DNA of 64,000 bases from Symbiodinium sp. CCMP2592 (Eukaryota > Sar > Dinophyceae > Suessiales > Symbiodiniaceae), in the NCBI GenBank assembly GCA_905221615.1, contig CAJNDT010006016.1, positions 242,001 to 306,000 on the forward strand, written 5' to 3'. The notes under the pieces were generated by a model that searched no databases, had not been told where the DNA came from, and was given only the letters and a program-made list of their open reading frames with translations. The position numbers and the translations under genes were made by a program. Below, one piece after another: positions 1-64,000 of this stretch (its first letter is position 1; each line of letters starts with the position of its first letter).

Positions 1-810
1 TCTTCTGTCGCGCATGTCTCTATTTGCATGTGTCTCTGTTTGACAAGACGTTCTGCTGCCAGACTACTGTTGAGATGTGTTGTGGCTGCATGTTGCCTTT
101 TGAGCAGAGGTCCTGGCCTCGTAGTACGCGATGGTCATGTTCACCTGCAGCGGAACATGCGCCCCTGACACAGCCCGTTGAACTTTGCAGAAGCGAAGTA
201 TCCAGACGACAATCTTATTGGAGTTGTTTGCAGTCTACATCTTGTGGTCCCCCGCAGTAGCTTCTGCACACCCAGATGTGCGAAGGAGATTGGCAAGTCA
301 CAACCAATTGAACTCCCCCGCTTCTCAGGCCCCGGCCAGTCGGCACATGGACACCTTGACAGAGAAGACAATCAAGTACTCGACCAGCACCTGACCACGA
401 CCACATGTCTGCAGCTTTTCACTTTGAAGCTAAAACCTCCGCAACCCTGCCACATAGTAGGGTCGCGTCCGAAGCGAAAAGCCTAACTTTGAACCCGGGA
501 CACCCCAACCCACCATCCCCCCCCCCCCTCCCCCTCCCCCCCCCCCGAAAAGAACGCAGCAGCCCTCCCTTGGGTTCCGGCATGGAGGAGCCCCGAAGAA
601 CGCCAGCTGTCCATGGCCATGACCCTGTAAAGCAGGCCTTGGTTTTCCGAGGATCCCTTGCTGGTCGATGCTCGCATCAACAACCCAAAGCCCGAAACCC
701 TAAACCCGAAGCTAGATCATTGTTGGGATAGGATTAAACATGTACATGTTTATTCCTTATTGGGTCTAAGTACCCATAAAAATGTAAAATGTTACCCAAC
801 TATGACAAAG
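1..810. other. no firm gene; C-rich tract
   Basis: I see no convincing gene. A poly-C/CT tract lies at about 518-546. One short plus-strand island near 590-628 could be an exon: its frame reads EERQLSMAMTL and is followed by a good GTAAAG donor. It is too short to call. Confidence 0.4.
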
Positions 811-943
811 GAAGGCCCCCCTGAAACCGGAAGCCGAGACGCCGATGGCAGAGTTCCAATTTGACGCGACCACGAAGAGGCAGCAGGTGGTGCCGTCCTC
901 CGGAGTGGGGCTCGGACTCTACGAATCACTAAAGAGGCTGTAG
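811..943 (+). CDS. candidate terminal exon, host gene, unknown function
   Basis: This is an open plus-strand frame that follows an AG at 809-810 and ends at a TAG at 941-943. The frame has protein-like composition (PEAETPMAEF near the start, GLGLYESLKRL before the stop) and is GC-richer than its AT-rich surroundings. The minus strand is less protein-like here. Most other exons in this window are on the minus strand, so this one would belong to a separate gene at the left edge. I do not recognise a domain. The call rests only on composition, one splice acceptor and a natural stop. Confidence 0.35.
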
Positions 944-1206
944 CTCTTAGAAGGGTCATTATAAGTGTAACTAAGGATTGCTGTACGGGTTATCGTAAGG
1001 GTTACTCTGTCCCCTTGGAGGCCTGTTATGGCGTTCATCGGTTTGATGTGGGGTTGACAGGTTTGCTCTAGGGCTTCGGTTGATGGGCGCTCTTCCAGAA
1101 ACCAGCAATCCTTCTAGTTAGACATTCAGGGTTTGCGACTCAAGCTAGGGTTTAGGGACCCTACTAAACCCTAAACCCTAATTCCTCCACCCTCTCCGGT
1201 CCGCAG

Positions 1207-1267
1207 CACCGCACAGAAAGAGTATGGTGTTTACCAGCGCGAGGAGGTCGGCGAAAGGCGGCAGTAG
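1207..1267 (+). CDS. candidate exon after a telomere-like intron
   Basis: The island follows a CCCTAAA tract and a pyrimidine-rich stretch ending in CAG at 1204-1206, which is a good 3' splice site. The frame reads AQKEYGVYQREEVGERRQ and then a TAG at 1265-1267. A GT donor at 1247 would give a shorter internal exon instead. The function is unknown. Confidence 0.33.
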
Positions 1268-2443
1268 CAGTGCCTTGAAAGGTTGTCAGCAGAGCTGGGA
1301 AATCAGATAACGTCGTTCGCGTTACCTTGAAGGCGTATGTTTGTGAGTGTGTACTTGCCTGCGTGTGCATGCGTGTGTGCACGTGTGTGCCTGCACATTT
1401 TATGCATCACAAATATGTAGATGGGCACGGACAATTTGAAAACTGTAATAAGGACTCCAGAGGTACCTCGCTACCTTAAACCCATCGCAGAGCACGAATC
1501 CTCGACGCATGCCCATGCAATCCGAAGCCTGGAACCACAGCAACTTGCTCTCAGGAGCTTCAGAAACCCCGACGAACAACCTGAATCGCCGGGATCCGGA
1601 GCGATTGAGGGCTTCTAGATCGCAGGTCTGAAGGTGATGGAAACCAGAAGAACGAAGCCTTGACTCTTGACCTTGACCATCGGAGGTCACAAAGCAGTTC
1701 GGCCGGAATCTTCGGCATACCTTCCCCAACTGCCTGGAGTTGGTCCTTCTGGGAAGCGTTCAAAGCGCTGGGCCCCCGACCGCGAAGAAGGCCGAATGCC
1801 GTGGCTGAAGCCTTCACTTGCAGCTCTTGGTACAATCGTACTCACGCACTGAGGGGCGCTGATGTCCCTTCGATCTGCTCAGTGGAGTCCAGGCTTAGCG
1901 AAACGAATCGCAACGATCTGCTGCAAAAAAAGAAGCTGTAGAGCCGCCGACTCCTGGCCTGAACAGAATCGCAGACTGCGCGATAAAGCCCAATGTCGCG
2001 ATCGCCAAAGTCAACATCAGCATCAGGAGCGTGTACTCCTCTCTAGGCATGGCCGTGCTCCGCAGAAGAGCTGGACGAGCAAAGGCAACAGCGCAGCATC
2101 AAAACAGCATGCAACAAGTTTGCAAACTGTGCCCCTCCTGCGAGCCCCGCGGCTTGCGATGTCTCAGATATAAGCCTGGCCTCAGCCAAGAGTGCAGTGC
2201 CAGCTGTCATTGACAAGGGCTTGCCTGGCCCACAAAATCTGAGATCTCGTCTGACGCCCAACACCACCGATGGCATTGAAAGCCTTCAGCTTCCGCAAGT
2301 ACCTGTGACACTGCCCAGCTGGCAACAAGCAGACAAGCCGCAGCGCAGCGAAGCAATTCCTACCGGCCAGGATCGCTAAGGTCGGCTCCAATTGTAGACA
2401 TGGTTACCAGGAGCAGCCACGAAGTAGAGCGCTGCCTCGACAA

Positions 2444-2663
2444 CCCATCATCATCATCATCATCAACATCAACAGCATGATCATCAGCATCATCATCAGC
2501 ATCGTCATCATCGTCATCATCGTTATCGCCATCATCATCATCATCATCATCAGCAGCAGCATCAGCAGCATTAGCGTCATCAGCGCCATCACCAGCATCA
2601 TGATGATGATGACGCTGATGCAAACGCTGATCATGCTGATGCTGCTGATGCTGCTGATGCTGA

Positions 2664-2697
<34 letters not shown>

Positions 2698-2753
2698 GAC
2701 GATGATGACTACGATGGTGACGATGATGACTACGATGGTGACGATGCTGATGC

Positions 2754-2796
<43 letters not shown>

Positions 2797-2943
2797 GGCG
2801 ATGATGATGAGGATGAGGATGAGGATGGGGATGGGGATAGGGATGAGGGTGAGGATGATGATGAAGATGGAGATGGAGATGAATATGAAGATGCTGGAGA
2901 ATGAAGTTGAGAGGAGGAGGAGGAGGAGGAGGAGGAGGAGGAG
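2444..2943. repeat. trinucleotide microsatellite (CAT/ATG, then GGA)
   Basis: There is about 480 bp of CAT/CAG-type triplets. They switch to ATG/GTG triplets on the same strand near 2600, and to GGA/GAGGAG near 2900. The strand switch makes the tract partly self-complementary. It creates spurious His-, Asp-, Met- and Ile-rich open frames in several frames, and none of these is taken as a gene. Confidence 0.9.
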
Positions 2944-3539
2944 GGCTAAAACACTTGGTGGTGGTGATGATGATGATGGGATGGAGGATGACAAAAGAAA
3001 CGCGGGATGGCTGAACAACGATGTATGAGGGCCATGATGACAACGATTGCCACCATCAGCAGCATCATCGTCATCACGGTCGTCGCGGCAACTGCTGCCA
3101 GCATGTCAGCATTCCAGTTCTCGTTGCTCTTTTTGCTTGTAGATACTTTCTGAAAGCCAGGACGCCCCTCTACTTCAAGAGCCCTGCCTCGACGTTCTGC
3201 ATGAAGCTCACGCAGAAGGCGCCACCAACCTCTGCAAACCTTGACATTAAGGGCATCAGGTAGCAACAGCAGCAGTAGTGGAAGTAGGAATGAGTAGGAG
3301 TAGGAGTATGAGTCGGAGTAGGGTACTACTACTACGACGACGACTAGGACTACTACCAGTACTACTAGTAAAGCCGAGGCACAAGGGCAAGAGCCGCTGG
3401 CAGCAGCGGCAGCGGCTTTTGGCCCTTCGCCTCCTCGGAGGTTCTTCCGCACCACCTCCGGGCGAGGTCATGTTGGGGCGGGTTCCTTTAGAGGTGTCTA
3501 CCAGGGCTACTGTAAGGGATCTATAAGGGTACCATAATC

Positions 3540-3636
3540 TATGGGCCTTAACAATAAGAACAAGGTTGTGGGGCCCACTACACTGCAACGAAAAAAGGAA
3601 CACCCAGAATAGTATAGGTAATTATTAAGGCCCCTA
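3540..3636. mobile_element. MITE-like short inverted-repeat element, copy 1
   Basis: The element is about 97 bp. It begins TATGGGCCTTAACAATAA and ends AATTATTAAGGCCCCTA, and these ends are near-complementary. The same ends recur at 31284-31421 and, in part, at 26189-26217, 54938-54964 and around 60165-60260. It has no coding capacity. Activity and class are unknown. Confidence 0.5.
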
Positions 3637-4572
3637 TATTACAGTAGCTATATTAGGATTCAAAGGTTCGGTTCGAAAAAGCGCTGCAGATCTACAAGGG
3701 ACTCGCTTTGGGGGCTCTACAAGGGACTCTATATACCCATAATCCATAAGGGACTCTCTATCTTGCGTGGCTCTATTAGCGGACTCTAGATATCGGGCTG
3801 CAGAAAAAAGCCAACGGTTACTTTCAGGTAGGATATCTGGGCTCCTTAGTTTAGGGTACCACACTTTCTATAAGGGGAGCTGTAGGGGTCTGCAGGGCGC
3901 GGGCTTCCAGGATTTGGGGGTCTTTGGTGTTTGGGAGTGTAGGGCTTTGCAGGTGGATGTATGCATACATATCCGTCCTGATACAATAAGAAAAAAGCCA
4001 CGACATCATGATACGATGAGGCCGCAGCTGTCTGCCAAAGCACCCTCTGTCGTCTGTGGCCTCGGAGAAGAAACGGGAGGACTCCCCACTCAAACTTGCA
4101 TCGCAAATATAGTATTATCCTAGGGCATGTATCGAAACGATTCTAGCATTACAAAAACTGGGAATAGCGTCATCATTAGGGTCGTCTGATTCTAACACGA
4201 TCAAACCCCAAGGAAGTTGGAGCCCTGAAGCCTGCAGAAACTCCGAGGACCCCGCGAGAGAGGCTCGCTTTCTCCACTCCAGCCGCAATCTCGGAAGGCC
4301 ACGGTTAGGGCCGGGCCTCGGAAATCCAGGGTTTGGGAGGGTAGGGTGTTAGGGTTCAGGGTCTGGCTTGAGGAGTTTAGGGTTTAGGTTTCAGGGTCTA
4401 GGGCTTCTCATGTTGTGGGGGCTCTTACCCCGCTTTTGAGCAGGGACTGCAATCCCACAAACCCTAAATCCTAAACCTTCCCACGCAACCCGAGGCAACT
4501 GCCGCCGCGGCTGGAGCTGCGCTGCCTGCATCTACTTAGGTATTGTAAAGGCTGCACGAGCTGCTATGCCGT

Positions 4573-4715
4573 GTGGTGTGTGTGTGTGTGTCCCCATATA
4601 TACACATACATATACATATACATATACATATACACAGACATAGACATATACATCTCTCTCTCTCCCTCTCTGTCCCTCTCTCTCTGTCTGTCTCTGTCTC
4701 TGTCTCTCTCTCGTC
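4573..4715. repeat. dinucleotide microsatellites (TG, TACATA, TC)
   Basis: Successive runs of (GT)n, (TACATA)n and (TC)n are seen directly. Cys/Val/Tyr- and Ser/Leu-rich frames across them are artefacts. Confidence 0.85.
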
Positions 4716-5123
4716 TTCGTCAAGGCTTCGGGGGATGCGCGAATCCTGCGGCCACTTGGGAGCCCCACTTATGTTGGGGCTTGGTGGGGATGTGAAAAAT
4801 TCCAGGACGTCTCGCGATAAAGCGAGCATGTGGCATTCATAAATTTGTCCTGGATTTACTTTCTGTCCAAACCTCTCTCTCTCACATCTACCGATCTATC
4901 TAGTATATATTGAGGCTCTATGTCTACTCATATTGTAGAATGTTATCTAACCGTAACAGAATGGGGGCAGTACCCAAAACATAAAGATAAACAGAATTAC
5001 AAATATGAGTCCGAGTATACACATATTTAATGGACGAATGCACAAATGAATCAACTAATTCGCAAAATGAACAAATATACACAAAAATACATATCTACGT
5101 ACATGCACACGTGCATTTACACA

Positions 5124-5178
5124 TGTGTATACACATATATATATATATATATATGGTCACCCCCCCCCCCCCCCCCCA
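5124..5178. repeat. (TA)n followed by a poly-C run
   Basis: A TATA repeat is followed by about 18 C residues. It lies about 80 bp outside the copia insertion point. Confidence 0.85.
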
Positions 5179-5263
5179 AGATCTACACCCGCCTCTTCCA
5201 CACGATTCCACAGGTTGCTTCTCTACATTTCTACATTAGTCGACTACTCATATATACCGAAAA

Positions 5264-5440
5264 TGCGAACAACCGCTTTACAAGACAGCCTCCATGCAAG
5301 CACGCAAACCGCGAGAGGCCTTTTCCTGCTTCACCAAGAGCCGCGCTGCTGCGGTTTCAGTGGTTTAACACAGCGGTTCAAATCAACGTGTTACAAGAGC
5401 ATGCGCATCGACAGGTCTGGCTTACTCAGGCACTTTCACA
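5264..5440 (-). repeat. 3' LTR of the copia element
   Basis: This 177-bp copy is the downstream LTR in element sense. It reads identical to 13837-14013. The last pol frame runs 19 nt into it, to a stop at 5422. I did not see an obvious purine-rich tract just inside it; the adjoining minus-strand sequence is only weakly purine-rich. Confidence 0.93.
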
Positions 5441-5919
5441 CTGACTATACTATTCTTCAGACCTGTTGACTTAAGCGCACCTGTACGTCTCTTGAGAGCA
5501 CGCTCGTGAAAAAGTAGCCCGTCGCGAAGTTGATCACGTATATCTGACCCTCTTGAGGACTTCGTAAGCCCGTCAGCAAGCTGACACCTAGTGGGGACCC
5601 ACATCAACTTCGCTTTCCCGGGGTGCTCGACTTGGCTCCTTGTCGTCAAGAGCTGCCGAAGGAGCACTGCATGTACGATGTTTCCCTTCTCTCCAACGTG
5701 TTGGCCGTCTTTGTGAATCGTATCGTAGATACTCTTACAATCAGTGACCAAAGTCAAGGGAACCAGTTGCTGCCACCCATCGTCCTCGATTGAGGATCTT
5801 CGATCCGAACTTGATTTCCGAAAGAAGGACTTGAGCGAACCTCGACATGTTGTGTCCCATGATGGCGGCATGAGTCTCGGCAGCAAACGAGGATTCAACG
5901 ATCCGACGGTTCGTGGCAC
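5422..5919 (-). pseudogene. RNase H of the copia element, C-terminal fragment
   Basis: The third frame carries LVTDCKSIYDTI (catalytic Asp region) and MWVPTRCQLADGLTK, the closing motif of copia RNase H. It ends at 5422 inside the 3' LTR. Useful homology begins near 5800; upstream residues of the open frame are out-of-frame translation. Confidence 0.75.
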
Positions 5920-6214
5920 TCCGCCAGTCGATGATGTTCACATGCACTCGGCCCTCTTGTTCCAAATCACCCTTCCGGGCAAAACCGACAAAAGCACCTT
6001 TCTGAGAGTACACCAACCTCTTCTCAAGACTACTCTGAAGCAAATCATCACACTGCCTCTCATCAAGCTCTGCCCCGACACTGCTGTACAGGCCTGCATC
6101 GTGATACGTAACCAACTCTGCGTCGTACCCTAAAGGCTTGAACACGATCTCAGTCCTGTTCCTCACGACTTCTCGCACAGCTCGATTGGCTCGAACTAAA
6201 TCGACAATCGACAA
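5741..6214 (-). pseudogene. RNase H of the copia element, first fragment (frame-shifted)
   Basis: After the 7-bp tandem duplication TCGACAA-TCGACAA (plus strand 6201-6214), homology continues in another frame with IVDLVRANRAV. It then reaches the catalytic-Glu region SSFAAETHAAIMG typical of copia RNase H. The frame runs on to a stop at 5741, but homology passes to a third frame near 5780-5810. Confidence 0.75.
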
Positions 6215-9200
6215 TGCGAAGATCTGATATTCGCTTTTGCAGTTGGTTGCACTCGAATGCAATATCGGGTCTTGACTGCACAGCCAACCACTGCAAGCTC
6301 CCAACAATCGACCTATAGTCCGTGAGCTCGGTTTGGGTAGCTCGTGCATCCAACTGTTTCAAGCGACTGTTCTCAATCTTCATCGTCTGAAGCCTACCAT
6401 CAATAAAGGCATTCTGAGCAAGCGTGACGCAAGTCTCACCATCTTTCACCACCACTTTCACTTCCTTGCCGCAGTATGTGACGCCACTTGTTTGCTCATG
6501 CACTCGCATCCATGTTCCGAAAGGGAAACGCTTAGTCATCTTCGCCTCAACATCTTTACCTAGTTGTCCACCGTCATGGCAGTACATCACATCATCCACA
6601 TGGACAATCATAAGACCGCGCAGCGTTCCTCTCTCGTCACGAAGTGCAAACATTGCAGGATCAGTCCGGCACTTGCTGAAACCCATCTCTTCCTCTAAGA
6701 TCCGAGCCAATTCATTGTACCACGCCCGTGGGGCGTCCGGTCTACCATAGACTGGCTTCAGCAGTCTGAGCAGCTGTCCTGGTTTCAAACCTCGGAGACC
6801 CTGTTTGGGCTGTCGCATGAACATATCAGGCTTTCCCGTAAGCGGAGCCCCCTGCAGAAAAGCATTAGAGATATCCCCGATAAACCAATCACGCGTCCAA
6901 CCCAAGCTGGTCACCAGATGCAGAAACACCATCGTGGATACTCTCTCCACTGTTGGAGAGTCCACTTGTACTTGACCCGTACGGCTGTCCGGGCAGAGGT
7001 GTCCTTGGAGACATAATCTCGCCTTGGCTTTGACTGGAAGCTCGTTCCCGTCCGAATCAAGCAATCCTGCATTCTTATTCCGAAACACATACCGACTCGG
7101 AAGGATGCGATCAGGCTGTTGCTCCTCCACATGTCTGCTCTGCTCGAGGCTCAGCACTTCGCAACTATCATAGTCAAGCCATGACTGCCATTCCTTCTGC
7201 TCGGCGGCTTCATACAGAGGCTTATCTTTGAGGGGAATGGAGGCATAAGGAATCTCCTTTTCTAGCATACGCTTGAGCTTCGTTTTGCTCTCCGTGGGCC
7301 TCTGGACCATATGCACTTGATGAGCAACCGGATCTTTCTTTCTCCGTTTTATGTTCGTAGGGACATCATCAAGACAGTTTTCTTTTCTCGTACGGTTCTG
7401 GAAGATAGTTATCAAACCAGCAACGGGCCCATTAGGGATGAACTGATGTTGGTCCTCGAGTTCCATCCACTTCACTTCACGTTCACAGCATTCCCACTTC
7501 CCCTGAGCATATACCCAGGACGTCCGGTATGGAAAGCGAACGCCAGCATATCTAGGCTCAGGAGTCCGATAGGCCCACGCACGATGGGAGACAAGAACGG
7601 GGTTTCCCGCGGCATCCACACGCCAACCTACTTGCTGACACATGCTCGAATGTTCCTGACTCAAACCCTCAGTGTCGAACACCTCATTCTCTCCCATCAA
7701 CTCATCGGCAACCTCCTGGTTCATAGGCTGATCTTCAACATCCATGGGCTCGGCATCTGGGTCCTGCTGTCCTAAGAGATCTTCGTAAGTGGCTTCACTA
7801 GGAACCTTCTTGAAAAGAGCAATGGCCTTCTGAATCTCAGGGTTCCCAAAGTTCTTCTCATCTCCAACGGCTTCTCTCAGATGCTCCCCTGCTACAAGAA
7901 AACATCTTCCACCGACAGCAACCCAAGCATTGCCATCCTGAAGCCCAACCACATACCCTGGGCCTAACCATTTACTCTGACTCTCACCCTTCTTCTGATT
8001 GCCTGCCCTCCAGAAGAAAACCATCTGGCCAATCTTCGGAACTGGAAGCTTCCGGGTCCTGTTATGAGCTGTCCTTAGGAGCATCTGACGTGCCTGAGAT
8101 CGTACAAACTCCAGCTTGGCATGATACCTGAATCTCATTCGCATGGCCACGTCGCTCCCTGCCTCACCGACCGCCGGATGATATGCAGTAGGGTTCCCCT
8201 GAAAGTGAAGTTCCCCATACACCCGCGGTTCCCTTCCGAAGACGAGCGCAATGGGAGCCCAGCCATGCTCCCGAACCAAGGAATTCTTGGCCCATGCCAC
8301 CTCCCTGGCGAGCTTCCTCATCTCTTCCCTGCCTACAGGACTGGTCTGTCTAATCGTGGCGAACATCATTTCCTTAATCGTCTGATTATGCCTCTCGATC
8401 TTTCCAGCTTGCCAATGTGCAGTACCGGCTATCGCTGCAAGGCACGTTCCTGATTGAAGGATCGGTTGCATGAAATCACGACCAACAAAACCCCCTTCCA
8501 GGTCAGTAGTGATTTTCATAGGAGAACCAGCCCACTTAGACCAACCTCTCTCGAAAGCTCTGTGGAGTTCCATGGGCGAGTGATCACGCATCAACTCCAA
8601 CATGTGGTATGAGGTTGCCCGATCAAGTATCGAAAGAAACCAGTGGTTCTCCTTGTTCGCATCCCTAATGCACACGCAATCGAGCTGAACCTCGTCACCA
8701 AACGCTAATTGACACGGCGGAATGTTCGTGGTGCGATGCGTGCTGGGGCGCCGAGCATGTGCACAGGTAATACACTTCATCCACTGAACAGCTTCAACAA
8801 CCACCTGCTTCGCACCTCCTAACTTCAGAAACCTGGCTAGATCTTCTTTGCTCGGATGACCCAGATTGCAGTGAGCTTTCACCAGGCCATGGCGTATCGC
8901 CTCACTGAGACGCCTTCCCGGTGGAACCTCAAAGCTGATGCCGTGACTCGCCAGTTTCGCTTTCACTGTCTGATTAGGCTCACGATCGTCCCTTGCCTGG
9001 TCTTCCATATGATGATCAGAAGGATCACCATTAGGCTCCTCCACGTCAGGGATCAATTCAGGATCGTCACCATCATCCATTTCATCACCTTGAGCGTACA
9101 CAGCACTCCACTGCTTCAAAGCTTTAGCCACGTTTTTCTCATTCCACCGAAGCTCGTGGATGTCGGAGTCACCGGTCTGAACCTTCCGTCTTATCCTAGC

Positions 9201-12200
9201 TGACACACTTCGGAGCATCCGTCGAATCCTGCCAGGATCCACATCTTTCAAATGTCGAATATATCCACGACACATTGCCTTAGCAACTTCTCTCCGTCTT
9301 GTGTCGGCACATCCGTCCGGGCTGTGATGGGCACTTGTCCCTCCAAATTGTCCGAGCTCATCAGCAATCCTTTCACATGATGTAACCCACTTTGCCAAAC
9401 TCGGAGTTGGATGGAGACTGACCACTGTTTGCATTCTAGGATGTCTGCATATCATGTCAGAGAACGTTCTCGCCCGGCCCTCACAGCTCATCGGCAGATC
9501 TAAAACGACATGATCTCCTCGGCTCATCTGACTCTCACACACATCATGAACAAACTGCCACACCTCCTGCCATCGCTCACTCCTCTTTCGCTCTTTTCGT
9601 TGGACCTGAGACCGACTCCCCTCGAGACGATTCGAAGTTTTGTTCTCACTCGGAAGACATTCACTCATGATAACGAGTCGAGGAGCATGATTCCCGATCC
9701 ATTCCGTCAGCTGCTCCCGGTTCCGTTGATCACGTAAGTCAGTCGTTAAGTCAACAGGTTCCACAGTATGCCAACCCCATCGAGAGAAAGACTGTGACAC
9801 AAAAGCTTGGCTACCCGAAATCTCTATCATGTCAGGACGTATCCGGGCAGCATATGGTACAGCTTCCTGAGCAGCACCAATCAGCGCTGCAGTGGCTACG
9901 AACACTCCAGCGACTATCGCCCGAGCGTTGCCAAGCAGTCTTTTCGCGACACCTTTCTTCAAATCACGTCGCCTAGCGTTACCTTCACGAATACGATCTC
10001 TGATCTCGCTTTCGCTCAAAGACTGCTTCGCACGTCCACACTGAGGCTCACTGGTTTCCTCGGAGCTCGGTGATCCATCATGATCACGGTTCACTGCTCG
10101 GACTTGTCGTGGCCGCGACCCTTGCCGCTTGCCTGGGCCTTCTTGGCGTTTCGAATCTGCATGATCATCTCGGCTTCCTCCTTGGTCAAGTTCGTGTTGA
10201 CCTCCCTGGGGCCGCGCTCGTCGGGCTCGCTGACGTTGTCTTCCTCGACGGGAATTGGCCCCGTCTTGACCCAAGACCCGTCCGACGACATTGTAGTGCC
10301 TGCTGGGTCCATCATTTCCCTCCGTGGCTTGGGTCGACGCGGAGGCAAGAACTTCTGATCCTTCTCCTTGGCCTTGCTCTTCTCGGAGGCTTCCAACTCG
10401 GCCTGGATCTCCTTGGTGGGCCGTCCGTCGTACTCCCAAGGAAGCGTCATCTTGCAGCTGGGGAAACGATGACATCCCCAGAAAGGTTCGCGAGTCAGCC
10501 GATTCACCCGCTCGAGCATCGGGATTCGGCACTGGGGACACAGTGGTCCCTTCCCCGAAACTTCCAGATCGCGATCCGTCTGGGCCGCTTCCGCTGCATC
10601 GGCTGCCCAGAGTTCCAGCTCCATGATCAGCTTGCTCCGTGGCCAACGGGCCCAGTGAAAGTCCTGTTCCCGGCCCACCTCGTCCACCACGAAGCGGGAG
10701 TAGAGCTCGCGAAGCCCCTGTAGATCGCTCTTCTTCCAATTCGGAGGAAGTGCACTCGTCCCCTTGGGCGGCCGTACCAAAGCCCAGAGCTCCTTCAAAC
10801 GGTCGAGGGTATGCTTGCGCAGCTCGCTGATCGGAACCGCACACCTCCCGCTGACCGCCACAACGTAGTCCTCCTTGTTCTTCGGAGTCATCGTGGGCAT
10901 GATGGTCACACGATCGTCGAAGCTCCAATGGTTCAGTGCAACTCTGGCTTGACAAGTCTGGCTGCGGAGTTTGATTGGGCTCATTTTGCTCATCATCATC
11001 ACCCATGTCATCGGCACTTTGCTGCGGCTCTTGGTGATTCGACGACATGAAAGTGGCATGCTGCTCAATCCCAAAAGTCCTGGAAGCCGCTTTCCAAAAC
11101 GGAAACTTCAGCTTGTGGAGAGCCTTCCGAATTTCGCCACTCACCTGGTCGGCTGTGCGAATAGTGTATACTGATAGACACCACCGTTCACCTTGCCATG
11201 TATGCGTAGCATGTGGGATATGAGGATCGAACTTCAGCTCACCTTTCATCCACTTGCCTTCGCTGTCCTGTTTCCAGGTGCACACATCTGAAGCAACTTT
11301 GTCATTGGCGATCCATAGCTGGCCTCCTGAGAACTCGCCGAACGTCACCGTAACCGAAGCCGTGTCCTTCCGGTTGTGGCAATCGACATGAATGTCTGTG
11401 GCGACGTTTCTCATGAGGGTAATTGAGGTCCATGAAGCATCGGGATCATGAAGATGATAGCGCATGAATGCGTTCATATACCGGACCACCTGTGGATATC
11501 TTGAGGTTCTTCTAGTCACTCCAGTCCACCCACCGTGCACATACAACCCGGCTACCCACGCTTCATTTGTCCGTCCTCCCCGTCCGTTGATGTCTCGATG
11601 CCGTCGAGTAACTCGAGAGGGAAGTGACCTGACCAGTTCGAGCATGGCTTCATAGCGATAGTCATTTGCACGGTACAAGTTCCGAGCGTGATCTTCACAT
11701 TGTTGGATGTTGAGTCTAGTAGCTCGCACCTGTTCGGCCGCCTCGAGCTGTACCGGGTCGTAGTCCACCATCGATACCTGATCACCCGGCTTCTGGGCTG
11801 GCAACACGACCTCCTTATCCTCATCTAGGAACTCCTCGGGGGGGCACTCGAGTCTCTCGCGGGTCGGTTCGAGGTTGATCTGGAAGCCACATAGACCCGC
11901 TTGTGTTTCCCTGAGTGGGACTCGCGTACACAATCCTCGAAAATCCACAACACCCCGATCCAAGTCCATGACCATACCCAGCTGCTTCAACGCTGACTTG
12001 CTCACCAGCAGAGGCACTTCCTGGTCGACGACGCTAACCCGAAGTCTCGCAACCCCTTGAGCTCCCTCAAATCGTAGAGGCATGATCACTGCATGTGAAG
12101 ATAAAATTCTCGGACCACCGCCAAACCTGAAAGGTCTCGCCTCGTCGGCAACGAAGATGTCTTCCCCGAAGCGTCTCAACATCCTGAGATGCCGAGCCAT

Positions 12201-13817
12201 CCATCGCGCTCCTGCCACTGTCCTGGCACAGCATGTGTCGCTGAGGGCTAAGGTGTACCGATCGGGATCCCTAGGGGCGTCCTGAACATCACTCGCACAT
12301 ACCTCTCGTGCAAACTGGCCGGTGCCCAAGTTCACGGGTTCATCCATCATGGCGAGGAACACTGTGTCAGGAAGGGCTAAGTCATCATCCTCGCTGTCTG
12401 ACAACTGTTCGTTGACCACGGCCAACACACTACGCTCCTGGCTGTTCTCCGATTTCCCGTAATATGGGCAAATGGCATCACCGTGCCAGTGTCCATAAAC
12501 GGTGCGTCCTCTAGCCTTGCACGCACTGCATGGCATCTTTGCTTTCATGGCCTTGATTCTCTGTTCCCTGGCCTCGCTGCTCTCCTGCTTGGAGAAGCCC
12601 CTCGCTTTTTCTATTTCGGCACGTTTGCGAGCAGCCTGCGTGAGGATCACCTCCAATTCACCTTGTAGTTCTTCCGCCCCGGCCTCGTCAGGATCACCTT
12701 CTTCTGGGACATCCTGATCTGGATCTTCCTCGGTCGTCGCATGCACTTGACGTGCATTGCCGGGCTTTGCCTTCCAGTGGCGAAAGGGCTGCCTTGTCGA
12801 AGACGAAGTGGAGTTCTCTTCCTCGCGCTTGACCTTGGGGACAATCGCCATCAGGGCCTTCCGGAGCTTGACATAATCATACTCACCACCAGCTGCCGAT
12901 ATCACTTGCTTGCGAAGATCAGCTGAAAGGCCTGCTTTCTCCAAGAACCAGTAGGCCTTCGTCAGCCCCTCGAGCTTCGCACCGATGTCCTCCAAGCGAG
13001 TCAGGTGCTTACGGAACAGCATGTCGTACTCGATAAACTCCTGGCCCGCTGTCCTCTTGAACTCCCGGTAGAACTCGGTCAATGTCGAGAAAACCCGCAT
13101 GTGCTCCAACGGCTCGAGCTCCTGATACAAGTACTTAAGCAAGCGCTGGACGCCCTCCTCGTGCTTAAGCTCCTGTAGGTTGATGCCTTCCGTCGCCGTC
13201 CATGCCGCTCCCGACAGCCTCTCCATAAGCTTCTGAGCTCTATAGCTGGGGTCGATGCCGGTGGCGCTCTCGAACAAACGCACTCTCCTCTCATAATCCC
13301 GCATCGGAGACTTCCCATCGTACTCTGGTACATAATCTTTGCCAGTCTTAGGGCTTGCTTTGTTCTGACTGCCTGCTTCGCTAGATTCTTTCGCATCATC
13401 ATAAGTCTCAGCAGTCTGATCATCCGTTACCGTGGTACTCTGCACTGAAGCCCGCCGCTGGCCTGAGTCATTGGTCGCCTCACGTCCTGGGCCGCTGTCC
13501 CAGTGCCACGAGGTTGCTGCTTGGTGCCACTGATAGCCTGGCCAGTTGGACTGCCTATCATAATAACCCGCCCAGTTATTCGTAGACTGTCGCTCCCATT
13601 GGCCTTGCCACCAGCCATTCTGCCACTCACTAGGGGCTCGGTGCTGCGAGCCTGCCGTGTTCTGCTGGTATGCTGCGTTACTTGCGTCCCAGGACGCCCA
13701 GTATTGATTGCCTCGCCATCCGCCGTCATGTGGTTGCTGATGCACAGCACCGCCATCGCCGCTGCCACTGCTCTCCACATTCGCGGTAGCTTCTGCCGGG
13801 CCTGTCGCTTCTGACAT
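6150..13817 (-). CDS. copia Gag-Pol polyprotein with extra domains
   Basis: ATG at 13817 is preferred; an in-frame TTG lies 15 nt upstream. The frame has 2555 codons. Residues 30-110 are a Trp/Gln-rich Gag leader, followed by a helical Gag. A CCHC knuckle (C430, C433, H443, C450) comes next. The protease-like region has SDTCCARTVAG at D527, where DSG/DTG is usual. A 2OG-Fe(II) oxygenase-like segment spans about 760-885 (H810, D812, H866/H869/H872, R878). A Rossmann/methyltransferase-like stretch spans about 1327-1450. Integrase has H1649, H1654, C1682, C1685 and D1713, D1772, E1808 (spacing D-x35-E). RT has D2315 and the HVDD box at D2408/D2409. Homology stops near 6214 at a 7-bp tandem duplication; the last residues up to 6150 are out-of-frame. 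Between about 10090 and 10900 this frame is low-complexity and another frame looks coding. Confidence 0.9.
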   Translation of the reverse strand: MSEATGPAEATANVESSGSGDGGAVHQQPHDGGWRGNQYWASWDASNAAYQQNTAGSQHRAPSEWQNGWWQGQWERQSTNNWAGYYDRQSNWPGYQWHQAATSWHWDSGPGREATNDSGQRRASVQSTTVTDDQTAETYDDAKESSEAGSQNKASPKTGKDYVPEYDGKSPMRDYERRVRLFESATGIDPSYRAQKLMERLSGAAWTATEGINLQELKHEEGVQRLLKYLYQELEPLEHMRVFSTLTEFYREFKRTAGQEFIEYDMLFRKHLTRLEDIGAKLEGLTKAYWFLEKAGLSADLRKQVISAAGGEYDYVKLRKALMAIVPKVKREEENSTSSSTRQPFRHWKAKPGNARQVHATTEEDPDQDVPEEGDPDEAGAEELQGELEVILTQAARKRAEIEKARGFSKQESSEAREQRIKAMKAKMPCSACKARGRTVYGHWHGDAICPYYGKSENSQERSVLAVVNEQLSDSEDDDLALPDTVFLAMMDEPVNLGTGQFAREVCASDVQDAPRDPDRYTLALSDTCCARTVAGARWMARHLRMLRRFGEDIFVADEARPFRFGGGPRILSSHAVIMPLRFEGAQGVARLRVSVVDQEVPLLVSKSALKQLGMVMDLDRGVVDFRGLCTRVPLRETQAGLCGFQINLEPTRERLECPPEEFLDEDKEVVLPAQKPGDQVSMVDYDPVQLEAAEQVRATRLNIQQCEDHARNLYRANDYRYEAMLELVRSLPSRVTRRHRDINGRGGRTNEAWVAGLYVHGGWTGVTRRTSRYPQVVRYMNAFMRYHLHDPDASWTSITLMRNVATDIHVDCHNRKDTASVTVTFGEFSGGQLWIANDKVASDVCTWKQDSEGKWMKGELKFDPHIPHATHTWQGERWCLSVYTIRTADQVSGEIRKALHKLKFPFWKAASRTFGIEQHATFMSSNHQEPQQSADDMGDDDEQNEPNQTPQPDLSSQSCTEPLELRRSCDHHAHDDSEEQGGLRCGGQREVCGSDQRAAQAYPRPFEGALGFGTAAQGDECTSSELEEERSTGASRALLPLRGGRGGPGTGLSLGPLATEQADHGAGTLGSRCSGSGPDGSRSGSFGEGTTVSPVPNPDARAGESADSRTFLGMSSFPQLQDDASLGVRRTAHQGDPGRVGSLREEQGQGEGSEVLASASTQATEGNDGPSRHYNVVGRVLGQDGANSRRGRQRQRARRARPQGGQHELDQGGSRDDHADSKRQEGPGKRQGSRPRQVRAVNRDHDGSPSSEETSEPQCGRAKQSLSESEIRDRIREGNARRRDLKKGVAKRLLGNARAIVAGVFVATAALIGAAQEAVPYAARIRPDMIEISGSQAFVSQSFSRWGWHTVEPVDLTTDLRDQRNREQLTEWIGNHAPRLVIMSECLPSENKTSNRLEGSRSQVQRKERKRSERWQEVWQFVHDVCESQMSRGDHVVLDLPMSCEGRARTFSDMICRHPRMQTVVSLHPTPSLAKWVTSCERIADELGQFGGTSAHHSPDGCADTRRREVAKAMCRGYIRHLKDVDPGRIRRMLRSVSARIRRKVQTGDSDIHELRWNEKNVAKALKQWSAVYAQGDEMDDGDDPELIPDVEEPNGDPSDHHMEDQARDDREPNQTVKAKLASHGISFEVPPGRRLSEAIRHGLVKAHCNLGHPSKEDLARFLKLGGAKQVVVEAVQWMKCITCAHARRPSTHRTTNIPPCQLAFGDEVQLDCVCIRDANKENHWFLSILDRATSYHMLELMRDHSPMELHRAFERGWSKWAGSPMKITTDLEGGFVGRDFMQPILQSGTCLAAIAGTAHWQAGKIERHNQTIKEMMFATIRQTSPVGREEMRKLAREVAWAKNSLVREHGWAPIALVFGREPRVYGELHFQGNPTAYHPAVGEAGSDVAMRMRFRYHAKLEFVRSQARQMLLRTAHNRTRKLPVPKIGQMVFFWRAGNQKKGESQSKWLGPGYVVGLQDGNAWVAVGGRCFLVAGEHLREAVGDEKNFGNPEIQKAIALFKKVPSEATYEDLLGQQDPDAEPMDVEDQPMNQEVADELMGENEVFDTEGLSQEHSSMCQQVGWRVDAAGNPVLVSHRAWAYRTPEPRYAGVRFPYRTSWVYAQGKWECCEREVKWMELEDQHQFIPNGPVAGLITIFQNRTRKENCLDDVPTNIKRRKKDPVAHQVHMVQRPTESKTKLKRMLEKEIPYASIPLKDKPLYEAAEQKEWQSWLDYDSCEVLSLEQSRHVEEQQPDRILPSRYVFRNKNAGLLDSDGNELPVKAKARLCLQGHLCPDSRTGQVQVDSPTVERVSTMVFLHLVTSLGWTRDWFIGDISNAFLQGAPLTGKPDMFMRQPKQGLRGLKPGQLLRLLKPVYGRPDAPRAWYNELARILEEEMGFSKCRTDPAMFALRDERGTLRGLMIVHVDDVMYCHDGGQLGKDVEAKMTKRFPFGTWMRVHEQTSGVTYCGKEVKVVVKDGETCVTLAQNAFIDGRLQTMKIENSRLKQLDARATQTELTDYRSIVGSLQWLAVQSRPDIAFECNQLQKRISDLRIVDCRFSSSQSSCARSREEQD
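10091..10900 (-). CDS. zinc-ribbon protein in a frame overlapping the polyprotein
   Basis: A second minus-strand frame stays open from 11074 to 10091. It looks protein-like from about the ATG at 10900, where it reads MPTMTPKNKEDYVVAV. It contains a Cys4 zinc ribbon, C-x2-C ... C-x5-C with 18 residues between the pairs, and the phrase EPFWGCHRFPSC, which resembles the C-terminal zinc ribbons of type IA topoisomerases. A charged Lys/Glu tail follows. Over the same bases the polyprotein frame is open but reads as Gly/Arg/Ser-rich low complexity. Either two compensating frameshifts displaced this segment from the polyprotein, or it is expressed as an overlapping ORF or by recoding. The first ATG at 11074 is less likely, because the N-terminal 50 residues look non-native. 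Confidence 0.6.
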   Translation of the reverse strand: MPTMTPKNKEDYVVAVSGRCAVPISELRKHTLDRLKELWALVRPPKGTSALPPNWKKSDLQGLRELYSRFVVDEVGREQDFHWARWPRSKLIMELELWAADAAEAAQTDRDLEVSGKGPLCPQCRIPMLERVNRLTREPFWGCHRFPSCKMTLPWEYDGRPTKEIQAELEASEKSKAKEKDQKFLPPRRPKPRREMMDPAGTTMSSDGSWVKTGPIPVEEDNVSEPDERGPREVNTNLTKEEAEMIMQIRNAKKAQASGKGRGHDKSEQ

Positions 13818-13835
13818 CCGTGCTCCGCGCAACCA
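13818..13835 (-). promoter_or_regulatory. probable tRNA primer-binding site
   Basis: One base inside the 5' LTR the minus strand reads TGGTTGCGCGGAGCACGG. Its complement ends in CCA, like a tRNA 3' end with acceptor strand CCGCGCA and discriminator A. It differs from the usual plant initiator-Met site (TGGTATCAGAGC). The primer tRNA is not identified. Confidence 0.55.
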
Positions 13836-13836
13836 A

Positions 13837-14013
13837 TGCGAACAACCGCTTTACAAGACAGCCTCCATGCAAGCACGCAAACCGCGAGAGGCCTTTTCCT
13901 GCTTCACCAAGAGCCGCGCTGCTGCGGTTTCAGTGGTTTAACACAGCGGTTCAAATCAACGTGTTACAAGAGCATGCGCATCGACAGGTCTGGCTTACTC
14001 AGGCACTTTCACA
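13837..14013 (-). repeat. 5' LTR of the copia element
   Basis: This 177-bp copy is the upstream LTR in element sense, flanked outside by GAAAA (14014-14018). It would carry the promoter. At 177 bp it is short for a copia LTR. Confidence 0.93.
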
Positions 14014-14018
14014 GAAAA

Positions 14019-14734
14019 CACCGTAAATACCGATACAACCGTGCTTTACCTCATGTGCATGCAAATCGTGCTGCTGCAAGGCGCGGGTTTGATATGTGTA
14101 AAAATCTGGCGCCGAATCTCGGCCGCGGATTTATGGTAGTTTATGTGTTGGAGAAGCTGAAATGCTGGAGGGCGTGCTAGTTTTGTTCATGTAATACTAA
14201 AAAACCTCGTGTTTTTTGCATTTTATGGTGTGTTATTTGACAACATTCCTGTAATAGTAAAAATACTATTGTCTCTCTTACGAAGACGTCTTGGTGCGTG
14301 GGCCATCTCTTTCCCGCTGCTCGTGAAGCGTCCGATTCTGATGCGGCCTAATCGCTCTAGCGTTTGATTTATGAGTTACGAAATACAGAGAGCTCCTTTC
14401 ATGTCCTGTCCATTATACATGAAGGAAGTCGAATATACGGGCGCGTTTATTTTTGAGGCAATACTCCAATAGTTGTTCTTTGCCTCATAAGAAATGGGAA
14501 AGCTCCCCTGGAGTTGAAAGGTTCATGTGCATATGCGGGCGCACAAGAAAGCTCGTCTGCAGCAAAAAGTAAGAGAGCTCTTGCAACCTTCCAAACATGA
14601 AGCAGGACTGCTCATACTTATCAAACAAGAGTAATGAAAACCGTTCCAGAAGGCACATAAAACAGTACTTCCAGTCCTTGACAACGGTTGCAAGCACCCA
14701 ATTATCTTGTGATGCAGTATATCCTGTCCTGGAC
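14019..14734. other. AT-rich flank, no gene seen
   Basis: This unique-looking AT-rich sequence lies between the copia element and the foldback array. I see no protein-like frame with splice context. Confidence 0.5.
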
Positions 14735-14737
14735 ATC

Positions 14738-15778
14738 AGAAAACATTGTAATGCTCAAAAACTTCCAAAATTTCCAACCTTGAAACTCACAAAACACTGT
14801 AATGCTCAAAAAATTCCAAAAATTCCAAAATTCTGGCATCTATGGCCAGCACGGGGGCAGATTCCTTTAAAGTTTGGAATTTTTTGAGCATAGCAGTGTT
14901 TCGTGAGCTTTGGGGCAATGAAAAGTGGATTTTTTTTGAGCATTACAGTGTTTTGTGAGTTTTAAACCACGAAACACTGCTATGCTCAAAAAATGAGCTT
15001 TGAGGCTGTGAAAAGTTGATTTCTTTTGAGCATTACAGCGTTTTGTGCGTTTTAGACGACGAAACACTGCTATGCTCAAAAAAAGTGAGCCTTGAGCCTG
15101 TCACAAGTTGACTTTTTTTGAGCATTACAGCGTTTTGTGAGTTTTAAACCACGAAACACTGCTATGCTCAAAAAATTCCAAAATTTCTAACCCTGAAACT
15201 CACGAAACACTGTAATGCTCAAAAAAATTCCAAAAAAACAAAATTCTGGCATCTATGGCCAGGCCGGTGGCAAATTCTTTAAAACTTTGGAATTTTTTGA
15301 GCATAGCAGTGTTTCGTGCGTTTCAAGGCTTGGAAAAGTTGATTTTTTTGAGCATTACAGTGTTTTGTGAGTTTTAAACCACGAAACACTGTAATGCTCA
15401 AAAAAACAACATTTCACAGCCTCAAAGCTCGTTTTTTTGAGCATAGCAGTGTTTCGTGGTTTAAAACTCACAAAACATTCTAATGCTCAAAAAAACAACT
15501 TTTCACAGCCTCAAAGCTCATTTTTTTTTGAGCATAGCAGTGTTTCGTGGTTTAAAACTCACAAAACATTGTAATGCTCAAAAAAATCCACTTTTCATTG
15601 CCTCAAAGCTCACGAAACACTGCTATGCTCAAAAAATTCCAAACTTTTAAGGAATCTGCCCCCGTCCTGGCCATAGATGCCAGAATTTTAGAATTTGTGG
15701 ATTTTGTTGAGCATTACAGTATTTTGTAAATTTCAAGGTTGGAAATTTTGGAATTTTTTGAGCATGGCAGTGTTTCGT
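14738..15778. repeat. foldback array of about 20 alternating short inverted repeats
   Basis: The core motif TTTTTTGAGCATAGCAGTG, with the variant GAGCATTACAGTG, occurs about ten times in each orientation, alternating. Each copy is followed by TTTCGTG or TTTTGTGAG. Neighbouring opposite copies form hairpins about 60 nt long. The whole block is also an imperfect palindrome centred near 15257: a segment with GGCATCTATGGCC at about 14834 recurs in inverted form at about 15670. Frames at 14597-14887 and 14867-15079 are repeat artefacts. It resembles nested MITE or foldback DNA, with no coding capacity. Confidence 0.85.
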
Positions 15779-16011
15779 GCTCCCCATGCCCCAAGAACCA
15801 CGAAAGCGTAGATCTTGCGGGGCGGGGTGAGCATATATATATATATATATATGTGCATATTGCTGACCGTTCGCACATCATTAAACTCATTTACTCGCCA
15901 TTCTGCAATGTACTAGACCCATCTGCTTTTGGGGTACCGCCCCCGTGCTACCACACCACAGCTGTGCGTACCTTGCCCAGTCTCCGGCCGGCTCTGCAGT
16001 GATCACCACGG

Positions 16012-16057
16012 TTTAGGGTTTAGGGTTTAGGAACCCTGCACCCTAAACCCTAAACCC
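16012..16057. repeat. head-to-head telomere-like repeats
   Basis: Three TTTAGGG units are followed directly by CCCTAAA units in the opposite sense, forming a short inverted pair. This is interstitial, not a chromosome end. Confidence 0.8.
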
Positions 16058-16259
16058 TAAACTTGATTTTGTGTTGCCCCCCGAAACATGATTCTCGTTA
16101 CAGCCATGGTCCCAAACGAGCAGGGTCCTTGTTTTCAGCTGTGAGGGTTGCAGGCTTTAGCGGTAGACAACGTTTTCGCGCACCAAAACCCCGGAGTCAA
16201 GCACCAAAACCCCTGCTTCAAGCACCAACCTGCTTCAAGCACCAACAAGCCCTGGTTCC

Positions 16260-19070
16260 GCCACGACCCTAAGCTCCCCCCACCCTCAACCACCCTTCCC
16301 TGCACGAAAGTTTCCCTGTCCTGCCTACCCGACCGCACCCTATCCCCCTCCCAACTCTACCCTACCCCACCCTAACCTAGCCTGCCCTTCACCACCCTAC
16401 CTTTCCACACCCTCCGACCACCCTTACCTCCCCTGTGTGCCGCCTTTGACCCCATTCTGCTAACTTACCCTTACCCTCTGCCCTTGCTGCCCTGCCCCAC
16501 CCTACCCTATAAACCCCTACCTACCTTATCCAACCCGCCTAGCCCGAAACCCCATCCACCTCCCTTCTCTCCGTAACTGCATCCACCGGCACCAGACCAC
16601 AAAACCTATCGAACCCCATCACCGCAACTTCTTGCAGCAACCATCCACCCGCAGCACCCGAAAAAAACCCACCAAAACCCCAACCCCATCTCATCTTCTG
16701 CTACCCAAACCTACTGCACCCCAGTGTGAAGAACCATACCCTGCCCTACACCGACCCTGGCGTACCGTACCCTCCCCTCCCCTACCCTGCAAAACCCACC
16801 AACCCAACACACGCGCACAACCCCACTTTACCCTACCCCACCCTAACCTACCCTGCCCTAACCAACCCTTTCCTGCCAAACCCTAATTGACCCCGAACCC
16901 ACCCTAACAAACCACTTATCCTGCCAACTCAAACCCCTGCCCCACCCTAGCCTTTAGGCCCCTAACCCACCCTACCCTAATCGATCCTGCCAAACCCTGC
17001 CCTGCCCCTACCCAACCCTTTCCTGCCAATGCTCCACACAACTCCAACCACCCGCACGCACACCCTACCCTACCACACCCTACCCTACCCTGCCCTAAAC
17101 TTCACCCTACCCCATCCTGACCTACGTCAAATCCTAATTTAACCTGCCTGCCCTTGACCCCATTGCGCTAACTTAACCCACAGCAGCCGCACAACCCTAC
17201 CCTACTCTTCCCCGCAAAACCTACACAACGGGAACCCAACCCTGCCCTACCCTACCCTGCAAAAGCCGGCCCAACTCTTCGCCACAAAACCTACAGGATT
17301 CCAACCCACCAAGCAACTACCCAACCCTACCCTCCCCTACCCTACCACACCCTACCCCAAACTACTCTTCGCCCTCCTTGCCTGCACCCTAAACCCCAAC
17401 CCGAAACTTATCACCCGAACCTCCCCTGCCTGCCCGAACCTGCCCTCACCTACCCTATCCCTCACCTGACCCTAACCAACCCTTTCCTGCCCCACAAAAC
17501 CTACACAACTCCAACTACCCACAAGCACACTACCCTACCCTACCCTCCCCACCCTGACACACCCTGTCCTACCCAATCCAAGCCAACCCTCCTAATTTAA
17601 CCTACCCTAACCTACCCTACCCGAACCTACCCTACCACCGCAAGCAACTACCCTACCCTACCCTACCCTCCCCTCCCCTACTCTACCCCAAAATACTCTT
17701 CACTTGACCCTACCCCACCCTGACCTACCCTGCCCTGCAATCCTTTCCTGCCAAACCCTGGACCTTTTTTCCTGTCCGAACCTACCTTGACCCCATCCTG
17801 CCCTACGCTAACCTACCCTATCCCTCGCCTGACCCCCAACCCCTTTCCTGCCAAACCCGAACTCCCTGCCTAGCCAACCCTAACCTACCCCACCCCTAAC
17901 CAACCCTGTCCCACCCTACTTGACCCACCCCACTCAAGCTTCCACCATTACCTCCCCTGCCTGCCTGCCCTTGACCGCATTGTGCTAACTTACCCTTACC
18001 CTCACCCAACCCACAGCAGCCGCACAACCCTACCCTACTCTTCCCCGCAAAACCTACACAACGGGAACCCAACCCTGCCCTACCCTACCCTGCAAAAACC
18101 GGCCCAACTCTTCGCCACAAAACCTACAGGATTCCAACCCACCAAGCAACTACCCAACCCTACCCTCCCCTCCCTACCACACCCTACCCCAAATTACTCT
18201 TCGCCCTCCGCACCCTAAACCCCAAACCCGAAACCTATCACCCGAACCTCCCCTGCCTGCCCGAACCTGCCCTCACCTACCCTATCCCTCACCTGACCCT
18301 CCTACACAACTCCAACCACCCACAAGCACACTACCCTACCCTCCCCACCCTGACACACCCTGTCCTCCCCAATCCAAACCAACCCTCCTAATTTAACCTA
18401 CCCTAACCTACCCTACCCGAACCTACCCTACCACCGCAAGCAACTACCTTACCCTACCCTCCGCTTCCCTACCCTACCACACCCTACCCTCCCCAAAATA
18501 CTCTTCACTCAACCCTACCCCACCCTGACCTACCCTGCCCTGCAATCCTTAACCCCAACCTTTTTTCCTGTCCGAACCTACCTTGACCCCATCCTGCCCT
18601 ACGCTAACCTACCCTATCCCTCGCCTGACCCCCAACCCTTGCCTGCCAAACCCGAACCCCCCAGCCTACCCGAACCCCCTTCCCAACCCTGTCCCACCCT
18701 ACTTAACCCACCCCATACCCTAACGACTCGTTCCTGCCTTCCCTCTGCCTGACCCAAAACACACTCTGTCGAAAACCAAACCCTGCCCTACCCCACCCAC
18801 CCACCCCGCACAACCCCACCTTAAACCACCCGCAAGCAACTACCCTGCTCTTCACTTCACCCTACCCCACCCTGACCTACCCTGCCCTACCCTGCCCTAC
18901 CCAACCCTTTCCTGCCAAACCCTGACCTTCACTATCCTGCCACCCTGACCTTTCTTGCCTGCCCGAACTTGACACAACCCTGTCCTACCTACCCTACCCT
19001 ACCGCTCTCTGCAGCAGCAGCCCCCTTGACCCCCTCCTTGCCAACTCAACCCCTGCCCCACCCTACCCGA
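16260..19070. repeat. C-rich degenerate pentamer satellite with a ~0.8-kb higher-order duplication
   Basis: About 2.8 kb of the plus strand is almost G-free and built from degenerate CCCTA/ACCCT units mixed with CCTGCC and AACCC. A longer unit recurs: the block starting CAGCAGCCGCACAACCC at 17181 returns at 18014, and the block with CCTTTTTTCCTGTCC near 17763 returns near 18559. The period is therefore 796-833 bp. Frames across it are artefacts. Confidence 0.85.
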
Positions 19071-19742
19071 AAGGGTAGACAACGATTTCGCTAACCAAAA
19101 CGTCCGCATCAATGCATGGGCCCGTTGCTACATATTGGTGTTTTGTCGTTTGCGGTTTTGCGGCTGCTGCATCACTTTCTCAGGGCAAGGTTGTTGAATG
19201 CTTTGTCTTTGGTGCGTGGTGTTGTTTTGGTGCTTGTTGCCGGTGTTGGTGGTGCTGGAAGCGTGGTGCTCGAAGCTTGGTTGCTTGAAGCGCGGCCGGT
19301 TGCAGAAGCAGGGAACTATCAGGCTTTAGCAAGAGTAGGAGGACATTTCACACGAGACCAATGGCAACACAGGGTCCTGGAGGGTGGCTCAGATGGAATG
19401 CATTCATTGCTCGTCTCGCGGCCGAGCTTAGTTTCAAATCTCCAGGCCCAATACCAACGCTGAACCCCAAGAGCCAGAACCCAAAAAGGGCTTCACCCCA
19501 GGCAGGGCCTCAGCATGCTGTCGAAGTCCTGGTAGGTGGAAGAGCCGCCTCGTTCCAGCTCTATCCTCGGTCATGAATGCAAGGATTGCGGGAGTGGGTC
19601 TCAGCACTCTTCGATCGATGTCATGTCGGTCGGGCATGCAAGTTAGGGAGCGTTCCTTGCCGGAGTTCCAACGAGTTCGCAGGGCCGCTATCACATGAGA
19701 CGAACGTCTTATTCTCACAACACGAGCATACCATTACCCTAC
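19071..19742. other. no firm gene
   Basis: A plus-strand frame of 115 codons at 19116-19463 is open, but its first half is a GTGTTGGTG/GCTTGAAGC-type low-complexity stretch. No splice signals stand out. Left uncalled. Confidence 0.35.
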
Positions 19743-19937
19743 CATTGTCATCTCATCACCCAGCACATCCGCCAACAGAGACTCTGTTCTGGGGTTCGCG
19801 AATTCCGGGTCGGCAAGCTCAGGCTGAGGCAGCTCCGGTAGCTCTGGCACATCCGGCATCGGCGATGGGCAGAAGCCGGGAGAGTGCTGGGCAAAGTTGA
19901 GGCACTCGGTGGGCGAGACCTTGGCATGCGAGCATGG
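19743..19937 (-). CDS. candidate exon, Pro/Glu-rich, unknown function
   Basis: This is a 65-codon phase-0 exon between CAG (19938-19940) and a GTAGGG donor (19742 downward). The frame reads SPTECLNFAQHSPGF, then a Pro/Glu/Leu-rich PDVPELPELPQPE segment and an acidic end. Codon third positions are GC-rich, unlike the flanks. No domain is recognised. Confidence 0.45.
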
Positions 19938-20648
19938 CTGCTCAGGACACAAGACGACAAAAGGTCAATTTTGCAGGACATGCCAACTGAAGTCAGCGGG
20001 GCTGCAGGCCTTCTTGCATTGGTCTAGCTGTCCCTGAAGCTTGGCAGGCTTAGCTACGAACCAAGCACGCCAACGGTGCCGGCATAACCTCGGTATGCTT
20101 CTGTAACGCATCGTCAGCAAGACCTGCAGCTGAGAGTCATGCGGCGCGAAGCTTGGCTGTGCTTGGTGGGGCTGACAATCCTGGCAGCTGAGATTGCTGT
20201 GAAAGCTGCAAGGTGGATCAGCACCCGTGATCACAGAGTGGCAGGCTGGACGACGCAGACGGATGATGGCTCCGCTGAGTCAGTACCTGTTCCGTGAGGG
20301 GTTATCGGGGGGGAGCGCCTGCAGCACTTCCCAGAGGGTCGAAGGGTCCTAACTGAAGCCCAGCAAGCAGCGAAGGTGCTGAAATGACTTCAGGGCACCA
20401 GCGCTAGTCTTCGTCGCATGGTGTGTTCCACAGGCCTGGCTCGATACGCATCGAAGCCTTGGAAAAGAACTCGGAACTTCTGCCCCTGAGGCACGGACTG
20501 TGTTGGCGTTAAGATCCCTGAGGGTGTCTTCAGCTCGTTGTTCAAGCCCGAAATGGTACGGTTCGGCTCGATCTGCATCGCGGCTTCCACATGGATGTCC
20601 CAGGAGCTTTGTCTGCCTTAGAACCAGCTCGATAATGGACAATCCCCC

Positions 20649-20689
20649 CTGCCATCTTCATGAGTATACATACATACATACATGCATAC

Positions 20690-20738
<49 letters not shown>

Positions 20739-20993
20739 TATACATATACACATATATATATACATGGAGAGAGAGAATAAATGTAGGTACATGTGGAGTA
20801 TGCACGCGCATATGTGTACACAGATATATGTACATACATACATTTACATACGTATACAAGTACATATACATATATATAAACATATACATAAGCATAAACA
20901 TAAGCATAAACATATACATATACAGATTCAAACATATACGTTACATACATACACAAAAACACAAACACACTCTCTCTCTCTCTCTCTCTCTCG
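20649..20993. repeat. compound microsatellite (TACA, TA, CATA, TC)
   Basis: Runs of (TACA)n, (TA)n, (TACATA)n and finally (TC)n are seen. They explain the Tyr/Ile/His-rich frames on both strands. Confidence 0.9.
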
Positions 20994-21524
20994 CTGGGGC
21001 CTTGGCCCACGGGCGTCACATCGGGGCCAGGCCTTCGAATTGATGCAGGGAAAGGTTCGCTGCCACAGATTCCACAAAGGAGCCCCACACGGAGGCCTCC
21101 TCCGTCCAACTTTGTGGCTCGTCTTTGGAACCAAGGATTCAAAAAGGACGGCATGGCACCTCGATGTGGACTCTGCATACATTCTACGAGAACCTCAAGA
21201 CGAATACCTTGGGCAAGCACTCGATGTCCGTCTGTAGCAGAACTCGGGAAGACACCTCAGCAAAACAAGATGCGTGCACGGAAACACCACAGCCAGACCT
21301 GACATGGAATCTGCCGGGCAGAAATGTCACGAAAGCATGTTGGCAGCAAGCTCAGTCTTGCGCCCGCTGCATAGATCTGAACAGGGGTCTAAGGTCCTGC
21401 GATGGATGCACACATCCTGAGCTTGGTAGATAGAAGTGCAACGGTTATGTCACTTTCTTCTAGCATGTGTAACGTACACGGTCCGTGTGCGTGTGAGCTT
21501 GTCTTATCCTGCTACCTATCGGTC
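20994..21524. other. uncertain plus-strand open frame
   Basis: A plus-strand frame to a TAG at 21237 reads TAWHLDVDSAYILREPQDEYL. This has a faint resemblance to the first Asp motif of copia RT. There is no second motif, so I leave it unassigned. Confidence 0.2.
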
Positions 21525-21770
21525 CATCTATCTGTGTATGTACGTACCCACATAGGTAGGCAGGTAGGTAGGTAGGCAGGTACGGCAGGCAGCCAGGCAG
21601 CCAGGCAGGTGGACGAAGATGTACGCCATACACAGTTACAAAGTACATATAAGTGTAAACATACACATACACATCCTACGTACCTACCCATCTACCGACC
21701 TACCTAACCTACCTACCCATCTTCTTTCCATCCATCCACCCATCCATCTATCCATCCAGCCATATCTCTA
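21525..21770. repeat. tetranucleotide microsatellite (TAGG, CCAG, CATC)
   Basis: Runs of TAGG/CAGG units are followed by CATC units. They abut the donor side of the next exon. Confidence 0.8.
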
Positions 21771-21771
21771 C

Positions 21772-21888
21772 ATCTCCAGAGGAGATCATGGACGCCACCA
21801 TCCTCTCAGTCTCAAGCCCCAGCTCCTCTTCCGTGGGATTCGGCGGCAGAAGCCGCGCCAGGAGGTTAAAAGGCAGAAGTACCTCGGA
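21772..21888 (-). CDS. candidate exon, unknown host gene
   Basis: A 39-codon phase-0 exon lies between GAG (acceptor AG 21889-21890) and a GTAGAG donor at 21771-21770. The frame reads LLPFNLLARLLPPNP then an acidic EEELGLETER. The frame stays open upstream, so the acceptor could lie further away. A plus-strand alternative (21780-21864) is less protein-like. No domain recognised. Confidence 0.48.
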
Positions 21889-22306
21889 CTCAGAATGCTT
21901 GCTGCAGTGCCGGCTTGCAGTTTCATGACCTGGGCAAAGTCCGATTTGGCTTGGGTGGGGGCTCGTCCAGGGGAGAGGGAGGACTGCAACAAGATTCGTC
22001 AGATTATCTGGCCTTCCCTGGCTGAGTGTCCGGCCTGGTGCCAAATCCGCCGTCCCAGATACTGGCCCACAGACTGCACGAAAGGATCTGCGTAGTCCAA
22101 GTGGTACCTCTGGTACCGCTGGATTGGTGCTCTCACGCTGGTGGTCCACGCGACCCTGTTTCGGAGTTTTCATTCCACAGCAGACGCGGGAATTGAAAAA
22201 AACTCACTGCCTAAAGCTCGGCATTCACAGGTGAAGGGTTTGGCACTTCTGGATCTAGTGCTCAACACACCCATACACTACAACTATGATATACTATAAC
22301 TGACGA

Positions 22307-22408
22307 TCATGCACAAGGAAGGTGCTTCTGAGCCCCGAGCGGGGCCGTGTATTCCCCATCCCCGGCGACCGTGATCACCATAGGCAAATCGGGCTTGATG
22401 GCCCAGTC
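22307..22408 (-). CDS. candidate terminal exon, unknown host gene
   Basis: A pyrimidine-rich stretch ending AAAAG precedes a 33-codon frame and a TGA at 22307-22309. It reads DWAIKPDLPMVITVAGDGEY, strand-like in character. It marks the end of a gene distinct from the exons at 21.8 and 19.8 kb. Confidence 0.43.
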   Translation of the reverse strand, partial: DWAIKPDLPMVITVAGDGEYTAPLGAQKHLPCA

Positions 22409-24829
22409 CTTTTGGGGTGGCAGACAGATTACGCTAAGTCCAAAAGCAGAGTGGTAATTGCAACTCAACACGGATGTTTGCGGTTTGGGGTTGAGGGCTT
22501 AGGGGAAAGTGCGGCTAGCAACGGTAATGGAAATTAGACAGACAGCATACAAATCTCATGGCAAGCGTCCTTGGTGCTACTGCGGCAATACTGCACATGA
22601 TTGTAGGAGCCAAGAGGACAATTGGGAATAATAATGAGAAGTACCCAGCTATGCCGGAGTGTTTAGGGATTGGCTTTGAGGCTTGGCATCGGAAGCTGGA
22701 CAGACGGTCCCGTGGCATGCCAAAAAAACACCTGCTTGAAGAGCGTAGTGGCTCTCCACCAGCAGGGATGCCTGTCATGCCTGTCTTTTGGCGCCTCTTA
22801 TCATGAGAAGACTGCCTAGAAACCCCAATCTCAAAATCTCGGACCGTGAACCCTGCACCCTCAAGCCCGAACACCTAAACCCTCCACCCTGAATCCGAAA
22901 CTCTCAAGCCCGAATCCCTGAACCTGAGACCCGCCCTTCTGGAATAGAAGTACCTAAACCCTGCCCAAACCTCCTGCCTAGAAGCACTCAAGTGTACCCT
23001 TCCAGGTACCCCAACCTTACGAGAACCCTTACAGGAACCTCAAAGGAACCCTTGAAGGAACTGTCCTAGACCAACCACCCGACAAGAGCGTTTAGATGTG
23101 TTTTCGATTTTTGTGTGTCCAAGCTTTCCTCGAGGGTTTTGGAGTAGTCCAAGACATCCACGTAGGCGAGGGTCATCTCCCGATCTGTACCTGAAGCTGA
23201 GGGTTCACTTAAGGGCTCCGTTAAAGGTTTCCCTTCAGGGAATAGGGCTCCTTTGAGGGCTTTAGGTTGAGGGTGTTCCTGAGGAGGGTTCCTCGTAAGG
23301 GTGCCTGTCAGGGTTCCTTGGAGGGCTCCAAAGGTTCCTTGAGGGGTTCGGCTAAGGGTTCCTAGTCCGTCCTTTGTTGAGCAACCCACTGATCAGGTGC
23401 GCAGTTCAACGTCCCCCTGGCCGTCTTAGGGTTTAGGGTCCAGGGATTCTATTGTTGCGCACCGGTGAACCAATACATCTTGAGACATCTTGTGGTCCAA
23501 AGAAGTCATGACATGGGCAGTGTCTTAAGTGCAAGAAACTCAGTGGCTCAAGAATATGCTATATGCACCTGATAGAAACCCGTGCACTAAGCCACTAAGC
23601 GTACGCCTTGTAGTATCCCTGAAATTGAAAGTAACCATATCTACAGTAACCATAGCATACAGTAACCTTGCAGTACCCCATAAGCAACTGCATATTTCAG
23701 GCCTCATCGTCGCCTTCTAGCACTCTAGAAACAATATAGCAACCATACGCTGCAGATTTGGACAGGTGTTTATGCGCCCTCTTCAAACGATGGGAACTTG
23801 AGCCGGCCAGATTTAAATACCCTTTCGGTCGGCCTTGTGGTACCACTTACAGTGGCCCTTGCGCTACCCAGTACCCGTTCTTGTAACCCTTATCCTCAAA
23901 GGATCCCTACACCCCCACAATCTGGGCCACTGGCCGAACTTCAAGCCGTAGCGACTTGGATTCGGGATGCCTCGACTGGATTATGAGGGAGGGTGAGAAT
24001 ATGCGGACGGGCTTTCGCCATCAATGATCCAGCGTGGTCAACAGATGGTGTAAGCCATCCTGTCACATTCAAGACTAAACCCGAGCCACAAGCCATAGAT
24101 GCCCCAAAAACCCTGAAGCTCGGAACCCAAAAGATCTCTCGATCCGTATCCGAATCATTGAGAGCCTGCGCCGAAGCGCCCAAACCCTTGCAAAACTGAC
24201 ACCGATCATGCTCAGAATCACAACGAATACTGCCATCGGTAGTAGAGATATCAAACAATATCAAGGCTTCAGGCATTTTAGTTGGCTCTGCTCTCTGAAC
24301 TCCAGGTCGCTTACCCTAAACCCAGAACCCCTTAAGCCCTAAACGCTAAACAACGGCCCGAAGAATCCGCCAGTTCGGACCCCGGCTCAGGGACCAGAGG
24401 GTCTCATTCGCGCCCGTCGCCTCGCCTGAACTCTGCCGAAGGCGCTTGGAAAGGGTTTAGGGTTTAGGGGCCTGTGGTTTGCTCCTTTTCTCACGAAATC
24501 CTCTGCTAAACGTTTTTGGTTCAGGGTTTAGGCTTTCCACAAAAACGAGGGCTTTGCAAGATCTCGGCTCCATTACTACGCAATAAGCCCCGGAGGCTTC
24601 TGCACCTCAAGCACTCGATTTCTAACCTTTGGGGAGGCTGAAAGTTTGGCTCTGCGAGTTTTAAGGCTGCTCAGACTCTGGGTACAGCTTCGGGCCTGGC
24701 ATAAGCATCGAAGCGACCTACCAAGCCAAAATAGCTATCGTTAAGAATAGTGGCAATAGTGGGACGGGAAGCTGGCAGTAACAGCTGTACAGCAGCAAGA
24801 GTGGATGCGATTGGTCCGTGCAACAACTC

Positions 24830-25205
24830 AGCACCACCACCACCACCACCACCACCACCGCAACTACCACCGCCACCAACACCACCATGAGCAGCTGGGG
24901 GCAGTAGTGGTAGCAGTACCAGTACCAGGACCAGCACGAGCACGAGCACCAGCAAAAGCAGCAGAGTAGTCGTAGTAGTAGTAGTAGTACTAGTACTAGT
25001 ACTAGTACTAGCAGCAGCAGCAGCAGCACTTGTTGTTGTTGTTGTTGCTCCTCGTCCTCCAACTAGTACTACTACTGCTGCTACTGCTACTGCTACTGCT
25101 ACTGCTCCTGCTCCTGCTCCTGCTGCTGCTGCTGCTGCTGCTACTGCTACTACTGCTACTGTTGCTGCTGGTGCTACTGCTGCTACTGCTACTACTGCTA
25201 CTACA
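24830..25205. repeat. trinucleotide microsatellite cluster (ACC, AGC, TAG, TGC)
   Basis: Blocks of ACC, AGC, TAG and TGC/TAC triplets account for the Leu-, Ser- and Gln-rich frames here. A smaller TGC run lies at 25474-25497. Confidence 0.9.
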
Positions 25206-26188
25206 TCCCCGGGCCGAAAGTTTCGAGCCACATGTGCATTGGCTAACATACACGCTCTTGCGGAGTAGCGGAGGACATCAAAGTGTCGTTGACACGGTAC
25301 CCTATGCAGGGTAGCGGAGTAACTTCTACCCCGTTTTCAAAATAGAATACTTTTTAGTGGCCCCAGTGATCACATGTGTTAGGAGTCTATGGGAAAGAGG
25401 GTGGGGTGGCTGGGTATTGTCGCATGTTCAAGCTAGTGGGTCGACCTAGCTTCCCTGCGCAGTCCTACTATCGCTGCTGCTGCTGCTGCTGCTGCTGTGG
25501 CTACTGTGGCTACTGCTGTACCACGACCACGAAGATGCCGTGCAGCCTGGGCCTAAAGATCCTCCTGTAGTTCCACTTGCAGTGGCTACTCTCAAAGATC
25601 TCCCAACCAAGTCTTAGACTCCCACAGGTCAGCTCAGCAATCAAGCTTGTTCGGCCCAGACGAGGCGCTTAATGACCACACGTATGCTGCAACATCTGCG
25701 GCTCTGGAGAATCGAAGATGCCACCGGATGTACCTGACGGCGGGATGGCATGAGAGCGCCAGGAAGACAACATCGCTGGCTACTGTGTCGCTGGCAGCAA
25801 CAACTCAAGCTACCAACCTTTGCGATCCTTTCTGTATGCAGTTGTCTTTGCGGACTTCCGAACCTCAAGATCGACAAACGGTCTAAAACCATATCACTTT
25901 GATGCTGCTGCCTTCCCGAACCACACATCATACATGTACTGCACGAACAGTAACTAAAGCAAGCAAAGGACGAACTCAATCATATGCGGAATGAAGGGTT
26001 CTCTCCGGCATACTTTTTTGAATCATCCCACGGTCACTCGGCGACAGGAAGATACAGCCACCGGAGGACACCCTCCGCCATTAACTGGGACCGCATCCTC
26101 GCAGTGCTGCAGGCATGTAGGAGGACATCCCACGTGCTTCGGCGTTTCTTTATTTGAATTATAGTATAATATTCCGCACACTCTATTC

Positions 26189-26217
26189 TAATTACTAAGG
26201 CCCCTATATTACTGAGG
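26189..26217. mobile_element. MITE-like element, end fragment
   Basis: TAATTACTAAGGCCCCTA matches one end of the 3540-3636 family. The other end is not clear. Confidence 0.35.
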
Positions 26218-26233
26218 CTTGGCAGGATGCCAA

Positions 26234-26351
26234 TCCTGGTTTCGACGCTTGCAGAATCAGCACGGGCAGCCATGCGAAAGGAAAGCTCAAAGACTAATGC
26301 CATGATCTTGCCAGGCTGGGCATCGGTCCTTACGAAACATCTGAAATTCAC
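26234..26351 (-). CDS. candidate second exon, unknown host gene
   Basis: It starts in phase 0 after CAG at 26352-26354. It reads TDAQPGKIMALVFELSFRMA and then AARADSASVET. The 3' end is uncertain: GATTGG, a GA-type donor, is used here, and the frame runs open into a MITE-like fragment. Confidence 0.4.
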
Positions 26352-26433
26352 CTGCGCGGCGAAGTCTGCCCATCCTCAGCCACACAACTTCTGACCCTCG
26401 AATTGCCCTTCGTACCTAGACTAGAACCTAGAC

Positions 26434-26547
26434 ATGAGCAGACTGACGGAGCATGTGTGCTACACCGAGGTCATCGCGGTTCTCGTCCACCAGACCACGC
26501 AGCTCCTGGAGATGGCGTTGCGCTGTGACCGCTCTCCCCTCGGACAT
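26434..26547 (-). CDS. candidate first exon, unknown host gene
   Basis: ATG at 26547 opens 38 codons (MSEGRAVTAQRHLQELRGLV ...), Glu/Arg-rich and helical. It ends in phase 0 at a GTCTAG donor (26433-26432). The next candidate exon downstream begins in phase 0. The complementary strand also has a short ATG-to-stop frame, so strand choice rests on the neighbour and on composition. Confidence 0.42.
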
Positions 26548-27048
26548 GATCAAGCTCGCAGGCTACTTAAGACTTAAGGGCCTGTCGCTCGGGCTGCCAT
26601 TTTGGAATATGTGATCCCCAGCTGGGAATGTCCAAAGACCCCCGGAGCGCAGCTACAATTATACTATACTATATCTATAACATACCTACGATTCTACTAT
26701 ATTATATCTGTAATATATCTCAAAACCCTGTTCTAATTATTCCGGCGGCCATATTAGGATGAGACCCCGCGAGGTCCTCGGGAGGTTGGGCCGAGAGCCG
26801 CCAGGGATCCCTTGGAGAGTTCTCTCCTTGCAGGTAGATGCGCTGAGTGTGATGAGGCCTCGGTAGGTCATGACTCTCTGTGCTGCTGTTTGATGCTTTT
26901 TGGGTACCTCCAACAACTAAGCGGCGTACAGATCGCCGACATTCAGCAAGTGTGCCTTTGACAGGTAGACTCTGTTAAGGACATTGCCGCAGCTATGCAA
27001 ATCCCGATAGTCTATCTTAACGCCGGGGATCCATTCCTAGGCTGCTAG

Positions 27049-27281
27049 TCAGACCATACAAACAAACTTCGAGTTGACATCCCCCGGTGGCCTCGCCTCC
27101 TTCATGTCTGAGCCTCGACGGTTGCGCTGGCGAATCTTTCGCCAGATGCTCGCGACCTCATGGGGCAGCACGGGGTGTAAAGCAACCTGCAAGATCCTGT
27201 AAGTAGGAAGCTGGGCGTCCCTGCATAGCCCAGAAACCATCTCCTCGGAGATGGACAGTAAGTTCACAACCAAAGACACTG
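27049..27281 (-). CDS. terminal exon (cytoplasmic tail) of the surface-protein gene
   Basis: After a CCTTCAG acceptor the frame runs to a TGA at 27049. It is rich in Arg/Lys/Glu and reads EEMVSGLCRDAQLPTYRILQ and later IWRKIRQRNRRGSDMKEARP. The segment between 27350 and 27600 is also coding-like in two frames and probably holds one or two more tail exons. No kinase or other domain is recognised. Confidence 0.55.
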
Positions 27282-27631
27282 AAGGACGCAAGCATCACAA
27301 ACCATGATGCAAGACGTTCGAGGTTGACGTTGGGCTTCGCACGGTCGCGATTCGCCCACAGTTCGGCTGCGGAGGCTGTTCACGGCGTCCACATTCTGAG
27401 AAAAGACGAAGAACAAGACCACGACAACGGACGTGCAGGGATTGAGGCGTCAGCCGTGTGGACAGCACCATCTCCACCAATGTCAAGATCTGCAAGGGGG
27501 TGCCTCCACAAGGTCTGGCGGAGGTCAACACCTCTTCGAAATCCAATGCCCTGGCCTCCCCCGCAAGGACTCGAAAAGCAGCATGGCTTCGTCGTTCATC
27601 CCTTAGACATACCATACCACAGCCACATCAC

Positions 27632-27800
27632 GTGGGAGACTGCCCAGCTCGATTCTCAGCTTCAGACCCAGGAATTGGCGTCCTGTGTGCCTCTGCTTCT
27701 GCAGCCACTGCAGGCGTCGGCGCGTCTGGACCCGCTTCGCGGAGATGAGGAGGCCGAAGGAAACCGCCATCAGCAGGATCAAGACTACGACGCCCCAAAC
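27632..27800 (-). CDS. exon with transmembrane helix and basic juxtamembrane segment
   Basis: The frame begins VWGVVVLILLMAVSFGLLIS, a clear membrane helix of about 20 residues. KRVQTRRRLQWLQKQRHTGR follows, a positively charged stop-transfer and cytoplasmic segment. A TAA lies just upstream in frame, so an acceptor must fall between it and 27800; the donor is GTGATG at 27631. The arrangement places the Cys-rich part outside and the tail inside the cell. Confidence 0.55.
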
Positions 27801-27868
27801 CTCGGCTTAGCCCAAGCTTGCAAGGACAGGAAATTACGCGGCTCCCGAGAACCGTAAGGTCTGCGCAC

Positions 27869-27907
27869 CGCCGAAGAAGGCGAAGTAGTAGCTCCAGGGA
27901 TCATCAC
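27869..27907 (-). CDS. short exon before the membrane helix
   Basis: Reads DDPWSYYFAFFGG, aromatic and non-random, after AGAGAG. The GT donor at 27868 is a guess; the frame is open to a TAA about 25 nt further. Confidence 0.4.
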
Positions 27908-28508
27908 CTCTCTAGGCGAACGGCATTGCTTGAGTGTTTTGTTCGCGCTTCCGCGCCCCATACTGGAGACATGTGTATGTTCCGATGCACGCGTGTCTGT
28001 ATATGTGTATGCCTGCATGCATGCACATACGCATGCTTGGCCGTCTATCCGTCGGGGGCTGTCGCATGTACGTGCAAACATCAATGAATGTAGGCTTAGG
28101 CTTAGACGTTTCGGGCAACAAGGGGCATCTAAAAGTATGGTGTTAAACAACATCGCGTAGACAGAAAACATGAAATCACTGTATAGCACAGCACAACACC
28201 ACACGACACGACGCAACACAACACAACACAACAGAAGACACGAAATCAAATTGGTACACAAGAATGATCATGACGCTAGACATAAGCATAGTTGCAACAG
28301 CAAGCAGTTAATGGCATGACAATCGCTACAGTATGAAGTTTCATAGCATGAGTCACCTTCGCCGTCAGGTGATAGTGTCGTAACAGCAGTAGCAGCAGTG
28401 CCAGCAACGACCGTCGTACAGCAACAGAAGTAGTAACGGCAGTGGCAGACGTCGTCAACACTCCCTGAACCCTCCCATCCGAGTAGGGACCCAGCAGTCC
28501 GGATTCAC

Positions 28509-28579
28509 CTCCACTGGAGGGAAGCCGGATGGGCATGCGTAGGGGCAAGACTCCTGAGCTCTGACTCGCGAAGGGCTTC
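28509..28579 (-). CDS. exon (surface-protein gene, Cys-containing)
   Basis: Acceptor CATTGCAG and donor GTGAAT are both good. In the favoured frame it reads AQESCPYACPSGFPPVE. A second frame is also open. Confidence 0.45.
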
Positions 28580-28644
28580 CTGCAATGAACAAGTAATCCT
28601 CCCAGGGCCTTTCAGTGGAAACCCCCCCACCTTATCAGGCTCAA

Positions 28645-28719
28645 GATTCGTTGAGCCAGCCGGTGGTTGTGTAGTAGCCCTGCGTCGGCTTGTTCTTGCA
28701 TGGCAGGCACATGCGAAAC
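28645..28719 (-). CDS. exon (surface-protein gene, Cys-rich module)
   Basis: After ATTCAG. It reads MCLPCKNKPTQGYYTTTGWL, again the C-x2-C ... P ... YYTT pattern of GCC2/GCC3 modules. The donor is not resolved (a TGA follows at once), and phase with the previous exon is not settled. Confidence 0.5.
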
Positions 28720-28895
28720 CTGAATTGCACGGGGCGCCATCCATGCAGGCAAAAGTGAGTTGATTAAGTGCCGGGCAAAGCGGTAAGATTCTCTGGAATC
28801 TGTGGCCTTACAGTCTCCATGCTGAGCCTACTACGCTTTTGACCACACTCTGTTCCTCTCACTGAAATTCCTGCAGACTCGGAGTACTTGGCTAC

Positions 28896-28961
28896 CTGCG
28901 GGTTGTAGGTACCTGCCGGACACTCGGCACAGTAGATGCCGGCATGGCCGGGACGGCAAAC
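28896..28961 (-). CDS. exon (surface-protein gene, Cys-rich module)
   Basis: 22 codons, phase 0, between GACCAG and a GTAGCC donor. It reads CRPGHAGIYCAECPAGTYNP, matching the spacing of GCC2/GCC3 or EGF-like cysteine modules. The frame is open past the donor. Confidence 0.55.
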
Positions 28962-29883
28962 CTGGTCTCACGGCAGAGAAAGCAGGTGTCCAGGTAGGCT
29001 GCTAGCAGGAGAGATCGATGTACATGTCACGTGTACACCACTAGCCCGCTGGCATCGATAGATGGGTGGACGGACGGGGACAGACAGACAGACATGTAGT
29101 ATTAGCACAGCTACACTGACGATTCATGCAGTCTTGCGGGTCCCCCGAGTCTCCGACTCCCAGTTGCAGTAGCTCCTCAGCGATTCTTACACAGTTCTGA
29201 AGAGTCTAGAGGTTAGTCAGTTTAGGGTTTGTGATTTTCCTGGGCTGGGCCTATCATGCGAAAGCAAAGTCTAGATAGTAGTAATCAGAGCGAAAGCAAC
29301 CTCTGGATTCTGGATTGAAGGAAAGCCACAAAAGCTTTACTACTTTTTGCAGCGGCGCTGACTAGGCCAACAAGGGGGGCTTCTCATTTTGCTGGACATG
29401 ATCCGGTGACATCTTTCTGTGTACCGTTATTCCTCTTTTATTTTGTCATGATGATGATCATGATGATGACGAGTGTTGTCTTCATTCCATAGTTCTCATG
29501 CTTGGATCACTAGTTTTGGTGGTGAACAGGACAAGTGACATGCAGAAGTTCACTGTTGCCTTTGCTCTTGCTACCGTTGCCGACTACGGCGACGATTACC
29601 GCAAGATGCCGCCCGTGCCGGGAAAAGAGGCGCCAGGCATTCAGAAAAAGACCGGAAACCGTCTGAAGCCTTTTTCGGCCATGATTCGCCAGCACAGCCC
29701 CTCTGGCCCACCAGGCGTCCGCAGAACGGTGACAGATCGCCGCTGCCCCCCTGGACATCCAGGCTGCCGGTGAAGGCTGCCCAAGCCTCTGCCACCGGTC
29801 TGACGGGTCCGATACAGCAGCGCAGGCAGTACATACGCATGTACATACACGCAGACACGAACATCTTCTCTGCATAATGCTGA

Positions 29884-29885
<2 letters not shown>

Positions 29886-29941
<56 letters not shown>

Positions 29942-29996
29942 CGAGAGCGAGAGCGAGAGCGAGAGCGAGAGCGAGAGCGAGAGCGAGAGCGAGAGG
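29886..29996. repeat. (GA)n and (GAGC)n microsatellite
   Basis: Pure GA dinucleotides are followed by GAGCGA hexamers, seen directly. Confidence 0.95.
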
Positions 29997-30041
29997 GAGC
30001 AAATGTCTCACTCTCGAGCTTTGGCTCTGAAACCGAGCTGC

Positions 30042-30094
30042 CTCGGAAGCATTCGGGCCAGCGCTGCCGATGGCTCCGCCGCCACCACCACCTC
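30042..30094 (-). CDS. exon (surface-protein gene, Gly-rich)
   Basis: Acceptor TTTGTAG; reads GGGGGAIGSAGPNASE; a GC donor is proposed. A downstream coding island at 29570-29810 has no clear frame. Confidence 0.42.
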
Positions 30095-30556
30095 CTACAA
30101 AGCGAAGCTACTTACCCAAACTGAAAGTTTAAGGAGTGGTGAGTGGAGGTTTAGGGCTCAGGTTGGGGAAAGGGTCTAGAAACTAGGATTGGGGGTGATC
30201 TCATACTCGTTCTACACGACCGAGCGTGAAATCGTCCGGCCTACGCAGCCGCCTCCTCTGCCGCCAGCTGCCTGCGAAAAGGCCGGTTGACCCATTCCAC
30301 ACGCGCCAGAATCACAAGCCTTGATCATGCCACTGCCATTGATGACCGTTGCATTGATGATGACCTCATGTCGGACGAGACTTCATAAAAGAACTTCGCC
30401 AGAAATCCAAAGGCATCCTGCATATTTCCAGTAAATTCAGCTTCAGTGGAAGCTGTGGAGCCTGATGGCTGAGATCCGCCGTAGTGCATAGGTTTAAAGA
30501 AACATTATGCACTGTGACTAATCCTTCCCTTTCCCCTTGTGGGGTCCTGGCAGTGC

Positions 30557-30611
30557 CACCGGCGCCACCGCCGGAACCCTCATGGCCCCCGTCGGCCCAG
30601 CAGGATGCATC
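30557..30611 (-). CDS. exon (surface-protein gene, Gly-rich)
   Basis: It starts after CATCAG in phase 0: DASCWADGGHEGSGGGAG. A GC donor leaves one base, which fits the two-base start of the exon at 30094. Confidence 0.45.
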
Positions 30612-30814
30612 CTGATGGCTGCTCCAAGAATCGCATGGGTTTGGGGTTTGGGGTTTGGGGTTTAGGGGTTTAGGGTTTTGTGGTTTTGTGGTTTTGTGGT
30701 TTTGGGTTTGGGGTTTACGGCTTGGGGGTTTAGGGTTGGGGTTTAGGGCTCAGCACAAATCCGTTGGAAGGATTCTAGAGTGCTTCATGAAATGGGGATG
30801 CTAGGTGGCGAGGC

Positions 30815-30862
30815 CTCCCCGCTGGCGGAGATGCTGGTGCTGTTGGATGGCATCTCCAACAC
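30815..30862 (-). CDS. exon (surface-protein gene, SISASG strand)
   Basis: 16 codons, phase 0, after CATGAG. It reads VLEMPSNSTSISASGE and ends at a GC donor. In phase it continues the IIWIRAAA of the preceding exon. Confidence 0.5.
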
Positions 30863-31084
30863 CTCATGGTGGGCTCCATCTAAGAATCACAGACCACAGA
30901 GACAAGCGCACCCTGAAGGTGCAAGCTACTGCTTGGATGGTTGTTGCATTGTCGAGCAAGGGAACGTAGCAAGTTTAGAAAGTCGCTCAGGCAGACAGAA
31001 ATAAATGCAACAGAGGAACAGACATCGGACGCTCTCCAACGCTAGGACGACAAGATTGCAAGCCAGCAGAGCAGCTGAGGTCAC

Positions 31085-31150
31085 CGCAGCTGCCCGGATC
31101 CAGATGATCCCTCCCCCTGCCCCGGCAGTGTTTCCACCACCGCCTCCGGG
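31085..31150 (-). CDS. exon (surface-protein gene, Gly-rich then IIWIRA)
   Basis: 22 codons, phase 0 at both ends, GTGACC donor. It reads GGGGGNTAGAGGGIIWIRA. A glycine run followed by a short hydrophobic strand is typical of extracellular repeat proteins. The plus strand would read poly-proline and is rejected. Confidence 0.55.
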
Positions 31151-31283
31151 CTTCGAGGCAAAGGTCGGATGAGGGCGGGATGTCGACAATTTTGGGGCCT
31201 GAATACTTAGAATAGGGCCTTGTTTAAAGGGGGTCTATTCGGATTACGATAAGGGATCTAGAATCTAGAAGGGTACTATCATG

Positions 31284-31421
31284 TAGGGGCCTGAACAATT
31301 GGAATAGGGTTTTGGGGCCCACTATACTCTAGTTATAATAAGGAACCCCCAAAATAGTATAGGTAATTATTTTTATTATTACTATTATTGTTATTATTAT
31401 TAAGGCTCGATAAGGCCCCTA
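31284..31421. mobile_element. MITE-like short inverted-repeat element, copy 2
   Basis: Begins TAGGGGCCTGAACAATT and ends TAAGGCCCCTA; the inner GGGGCCCACTATACT and AATAGTATAGGTAATTATT match copy 1. It is expanded by an internal ATT repeat. Confidence 0.5.
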
Positions 31422-32039
31422 GATTACTCTTCCGGACCTCCATCGAGACTTATGGGCGTATGGAGGTTCCGTTCAAGCAGAGACCTGCGCACTTCGAGAA
31501 TGGAAAGAGATTGCAGTCGGCGCTCGTCCCGATACCCATTCGGCTTCATACCTTAAGTCTCCTCAAAACGGAGCGTAATTTGCAAGTAGGATTGGGTTAA
31601 AGATCATGATTCTCCGTTTTCGGAGCCGTAATCGCCGTAATCCCCAACACGTGAGAGTTGCAAAAGTAGAGGGCGCTGCTATTCAACTGCAGTTGTGTTC
31701 TCACCCTGTTAACCCTACTCGAGCGAAGCCCCTGCACGAAGACTTACGAACGAGGTCTGACACAAGTCTGACACTCGCTTAGGACTTATGTATATAACTT
31801 TGGAGCCTGCGCAGGCCCTGTAGCTCCAAAGACGAAAAAACGAACTCAGCAAGTCAACCCTGAAACCCTAAGCCTCAGTTTAGGGTTTAGGGTTTAGGAC
31901 CATACATAAACCTAAAGTAGCTCTCCATTGACTCTCCATAACAAAACCATAAACTATCTGACCATTCAGCTTTTCGGTGGGGTTGTTGCCCTAAGCCCTA
32001 GACCTGTGCCCTAAACCCCAAACCCCAAACTCCAACACC

Positions 32040-32162
32040 CAACCCTAAACCCAAAACCCTAAACCCTAAATCCTAAACCCTAAATCCTAAACCCTAAACC
32101 CTAAATCCTAAACCCTAAACCCTAAACCCTAGATCCCTAAATCCTAAACCCTAAACCCTAGA
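32040..32162. repeat. interstitial telomere-like array (CCCTAAA)
   Basis: This is the longest such tract here, with about 17 CCCTAAA-type units, several altered to TCCTAAA. It is flanked by unrelated sequence on both sides, so it is interstitial. Confidence 0.9.
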
Positions 32163-32267
32163 TCCCCTTCCACACCAGCAACGGCCCCGACCGCTTGCAG
32201 ACCAGCTCGGAAGTCTCGAGGGCTTGGCACTTCGGGCCTGGGGGACATTGTGCTTGTGGTAGCAATA

Positions 32268-32405
32268 GTAGTTATATGGTAGTGATATGATAGTAATATG
32301 ATAGTAATATGATAGTAATATGGTAGTAATATGATAGTAATATGATAGTAATATGATGGTAATACGGTAGTAATATGGTAGTAATATGGTAGTAATATGG
32401 CAATA
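32268..32405. repeat. 11-bp minisatellite (ATATGATAGTA)
   Basis: About twelve tandem copies with A/G variation at the sixth base. Confidence 0.9.
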
Positions 32406-33188
32406 ATACTTTAGAGCTCTTCTTTGGGGCTTAGGATTAGGACTCTGTGGGTCCAGGGCCTTGCCTGGGCTTTAGGGGGCCCACGGCATCGCGGGCTTGA
32501 ACGGTCGAGGGATCTATAGGGGTTCTATTTCAAGGGTTTGCCTTACGCGTTACAGTACTATGGGTGATGGAGGTTGAAGGGCTGGAGCCTCTGCACAGAG
32601 AGAAGAATCAGCGACCGAAGTGAAAAGCACCATGTCACTCTGCCACTGCGGCGAACGTGTCTAAACGGCTAAACGATGATACATCATAGCTCGGGAGCAT
32701 CGAAGTTAACCATTCTCACAAGCACCGCGTCGCAGCACATGCTTTCGCACTGGCAGGTTCGGTGCTACAAGGCTCTGAGATACCTGCGACTTCGGACGTC
32801 CACCAGCCATCGTACTTCAGGCCTGTCCCGAGTCCCTCGCTCCTTGAATTGACCAAAGGCCCAGTTGCCACGCTGAAGTTAGAACCACCACTGCAGTACC
32901 ACAAAAGCCAATGCAGCCTCCATATCTGGTCTGAGCAGAAGCAACTGCTTAAAACCCTCTGCAAGAAGACTGTGGCTCCTGCCTTACATCAAAGCCCTGA
33001 CAAGCCCGCATGAAACCCTCAATACATGCCGTAACCAGAAACTCCATTATCCCTTAGTGAAGAATATTCGTTAAATCATTTCTTTGGATCCTACTATATA
33101 ACTTAAGGCATACTTCTCCAGGTAAAGCCCTGTAAAGAGTGCCCATGCCTCCTGTTCCGGCACATCGCTGCCGAGTTCGGTTGCTCAC

Positions 33189-33241
33189 GCCGTCCCCGCC
33201 GTTGCCGCAGTGTCCTCCACCTCCCCCGCCGCAGACCCCCT
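33189..33241 (-). CDS. exon (surface-protein gene, Gly-rich)
   Basis: It ends at a perfect GTGAGC donor and reads GVCGGGGGGHCGNGGDG. It leaves in phase 0, which fits the next exon at 31150. Confidence 0.5.
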
Positions 33242-33935
33242 CTGCACCTCGAGCGATTTGGGGTGCAGGAGATCATGGTCGTGCCGACCCCACAAAACAT
33301 CACTGCAATGACCACAAAAAGTCGCTCGGACCCCAACTTCACAGCCTACTCGCGCGAGGCAAAGGCCCTCTGGCGCAGATGTGGCATGTCCATGGACTGA
33401 GCTCCATGCTGCGCTTCATCCGCTGCGTGTTCTCCTCTCGCGACTCAATAGTTTTTTACCGGGACTTGTCATCATTGCTGCACGCGCTGGCATCAAAACT
33501 GTAACGACCAAAACTTCGTTGTTGATGGGTCGTTCCAGTCTTGTGGGATATTGTGGCTATCACCACGTTCTGACTGATTGCTACTACTGCTGCTTTCGAG
33601 CCGGACTAACTAAACATTATTGTTCGATTTGTCTTACGAGGATGTTTGCCATCAGTGGCGTTAAGAATAGCCTGCTTATGAATACGTTTCCGTTCCTTTT
33701 ACTACTGATCAGGAAGCTTCTTTGACGCGGCGCAACCCAAGGTTAGAAAACAACGCATCGACGAGGAATGAGAGGACTTCACTTCTGAAGCCCGGGGTTT
33801 AGGGTTTAGGGCTTTAGGGTTTAGGGTCTAGGGCTGTTGGGGATACTGCTTTACGGTTGAAAGCCTTAAGGTTTGAGTGTTCAGGGTTTACGGTCTACCA
33901 GAAATCAGCTTCGAGGCATGCAGAGAAACTCCCAC

Positions 33936-34013
33936 CTGCTGCGGTGCCGCGCCGAAGCCCTCCCCACGATTGGGGGCGCAGCCCAGGCCGTGCGCACTGA
34001 CCAGGCCGCGCAC
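33936..34013 (-). CDS. exon (surface-protein gene, Gly-rich)
   Basis: A T-rich CTTTTTAG acceptor and a GTGGGA donor flank 26 codons in phase 0: VRGLVSAHGLGCAPNRGEGF and onward. Both splice sites are good. Confidence 0.45.
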
Positions 34014-34460
34014 CTAAAAAGCGGACTTGTTGTTATGTTGTTTGTTCTCGCTTTTCATTATACTACTATTTTTGCTATTATGGCGATGAATACACCTTAA
34101 TAGTTGCCGACAGGAAGGATCGGCGGTTCTCAGCTTCCACGATTCGAGTCGAGTCGCGGCCAGGGCAGGTCAGCGTAGTAAGAATCGAAATAATAGTCAT
34201 TGAAAAAACAATGGCAGTAATTGTAATCACAGTAATGATAATGTCAATCAAAACTCATTAGAATAACAATACTGGTACAAATCATACTAGTTACAAATAA
34301 TGGCGCATCGCTCGCATGAAAAGCTGCCGAGGCACGCTTATGTTCGAGGTGCCACAGAGGAGGAAGGCGCCAGCCTCACTCCGGCCCGTCACAGCGACTT
34401 GCATTGAGACGGTTTAGGGTTCAGGGTTTAGGGTTACGGATTTGGGCTTGCATGGACAGC

Positions 34461-34533
34461 CGAGAGCATAGTGTCGCACGTACATTTCGGCATCCTCCTC
34501 CACCACGATGCTGCCTTGCCTGGAGTGCACGGT
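34461..34533 (-). CDS. exon (surface-protein gene)
   Basis: It follows CCCAAAG. It reads TVHSRQGSIVVEEDAEMYVR, echoing the SIVVE of the previous exon. The 3' end is set at a GC donor and is uncertain; the frame stays open to LGCPCK. Confidence 0.45.
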
Positions 34534-35720
34534 CTTTGGGTTCAGGCTAATTGTAATGATAAGAACGAAAATCGTAAGAATAATACGTAAAATAGAAGAA
34601 TCATATTACTAAGAATGGTTATGACAAGCATAATGATAATCATAACAGTACAATAATGTTCTTCTGTAGACATTGTAATCATGGCAATAACAGCCATACC
34701 AAGAATAATAACAATCATTAGTTCTGATACAAATCCTGAACAGCAGTAATACCAGAGCCTGCTTGCAAGCACGATGTCGAAGCTGACATTGTCTGCAAGC
34801 GTCTGGTTCTGGAACGGCATTGCTGCCAAGAGCGTGCCACAAGGATCTGTCCTGACTGCTTCTGACCAGCTTCCACGCAATCTAGATGCCGAAATGAAAT
34901 CCAAAGTGAGGCTGGAAAGCATCAACAGAAGACTTTCCATCGCTTTGCAGGCTAGCATTGAACTTGCATGAACTTGCACAGTCCCCCAACATCCACCAAG
35001 CGAGAAGCGAGACTCTGGGGATTGCTCCCCGAAGAGCCCAAACAGACCCCTCAGCTCCACACAGCGCGGTGGGCAACTGGTCGCAACGCCGCTGGCTTGA
35101 CTGCCGCACAAGCCGGGGGGAACGCTTCTTGACACTGATAATGTGGAAACGGTGCGCTAATAGCCCCGCACCTCCGGATTCAACCACTTACATCTACGTT
35201 GCTACACTACAGCTCCAGGGTGTCACAGGACGAGGGTCATGATGAAGTCCTTGCGGAAACCGTAGGATCCGCAAATGCCGGTGCCTGCAGCCGGCTTCCT
35301 CGCTTCAAGACGAGGTCCTCGTGGTGATGACTGGAGGCTTACGGCTTCGGGGTTTAAATTCAGGGTTTGGGGTTAGGATTTGGTGTCTCTCCGTCCCCAC
35401 ACCCACACTACATCTCATCCTTGAACATGTCGGAAACTGCGAACGACAGGACACACTGTAAGGCGCTTGACGCGACTCTGGCTGCCGCTCACCACCCGAC
35501 ACCTAAACCTTAAACCCCTAAACTTAAACCTCTAATCTCATAAGCCCAACATTCGAGCCCCAACTCCCCCTGACCCACCACCCCCGTGAAAACCGGAAAC
35601 CCTAAACCCAAAAAAACCCTAAGCTCTAAAACCCCAAGACCTCTAAACCCCTACACCCCAAGCTGTAAACCCTAAACCCTAAAACCTACACCCCTAACCC
35701 CTAAACCCTCAAACCTCCAC

Positions 35721-35823
35721 CCCAAGCTCCTGCTCCACGACGATGGAGGCCGCCCGCAGCCGCCCGCTGCCCAGCAGCACCCGCTGGGCTCGGAGGCTGA
35801 AGATCCCCTCCCCCTGGCCGAGC
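35721..35823 (-). CDS. exon (surface-protein gene, strand repeat)
   Basis: It lies between CTGGCAG and a GTGGAGG donor. It reads GIFSLRAQRVLLGSGRLRAA then SIVVEQELG. The plus strand also has good splice-like signals and an open frame here, but the repeat style favours minus. It sits between two telomere-like tracts. Confidence 0.45.
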
Positions 35824-35849
35824 CTGCCAGGTCAGAGCTAGTGATCATA

Positions 35850-35921
35850 GTTTAGGGTTTAAGGTTTAGGGTTTAGGGTTTAAGGTTTAGGGTTTAGGGT
35901 TTAAGGTTTAGGGTTTAGGGA
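35850..35921. repeat. interstitial telomere-like array (TTTAGGG/TTTAAGG)
   Basis: About ten units, directly beside the exon at 35721-35823. A CCCTAAA-type tract lies on the other side (35500-35720). Confidence 0.9.
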
Positions 35922-35996
35922 GAACCGTAGTCATAACCATCATTATCGTTATACTCGTCATCATATCAATAACAATAGTAATAGTCATAATAATAA

Positions 35997-35999
<3 letters not shown>

Positions 36000-36028
<29 letters not shown>

Positions 36029-36900
36029 CACGAAAAGTAATGATGATAATGAAAGATTAACATTCTCTGCTTGGCTGAGGCTGGCAGGTTGGGGGTCATT
36101 GTAGTACCCCTCAGAAAGGCCCTATAGACTTTGGGTCATCATATGCCCCTCCTTAGGAGTCCCTGTACAGCTATACTGTCAAGTCAACTCTAAGAACACT
36201 TGATGCCAATACCTTGAACCCGACTTGCCAAAGACAAAGCTCAAGACCCGAACCCAGCACCAAGCTAGTCTTAAAGAACAGCCCCACACGACACCACGCA
36301 ACTGCTTGTCACTGGCTATGTAGGAATCCACATTACCTGGGGACCATCATAATAAGAACTCGGTTTTGGGGAGTCTACTATGCATACTGAGGAACAATAT
36401 TGCGAGTTGCTTGGCGGCCCGGCGCCCCCTGGTGAGCGTTGATTTCCTCCGATGCCTCAAGCGAAGCCACCTTGTCGCTCGCCACGGAGCGAGATTAAAG
36501 ACGGACAAGAGAATCATAATAGCAATGCATGTATTTAGGAACTGCAATAGAAGTGGCAAAACAAATACCAACACGGTGCTGAGAAGAGCCATGACTGCTG
36601 ATGAACCGGTGCTACTGCTGAAAAAACTGCGGCGCCGTGGAACTGACAGGGATAAGGATGAGGAAAATGAGGGTGCTGCAATCAGGAACACTGGTAATCG
36701 GCTGATGGACGCTGACCATGGTACTGCAAAAGCAGTGATACTGATATCGCGATAGCTCGAATGCTACTGCCAGCAAGTGGTAACGCCAGTGCACAGCCGT
36801 AGTAAAAAGCGGCAGCAGCAGCAGTAGTGGCAGAAGCAGCAGTAGTGGCAGCAGCAGCAAGAAGAGGAAGAAAAGAAAAAGAGGAGAAGAAGAAAGCTAG
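36000..36900. other. no gene seen
   Basis: ATA-repeat and unique AT-rich sequence. An AGC/AGG microsatellite lies at about 36800-36895. The frames here are not convincing. Confidence 0.4.
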
Positions 36901-36987
36901 CGCTGGTCATGGTCATGGATCATACGCAGGGACGGGCATCTGTGCCGATTGGCACTGTCGCTTGAAAGCAACAAGAAGTTGAGAAAC

Positions 36988-37068
36988 CAAGTTTCGGGCC
37001 GAGGCATCGATGGCGGCATTCTGACGGAGAGTGATGTGCTTCGCGCCGATGATGCGGATCTCACGGGC
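36988..37068 (-). CDS. exon (surface-protein gene, strand repeat)
   Basis: It follows GATGGAG and ends at a GTTTCT donor; 27 codons, phase 0. It reads AREIRIIGAKHITLRQNAAI then DASARN, the same alternating style as the SISASG exon at 30.8 kb. Confidence 0.5.
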
Positions 37069-37604
37069 CTCCATCAAAGACATGCCCAGAAAGGCGAGAC
37101 GTTCATTCGTAGTGATAACGACACAAAAAGAAAACCAAGAAAGCGAGCGGGACAAGGACGATCACGAGAAGCAGAGGCCCTTTAAAGCCTGGATGATCGA
37201 GGAGAAGGCCAACTCGAGGCCTCCATGTTTCGGTCTCGCGCAGTCTCGGGTATTGTCGTGTTCTCAGGTCCAGGCCGTCGTTCTCCTGGCTGAAATTCAG
37301 GAGGAGCGGCCTTCAGGCACCAGGAGCAGAGGTCTGCACTGGACCAGCATCGAAACTGAGGCTGCTGCCCTGCCCCGAGGTGCTTGAGTGTGGAGCCGGT
37401 CTGGTCAGACAACCTGGCATAGTAGTAGCAATGATATGATAGTGTGAAGGGTGGAGTTGTCGAGGAGCAATCGGGCTGGGCTTGCAGCGCCAGTCCCGCC
37501 AGTGGCCAGGTGGCATCCTGATCCGAAGGCACCACCAGGGCATCATTGACCTGGAGCCTTGAAGGAGACAGCTTCCATTCCGAACTTGCACCTGGCAACC
37601 TAAC

Positions 37605-37725
37605 CGTATCTGAGCTTCGGGCGCAATCGGGGCGGGAAATACCGGTAGCGGCGTCGGCTGAGGCAGCTTCGCACCTGCCAAGTGCACGGCATAGGAGTTG
37701 TCGACCCGGACCGTGTAGACCTCGG
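37605..37725 (-). CDS. exon (surface-protein gene, upstream part)
   Basis: It lies between CCCAG (37726-37730) and a GTTAGG donor. The frame reads EVYTVRVDNSYAVHLAGAKL, then a Pro-rich stretch ending APEAQI. It is 121 nt, entering with 2 nt and leaving in phase 2. Confidence 0.45.
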
Positions 37726-37965
37726 CTGGGAACCCGAAGTAATCATTTCAATACACATAGCAATAGTAATATTTATAGTTATGGTAGTCATGTACTTACA
37801 ATGGTAATATTTTTCGAATCTGATCTCGCTTGGGTGTCTGAAGGTCTCGGACAACGAAGCGATTTTAGGCCCTGGCTGAACCACCGATGCTCTGCTGTGA
37901 CGTCGCGTGCTTGTCTTTGCAAAAGGGATTCCAACTGTGCCTCGAAGCCGATGATACCGCACGCG

Positions 37966-38460
37966 ACAACAGCAACCACAACCACAACAACTACTACAAC
38001 CACAACTACCACAACCACCACAAGAGCAGCAGCAACAACTTGACAAACTCTCGCGAAACCTCAAGACACGAAACCAATATTGCCCGTGATGCATGGGCCT
38101 TGAGGGCGTTGTCAAGCGGCGGCGCTTGCCCACTCCTGTTAGATACTACTTCTACAATTCCTACAACCCCTACAACTCCTCCAATAGTTGCTGCTCCTCC
38201 TCCTGCTCCTCCTCCTCCCCGACGCTGCTGCAACTGCTGCTACTGCGGCCAAAGCTGCTGCTGCTGCTGCGGCTTCTGCTGCTTCCGCTGCTGCTAACGA
38301 CTACAACTACGACTATGACTACGATGACGACGACTACTACTGCCACCACTGCCACTACTACACTCCTCCTCCTCCTCCTCCTCCTCCTCCTCCTCCTCCT
38401 CCTCCTCCTCCTCCTCCTCCTCCTCCTCCTCCTCCTCCTCCTCCTCCTCCTCCTCCTGCT
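37966..38460. repeat. trinucleotide microsatellite cluster (ACA, CTG, CTC)
   Basis: (ACAACC)n, (CTGCTG)n and about 110 bp of pure CTC. A possible small minus-strand exon is interleaved near 38040-38135 and is not called. Confidence 0.85.
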
Positions 38461-39326
38461 GTTACGGCTACTGCTACTGCTACCATGTCATACATACATA
38501 CAGACAGGACAAGACAAGACAAGGCAATGCGATACAGCACCGCGCAGCAAAATATGTATAAATATAACACATCTGAACTTAGCGTACGGATCCATCAAAA
38601 TCCAGGTGCATAAACCAAATGTATAGAGAACAAGACTTGCTGACTCACTTTCTTATTTACTTATAAAGTTACATGTCCATTCTTGTGCCTTTCCATCTGT
38701 TCACTTGTTTTAACATGTGTGTATGTACACATATACACATGTAGCACGCATGCACATAAAAATACACACACATGCACAGACAATACTTAACTCAACATGT
38801 TGAACATGACCGGTCCAATGTTATATCCTCAGCTTCTGTATGATCTAGATTATGTACTGCATAATACATTTCTTAAATACATATAGGTCAATATTTATTA
38901 TACTTTCCTCGAAGTGCAATAGCCAGTGTTCTCTGCTTTTGCTGTTGTGCCTTCACACGTGTGTACACGCCCTATCTATCTATGTATCTATCTATCTCTC
39001 TCTCTATATATATATATATATATACACATAAGGTACAGTGCTCTTCACGGCCGATTTAGGCCTGGCGTTGCCCCCACATGGAAGGTCCACGTGCCCGCAG
39101 AGCCGCAGCGGCAGCCCTCTCCATCCATCTGGCAGAAGGAAGCTTACTGTAGCTTGCAAGGTTCAGCATATAGGGTACCATGCGATAGCACGATGTGTCC
39201 ATATTGGTCTGTACATCTATTGACGCAAAATGCGGACTTAAGTTGAAGTTGTGTGGCTGTCTCGCATAGTTGAAAAACGGCTCACTTTACTTGCAAACGG
39301 ACCCATGGCATAGCTCATTGCCGAAG
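38461..39326. other. no firm gene
   Basis: AT-rich, with a TATC/(TA) microsatellite near 38980-39026. A plus-strand frame near 39055-39140 reads RPGVAPTWKVHVPAEPQRQP and may be an exon upstream of the next entry. Confidence 0.35.
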
Positions 39327-39461
39327 CTGGCCAGAGACGGAAGTCACGAAGCCCGGCAGGCCTTCAGGGCGTCCCGGAAGCAGCCACCAGCCACGATCAC
39401 ATTCCGTGGGATCGTACCGGAAGAAACCTATCCGGCCGAATCAGTGCAGGAGACGCTTTGA
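39327..39461 (+). CDS. candidate terminal exon, unknown function
   Basis: After a GCCGAAG acceptor the plus frame reads LARDGSHEARQAFRASRKQP and then RGIVPEETYPAESVQETL, ending at TGA. Two minus-strand frames are also open, so strand is uncertain. Confidence 0.3.
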   Translation: MARDGSHEARQAFRASRKQPPATITFRGIVPEETYPAESVQETL

Positions 39462-39744
39462 TCCCCTGAAAACTAAACCCCAAACCCCACATCAATCCTA
39501 AACCCATAACCTTAAACCCTAAACCACTAAATCCTAAACCCAAACCCTAAAGCAGCGCACGCCTCGGTGAGAACGCGCCCACCGCCGCCACAGAGGCAGC
39601 GGCGGCAGCCTTGAAGCCGCATGGACACTTTTTGCTGCCCCATGTCGCACCCTGCTTCAAAAAGGGGCGCCTTGAAATTCCCTAATATGGTTTAGGGTTT
39701 AGGGTTTAGGGTTTAGGGTGCCTGCTAGAATGCCCTTATCATAC

Positions 39745-39878
39745 CCGGGGCTCCGGCAGCCGCCGACGGCGAGCACGCGTCCCTTCTGGACCGAGGAGGC
39801 ACCCGAGCCCAGGTCTTCCACGAAGTCCACTTCGCCTGAGGATTCCACCGGGCTTAGCCGTTTGGCAAAGAGGATGTG
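39745..39878 (-). CDS. candidate exon with a duplicated 5' boundary
   Basis: Acceptor ATCCCAG and donor GTATGA flank a frame reading ILFAKRLSPVESSGEVDFVE and then VQKGRVLAVGG. The first 14 nt of the exon plus its CCCAG acceptor (39865-39883) are repeated exactly at 39982-40000 in the upstream intron. Function unknown; it could belong to the large surface-protein gene or to a separate one. Confidence 0.5.
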
Positions 39879-40197
39879 CTGGGATTTTTTTTTTTGAGCA
39901 CCTTTTTCCACCTAGCAATCAAGGTCGGTAGAACCCACAGTTGTGGGATGTGCTGGGGTTTAGGGTTTAGGGCTTTGCATAGCAAAGAGGATGTGCTGGG
40001 GTTTCTTAGGAATTAGTCTTCAGGTGCAAACTAAATGGGGTCTAGAGTGTAAGACTTGCAGCTTACGGCTTTGGGTTTACGGTTAAGGTTGCACAGTGTT
40101 GTGGCAGCAGAAGATGTTCCAAGAATAGTCCGAGCAAATAATTTCCTGATTCTCAGAAGAAGCAGGCCAATCACTACGCTGATAACCGTGAACCTGA

Positions 40198-40327
40198 GAC
40201 ATCTCGCTTTCACGCAAGATGAGAACACTTTTTGGAGGCGTAGCGGGAGGCGGCGAAGTGCAAACGAAATCGCATTCCAGATCGAAACATCTCAGAAGTC
40301 GATCGGAGCGAATCGTTGCGTATCACC
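40198..40327 (-). repeat. split direct repeat B2 (outer 3' end)
   Basis: 130 bp; its outer end is GACA, next to host CCTGA. A 46-bp unique spacer separates it from A2. Confidence 0.92.
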
Positions 40328-40373
40328 CCACCACTCCAATATGTAAGAATAAATACAGGGCGGTGTGGGCGGG

Positions 40374-40469
40374 CTGAAAAGCTTCACGGTCCTCGAGCGG
40401 GCAACAGCTGCGAAGTCTTGCTGTTGCCGCTCGTACATGTCACTACGTGCACACGTGCACTACACGACA
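40374..40469 (-). repeat. split direct repeat A2 (internal)
   Basis: 96 bp; overlaps B1 by the four bases GACA (40466-40469), the presumed recombination core. Confidence 0.92.
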
Positions 40470-40595
40470 TCTCGCTTTCACGCAAGATGAGAACACTTTT
40501 TGGAGGCGTAGCGGCAGGCGGCGAAGTGCAAACGAAATCGCATTCCAGATCGAAACATCTCAGAAGTCGATCGGAGCGAATCGTTGCGTATCACC
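40466..40595 (-). repeat. split direct repeat B1 (internal)
   Basis: 130 bp; begins just past the end of the RNase H frame and matches B2 except at one base. Confidence 0.92.
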
Positions 40596-40616
40596 ATAGG
40601 TGTGCCGCCTGCACCA

Positions 40617-41768
40617 TCACAGCACACCGGGAGCCCTAAACCTCTCAGAGCCCGTCAGTAGTTCTTCGAAGACGCCGTCCCAGTCTCGTTGCAGCTCCGT
40701 CCAGCTTTCGGCTCGAGCGTGTCGAAGGTCCCCTCTGCTGACCGAGTCACTCACGTTGGCGGAGGACGTCACTCTTTGCCAAGCGGGTCGAAAGGAGTTC
40801 TCCTCGAGGAAGCGCCACGCATGTTGGAGCAAGCAATTGATCGACTCGTCTTTGCCAAAGCCACGAGTGAGTGCGTGTCGTGCAGGTTCGTTGTCGACGA
40901 ACAGCAATACGTGGCGATCGAGCTGTCTCTGCATGGCGAACAGAGGGAGAATCTGGGCCACGATCTCCAACATGTAGATATAGGCGCGGCGACTCGTGAA
41001 TGCCCGCACGAACCAGTAAGGCACACGTCCATGTGCGAAGTAGGTCCGCCCCTGCACCGTGACGACGAAGCCCCATCCGTTTCTGAGCGTCTCAGGTGGC
41101 GTGCGTCCCCAGCTGGGTATGTCCTCGTCGGAGGGCTTCCAGTCCTTGTCGAAGAGGTTGAAGAACGCGTCGGCGTAGAGCACGGAGTGCGCCTCCTTCT
41201 GGAAAGGAAAGGTTCTGGGCGGTGCGTGGCGTAGGCTCCATCTGAGGAGGCCGATGCCATGGCGAAGCTGTCCGTCGAGTCGCCAATTCTGGTGGTGTCT
41301 GCCTGCACCGGTAAGTCTAGATCTCCGAAACAAAGGCCGAAGCGCTGCTGCGTGCGATCGCCCTCGAAGTGACTGGCAGTAGAACTGTAGCTTCCCTGCT
41401 AGGCTCGCTGCTTCGTGAGGCGGAAGACGATCTTGAGTGAGCACGTCGGCGAGCATCTCGTCGAGCCGTTGTCGACGTTCTTCGGTGCCCTGGACGGTGA
41501 CGGAGTCGTTGTTGACGACGATGCTGACGCCCTGGATGACCTGCTGCGAAGCGGGAGGCTGTTCCTTGGACTGCTTAAAAGAAAAACCCAAAGCCTTGCA
41601 GAGTCGTCGCGAGGCGTCGAAGGACGAGCGGGCGAGTTCCGTGGCCTCTGCGCTGCCGAAGTCATCGACAAAGTGAAGTGCGGGCGTGAATATGCATGCC
41701 CGACATAACCACCCCATGAGGTCTGCTATTCTGCAGTACGACCACACGCTCGCCACTGACCCAAACAT
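40617..41768 (-). CDS. reverse transcriptase C-terminal part and RNase H
   Basis: It continues the previous frame after the TAA; ATG at 41768 (MFGSVASVWSYCRIADLMGW). RT motif C is HFVDDFGS with D35/D36, FVDD rather than YADD. The thumb follows, then a DIRS-type RNase H with D200 (LYADAF), E268 (MLEIVA), D292 (LFVDNEPA) and D341 (SDSVSRGD). All acidic positions are present. It ends 22 bp before repeat B1. A single stop codon separates it from the upstream half, so this copy makes no intact RT without suppression. Confidence 0.88.
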   Translation of the reverse strand: MFGSVASVWSYCRIADLMGWLCRACIFTPALHFVDDFGSAEATELARSSFDASRRLCKALGFSFKQSKEQPPASQQVIQGVSIVVNNDSVTVQGTEERRQRLDEMLADVLTQDRLPPHEAASLAGKLQFYCQSLRGRSHAAALRPLFRRSRLTGAGRHHQNWRLDGQLRHGIGLLRWSLRHAPPRTFPFQKEAHSVLYADAFFNLFDKDWKPSDEDIPSWGRTPPETLRNGWGFVVTVQGRTYFAHGRVPYWFVRAFTSRRAYIYMLEIVAQILPLFAMQRQLDRHVLLFVDNEPARHALTRGFGKDESINCLLQHAWRFLEENSFRPAWQRVTSSANVSDSVSRGDLRHARAESWTELQRDWDGVFEELLTGSERFRAPGVL

Positions 41769-41783
41769 TAGGACAGTGTGACG

Positions 41784-44069
41784 TTAAAGGGTCACTCCGT
41801 CGGGCGTCGCGAGGATGAGGTAGGTATGTGACGGGTGGAGCGCTGGAAGCTGTCGGTACGCTGCTTCATGGTCGAGGCCCCATATGAGCATCTCTGCCTT
41901 CGGGTCGACCTCCTTGATGGCCTTGACCAGTTGTACGTAAGAAGCCACGTCGTGGTACGGCGGGGAGTCCTCGGCTGCGACCGTCGCGTTCGCGAAAGAC
42001 CTTCGCCAGTCCTCGGCTCTGCGGACTTTGGGGCGGCCGTCTGAGCCAACCTGGTGCACTGCAAAAGCGAAGCAAGTCGGCTGGTGTTCGTCGGGTCCTC
42101 GCAGCAGCTGACTTGTGTGCGAGTGCGAAGCGAGAGGCACAGCTGTTTTGGGCCAACATGTCGGGTTGGAGAAAGGGCCCTCCATTCTGCCGAGCTCCAC
42201 GTCCGCGGCGATCTCATTTGCCATCTGTTTCCAGCATGGATCGACTCGGCACCGGCGAAGCTTGTCGACGACGTACTGCCTGTTCAGGTGCATGAACTCC
42301 TGGAGGTCGAGCGGGTTAGCGTAGCGCTCGTCATTGCGTCGTTTCCATCCCAAGCCCGGGGCAAGAGGCCCAAGAAGGCGAAAACCTGTGGTGAGCTCGT
42401 CGAAAATGGTCCTGTCCTGCCAGCCGAACAACTCGCATATCTGTCGAAGCGCGGGCAGCTGTAGGGTGCACACCCCGCGTTTGCTTCGGTAGGCTTTCTG
42501 AACGTGCGGGCTCAGGCTTTCGTACCAACGCCTGGTGTCATCCTCCAGGTCCATCACGAGTTGCTCGACCTGTTCGACCACTGCGATGCGAAGGTCCGCG
42601 AGGTGACTTCTCATTCGAGACCAGATTTGGATCCATTGTTGTAATCCTGGTTCCATGTGAGCGTCGCGGTGGTCAGGATGCGGCATCTGTCGTGACAGTC
42701 TCCAATGTTCCGAGGGGTCCTGCAAGTAAGATAGGTCGAAAGGGTCGTACTCGCCGGGTCCTGGGCCTAGAAGAGGAGGTCGTCCCTGCCACAAGTTGGC
42801 AGCTATGTCCATTGCGGTTCCCCCCAAAGGGTTCAGCTCCTTGGCTGAGGCTGCGGGCGTCGCGGCGAACACGGCCATGATGAAAATCAGGTGCGCGGCT
42901 CCAGCGTGCCAGCCGTTGGCAAGTGCTTTGTGGCGTTCGTGTTCGGAGAGCTTGCTGGTCCAACCCTCCGGTAGGTGATGCCATTGTTCTTTGACTGAAG
43001 GAGGCGGAATCACGAAGCGTCCCTGGCTATCTACCATCATCACCCCTGCCTCATAATGCCAAGGAGCGAAGCGTTGTCGATCTGCACGCCAGCGTTGGTT
43101 GGCCTCGCTGCTGATCTTGCCCTTGCTGCTGCGTGGCGCAGGGCGACCCTGAGGGTCATCCGCGGGTGTGGTGAGGCACGGCAGAGGCTTGCCTTCTTCG
43201 ACCAAGCACCTTGGCAGCGAAAGTCCCGAGGTTTTGAAGGCGTGCGGGTCGTCCTTGACGAGGTCGAAGTGAACTCGCGGAATCCCTTGCATGCTTGTCC
43301 ACCTCAAGCGAAGGGGGCAGTCGGATCGGTGCGCGATCTCTTGCCAGGGTATCCTGCACCACCAGACCCGTGGTCGGGATATCGTACCAAAATCTGCGGC
43401 GTCGTGGACGACTGCGGGCGCGTCGAGGACCTTCTCGATCTTGCGCATGTCGGCCCGGTTCTGTGGTATGACGTTCTCCACCATAACGATCGCGCGAGGG
43501 CGTTGCCATTGCTTCTCGAGGTCCGCGATGAGCTGTGCGAAGCGCATGAACTTGGAGCCTTCTGGTCCTTGGTGTCCAGGCGCATCGGCTCGAATGCGGG
43601 AAAAATCATGACATGGGGGACCGCCTGCTATCACCACGGTAGCCCGTCCTCCGGGGTCGAGCTCCTGAACAAGTTCATGTAGGGATGCGGGCGTTTCTTG
43701 TTCGAAGTCGCCGCGGTGAATGACGTCGGGGAAGTGCTCTTGTAGCAACATCTTAAGGTTGGGGTCGATCTCCCATGATGCTCCACGCCATTGGAGACCG
43801 TTGCTCCTGCAATGCTCGTCGCAGATCAGACATGCTGTGCCCAGGCCGTCGAAGAAGCTGAGTATGACGATGTCGGGGTTGAGGTCGCCATGCTTGATGC
43901 GGACAGTCTCGGCCTTGCTGCGGAGCGTGGCCTGTTGGGGTCGCTGCGCGTCGCGATGATCGGGAGATCTCCTGGAGCGGGGCAAAGGCGACCGCGAGCG
44001 AGCGAAAACTTGGTCGTCTCCGCTGTGCGTTGGGTCGGGTCCACCCCTGCGGGATGGCCCGTGCTGTCC
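41784..44069 (-). CDS. DNMT3-like cytosine-5 methyltransferase fused to the N-terminal part of reverse transcriptase
   Basis: The frame opens after a TAG at 44070-44072 and has no ATG before the enzyme. Counting from the TTG at 43985: motif I ILSFFDGLGTA (40-50), Glu of WEIDP (E72), motif IV GGPPCHDFS with catalytic C125, motif VI ENV (170-172), RPRVWW (204-209) and a motif X-like LANGWHAGAAHLI (about 355-367). The layout resembles DNMT3-type enzymes more than DNMT1. After residue 500 comes the RT fingers and palm, with motif A IWGLDHEAAYRQLP (D705). The frame stops at TAA 41784-41786 in mid-RT and resumes in the same frame. It would methylate cytosine in element or host DNA. Confidence 0.85.
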   Translation of the reverse strand, partial: GQHGPSRRGGPDPTHSGDDQVFARSRSPLPRSRRSPDHRDAQRPQQATLRSKAETVRIKHGDLNPDIVILSFFDGLGTACLICDEHCRSNGLQWRGASWEIDPNLKMLLQEHFPDVIHRGDFEQETPASLHELVQELDPGGRATVVIAGGPPCHDFSRIRADAPGHQGPEGSKFMRFAQLIADLEKQWQRPRAIVMVENVIPQNRADMRKIEKVLDAPAVVHDAADFGTISRPRVWWCRIPWQEIAHRSDCPLRLRWTSMQGIPRVHFDLVKDDPHAFKTSGLSLPRCLVEEGKPLPCLTTPADDPQGRPAPRSSKGKISSEANQRWRADRQRFAPWHYEAGVMMVDSQGRFVIPPPSVKEQWHHLPEGWTSKLSEHERHKALANGWHAGAAHLIFIMAVFAATPAASAKELNPLGGTAMDIAANLWQGRPPLLGPGPGEYDPFDLSYLQDPSEHWRLSRQMPHPDHRDAHMEPGLQQWIQIWSRMRSHLADLRIAVVEQVEQLVMDLEDDTRRWYESLSPHVQKAYRSKRGVCTLQLPALRQICELFGWQDRTIFDELTTGFRLLGPLAPGLGWKRRNDERYANPLDLQEFMHLNRQYVVDKLRRCRVDPCWKQMANEIAADVELGRMEGPFSNPTCWPKTAVPLASHSHTSQLLRGPDEHQPTCFAFAVHQVGSDGRPKVRRAEDWRRSFANATVAAEDSPPYHDVASYVQLVKAIKEVDPKAEMLIWGLDHEAAYRQLPALHPSHTYLILATPDGVTL

Positions 44070-44108
44070 CTATTCCTGTTGTTGCCACTGCTTGCGGCCA
44101 TCCTGATT

Positions 44109-45350
44109 CTAGCGCCAGTCTGACGTGCGCCACTGCTGTCGATCGTCGTCGTGCTGGCGTCCTCGACCGTATCCCTGCCAATGTTGACGATCGTCGTCGT
44201 GCTGACGGCCGCGGCCTTGGTATTGCTGCCACTGGCGATCGAAGAATGCGTTGTGGCGTTGTTTCCCGCCACCTTTGCCGTTGCCCTTGTTCTCGGAGCG
44301 CTCCCACCAGCGTTGTTGGCCTTTGCCTTGTCGACCTTTGCCACGTCCTCTGCCTCCACGCGGTGTGTCTTGCCAGGTAGCTTCAGTGTGGCGAGGAGCG
44401 CGGGCGGGGCGATCGGGCTGAACCTCGGTGCTCATGGCCTCCTGCAAGAGCTGGCTGTCGGACATGATCTCGTGGGAGATGTCTTTGAAGGGCTGCTTCT
44501 TGCGAAGCGCCAAAGCTATGCGCCAAGATGTGTTCTCCCAGTGGACCTTGAGCTGGTCGATCTTGTTGGGGCGACTGCGCACCAGGCGTTGCCACCATGC
44601 GAAGTACTCGTCGATGTCGTTCTCCGGGGCGTACTCGATGAATATGAGGGCGACGCGAACGGCCTCCAAGCAGTCGAGAAGGGCAACTTGGCTCCTGGGC
44701 TTCCATGGCGTCTCCGGTTCGGTCTCGAGCTGCAGGTCGGAGTTCACGACCAGTGTGGTCACCTGCTCCTGGGATCGTGCTCGCTTGCGGGCGGAGCTGA
44801 GGGTGTTGGGCAGGAGCGCAGCGGTGAAATGACGGTGTTGCACGATCTCCTCGAGGGGAATCGCGTTGTGTGCGAGGTTCTTGGCGTCCGTCAAGAGCTT
44901 GGCGAGCACGGCCTCAGCCCCCAAGAGGGTCATCTCGGGGAACTTGCGAGGTACCCCATGTATAAGTACGGCTTCGTACTTCCGGATCTGTTGTTGCCAG
45001 TAGCCGGGTGGCAGCTCCTTGGTCTTTGAGGTTGCCGTCGTAGGTGTAGTCGTCGTGCTCGGGGAGCCGATCGCCGTCGAGGGTGCGGTCTTCTCACGGG
45101 CCTTCTTCCATGCGTGGCGAAGGCGAGCGCGGACGACTGGCATGTCGGCGACGTTCACTTCCAGGATCTTCCCGTCCTGGAGCTTGAAGGGCGACGCGAG
45201 GGGCTGCACCATCGCCTGGTCGAACTCCTTAACGTCGTCACCCATTTCGGCGAAGATCTCTGTCGTGAGTATGCCTTTGGTCGCGACGTAGGCGATGAGG
45301 TCCTCCGACGCGCCGGCATCAGAGAGAATCGCTCGAAGGCCGGTGTCCAT
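44109..45350 (-). CDS. RGG-rich ORF3 of the retroelement
   Basis: ATG at 45350 (MDTGLRAILSDAGASEDLIA). The N-terminus is a helical module that looks distantly like the one at the start of the recombinase. A charged helical middle follows. The last 80 residues are Arg/Gly/Gln-rich (RGGRGRGKGRQGKGQQRWW) with two copies of GRGRQHDDDRQ, an RNA-binding style tail. The frame ends at TAG 44109-44111 and is in the same frame as the methyltransferase ORF downstream. It may be a second Gag/nucleocapsid that leads by readthrough into pol. Confidence 0.7.
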   Translation of the reverse strand: MDTGLRAILSDAGASEDLIAYVATKGILTTEIFAEMGDDVKEFDQAMVQPLASPFKLQDGKILEVNVADMPVVRARLRHAWKKAREKTAPSTAIGSPSTTTTPTTATSKTKELPPGYWQQQIRKYEAVLIHGVPRKFPEMTLLGAEAVLAKLLTDAKNLAHNAIPLEEIVQHRHFTAALLPNTLSSARKRARSQEQVTTLVVNSDLQLETEPETPWKPRSQVALLDCLEAVRVALIFIEYAPENDIDEYFAWWQRLVRSRPNKIDQLKVHWENTSWRIALALRKKQPFKDISHEIMSDSQLLQEAMSTEVQPDRPARAPRHTEATWQDTPRGGRGRGKGRQGKGQQRWWERSENKGNGKGGGKQRHNAFFDRQWQQYQGRGRQHDDDRQHWQGYGRGRQHDDDRQQWRTSDWR

Positions 45351-45501
45351 GACGATAGTGATGCGAGCTGGTCGAGCTATCTTAAAAGGGGGCTGCGGCA
45401 AGAAATGTCACATGTGACTCATGCTGGATGCGAGCGATGAACAGAGCACAGTCAGTCGTGTTTCTCCGAACGTAGCGCAGCGAGGCTGCGACTCAAAACT
45501 C

Positions 45502-47235
45502 TCAGCTCGAAGAGGAGTCGTAGCTGTCGGTCGACTCGGTGTCCGATGGCGGCACTTCCGCTGCCTTCTTGCGCGTCTCGGCCCCTGCCTCGGGGAAGCA
45601 CTTCAGGCACAGGTTCTGCGAACCGTCGTCGTGTGCTCTGGTGAAATTGGAGTAGCCGTATGGCCATCCGCAGCGGGCGCGCCATTTCGCTGGCGGCCGC
45701 GAGGACTCCTCGGGGTCCCTCATGTGCGCTTTGCGCTTGCAAACCAGGTCCGGCCTGTCCTGGATCGACTCGAGGCGCGCGGCTATGTCATCAAGCGATC
45801 CGATCATTGCTGCCACGGCCTCTTTGTCCTCTGCGTCTGTCTTAGTTGAGCGAGCTTTCTTTGTCGGTCGAAGCGGAGGCGCTGGCTCGGACTCCTCCAG
45901 GTTGTGCACGAGGGTCCAGGGGGGGGAGTCGTGCGCCTTGTCCTTGAGGGCCGCGGGGCCAGGCGGAAGAGTCGGAAGGCCGGCGGCCGCAATGCCGTAG
46001 AGGGCGTCTTCCAGTTCGGTGTCCTGGACGTAGCGCTCGATCGCGCGACTCCCCCATCTTCCGATCAACATGATCGTGCTCACCGGTATTCTCATGCGAC
46101 ACAAGTGTTGAGCGCCCGAGACTCGAAGGCAGTGTCCCCCAAACCTGTTCACCTCGGGCTCAAGGGGAGCTCCGGCTCTGGTCAGCGGCACGTCGGCCGC
46201 GGTGAGAACTGCGTGGATCGCCTCGATCGTCTGCGCCTTCGTCATGGGCTCGCCAGTGTCGGCTGCGAAAATAAAGGCCTCGGGGTCGGAAGAGCAGTAG
46301 TCGGCGATGCGGAGCGCCGCGTGGTAGGGGCAGATCGTCTCCGGGATGGTGCCACAATAGCACGAGTGTCTTCGCTGCACCATGGACCCCACGGTGTCGT
46401 TCTTGCTCGCGGACAGGGTGAGGCACACTTGCTTTCTTTCGGAGTCGAGCGTCATGTGCTTGACACGGAGCGCGGAGAGCTCGATCTCGCGGCAAAGAAA
46501 CCAGGATCCCAGGACCACCATGGCATGGTGAAAGCGAAGTCCTTCCTCGAGCAGGTCAATGCAGATGTCGAGGGAGTCGAGGCGAAAGGCGTCCTTGGGG
46601 GAGTTGGTGCCCATGCCTCGCTCGATGGACCTGATGGCGTCGCGTATCGCCAATTCCACGGGCGGGGGAACAGCTTGGCCCGTGACATGTATGTGCTCCT
46701 TGCGAGCTCGAGAGAAGTACTGAGCGGAGCTGCGGTAGCCCCCACTGCGAAAGCTCGTGCCGACCTTCTCGATGGTGTCGGCGGTCAGCGGCACGGGGCT
46801 TATTTTCCAGGCCGCACAAATTTTGCACCAAGTGACCCAGCGAGCGTCATTCGGGGCTCGCGCGGAGCGGGAGTACACATTGTCCCGAAAGTCCCGCAAG
46901 GCCTCCTCTGAGTTGAGCGGGTCGGCAGCTGCCAAGGCCTTGTTCAACATACCACCAGCTGAGGTTCTCGGAGCAGGCTGGTCGAAGCGCGGCGCGGGTC
47001 CGCGGGGCGGGGCGCTCCCTTGGCTGGCTTCCATGTGGTCTTTGTACCCCGACATGACCAACATGACCTCGATCTCACCGGCGAGTCGATGATCAACGTG
47101 GTTCGCGCGGAGTGCTGCATCATGTATGCTTTCGAACCCCAGCTCGCTCATCTTGTCGATGGTTTGCGGCGACAATCCGGCCGAAACCGCTGCTTGCATG
47201 AAGTCCACAAACGAGTGGTAGTCGAAAGCCGACAT
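45502..47235 (-). CDS. tyrosine recombinase (integrase) of the retroelement
   Basis: ATG at 47235 (MSAFDYHSFVDFM); the open frame extends to 47451 but starts there with TTG. The N-terminal 50 residues form a small helical module. The catalytic domain has the tyrosine-recombinase set: R249 in FLCREIELSALRV, K278 in SASKND, H368-x2-R371 in GGHCLRVSG, W394 in GRWGS and the nucleophile Y402 in IERYVQD. The set is complete, so the enzyme looks competent. A Lys/Glu-rich linker and a Cys cluster (RCGWPYGYSNF ... CLKCF) follow, then an Asp/Ser tail. It would join the circular cDNA to a GACA-type target. Confidence 0.9.
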   Translation of the reverse strand: MSAFDYHSFVDFMQAAVSAGLSPQTIDKMSELGFESIHDAALRANHVDHRLAGEIEVMLVMSGYKDHMEASQGSAPPRGPAPRFDQPAPRTSAGGMLNKALAAADPLNSEEALRDFRDNVYSRSARAPNDARWVTWCKICAAWKISPVPLTADTIEKVGTSFRSGGYRSSAQYFSRARKEHIHVTGQAVPPPVELAIRDAIRSIERGMGTNSPKDAFRLDSLDICIDLLEEGLRFHHAMVVLGSWFLCREIELSALRVKHMTLDSERKQVCLTLSASKNDTVGSMVQRRHSCYCGTIPETICPYHAALRIADYCSSDPEAFIFAADTGEPMTKAQTIEAIHAVLTAADVPLTRAGAPLEPEVNRFGGHCLRVSGAQHLCRMRIPVSTIMLIGRWGSRAIERYVQDTELEDALYGIAAAGLPTLPPGPAALKDKAHDSPPWTLVHNLEESEPAPPLRPTKKARSTKTDAEDKEAVAAMIGSLDDIAARLESIQDRPDLVCKRKAHMRDPEESSRPPAKWRARCGWPYGYSNFTRAHDDGSQNLCLKCFPEAGAETRKKAAEVPPSDTESTDSYDSSSS

Positions 47236-47812
47236 GGCGTGGCGTGCGCGCGCGTGCACAACGTAAGAGCAAAACAACCTGAGCCTTGAAGAGAACGGCT
47301 GCGCAAAGCGGGCGTCCAGCTTCTTGTGCATGAAGTGGTATGACCTGACAGGTTCGAGCTGCGGGGCTTCGGGAAAGGGAAGGTGCAAGCACTCGAGACT
47401 GTCGTTGCGAGCGAGACGAACCGACCACGAGGCACGACATGAAATGTACAAGTTCGTCAGCAGGCGTGCGACAGCGGGCTAGAAACCAAGCAGTCAACTG
47501 CACATGCCCTTGCAAACAGAGTCCCTTGCAAGCGCTCGAGGGAGAGAGTCAACGCGAGCGGAGACCTAATGCAACAGAAGAGGCACTCCTGTCAGCTGGC
47601 TTCGGAAGAGAAGAGAGTCAGAGAAAGGAAAGACCTAATGCGAGAGGGGAGGAGCAGCACTCACTCACTCCTGTGGTTCGGGTGGGGGGAGCGGGCTCGT
47701 CGCAAAAGCTCGGACCCCTTCTTTTGACGGCGCGAGCGGCGCGGGGTGCGAGGCGAAGCGGTGATCGATGTACGACCGCCGGTCGCCGTGGAAGAATTAG
47801 AAGGCCCGCTCT

Positions 47813-49309
47813 TCAGCGCCTTCCTGCGGAGCGAGCGCGCTCGCATGGGCCGCAGAAATGGTTGCCGTGTGCCGTCCCCGATCGCGTTCGGATGATGGGA
47901 CGAAAGCACCGGCCCTGACATACTGGCGTGCGGTCGGCTTTGCGCGTCTCGCAGCCCAAGTTGCAGTAGCCTTCCACGCGGTGGTCGGCATATTTGCCGG
48001 GTGGAGGCTGTGCCGGGACGCCCTGTGGCAAGTTCCAAACGACATTGGTCTCGCCCGTCAGCAAGTCGCATGGCTCAGGCCACCCCTCCCAAGCGCGAAG
48101 CCGCTCTTCACGATCGCGGCGACGAGCGAGGCGAGCCTGGTCGCGAGACACCTCGGCGGGCGAAGGAAACGAAGCTTTTGCCACTGGCGGGTCGGGCACC
48201 GGAGTCGGCTGACTCGGTCCAGGCGCCCCCTCCTCCTCGTCGGTGTCCGCCGCTGTGGCGTTGGCCCCTGCTGCGGTCGAAGCTCCTGCCGTGGAGGACG
48301 GGCCGGGCTGAGCTGGCGACACGCACAGCAGCCTGCGTGAGACGACCCTCGGCTGGTCGTCATCATCATCCTGGTCGTCCCCATCGTCCTGGCCACCGTC
48401 GTCGTCCTGCTCCACCGGGTCCTCGGGCGTGGCGTCCTCGACATCAGAGGTGGATACTGGCTGCGAGGCAGCCGCAGCAGCCTGCATGAAATCCTCAAGG
48501 TCGGGCGCCAGCTCGTCGAAGAAAACTTCCACCGGCGGCGAGCTGGGCGGCGGCAAAGGCGGAGCGGGCGAAGGCGAGGCCGAGGGCTGTGGTGCCATAA
48601 GCTCAAGATCCTGTGGCACTATGTCCTCATACGGCTGGGTGAAGACTGCCGCCAAGGTGCTGTCGTAGTCGCTGGGTCGCTGGGGCGGTCGCTTCTGCTG
48701 AACCACGGCCTTGGCCGGCGTAGCGATCGGAGCTGCGGAGGCAGCCTTTGCTTTGGCCGGCGAGGCGGGCGGATCCTGGATCGTCGCCTTCTTGGGCGTG
48801 GTGGTAGACGAAGCACCCTTGGCCGAACTTAGAGCTTTCGTCTTCGGCTGCTCAGTCCCCGTTGGCTGCGTAGGTGAGGTCGTTGACGAGCTCGGCGGCG
48901 GGCTGGTACTCGACGGCTTCGGCGGGCTCGTTGGCTTAGACGGCATGGCCTTGAGCAGAGGGCCAGCGGCTTTCCCCAGGCTCTTGAGCAGCGGTCCGGG
49001 CATAGGCGAAGGAGTTGTACCTTGCGTCAGCATCTGCTGCTGGGCCAGCTCGAGCGTGCGGTCGCGAGCCGAGATCCGGGCCGCGTAATGGGCATCGGTA
49101 CCCATGAGTACCGCATGCCCAATCCCGAGAACTCTGCGAAGCTGAACAGAGCCAAGCGAGCGAAGCAAGACACGAATGTCATCATCGCCAAGGCGGGGCA
49201 GAGCCTCGAACACACCCATGGTGTGACGGAACTGTTCCACCGTCATCGCCGCGTCGCTGCCACCGGCACCAACCACATCAGAGCTGGTAGTAGGCGGAGT
49301 CGAAGACAT
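47813..49309 (-). CDS. Gag-like ORF1 of the recombinase retroelement
   Basis: The first ORF in element sense. ATG at 49309 starts MSSTPPTTSSDVV; an earlier in-frame ATG at 49405 lies inside repeat A1 and would add 32 Arg-rich residues. The N-terminal part is helical. A long Pro/Ser/Thr/Ala-rich disordered middle follows, with acidic DDDGGQDDGDDQDDDDD-type tracts. A C-terminal Cys/His cluster closes it (GYCNLGC ... VCQGRC ... HFCGPC), likely a zinc-binding nucleic-acid module. I recognise no named family; position and zinc cluster suggest a Gag role. Confidence 0.7.
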   Translation of the reverse strand: MSSTPPTTSSDVVGAGGSDAAMTVEQFRHTMGVFEALPRLGDDDIRVLLRSLGSVQLRRVLGIGHAVLMGTDAHYAARISARDRTLELAQQQMLTQGTTPSPMPGPLLKSLGKAAGPLLKAMPSKPTSPPKPSSTSPPPSSSTTSPTQPTGTEQPKTKALSSAKGASSTTTPKKATIQDPPASPAKAKAASAAPIATPAKAVVQQKRPPQRPSDYDSTLAAVFTQPYEDIVPQDLELMAPQPSASPSPAPPLPPPSSPPVEVFFDELAPDLEDFMQAAAAASQPVSTSDVEDATPEDPVEQDDDGGQDDGDDQDDDDDQPRVVSRRLLCVSPAQPGPSSTAGASTAAGANATAADTDEEEGAPGPSQPTPVPDPPVAKASFPSPAEVSRDQARLARRRDREERLRAWEGWPEPCDLLTGETNVVWNLPQGVPAQPPPGKYADHRVEGYCNLGCETRKADRTPVCQGRCFRPIIRTRSGTAHGNHFCGPCERARSAGRR

Positions 49310-49340
49310 AGCGGCGCGGGCGAGCGAACAGCGGCTATGC

Positions 49341-49436
49341 CTGAAAAGCTTCACAGTCCTCGAGCGGGCAACAGCTGCGAAGTCTTGCTGTTGCCGCTCG
49401 TACATGTCACTACGTGCACACGTGCACTACACGACA
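49341..49436 (-). repeat. split direct repeat A1 (outer 5' end)
   Basis: 96 bp; matches A2 with one mismatch. It contains a short palindromic GTGCACGTGTGCAC and the ATG at 49405 of the Gag-like ORF. Confidence 0.92.
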
Positions 49437-51598
49437 ATATGTCAAAATGTGGGCACAGTCTAAAAGAGCATCTTATGCTGAGCACCATTAGCTTCTTCAG
49501 CGTAGTTGGGGTCTAGGATGATATGCCTCGTGGCTTTACACATCTTATGGATCTGCACGGCGCATGGTTGTGGAAAGAGGTTCGTTTTTACTTACGATAT
49601 GAGTCCCCGGTGCACCAGCTGCACCGTACCAGGGTTTCCGGTCGGGCTTCGCGGCATGCTCCAGTTGCTGAAAAACAAACGGGGATCCGACAGGACAATG
49701 TTTCTGGTACATTTTACATACGAGACATTACGTAGAAAAGAATATGAGTTGTTGATTGTATATTCTATGTTCAGTCGGCGCGCAAAAGAACACCTGCAAT
49801 GATTGATTTCTCTGCCTTGCTTCTCCCATGCAGTCCTGCTTACTGAGCTGTTTCCAGCTGCGGAGTGGCTTGCCCCTAGTACTGGTACCCTAAACCCTGC
49901 ACCCTAAACAACCGAAGAGAAGAAAACTCATGTTTCGATCCTCAGCTTCATCTCAAAATGCAAATGAGAAGTTGCGCTCGGCATCCTCGTTTCAACCCGT
50001 CGCTCTGGGTGTCCGGCCGGTGTTCCCAACTGCTGCGGGCCTCACTCTTGGGGCCATATAGCTTGGGTGGGTTTGCACAACGTGAACATGGCCGCAGTCG
50101 GGATTCGCAACCCGATCCCCGGAGCTCCTCGCAGTGGATATCTGAGGGCTCGCAGCGGCTCAGAGGTTTGAGGAATAAACTGGCAACGAAATTGCCGCGG
50201 ACAAGCGGAATTGTGCCCGCCTTGCGGCGGGCATGCCCTTGCCAAGGGGTGAGCTGTCAGACCCACATTGCAACCTGTCTAACTTGAAGCCTAGGTATGC
50301 AGGAACCTATTCTCAACCACCCGCCTCAGATGCCTCTTGTCGCTCCATGACCGCGCAATGCTATATTGTACCGTACTATCGTATCTTATATCAGATTACT
50401 TCATACCATGTTATGTTATACTACATTACTGTCTACAATGTTTTCAAGCTTGCTAGCTGCGACCCTGAGACTTCGGGGTCAGGTCTGCGAAAGCTGAGGC
50501 GGGCACGGGCTGGAAGGTTGCGAGATGATGCTGCCTCAAGAAAGGATTGGGGCTTAGGGTCTTTTCTCATCCGCCAGGGTTTAAGGCTTTAGGCCAACTG
50601 ACTGGGTTTTATCAGGGTGCTATAGGGTGCTGTAGGGTGTAGAAAGAAAATGTACGTATTTAGGGACGATAAAGGGATACTGCAAGAGTTGCCTTAATGA
50701 TGGCTACTGCAAGGGTGACCATAAACTATAGGTTTATTACAAGGGCTACGATAAGGATTATCTTGAGGGCTGATGCTAGCCTCATTCGGCAAAGCCGTCA
50801 CTGAGCTTCGGAAAATGAAACAGCCATAGACCTCAACCTCCTCGCATGAAAACTTAGGGCACGAAACTGAACGGCGACTTCAGCCCGAGATCCTGCACTT
50901 CATTGTGAGGTGCCGGCTGGATATCCATATGGATCCTGCAAGGAGCCAGGTTGTGCAGGAGCCAGGTTGTGCTGTTGCAGTCTGTCTATTTGTTATCGTG
51001 TTTATGTCTACTTTGTACTGCTTCTCACTGCATCTTCAAACGAGTTTGCCCAAATCTTCTCCCCCCTCGCAATCCTAAACCCTTGGCAGCAATGGTCCTC
51101 CAGAACCACACGCTGGCCCCTCATCGTCGTCATCTGCATCATCCGGTGCAATGCCCGATGCCGAAAGCCTGGCTCAGCATTGCAGAAGCAGAACGTAGTC
51201 CGAGACAACCCTATCGTGCTTTAGGTTTAGGGTTTACTGTTGCTCATTTTGCATAAGAGCGCGCACTGGGACGCTGATGTGATGTCCTGCGCCATGGGCC
51301 CTTGCGTCCATCACCGACTCTTGATACTGGCTGCACTGCAAAGGCCCGACTTGTGGTCATGAATATGGCTTGAGCGCAATATCTCGAATGCAAAACCTAC
51401 GTGTATCATATACCATCATTTACTAGAAAATACCATAATCTGCTGTAATATAAGATCATGTACTATCATATACTATCATATACTACCATATACTATCATA
51501 TACTGTCATATACTGTCATGTTCTATCATATTCTATGATTTTCTACAATCCTATAGTATACTATGATATGTGTAACATCAGAAGCCGGCCAGGGCTAC
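49437..51598. other. stretch without a supported gene
   Basis: Unique AT-rich sequence with short CCCTAAA tracts (49890), GTAAGGG/CTATAGGG-type degenerate repeats (50610-50770) and a 10-bp minisatellite. A frame at 49958-50287 is open but unconvincing. Confidence 0.4.
51450..51540. repeat. 10-bp minisatellite (CATATACTAT)
   Basis: About nine tandem units with minor variants. Confidence 0.85.
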
Positions 51599-51668
51599 GT
51601 GCCGTTGAGCACCAAGCTCTCCGAGATGACCCGGAGGCGCCCCCCGCCGGGGGAGCGCTTCCCACTCC
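51599..51668 (-). CDS. candidate exon, Gly-rich/strand-repeat type
   Basis: Acceptor GGCGAG and donor GTAGCC. It reads KRSPGGGRLRVISESLVLNG, in the same style as the surface-protein exons at 30-37 kb. This suggests a second gene of that kind. The plus strand also has an open frame to a TAG. Confidence 0.43.
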
Positions 51669-51937
51669 CTCGCCAGGGGCAGAATCCGAAAAAAATGCAC
51701 CGCTAGGGTTTACGGTTCAGGGTTTAGGGTTCAGGGCTTAGGGTTTATAGAAGTTGCATAGGGTTTGGGTCCGGGGTTTTGACCGAAAGTTTTGGTTTTT
51801 GACTTGTGATTTCGCATTCTGTTTGGCTAGGCCCGCTGGGCTGTGAGCTTTGGTCTGGGGTTTTGACCAAAAGCTTTGAGCAAAACGTTTTGAGCGAAAG
51901 TTTTGGCTTTGGACTTGTGATTTCGCGTTCTGCTTGG

Positions 51938-52254
51938 CTAGGCTGGGCCTGGGTAGTGCCTTTCGCGCTTCTTTTGGACTCTCGAAGAAAATCGCTTCTG
52001 TCGCAGGACCTGGCGCTCAGACGGCTGCCGCGGTCTCCTGGGCGATGCTGTGGCAAGCATGCGCTTTCTTTCTCTCCTTTGTTGTGGTTGTCCTGCCTCG
52101 AAGACATCCTCTTCCCAGAAGCAGATGGTATCCGAGAGATACCACCAAGGCATCCACTCGCCATCCGGGACCCTCTGCCATATGTAGCCTGCTCGCATGT
52201 CAGTGCTGTTCACTGTCCACCCCTTCTCGATGAGAAGGGCTCTCTTCTCTTTGA
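51938..52254 (-). CDS. terminal exon, unknown basic protein
   Basis: After ACCACAG the frame runs to TAG at 51938. It reads KEKRALLIEKGWTVNSTDMR, then a Trp-rich GYIWQRVPDGEWMPWWYLSD segment and a basic tail. It starts with 2 nt that complete the single base left by the exon at 52547, so the junction is phase-compatible. The Trp-rich part resembles small beta modules, but I cannot name it. Confidence 0.6.
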
Positions 52255-52546
52255 CTGTGGTACAGGCCTGGCGCAACTAGTGACAACCACTGCCGCAAGA
52301 TGCTAACTCGGCTCGGCGTCCCTTGCTCAGCCCCTGACACCCAGCTGGCTGTTAATGCTATCCAGCGGGCTCGGAGCTTTACGCTCTGGCTTCCTGGGTT
52401 TCTCACGGCGGCGAGGCCTGCAGCGCGATCGTGTTCGGCAGAGATATCATAAGAACTTCTTAAGGCTCCGTCGGACACCAACCGAGTCTGCATGCGCAGG
52501 GGGGGCCTTGACTCAAGGCTACCAATGGCATGAAACTACTCCTCAC

Positions 52547-52646
52547 TCGTAGGATGTGCGAGGCCCGAACACAACATCGCGTTGTGCGCCTCCTCCCCTC
52601 CGTAGCCGGGGTCAACGCCCAAGTATTGCATATACTCCCGGCACTC
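52547..52646 (-). CDS. internal exon of the same gene
   Basis: Acceptor GTGTCAG, donor GTGAGG (consensus). It reads ECREYMQYLGVDPGYGGEEA and then MLCSGLAHPT. It leaves one base, as the next exon requires. Confidence 0.6.
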
Positions 52647-52726
52647 CTGACACAATCAAGTCTGGTGAAGTGGGGAGTGGTTCCCGGCGGCACATCCTCA
52701 GGTGCGGACGCAGCAACGCAGCATAC

Positions 52727-52990
52727 CTTCTGACTTCTCGAAATCGTGATCCTCGTCGCCAGAGCTCGAACGAGAGGGGGCGCTGGCTAGGAATTGATCG
52801 AAGATCGCGAGCTGCAGCCCAAAACGGTTAGGAGTAGCAGGCGTCTTGACGAAAATGCTCCTAGATGCTACTGGAAGTACTTCCCCTGCTCGTTGGCGGC
52901 CTCTTTCTCTGCTCTTGCCGGCGAGCCCTCTTGCCTCGTTCGGGCTCCCACCCGCACCTGGGTTCAGGATAGGCACCTGGCACCGCGGTT
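52727..52990 (-). CDS. probable upstream exon of the same gene
   Basis: It ends at a GTATGC donor and reads SIFVKTPATPNRFGLQLAIF, then DQFLASAPSRSSSGDEDHDF. The 5' end is uncertain; the frame is open to about 53080. Its phase does not join 52646 directly, so a small exon may lie between. Confidence 0.42.
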
Positions 52991-53174
52991 GAAGACAATG
53001 GAACCACTTGTGTATGCGAGTGTTCCGGCCTGCTGGCCGTCGCCGTCTCTCTGTACGTCGAGGATAAGCACCTATAAGCACCTAAGATCCCATATTGCTT
53101 GAAGATACGCGAATCTTTGGTGCATGCTAGCCCCCGCGGCCTCGTCGCCGCTTGCATCTTCGTTCCTGTCGAGG

Positions 53175-53460
53175 ATAAACATGGCTGGGCTGCTTGGTGG
53201 GTTGGGCTGGCTGGGCTCTGGGGCTGGGCTGCCTGGGCGGGGGTTGGCTGGGCTGGCCGAGTTGGGACTGGGGGTGGGAGGCTGGCTGGGTGCCTGGGAG
53301 GGCTGGGCATGGAAGGGAGTTGGCTGGGGGCCCGGGTTTGTGAGCGAAACGTTTTGGGGGATAGGCTGGGTTATGGCTGGGACTTGTTGGGGTGGTTGTT
53401 GGATGGGGCTGGGCCTGTGGGGGTTGGGCTGGGGCTGGGCTGGAATTTGTGGACACTTCT
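53175..53460. repeat. GGGCTGGG-type simple repeat
   Basis: G-rich plus strand built of GGCTGG/TTGGGCTG units. It produces Trp/Gly-rich and Pro/Gln-rich artefact frames. Confidence 0.8.
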
Positions 53461-53663
53461 AATGAAAATTTGAAACTAATGAAAATGCAATTCGAAGCGA
53501 ACTTCGCGCAATTTCTATTTGTCCTGCTCTTGAGGGTTTAGGGTTCGGGGGTTAGGGTTCAGGGTTTACAGGGTTTCGGGTTGGTTTTCTTAAGTGCAGT
53601 GGACTTTCGCTCGCACGGAAGGTTGGTTTAGGGTTTCAAATCCCGTTCGGACGAAGCCTCCGC

Positions 53664-53718
53664 CTGCAGATCTTCCAAACTGCCAGGGCGCAAACGGGTC
53701 ACCATAGACCAGCCTAAG
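53664..53718 (-). CDS. candidate exon, unknown
   Basis: After CTTGTCAG it reads LRLVYGDPFAPWQFGRSA, with a GC donor. A telomere-like tract lies just downstream. Confidence 0.33.
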
Positions 53719-54148
53719 CTGACAAGACACGGAAGAGGCGCCACGGATTTGGGGAGAGGGTTTGGGTAGGTCGATGATACTATGCCGGCCTTGGTAGCGT
53801 CGCTGGAGCACTCAGCTCTGGGAGAGTTTGAGTCGTCAATGCCTCCATTTTCACCTGCTTTGAGAGTGAGAGCAGGAAACCAAGAAAAGCCTCAGTTGAC
53901 CCGGCACGGACTTGTTTCGAAATCAAGACGGATCCTCTTGACAGGTCGCACACTGCGAATATGTAAAGAAAACATCCGCGTTGTGTTAAACTTGGTGTGG
54001 CCACATGCGAAACATGCATCGGATCCCGCTGGCAGAAACTATTGTTGAGGATTTAGGGTTTTGGGGCTTGGGAAACTATCTTTGACCAGCTGCGATAGCC
54101 GCTTCTGCAGCTGCGCATCCTCGCCCGAACAGCCGGCGACGGTCCCTG

Positions 54149-54225
54149 GACCAAGATGGGATTCGAACCGAATGGATATTAGATCGCAAGAAGATATGCG
54201 GCCGTGTGAGCCATAGAACTTGGTG
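54149..54225 (-). other. tRNA-like (pol III A/B-box) sequence
   Basis: The minus strand has a perfect B box GGTTCGAATCC (54159-54169) and an A-box-like TGGCTCACACGG upstream. End sequences CACCAAG and CTTGGTC pair at six of seven positions over 77 nt. The D and anticodon arms do not fold properly, so this is a tRNA relic or SINE head, not a working tRNA. Confidence 0.35.
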
Positions 54226-55907
54226 CTCCAAATCCTTGACCCAACGCCCTAAAGTCCAAACCAGACGTGTTGAAATTGCTACTACTGTTACTCTTGTTAT
54301 CATGTGTGCCATGGTTGGCAAAGCTTTTTCGCTGGCTAAGACTGTGCAATCGACGACTACGACCATGACAATGAGGAAGACGAGACGAAGACGATGACGA
54401 TGACGACGATGATGACGATGATGACGATGGGGAGGATGATGAACTTGATGTGGAGTCACAGTGACGATGATGATGACAAGCAGGCTGATGTTGATACGCA
54501 GAATGCTGCTCGTGATTGTAGGAGCCGTTTATCGTCATCCCGTTCTCTCCTGCCTTCAACTCTCGTAGATATCACGCAGGAAGCCGCTTCAAGCCTAAAC
54601 CCACCATACCCGAAACCCTAAACCCACTATACCCCCGTCCTCCGAGGCCACCATGGGAGGCACCTCGCTGGGCCGAGGACCAAAGCTTCGAAGCCACGTC
54701 GCCTGCAGCCGCAAAACTATAGAATGCTTCACTTCCGGGATCTAGGGCTAAGGGTAAAGGGTTTGGGGTTTAGGGTTGTAGGGTTTAAGGTTCAGGCGGT
54801 TCAGGGCTTTAGGGTTGTAGGGTTTAGTGACTAGTTTAGTGTTTAGGGTTGCGGGTTTTAGGGTTTAGACACTACCATAGAACCTTATAGTCCCCTGTAT
54901 AGTAGCTGTAGTAGGATATGTCCGAAAGCCCTGGTCGAATTACTAAGGCCTCTCTATTGTACCATACACTGAAACATCTTTGTAGGAACCATGAAGAGGG
55001 TGGGGTAGAACACGTGAATTACAATTCAAGGGCTCCCAATACGGCATACTGCTACCATGAGCAGGGTCATAAAGTCTATAATGGTAAGGACAGGAACAAG
55101 AGTAGGAGCGGTCGCGATAAGCGGGCTTCGGCGGAGAATGGATCCCGAAGCCGACAACCTAATATGACAGAAGATCGACTCTGGATGCCTAAACCCAACT
55201 CTCAAAACGCTGAACCCCTGAAACGCGGATCCCGAGGTCCTAAACCACTGTTGGAACGACTTAACCTTGAAAGGACACCTTCCTCAAGTTGGCATCGCCC
55301 CTTTAAACTTCGAGAAGCAAAACTGGATGTAGGGTATGGCATCACTGCTGCTGTCGTTGTAGGAATTACCGATGCTGGTCGTGCTGCTGACCATCCGCCT
55401 CCTGCTCCTCATCATTATTGATGAGAACAATACTAATCACACTAAGAAGAAACGGCCGCCGACGCTGATGACAGTCATGATCAGCATCTCTAAGGGGCTC
55501 ATCATTCGTCATCATGATCATCATCATCATCATCATCGTTGGAATTGTCGTTTCTTGTAGTATTGCTGCGACTGTTGAACCGGCTGTGTTCCTGCTTGCA
55601 TCCTTATTCATGCTCTCGCTTTTCTGAGTTACGAGGGTTGCCATCATTGAAGAGATCCGACAGTTCCTAAACCCCAAACCATATTCATTGCACGCGCCCT
55701 GGGCAAGCGCAGCTTCTGAGCACCAAGCTGGCTACGTTGGTGGGCTCGGGGTTGTGAGATGTGCCGTTGGTACCTCATTGCTGGTTTAAGATTTACGGGT
55801 TAGGTTTTGGCGTTTTTTAAAGGCTTATGGGCAAAGCCGACTTGACAGACCGAATTCTCTGTACGCAGGAAGTGCACATCTTTTTGAACGTACTGCGGGA
55901 AGTCTAC
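54226..55907. other. stretch without a supported gene
   Basis: It holds a GAT/ACG triplet microsatellite (about 54385-54475), telomere-like TTTAGGG tracts (54740-54870), a MITE end fragment at 54938-54964 and an ATC run near 55515. A plus frame at 54918-55421 is open but not convincing. Confidence 0.4.
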
Positions 55908-56081
55908 TTACTCTTGTGTGTCTAAGCGCACACGCGAGTGAGTTTCCTCAAGGCTTCGACTGATCTCGGAGGTGTCCGAGATGATGACCTTGGCTTCCAA
56001 GAAACTCTTTCTGATACCAAAGCAGTAAGCTTCGACATCACAACCAAGAGGAAACAAAACAATTCGCAACTCCAATCGTTG
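55908..56081 (-). CDS. terminal exon, unknown host gene
   Basis: After GAGGGCAG the frame runs to TAA at 55908. It reads QRLELRIVLFPLGCDVEAYC then EAKVIISDTSEISRSLEETH. The overlapping plus-strand frame (55938-56186) is also open but less natural. Confidence 0.48.
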   Translation of the reverse strand, partial: QRLELRIVLFPLGCDVEAYCFGIRKSFLEAKVIISDTSEISRSLEETHSRVRLDTQE

Positions 56082-56213
56082 CTGCCCTCTCGCACATCTT
56101 CCGAAATCCATCCAACCCTATCCCGGCACTCCAGCTCCAAGAAACTCGAAAAGCTCTCTGGAGTCCGAGCTGAGGACTACGGCTAAGGGGTTCTGTATTG
56201 ATTCCATAGCTAC

Positions 56214-56348
56214 TTGAAGCGGAAGCCTTGGCTAAGACCCGCCAAACCTCTTCGACGCTCATGGCCCCGGCGGTACGCGCTTGGATGGACACAGTCCCAC
56301 AGTGCAGGAGCGATCCTCCGAGAAACCGATCAGGGCTCTTCTTAATCA
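56214..56348 (-). CDS. candidate exon, unknown host gene
   Basis: Acceptor CAAAAAG, donor GTAGCT. It reads IKKSPDRFLGGSLLHCGTVS then AMSVEEVWRVLAKASAS. Its phase does not join 56081 directly, so another exon may lie between. Confidence 0.47.
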
Positions 56349-56610
56349 CTTTTTGGAGTTCAGAGTTTAGCGGCGTTAAGTTTAGGGCTGAGGGTCTTGC
56401 AATCGTCATTGTTGTCGTTGCTGTCGCTGCTGTTTTTGCTGCACTATTGCCACTATTGAACGAGGCACTTTGGGTAGAAGGCAACTGGCAAATCATCACC
56501 TGCTAATTGTTTCGGACATTCTGCATACTGGTATGGCGACACCCCGAACCCTCAACCCTATAAGCCTAGAAACCTAGGTGAGGCCGTCCTTCCAAGAGAC
56601 TTAGGGTCCC

Positions 56611-56725
56611 TGGGATGGCGATGTCAATGCGCACGCTGTCGTAGTTGCCGATGCGAGAAGAGCAAAGCCACCAAGCCCCGCGAAATTCCACGTTGCCTGG
56701 CACCAGTTCCAAACGAGGGCTCCCG
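56611..56725 (-). CDS. candidate exon, unknown host gene
   Basis: After CCTTGAG it reads PRLELVPGNVEFRGAWWLCS then SRIGNYDSVRIDIAIP. The 3' end is uncertain (a GT at 56634 is an alternative). The plus strand also offers splice-like signals, but its frame is less ordered. Confidence 0.45.
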
Positions 56726-56799
56726 CTCAAGGTACCTATGTTGATGGCTGTGTGTGTGTGTACACCGTCCCTCCAACACGGGCCTGTTTAAAGTGCTCA

Positions 56800-58299
56800 T
56801 GCTTCTGCCGCCAAGTCGCCAGACCATCGCACTTTCTGCTCCCGTGGAATGCTGCGATTCCCGGTCACAACCTGGGTACCAACTGGAGAGAACCCTCGAC
56901 CCTTAGAGCACGGACCCCCTGATGTTTCTTTAACCACCCAGCCTTTGTCGACAGAGGCCATAGCACGAAGATCCTCATTATCAGCCCTATCCTTCTGTTT
57001 ATAATACAGTCTTGGCTTTATAACCCTTGCCCTTGTTGAGGCTCTCGACGCATCTCTTCAAAGAGCTGAGGCCAAGGGCGCAGGTGTTCCCTTTAATGGC
57101 GGAGCACAGACCTGCTAAGCTGAGGATTCGGATAGAGAGACGAACATGCGTCACATGTATAGCCGTTTCTATCCAAACACACAAGTGTCTGCGTATGTAT
57201 AATATACATATATGTATATATGTATCTATGCGCATATGAATGCATATAGAGCTACAACGAAGCTTTAGTTCAAACGGATGTGTCCGGAGCATGCCACACA
57301 GAAACGTGTTCGCTGGTCGCACCGTCCCTCCAGGCAGCTGCGGCCACGTGCAAAGCCAGGAGGCAGAAGCGCCTCGGGTGTGCCCGAGGAAGGTCTTCCC
57401 TGTCTAGCATCTTGTGAATACTTGGCGGAAGAGTATGACCTGAGGTATGATCTGGACTGTAACTGATCTGATATTTGTTAGAAGATACATACAGATAGAT
57501 ATAAGTCTTTAGATGGATAGACAGATGGACCGATAGAGATGGATGATAGATCGCCTGACCTAGAGATCAAACAGGTGAAACCGTAGGTACATAAATAGAT
57601 ACGTGGATGGGATTGGATACCACAGTGTCGCATAGGGTAGGATAGGATAGGGTAGGATACGAGATAGGATCGAAGCAGACAGACAGACAGATGGGATAGC
57701 ATAGGATAAAACAGGATAAGATAAGATGAGGCCAGATAACATGAGATGAGATGAAGTAAAAAAACAAACTGGCCAAAAGAATAGGCACTGCCATAGACAT
57801 GAACATGGATGTGGACATGGACGGACATAATGCATATATACTCATGCCATGTTCCGTCATGCTGCTGATGTCATGCAATGCTATGCCATGCTATGCTATG
57901 CTGTGCAATGCCATGTGTCACACAACGCTGTGCTATGCTCTGTTATATTGCGCTATAGCATACTACGAGAGTATGCTATAGTTCATTATGCTATGCTCTG
58001 CGGTGATGTGATATGGTTTGATATGATATGGGACTTACAGCTCCGGTTGTAATGTGTAGGGGGATGCAATCGGCCGCAGTACAGCTACAGCAAGAGACCC
58101 TTGCAGGATCTAAAGATACATCCGTATGAGTGCATACACGCAGACTTTCGTGTGATCTGCTGGATGTTGATGCGTTGATTATAATGTAGGGAAACAGGTA
58201 CCCCGCAGCTTCGTCCACGCGGCAGTGTTCGTATCTGTCACTAGGTTGTGCATACTCTCTGTAAAGCATGGAAGCAAACTGAAAACCAAATCTCTTACA
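56800..58299. other. mostly non-coding; tetra- and pentanucleotide repeats
   Basis: Degenerate GATA/GATAG and ATGCT/CATGCTATG repeats cover about 57480-58010. A possible minus-strand exon near 57300-57410 reads LLPPGFARGRSCLEG but lacks clear splice sites. Confidence 0.45.
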
Positions 58300-58512
58300 G
58301 GGCCTCAACCCTAAAATCCCTAAACCCCCAACCCTAAACCCGAAAACCCTCAAACCATAAATCCCTCAACCCTAAACCGCTAAACCCCAACCCTAAACCC
58401 CAAAAACGCTAAACCCCTAAAGCCTCAACCCGAAACCCCCTGCCTTCAATCCTAAACCCCTAAAACCCCCAACCTCAAACCCTCAACCCTAAACCCCCCA
58501 AATCCTCAACCC
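58300..58512. repeat. interstitial telomere-like tract (CCCTAAA, degenerate)
   Basis: About 25 degenerate CCCTAAAC/CCCCAACC units end right at the donor side of the exon at 58518-58595. TTTAGGG-type units lie on its other side (58625-58735). Confidence 0.85.
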
Positions 58513-58517
58513 AACAC

Positions 58518-58595
58518 CTGGGGAGCAGACCAGGCCGCCATGAAGTCGTCATCCAGGCGTCGGGACGGCTGGGGTTCTACAAGCACGCATCTTCC
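58518..58595 (-). CDS. micro-exon, unknown
   Basis: 26 codons, phase 0 at both ends, acceptor GATCAG, donor GTGTTG. It reads RCVLVEPQPSRRLDDDFMAA. It is framed by telomere-like repeats on both sides. It probably belongs to a gene downstream of the coiled-coil gene. Confidence 0.5.
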
Positions 58596-58707
58596 CTGAT
58601 CTTCTGAGGCGTCATTGGGGCTGTCTAGGTTTCAGGGCTTTAGTGGTTTAGGCGGTTCAGGGTCTTGGGTTTGAGGGCTTAGGATCTTAGGGTTTAGGGT
58701 CTGGGAT

Positions 58708-59649
58708 TTAGGGTCTTAGGGTTGAAAGTTTACGGTCTTCTGGAACTTCTTGTGACACGTAACAACCACGCAGGACGACGGAATTCCAACAGAGGGCGCT
58801 CTCAGATGTCCGCGGACTGGCTTGAAACAGTAGGACCAGGGTAAAGCAGATGCATCTTTCTGCTGCCCTGCAAGGTCCCAACCAAGTGTCTGATGGTTCC
58901 CCCCCTGCAACAATCAAAGGCGTTCTGCAAGCTGCTCTCCTGACAGGGAACACTTTTGTCCTGTGGCTGTTGAAACGGCTCATCTGGCTGCTACCGCATA
59001 ATCTTGAAGCTGCGCCCTTTCGTCGAGGGCCAAAGCTCATCAGATTGAGCTTTCTCCGAAGCTGGACAAGATGCTTCCTTTGTACACGTGGCCACCTGGC
59101 CGCGCAAGCACAAGCCAGCAGGGCGAGCCATGGGTCATCTCCGGCGCTCGCGCGGCCCCCGCACTTCTCGCCACCCATCACGGCCATCTCGCCCGTCTCG
59201 CCCGTCTCGCGCCTCTCGCTCCCTGCCGTCCCGAGGGTCCCGACCGTCTCGGCCATCACGACCATCTCGGCCATCGCGGCCATTTCGGTCATCGCGGCCA
59301 TCGCGGCCGTCGCGACCGTCGCGGCCATCGCGGTCGCCGCGACCGTCGCGACCGTCTCTGGTGTCTCGGGCTTCTCGCCCATCTCTGGCATCACGCATGT
59401 CTCGGTGATCCCTCTCTCGTTCCCGTCCTCGCCCATCGCGAGCATCTCTGGGGTCTCGTCCTTCCCGTTCCCGTCCCGGCCTTCCCTCTGCTTCTCGCTC
59501 ACCTCTGTAAGCATGATTTCCCCGATCTCCTCGGCAGAGGACATGTCACTCACGAGTCCCTGGGCTGCATCTCCGATGAAGCATTGACCCAGGGCTTGAA
59601 GACAGGACTCAGTTGAAACCTCAAGAGGCTTCTCGAATATGAAAACCCG
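58708..59649 (-). CDS. probable terminal exon with an internal minisatellite-encoded repeat
   Basis: The frame is open for 313 codons to a TGA at 58708. It starts RVFIFEKPLEVSTESCLQAL and continues VSDMSSAEEIGEIMLTEV, acidic and protein-like. From about 59420 to 59150 it crosses a 9-bp minisatellite (CGGCCATCG-type), giving an Ala/Met/Thr/Val repeat. The last 130 residues are less ordered. An ATG lies at 59553 if it is a separate ORF. The repeat is also open in other frames (Arg-Asp-Gly minus, Ser-Arg-Pro plus), so I am unsure beyond the first 100 codons. Confidence 0.45.
   Translation of the reverse strand, partial: RVFIFEKPLEVSTESCLQALGQCFIGDAAQGLVSDMSSAEEIGEIMLTEVSEKQREGRDGNGKDETPEMLAMGEDGNERGITETCVMPEMGEKPETPETVATVAATAMAATVATAAMAAMTEMAAMAEMVVMAETVGTLGTAGSERRETGETGEMAVMGGEKCGGRASAGDDPWLALLACACAARWPRVQRKHLVQLRRKLNLMSFGPRRKGAASRLCGSSQMSRFNSHRTKVFPVRRAACRTPLIVAGGEPSDTWLGPCRAAERCICFTLVLLFQASPRTSESALCWNSVVLRGCYVSQEVPEDRKLSTLRP
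59150..59420. repeat. 9-bp minisatellite (CGGCCATCG/CGACCGTCG)
   Basis: About 30 degenerate 9-bp units. Being a multiple of three, it stays open in at least three frames across both strands. Confidence 0.8.
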
Positions 59650-59835
59650 CTCTCATCTAGCAAACTCTTCAGTATACATTAGAGGTACCTTATTTTGGGG
59701 TCCTTATAATAAGGTTCATACTATTTGGAGTGCTATAGGTATCATTATGGCATTATCATATTATTGTTATAGTAGTATTATGGTCTTATTCTAGTATCAT
59801 TATCGTATACATAGTATCTAACTTCTCATCTCTGG

Positions 59836-59949
59836 GCCCCGGACGCTCGGGCGGCCGCTGCTCGGGGGCAGCCGGCCACGCGGCACGGCGCGGCGCGGCG
59901 TTCGGCGCTCCGGCTCGAGGCTTCGCCTTGCCTTCGCTCTCGGAGGCGC
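59836..59949 (-). CDS. coiled-coil gene exon, basic/Pro-Ala-rich
   Basis: A GC-rich island after TTTTGAG. Two bases complete the codon from 60292, then ASESEGKAKPRAGAPNAAPR and onward. A TTTAGGG array adjoins it. The donor is probably GA (GATGAG). Confidence 0.5.
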
Positions 59950-59957
59950 CTCAAAAT

Positions 59958-60090
59958 GCGCGGTTTAGGGTTTAGGGTTTAGGGTTTATGTTGGGGGTGT
60001 TTCTAGAGGGACTTGGGGGTTTCAGGATTTGGGGGTTTCGGGTGCTAAAGGGTGTTTGTTGGTTTAGGGAAGATTAGGGTTTAGGAGTTA
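59958..60090. repeat. telomere-like TTTAGGG tract within an intron
   Basis: Four or more perfect TTTAGGG units, followed by degenerate GGGTTT units, directly upstream of the exon at 59836-59949. Confidence 0.85.
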
Positions 60091-60291
60091 GGGCCGCTGC
60101 GGGGTTTGGGGGATGTGGGGGCTTCTGGAGAAAATGCAGAGAGAGCTTGGGTCCGCTGCTGTAAGGGCCTCAACAACTAGAATGGGGTTTTGGGGGTTCC
60201 GTACTATAGCTATAGTGCAACTAAACCCCAGCCCTATTCTAAATATGAAGGCCCAAACATTATGGCAGTGGCCGGTGCGCTGCGACCAAAC

Positions 60292-60357
60292 CGAGCTCCT
60301 GGCTCTCGTCGACTTCTTCCTCTTCCTCCTCGCTCTCATCGTAGGAATCTTCAGAGC
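60292..60357 (-). CDS. coiled-coil gene exon, Glu/Asp/Ser tract
   Basis: After AGTGCAG. Reads SEDSYDESEEEEEEVDESQE then L; GTTTGG donor leaves one base, which the next exon completes. Confidence 0.55.
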
Positions 60358-60517
60358 CTGCACTTACGACTCGGGGTAACTTATTTCGGGGTCCTTATGA
60401 TCAGAACCCTACTATTTAGGGTGCTATATTAGGCTCCCCTATTTTCGGAAACTGCCACTTACGCCATGCGACAAGTCAAGAAGACCAGGTCGCTATGACG
60501 GAAAACGGAGCCGTTTC

Positions 60518-60629
60518 TGCGCATGGCGCATAGCGCCTTCCTCGGCGTTCTCGCCCTCCTTCGCCGGAGCTTCCGGAGCCTTCTCGGCTTCCTGAGTCTC
60601 GTTCGCTGTGGCCTGTTCCGGCCCCATAC
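60518..60629 (-). CDS. coiled-coil gene exon, acidic
   Basis: Starts with two bases, then MGPEQATANETQEAEKAPEA and PAKEGENAEEGAMRH. The 3' end is set at a possible GC donor and is approximate. Confidence 0.5.
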
Positions 60630-60746
60630 CTCAAGGGCAGACTGCGAGAGGATGCACTGGGAAGATGCGGTGGTGCGCCGTCGCTTCAGCAAGATTCCCT
60701 GGCAGATTTCTACCGACCATGACATGTTTCGGACTGGGATCGCAGC

Positions 60747-60792
60747 CGTACTTCTTGTCGAACTCGGCAAGTGCTGCAGCATTTTCCTCACC
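60747..60792 (-). CDS. coiled-coil gene exon
   Basis: After CTAGTCAG. Reads GEENAAALAEFDKKY; GC donor leaves one base, matching the two-base start of the next exon. Confidence 0.5.
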
Positions 60793-60870
60793 CTGACTAG
60801 ACACTTGCAATAGCAGCATGGCAGACTTCTCATGCAGATTCTCGTGTGCGAATGCAGCTCATAGCCGCAC

Positions 60871-60918
60871 CTTTGCTTTGGCAGCTTCCGCAAGCTCTTC
60901 CTTTTCTGTTGCAGCAGC
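60871..60918 (-). CDS. coiled-coil gene exon
   Basis: Reads AAATEKEELAEAAKAK; donor GTGCGG; 16 codons, phase 0. Confidence 0.53.
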
Positions 60919-61035
60919 CTCGTGACACATCCGGAACTAAACTCACCACATCGCTGACGTCGCTATGCCGCTGCAGAGGGAAGTGAAGTATCGCCAGCTT
61001 CAAAGTCGGCCCAATGTGGTGGAACTGGGAGAGGC

Positions 61036-61080
61036 TGTCCAAAGTGCCGCCTCGGCATCTGCAGCTTCCTTTGCCGCAGC
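61036..61080 (-). CDS. coiled-coil gene exon
   Basis: After CATCGCAG. Reads AAAKEAADAEAALWT; GC donor proposed, phase 0. Confidence 0.48.
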
Positions 61081-61202
61081 CTGCGATGATGACAAAGGCA
61101 ACACGAACACCAATCCACTGGCTCCACCACCAAACCATAAACTAGGAACCCTGCACACCGCACACATTCTGCCTATCTTCTGTATTCTGCCATGTAGAAT
61201 AC

Positions 61203-61256
61203 TATGGCCTCGGCGTCCTGCTTGAGGCGGTGGACTTCGTCCTTGGCCTCCTCGAC
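61203..61256 (-). CDS. coiled-coil gene exon
   Basis: Reads VEEAKDEVHRLKQDAEAI; donor GTATTC; 18 codons, phase 0. A TTTAGGG tract lies just upstream in the intron. Confidence 0.52.
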
Positions 61257-61557
61257 CTTCGCGTTAAAGGCAAAGCGAGTTTAGGGTTTAGGGGTTCAGT
61301 ATGTCGGGATTGAGGTTTTCGAACCTAGCGTCTAGATGCTTCTGCCAAAAATGGGAGGAGCCTTGGTTCCTGAAACAGGATGGCAGGAAGAATCGTCTCC
61401 GCTTCCGTGCGCTATGATGTCTTCAGCAAGGCTGGCTGGTTTACAAGGAAGTTGTCTGGAACTCGGTTGGAGCTTGAGGTGCTTACCATGCTGCACTCTG
61501 CTGGCATACACGCAATGGTGGCGGTAGCCTGTCATGAGCAACCGATAATCGGGCCTC

Positions 61558-61596
61558 CTGGGTGAGTGCCGCAAGTTCTCGTTTCTTGGCTTCCAC
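61558..61596 (-). CDS. coiled-coil gene exon
   Basis: After TGCTCCAG. Reads VEAKKRELAALTQ; 13 codons. The donor would be GA; the frame is open a little further. Confidence 0.43.
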
Positions 61597-61634
61597 CTGG
61601 AGCACATAGAAACGGCTGGGAGGTGGCGTGCTAC

Positions 61635-61676
61635 ATCCACGCCGGCCTCATCTTGGAGCTTGTCCAACTTCGCTGC
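61635..61676 (-). CDS. coiled-coil gene exon
   Basis: Reads AAKLDKLQDEAGVD; donor GTAGCA; 14 codons, phase 0. The next exon is only 38 nt away, a very short intron, so either boundary may be off. Confidence 0.45.
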
Positions 61677-61810
61677 CTCACGACCACCATCATGCATAAA
61701 TAATATACACCTCAATATACTGTATGTTATATCGTTATCTCTAGTGAAGAAAAATTGAATTTGAAACATACTAGGCAGTATAATAAAGAGGCGACTCCGA
61801 GACTCCCTGC

Positions 61811-61879
61811 CTGGTCTGCGGCGTTCTCCTCCGTTGTCGTGGCCTTCTCGCGCTTCTCAGCCGCCAGCTCCTTGGCTTC
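61811..61879 (-). CDS. coiled-coil gene exon
   Basis: After ACTCCAG. Reads EAKELAAEKREKATTTEENA; GC donor; 23 codons, phase 0. Confidence 0.55.
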
Positions 61880-62102
61880 CTGGAGTTCAGGCAGAGGGCT
61901 TCAGGATGCTTAGGGATCATGACTACGACAACAATCATAAATTTCTATGTAAAATATTGTTGATCATGACAATAGTAATAGTGATAATAAGTGATCAGGG
62001 TTCAGAGGAAGGGAGTCAAGGGTTTAGGGTTTAGGAATTAGAATATTTAGGGCTCAGGGCCGTGCAGAGACGAAAAAAGACTGCGGATTCCCGGGTCCGC
62101 AC

Positions 62103-62150
62103 CTCAGCATCTGCGAAGGCTTCGCCTGCTGCAGACATGGTCTCCGCGAC
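62103..62150 (-). CDS. coiled-coil gene exon
   Basis: After ACTTCCAG. Reads VAETMSAAGEAFADAE; donor GTGCGG; 16 codons, phase 0. Confidence 0.5.
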
Positions 62151-62392
62151 CTGGAAGTTGCTTTAGAGTCTGAGATCTGCTGTCTTTCCAGCCCTTTGAG
62201 AAGTTCTCCAGTCGGAATTCGGTTACCGGAACCCCCAACCCAAACGAAGCCGAAGCTTCTCTTCCTGTTGAAGCCCAAAGCACTCACCGCCCCCAAACCT
62301 CTTGAAAGTTTGAGCCTAAACCCTCGAAAACCTGCAACACCCAAAATCCTAAACCCTCAAACCCTAAACCCAAAACCCAAAAAAAGGCGCGC

Positions 62393-62486
62393 CTTCGCCT
62401 CAAGCTCGTCACGTCGGCTCTTTCGCTCAGCTGTGGTCGACCGGGCTGGGACGGTCTCCTTGGGCTCCTCCCTGAGACGGTCGTAG
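62393..62486 (-). CDS. coiled-coil gene exon
   Basis: After CACAAAG. Reads YDRLREEPKETVPARSTTAE then RKSRRDELEAK; ends at a GC donor (GCGCGC), phase 0. Confidence 0.52.
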
Positions 62487-62504
62487 CTTTGTGGGTTGAA
62501 GGAC

Positions 62505-63644
62505 TGCTGGTTTGGGTGTTTAGAGGTTTAGGGTTTAGGGTTTAGGGGTTTAGGGTTTAGGGGTTTGGGGGCTTTGGGGTTTTGGGCATGTATGATTTCG
62601 GGATTTCCTGTTTACATGCTTGCAGATTCAGGGGCCCCATGGAGCCCGTAGGACAAACAATCTAGCATCCAATTCAGCGGGGTCATCCACTCAGAGCTTG
62701 CCGTGCTTTCCAGAATGCTCGATTTGCGATGCCGCCCGTCGTAGCAGGTGCCCCCTTGGGCTCTCTTAACTGTAACCTGAAAGGGAAACCCCGGATTCCA
62801 GGAACCCTAAACTACTGCCACCATTCTGTTTTGGGATATTTCACAGCAACCAGCCACAGAAGTCGCGTCTATGCGAAAACCTTGGCTCAAACACTTCATT
62901 TTAAACGGGCATCGAACTTATGACTGCAATGATTCTGATTGCTATGGTGTTGATTGCTGTGGTTATTAAGATTCCTACCATACTATCGTGGTTCAAAATT
63001 CTTATTATCCTTATTAATAGTTGTATTTCTACCACTACTACAACTACTATTATGACAACAACAACGACGACTACGACTGCGAATGCGATTACGGTACGAC
63101 GATGACTATTACTACTGCTTCAGTTTATATTTCTACTTCTATTTGTACCTCTATTTGTACCACCAGTACGAAAACCCGATAACTACTACGTGTACTACTG
63201 CTATTGCTACTACTGTGAGACTACGACTATCACTAGTAATACTTTGATTATGACGATGATTAAATGTGTTTGTGCATTAACATATAACTACTATGTGTTT
63301 TCCATTACTCGTTATACTAAGCCTGTTACCACGATTATGACTATTAGTATGATGATGATCCTTTGGTGGCCTCTTCTCTCCAGAGCTGCTTTCACTCTCC
63401 TCCGAGCACCTCACGGAATCCGAGCCCGGGCTTTCGTGGCATAGTTTAGGGCTTCAGGGTTCAGGGTTCAAAGCTTGGGGTGTGCGGTTCAGGCTTTGGG
63501 AGTTCGGGTTTTGTTGAGTTTTGGGCTTTACGGTTGCAATCCGCATCCAAGCGTGACGCGTCTTTTGAGCAAAGCAGGCGCGAGCGCGTCGGCGCAGTCT
63601 CGAATTTTGGGCTTAGGGTTTGGGGTATCGGATGTTTGTGGTTT
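62505..63644. other. intron-like sequence, no exon called
   Basis: TTTAGGG units at 62520-62590 and AT-rich ACT/GAT triplet sequence at 62920-63360. A possible exon near 63400-63440 reads ESPGSDS on the minus strand before GTGAGG. Confidence 0.4.
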
Positions 63645-63710
63645 TTGCAGAGCTCGGGCCATGGCTCGCTGTCGGAAGCGTCCTTCTTCACCGGCTCCTT
63701 CTCCATGCGC
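63645..63710 (-). CDS. candidate exon, upstream part of the coiled-coil gene
   Basis: After AATCAG. Reads RMEKEPVKKDASDSEPWPEL, charged; 3' end not resolved. A TTTAGGG tract precedes it. Confidence 0.38.
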
Positions 63711-63869
63711 CTGATTGGTTTAGGGTTTAGGGATTATACCTGGGCCCTAAGGAACCTACCTTTTCAGGGTTCCCTAATATGATTTCTTTACATAAGTCCT
63801 TAAAGAGGTAGGTTACGTGGGGTTAAGGTTGGGTTTAGGGTTCAGGGGCACTGGGCAGCAGCCCAGGGC

Positions 63870-63942
63870 AGCTTTTGGGCTTCTTCTCAGGTCTTCCCTC
63901 TCTGTGCCTGCGCTTCTGCGGCTCCGCATCCTGTGGTCGGTC
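63870..63942 (-). CDS. candidate exon, upstream part of the coiled-coil gene
   Basis: After CCCCACAG. Reads DRPQDAEPQKRRHREGRPEK; the donor is uncertain. It is the last island before the window edge. Confidence 0.35.
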
Positions 63943-64000
63943 CTGTGGGGAAGAAGTATCTTATTATTGTTGTTAGTCTTGTTAGTTTTATTCTGGTTGA

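Follow-up and report, generated by a model that had tools for sequence, protein, structure and literature searches.

The window, which is the whole analysed stretch of 64,000 nucleotides (64 kb), contains a retroelement on the minus strand that is bounded by split direct repeats and has exact ends. Between the outer repeats, five successive open stretches were found, all on the minus strand: ORF1, a tyrosine recombinase ORF, an RGG-rich ORF and the two parts of Pol. The features are as follows.

40198..49436, minus strand: whole element, with split direct repeats in the minus-strand order A1-ORFs-B1-A2-B2
49341..49436, minus strand: repeat A1 (5′ end) with a hairpin-forming stretch; 95/96 identical to A2
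47813..49426, minus strand: ORF1, function not assigned; candidate Met codons at 49405 or 49309
45502..47478, minus strand: tyrosine recombinase ORF; Met at 47235, in agreement with the start of relative P0031
44109..45407, minus strand: RGG-rich ORF; Met at 45350
41784..44069, minus strand: Pol part 1 (methyltransferase and first RT piece), from the ORF list
42843..43877, minus strand: DNMT3-type cytosine-5 methyltransferase domain of Pol; family profile 1e-166, partly by construction (see below)
41550..42134, minus strand: reverse transcriptase (RT) domain; FVDD box from 41672; split by an in-frame stop
41784..41786, minus strand: in-frame stop codon inside RT; open at that point in full-length relatives
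40617..41783, minus strand: Pol part 2 (remaining RT and RNase H), from the ORF list
40686..41189, minus strand: RNase H domain; family profile E 4.4e-78
40466..40595, minus strand: repeat B1; shares 4 bp (TGTC) with A2
40374..40469, minus strand: repeat A2; 1 difference to A1 in 96 positions
40198..40327, minus strand: repeat B2 (3′ end); 1 difference to B1 in 130 positions

The likeness between A1 and A2 and between B1 and B2 is far beyond chance. The tetranucleotide TGTC forms the start of A1, the end of B2 and the overlap of B1 and A2, and for this insertion no target duplication beyond TGTC was seen within 30 bases of each flank. The GC content was found to be 0.611 for the element and 0.519 and 0.516 for the flanks, while the CpG observed/expected ratio was 1.074 and 0.719 and 0.784, respectively. 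A search with the element DNA against the rest of the 64-kb window (E <= 1e-5) revealed no second copy, and the window outside the element gave no match to the collected relative proteins at E <= 1e-4. The hairpin of repeat A, considered as a special signal, was dropped: its RNA fold of -35.6 kcal/mol (z -1.34) was not significant and 22 of 200 shuffles were equally good. Rfam families gave 0 matches in the 64-kb window and 0 tRNA genes were found.

The RGG ORF and Pol share one reading frame, in which two in-frame stops intervene (44109-44111 and 44070-44072). The GQHGP...GGPDP stretch after the second of these stops is also present in relative P0017, where the frame is open. Since RT is cut by the third stop at a point that is open in full-length relatives, this copy of the element, as assembled, is probably not autonomous. 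The stop in RT may also stem from an assembly error.

For the recombinase ORF, the domain was placed at 46983-46063 by a family profile with an E-value of 1.6e-139, which is partly by construction because the window's sequence makes up 1 of the 14 profile rows. The match to Pfam PF00589 (E 0.0067) was below the cut-off. At least 31 homologues were found among the best-scored candidates, and 31 of 31 match the recombinase profile. In an alignment of 13 of these 31 relatives and the window sequence, the ORF residues R330, K359, H449, R452, W475 and Y483 are invariant (14/14). We take these residues to be the tyrosine recombinase catalytic set (R-K-HxxR-W-Y). A recombinase with this set, together with RT and RNase H, is the trait of the DIRS order.

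The methyltransferase domain contains the motifs FFDGLG, GGPPC, ENV, RPR and NGWH, and the catalytic motifs are retained in most of 31 aligned domains. Among the solved C5 methyltransferases the closest was found to be DNMT3, by both sequence and fold, this class being assigned by PDB comparison. A Dam-type N6-adenine enzyme was rejected, as the domain matches C5 cytosine enzymes; no adenine methyltransferase family of Pfam was found in the five ORFs. The initial annotation had read the motifs as cytosine-5 and not Dam-like, which holds for both sequence and fold. It had also proposed a profile search of the methyltransferase and RT region: both domains could be placed, and the methyltransferase passes the sequence and fold comparisons, whereas Pfam PF00145 alone is weak (E 0.0017, below the cut-off).

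The family profiles matched RT in two pieces, 42134-41787 (E 2.5e-52) and 41783-41550 (E 8.9e-34). As in the recombinase profile, the window's own sequence is 1 of 14 rows in the methyltransferase and RT profiles, so that these E-values are partly by construction; this does not apply to the RNase H profile (11 rows) or to the second RT piece. In these ORFs of the window no RT or RNase H family of Pfam was found at E <= 1, and relative P0021 matches Pfam RVT_1 at 1.8e-07. Using BLASTP without profiles, both Pol pieces were approximately 30-80% identical to relatives over most of their length. RT is present by family profile and BLASTP, but it is split by the stop at 41784-41786.

The predicted part list was largely recovered, namely the recombinase, RGG-rich, methyltransferase, RT and RNase H parts. 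The Gag-like part was not: for ORF1 no Pfam family was found above threshold, with only a sub-threshold FliG_C match (E 0.018), and an assignment as Gag is unsupported. A stretch related to the RGG ORF was identified in 13 of 100 collected relative proteins (E <= 1e-4). The predicted model of the RGG ORF (mean pLDDT 69.3) had no PDB fold match at E <= 0.001; its product is possibly a nucleic-acid-binding or Gag-type protein. Overall, the initial description of the locus as a retroelement with a tyrosine recombinase and a DNMT3-like methyltransferase is supported.

In identity and layout, we regard the element as a recent but interrupted copy of SymbioDIRS-Dnmt3, with a probability of roughly 0.88; its relatives point to Symbiodinium, or a very close dinoflagellate, as the host. 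This kind of element was published in 2018 (de Mendoza et al., 2018; PMC5890265), so the initial observation is right and does not define a new class. According to the text of that paper, SymbioDIRS-Dnmt3 has A-coding region-B-A-B repeats and a Symbiodinium host, with DNMT3 in a Pol ORF together with RT and the tyrosine recombinase in its own ORF (PMC5890265). The window element agrees in these traits: the repeats, DNMT3 in Pol with RT, the separate recombinase ORF and Symbiodinium relatives. Two structures are described, which differ in the order of the Pol domains and of the recombinase and Pol ORFs (PMC5890265); of two such orders, one must place the recombinase upstream. The carrier class and the gene order, for which the initial annotation had left a previous description open, are therefore both covered by the text on SymbioDIRS-Dnmt3 and its shuffled recombinase/Pol order. 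The match was made on this published text description, and the passages on SymbioDIRS-Dnmt3 contain no mention of ORF1 and the RGG ORF (PMC5890265). A full-text literature search for "SymbioDIRS" returned PMC5890265 alone. For the published family, the present copy defines the repeat ends exactly and provides the arrangement of the ORFs and a likely sequence of the junction. The interrupted RT is a feature of the window copy, unlike SymbioDIRS-Dnmt3.

VIPER has a TATE-like ORF order, and in Ngaro-like and PAT-like elements the recombinase is usually located downstream of RT. The A1 ... B1-A2-B2 split direct repeats of the window element are also known from VIPER and TATE of kinetoplastids (PMC6681497), whose ORFs are tabulated as Gag-like, YR and RT/RH, with RT in ORF3 of TATE. 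These elements have other hosts and, unlike the window element, the parts of PMC6681497 that describe them report no DNA methyltransferase. Ngaro-like and PAT-like YR retrotransposons likewise share split direct repeats (PMC6681497) and a tyrosine recombinase. DIRS1-like elements proper differ in having inverted terminal repeats and an internal complementary region, whereas the repeats here are direct and split. The methyltransferases known from DIRS-class elements are described as Dam-type in the text of PMC5890265.

Two further retrotransposons with DNMT are described in the text of the same paper. SymbioLINE-Dnmt is likewise found in Symbiodinium, but has a LINE endonuclease, target duplications and a Symbiodinium-specific DNMT class other than DNMT3 (PMC5890265); in the five ORFs analyzed here the LINE endonuclease PF03372 was absent at E <= 1. 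KnitGypsy-Dnmt3, a Ty3/Gypsy element (PMC5890265) whose clade is also named in PMC6338049 with reference to the 2018 work, carries DNMT in a retrotransposon polyprotein, as is the case here. Elements of this type are LTR elements with a DDE integrase instead of a tyrosine recombinase. The layout of relative P0100 is similar to that of KnitGypsy-Dnmt3: it is a Gypsy-type polyprotein with the integrase and with DNMT between RNase H and the integrase zinc-binding domain.

The locus is a clear, exact-ended example of a retrotransposon equipped with a DNMT3-type methyltransferase of its own. For the host lineage, CG methylation of most of the genome has been reported (PMC5890265). Judging from the repeats, the element RNA would be reverse-transcribed into a circle with a B-A junction sharing TGTC, and the recombinase would join this junction to a target resembling TGTC, with no duplication of the target. 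By analogy to related domains assayed in yeast, where two SymbioDIRS-Dnmt3 catalytic domains with a nuclear localisation signal added de novo CG methylation (PMC5890265), the enzyme within Pol may do the same. The most likely target would be the cDNA of the element itself, prior to or upon integration, which we favour tentatively, at slightly less than even odds. Self-marking of the element DNA was already proposed in PMC5890265. The CpG ratio of the element gives no mutational (deamination) sign of self-methylation, but this copy is young. According to the text of PMC5890265, CGs are significantly fewer only in SymbioLINE-Dnmt and not in SymbioDIRS-Dnmt compared to DIRS without DNMT.

The absence of CpG loss would fit an enzyme whose main effect is to alter the host genome, or to counteract silencing by the host, and not to mark the cDNA of the element. 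This agrees with the de novo CG methylation in yeast, and effects on the host methylome were speculated on in PMC5890265. The location of the domain within Pol beside RT favours action on the cDNA, and a host target is considered somewhat unlikely.

Less probable still is that the methyltransferase is a passenger which is no longer important to the element. P0067 fuses an N-terminal portion of the RGG ORF to a Pol without methyltransferase; the remaining frame is open, and the later part of this Pol is 98.5% identical to P0005. The loss in P0067 reflects a deletion or an artefact of the gene model; the protein indicates that the domain may be dispensable for copying. In line with this, DNMT-less and DNMT-bearing subfamilies are described to expand alike, DNMT not being required for activity (PMC5890265). 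The retained catalytic motifs in most of the 31 aligned domains argue against a passenger, as does the Ka/Ks below 0.2 given in the same text for the majority of DNMT comparisons (PMC5890265).

For the analysis of the relatives, at least 100 proteins were gathered (29, 31 and 40 new), where the scored set of each search was the best 7999-8000 candidates sharing most words. The named hosts were Symbiodinium necroappetens, S. natans, S. sp. CCMP2456, CCMP2592 and KB8, and Effrenium voratum. In viral contigs no relative was found (17 pattern matches in one scan, none confirmed). The Pol searches yielded 69 proteins, 40 of which carry both methyltransferase and RT, with the methyltransferase first in 40/40; other layouts are under-detected because the profiles derive from the same family. 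The others comprise 27 proteins with methyltransferase and without an RT match, P0067 with RT only and P0029 with neither. The identity distances of methyltransferase and RT in 30 elements (the window and 29 relatives whose domains were of sufficient length) were correlated with r 0.935, a value reached by 0 of 2000 permutations, which are non-independent trials because some elements are up to 99% alike. Methyltransferase and RT were thus seen to diverge as one unit. An origin of the two domains from different, nested insertions, for which the three frame-breaking stops could speak, is rejected as highly improbable on the ORF shared here by the methyltransferase and the first RT piece, the common order in all 40 relatives, in which both lie in one Pol, and the correlated divergence.

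Relatives also bear on the connection to the upstream ORFs. Four recombinase/Pol pairs have largest contigs of identical size, namely P0033/P0010 (6587), P0036/P0017 (204880), P0032/P0061 (46153) and P0038/P0064 (186892), which suggests that recombinase and Pol lie on the same contigs in these four pairs. P0033 (S. sp. CCMP2456) contains the recombinase followed by RGG. The single gene model P0066 (S. sp. CCMP2592) comprises the C-terminal part of the recombinase, RGG, methyltransferase, RT and RNase H. Its residues 479-560, between RGG and methyltransferase, align to the window in another frame, so the RGG-Pol link varies between copies or gene models.

P0097, P0098 and P0099 carry DNMT in the middle of a polyprotein, for which Pfam yields just PF00145. 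By eye, DNMT is apparently located between RT-like and RNase H-like parts in these proteins, and RNase H-like pieces flank it, as if it were inserted within RNase H. The RT and RNase H family profiles gave no match to P0097-P0099. A block GR..P ... RW ... R..P..Y is common to P0097-P0099 and the present family and is missing from the aligned P0100. Transfer of a single captured DNMT3 among retrotransposon lineages that are unrelated, instead of two captures from a host, is doubtful; the text of PMC5890265 concludes independent DNMT acquisition by two architectures.

Elsewhere in the window, a Copia-type retrotransposon polyprotein was observed at 6150-13850 on the minus strand as a single ORF of 2566 aa (RVT_2 E 1.8e-13). 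An AT-rich tandem array with a period of about 410 extends from 14740 to 15779. It includes 90-bp sub-arrays at 14904-15176 and at 15343-15612; by eye, their units seem to be reverse complements. Telomere-like CCCTAAA-type arrays are located at 32009-32160 and 58303-58497, and TTTAGGG runs are scattered near the element. The region 16001-18000 shows an extreme GC skew of -0.658 over 2 kb.
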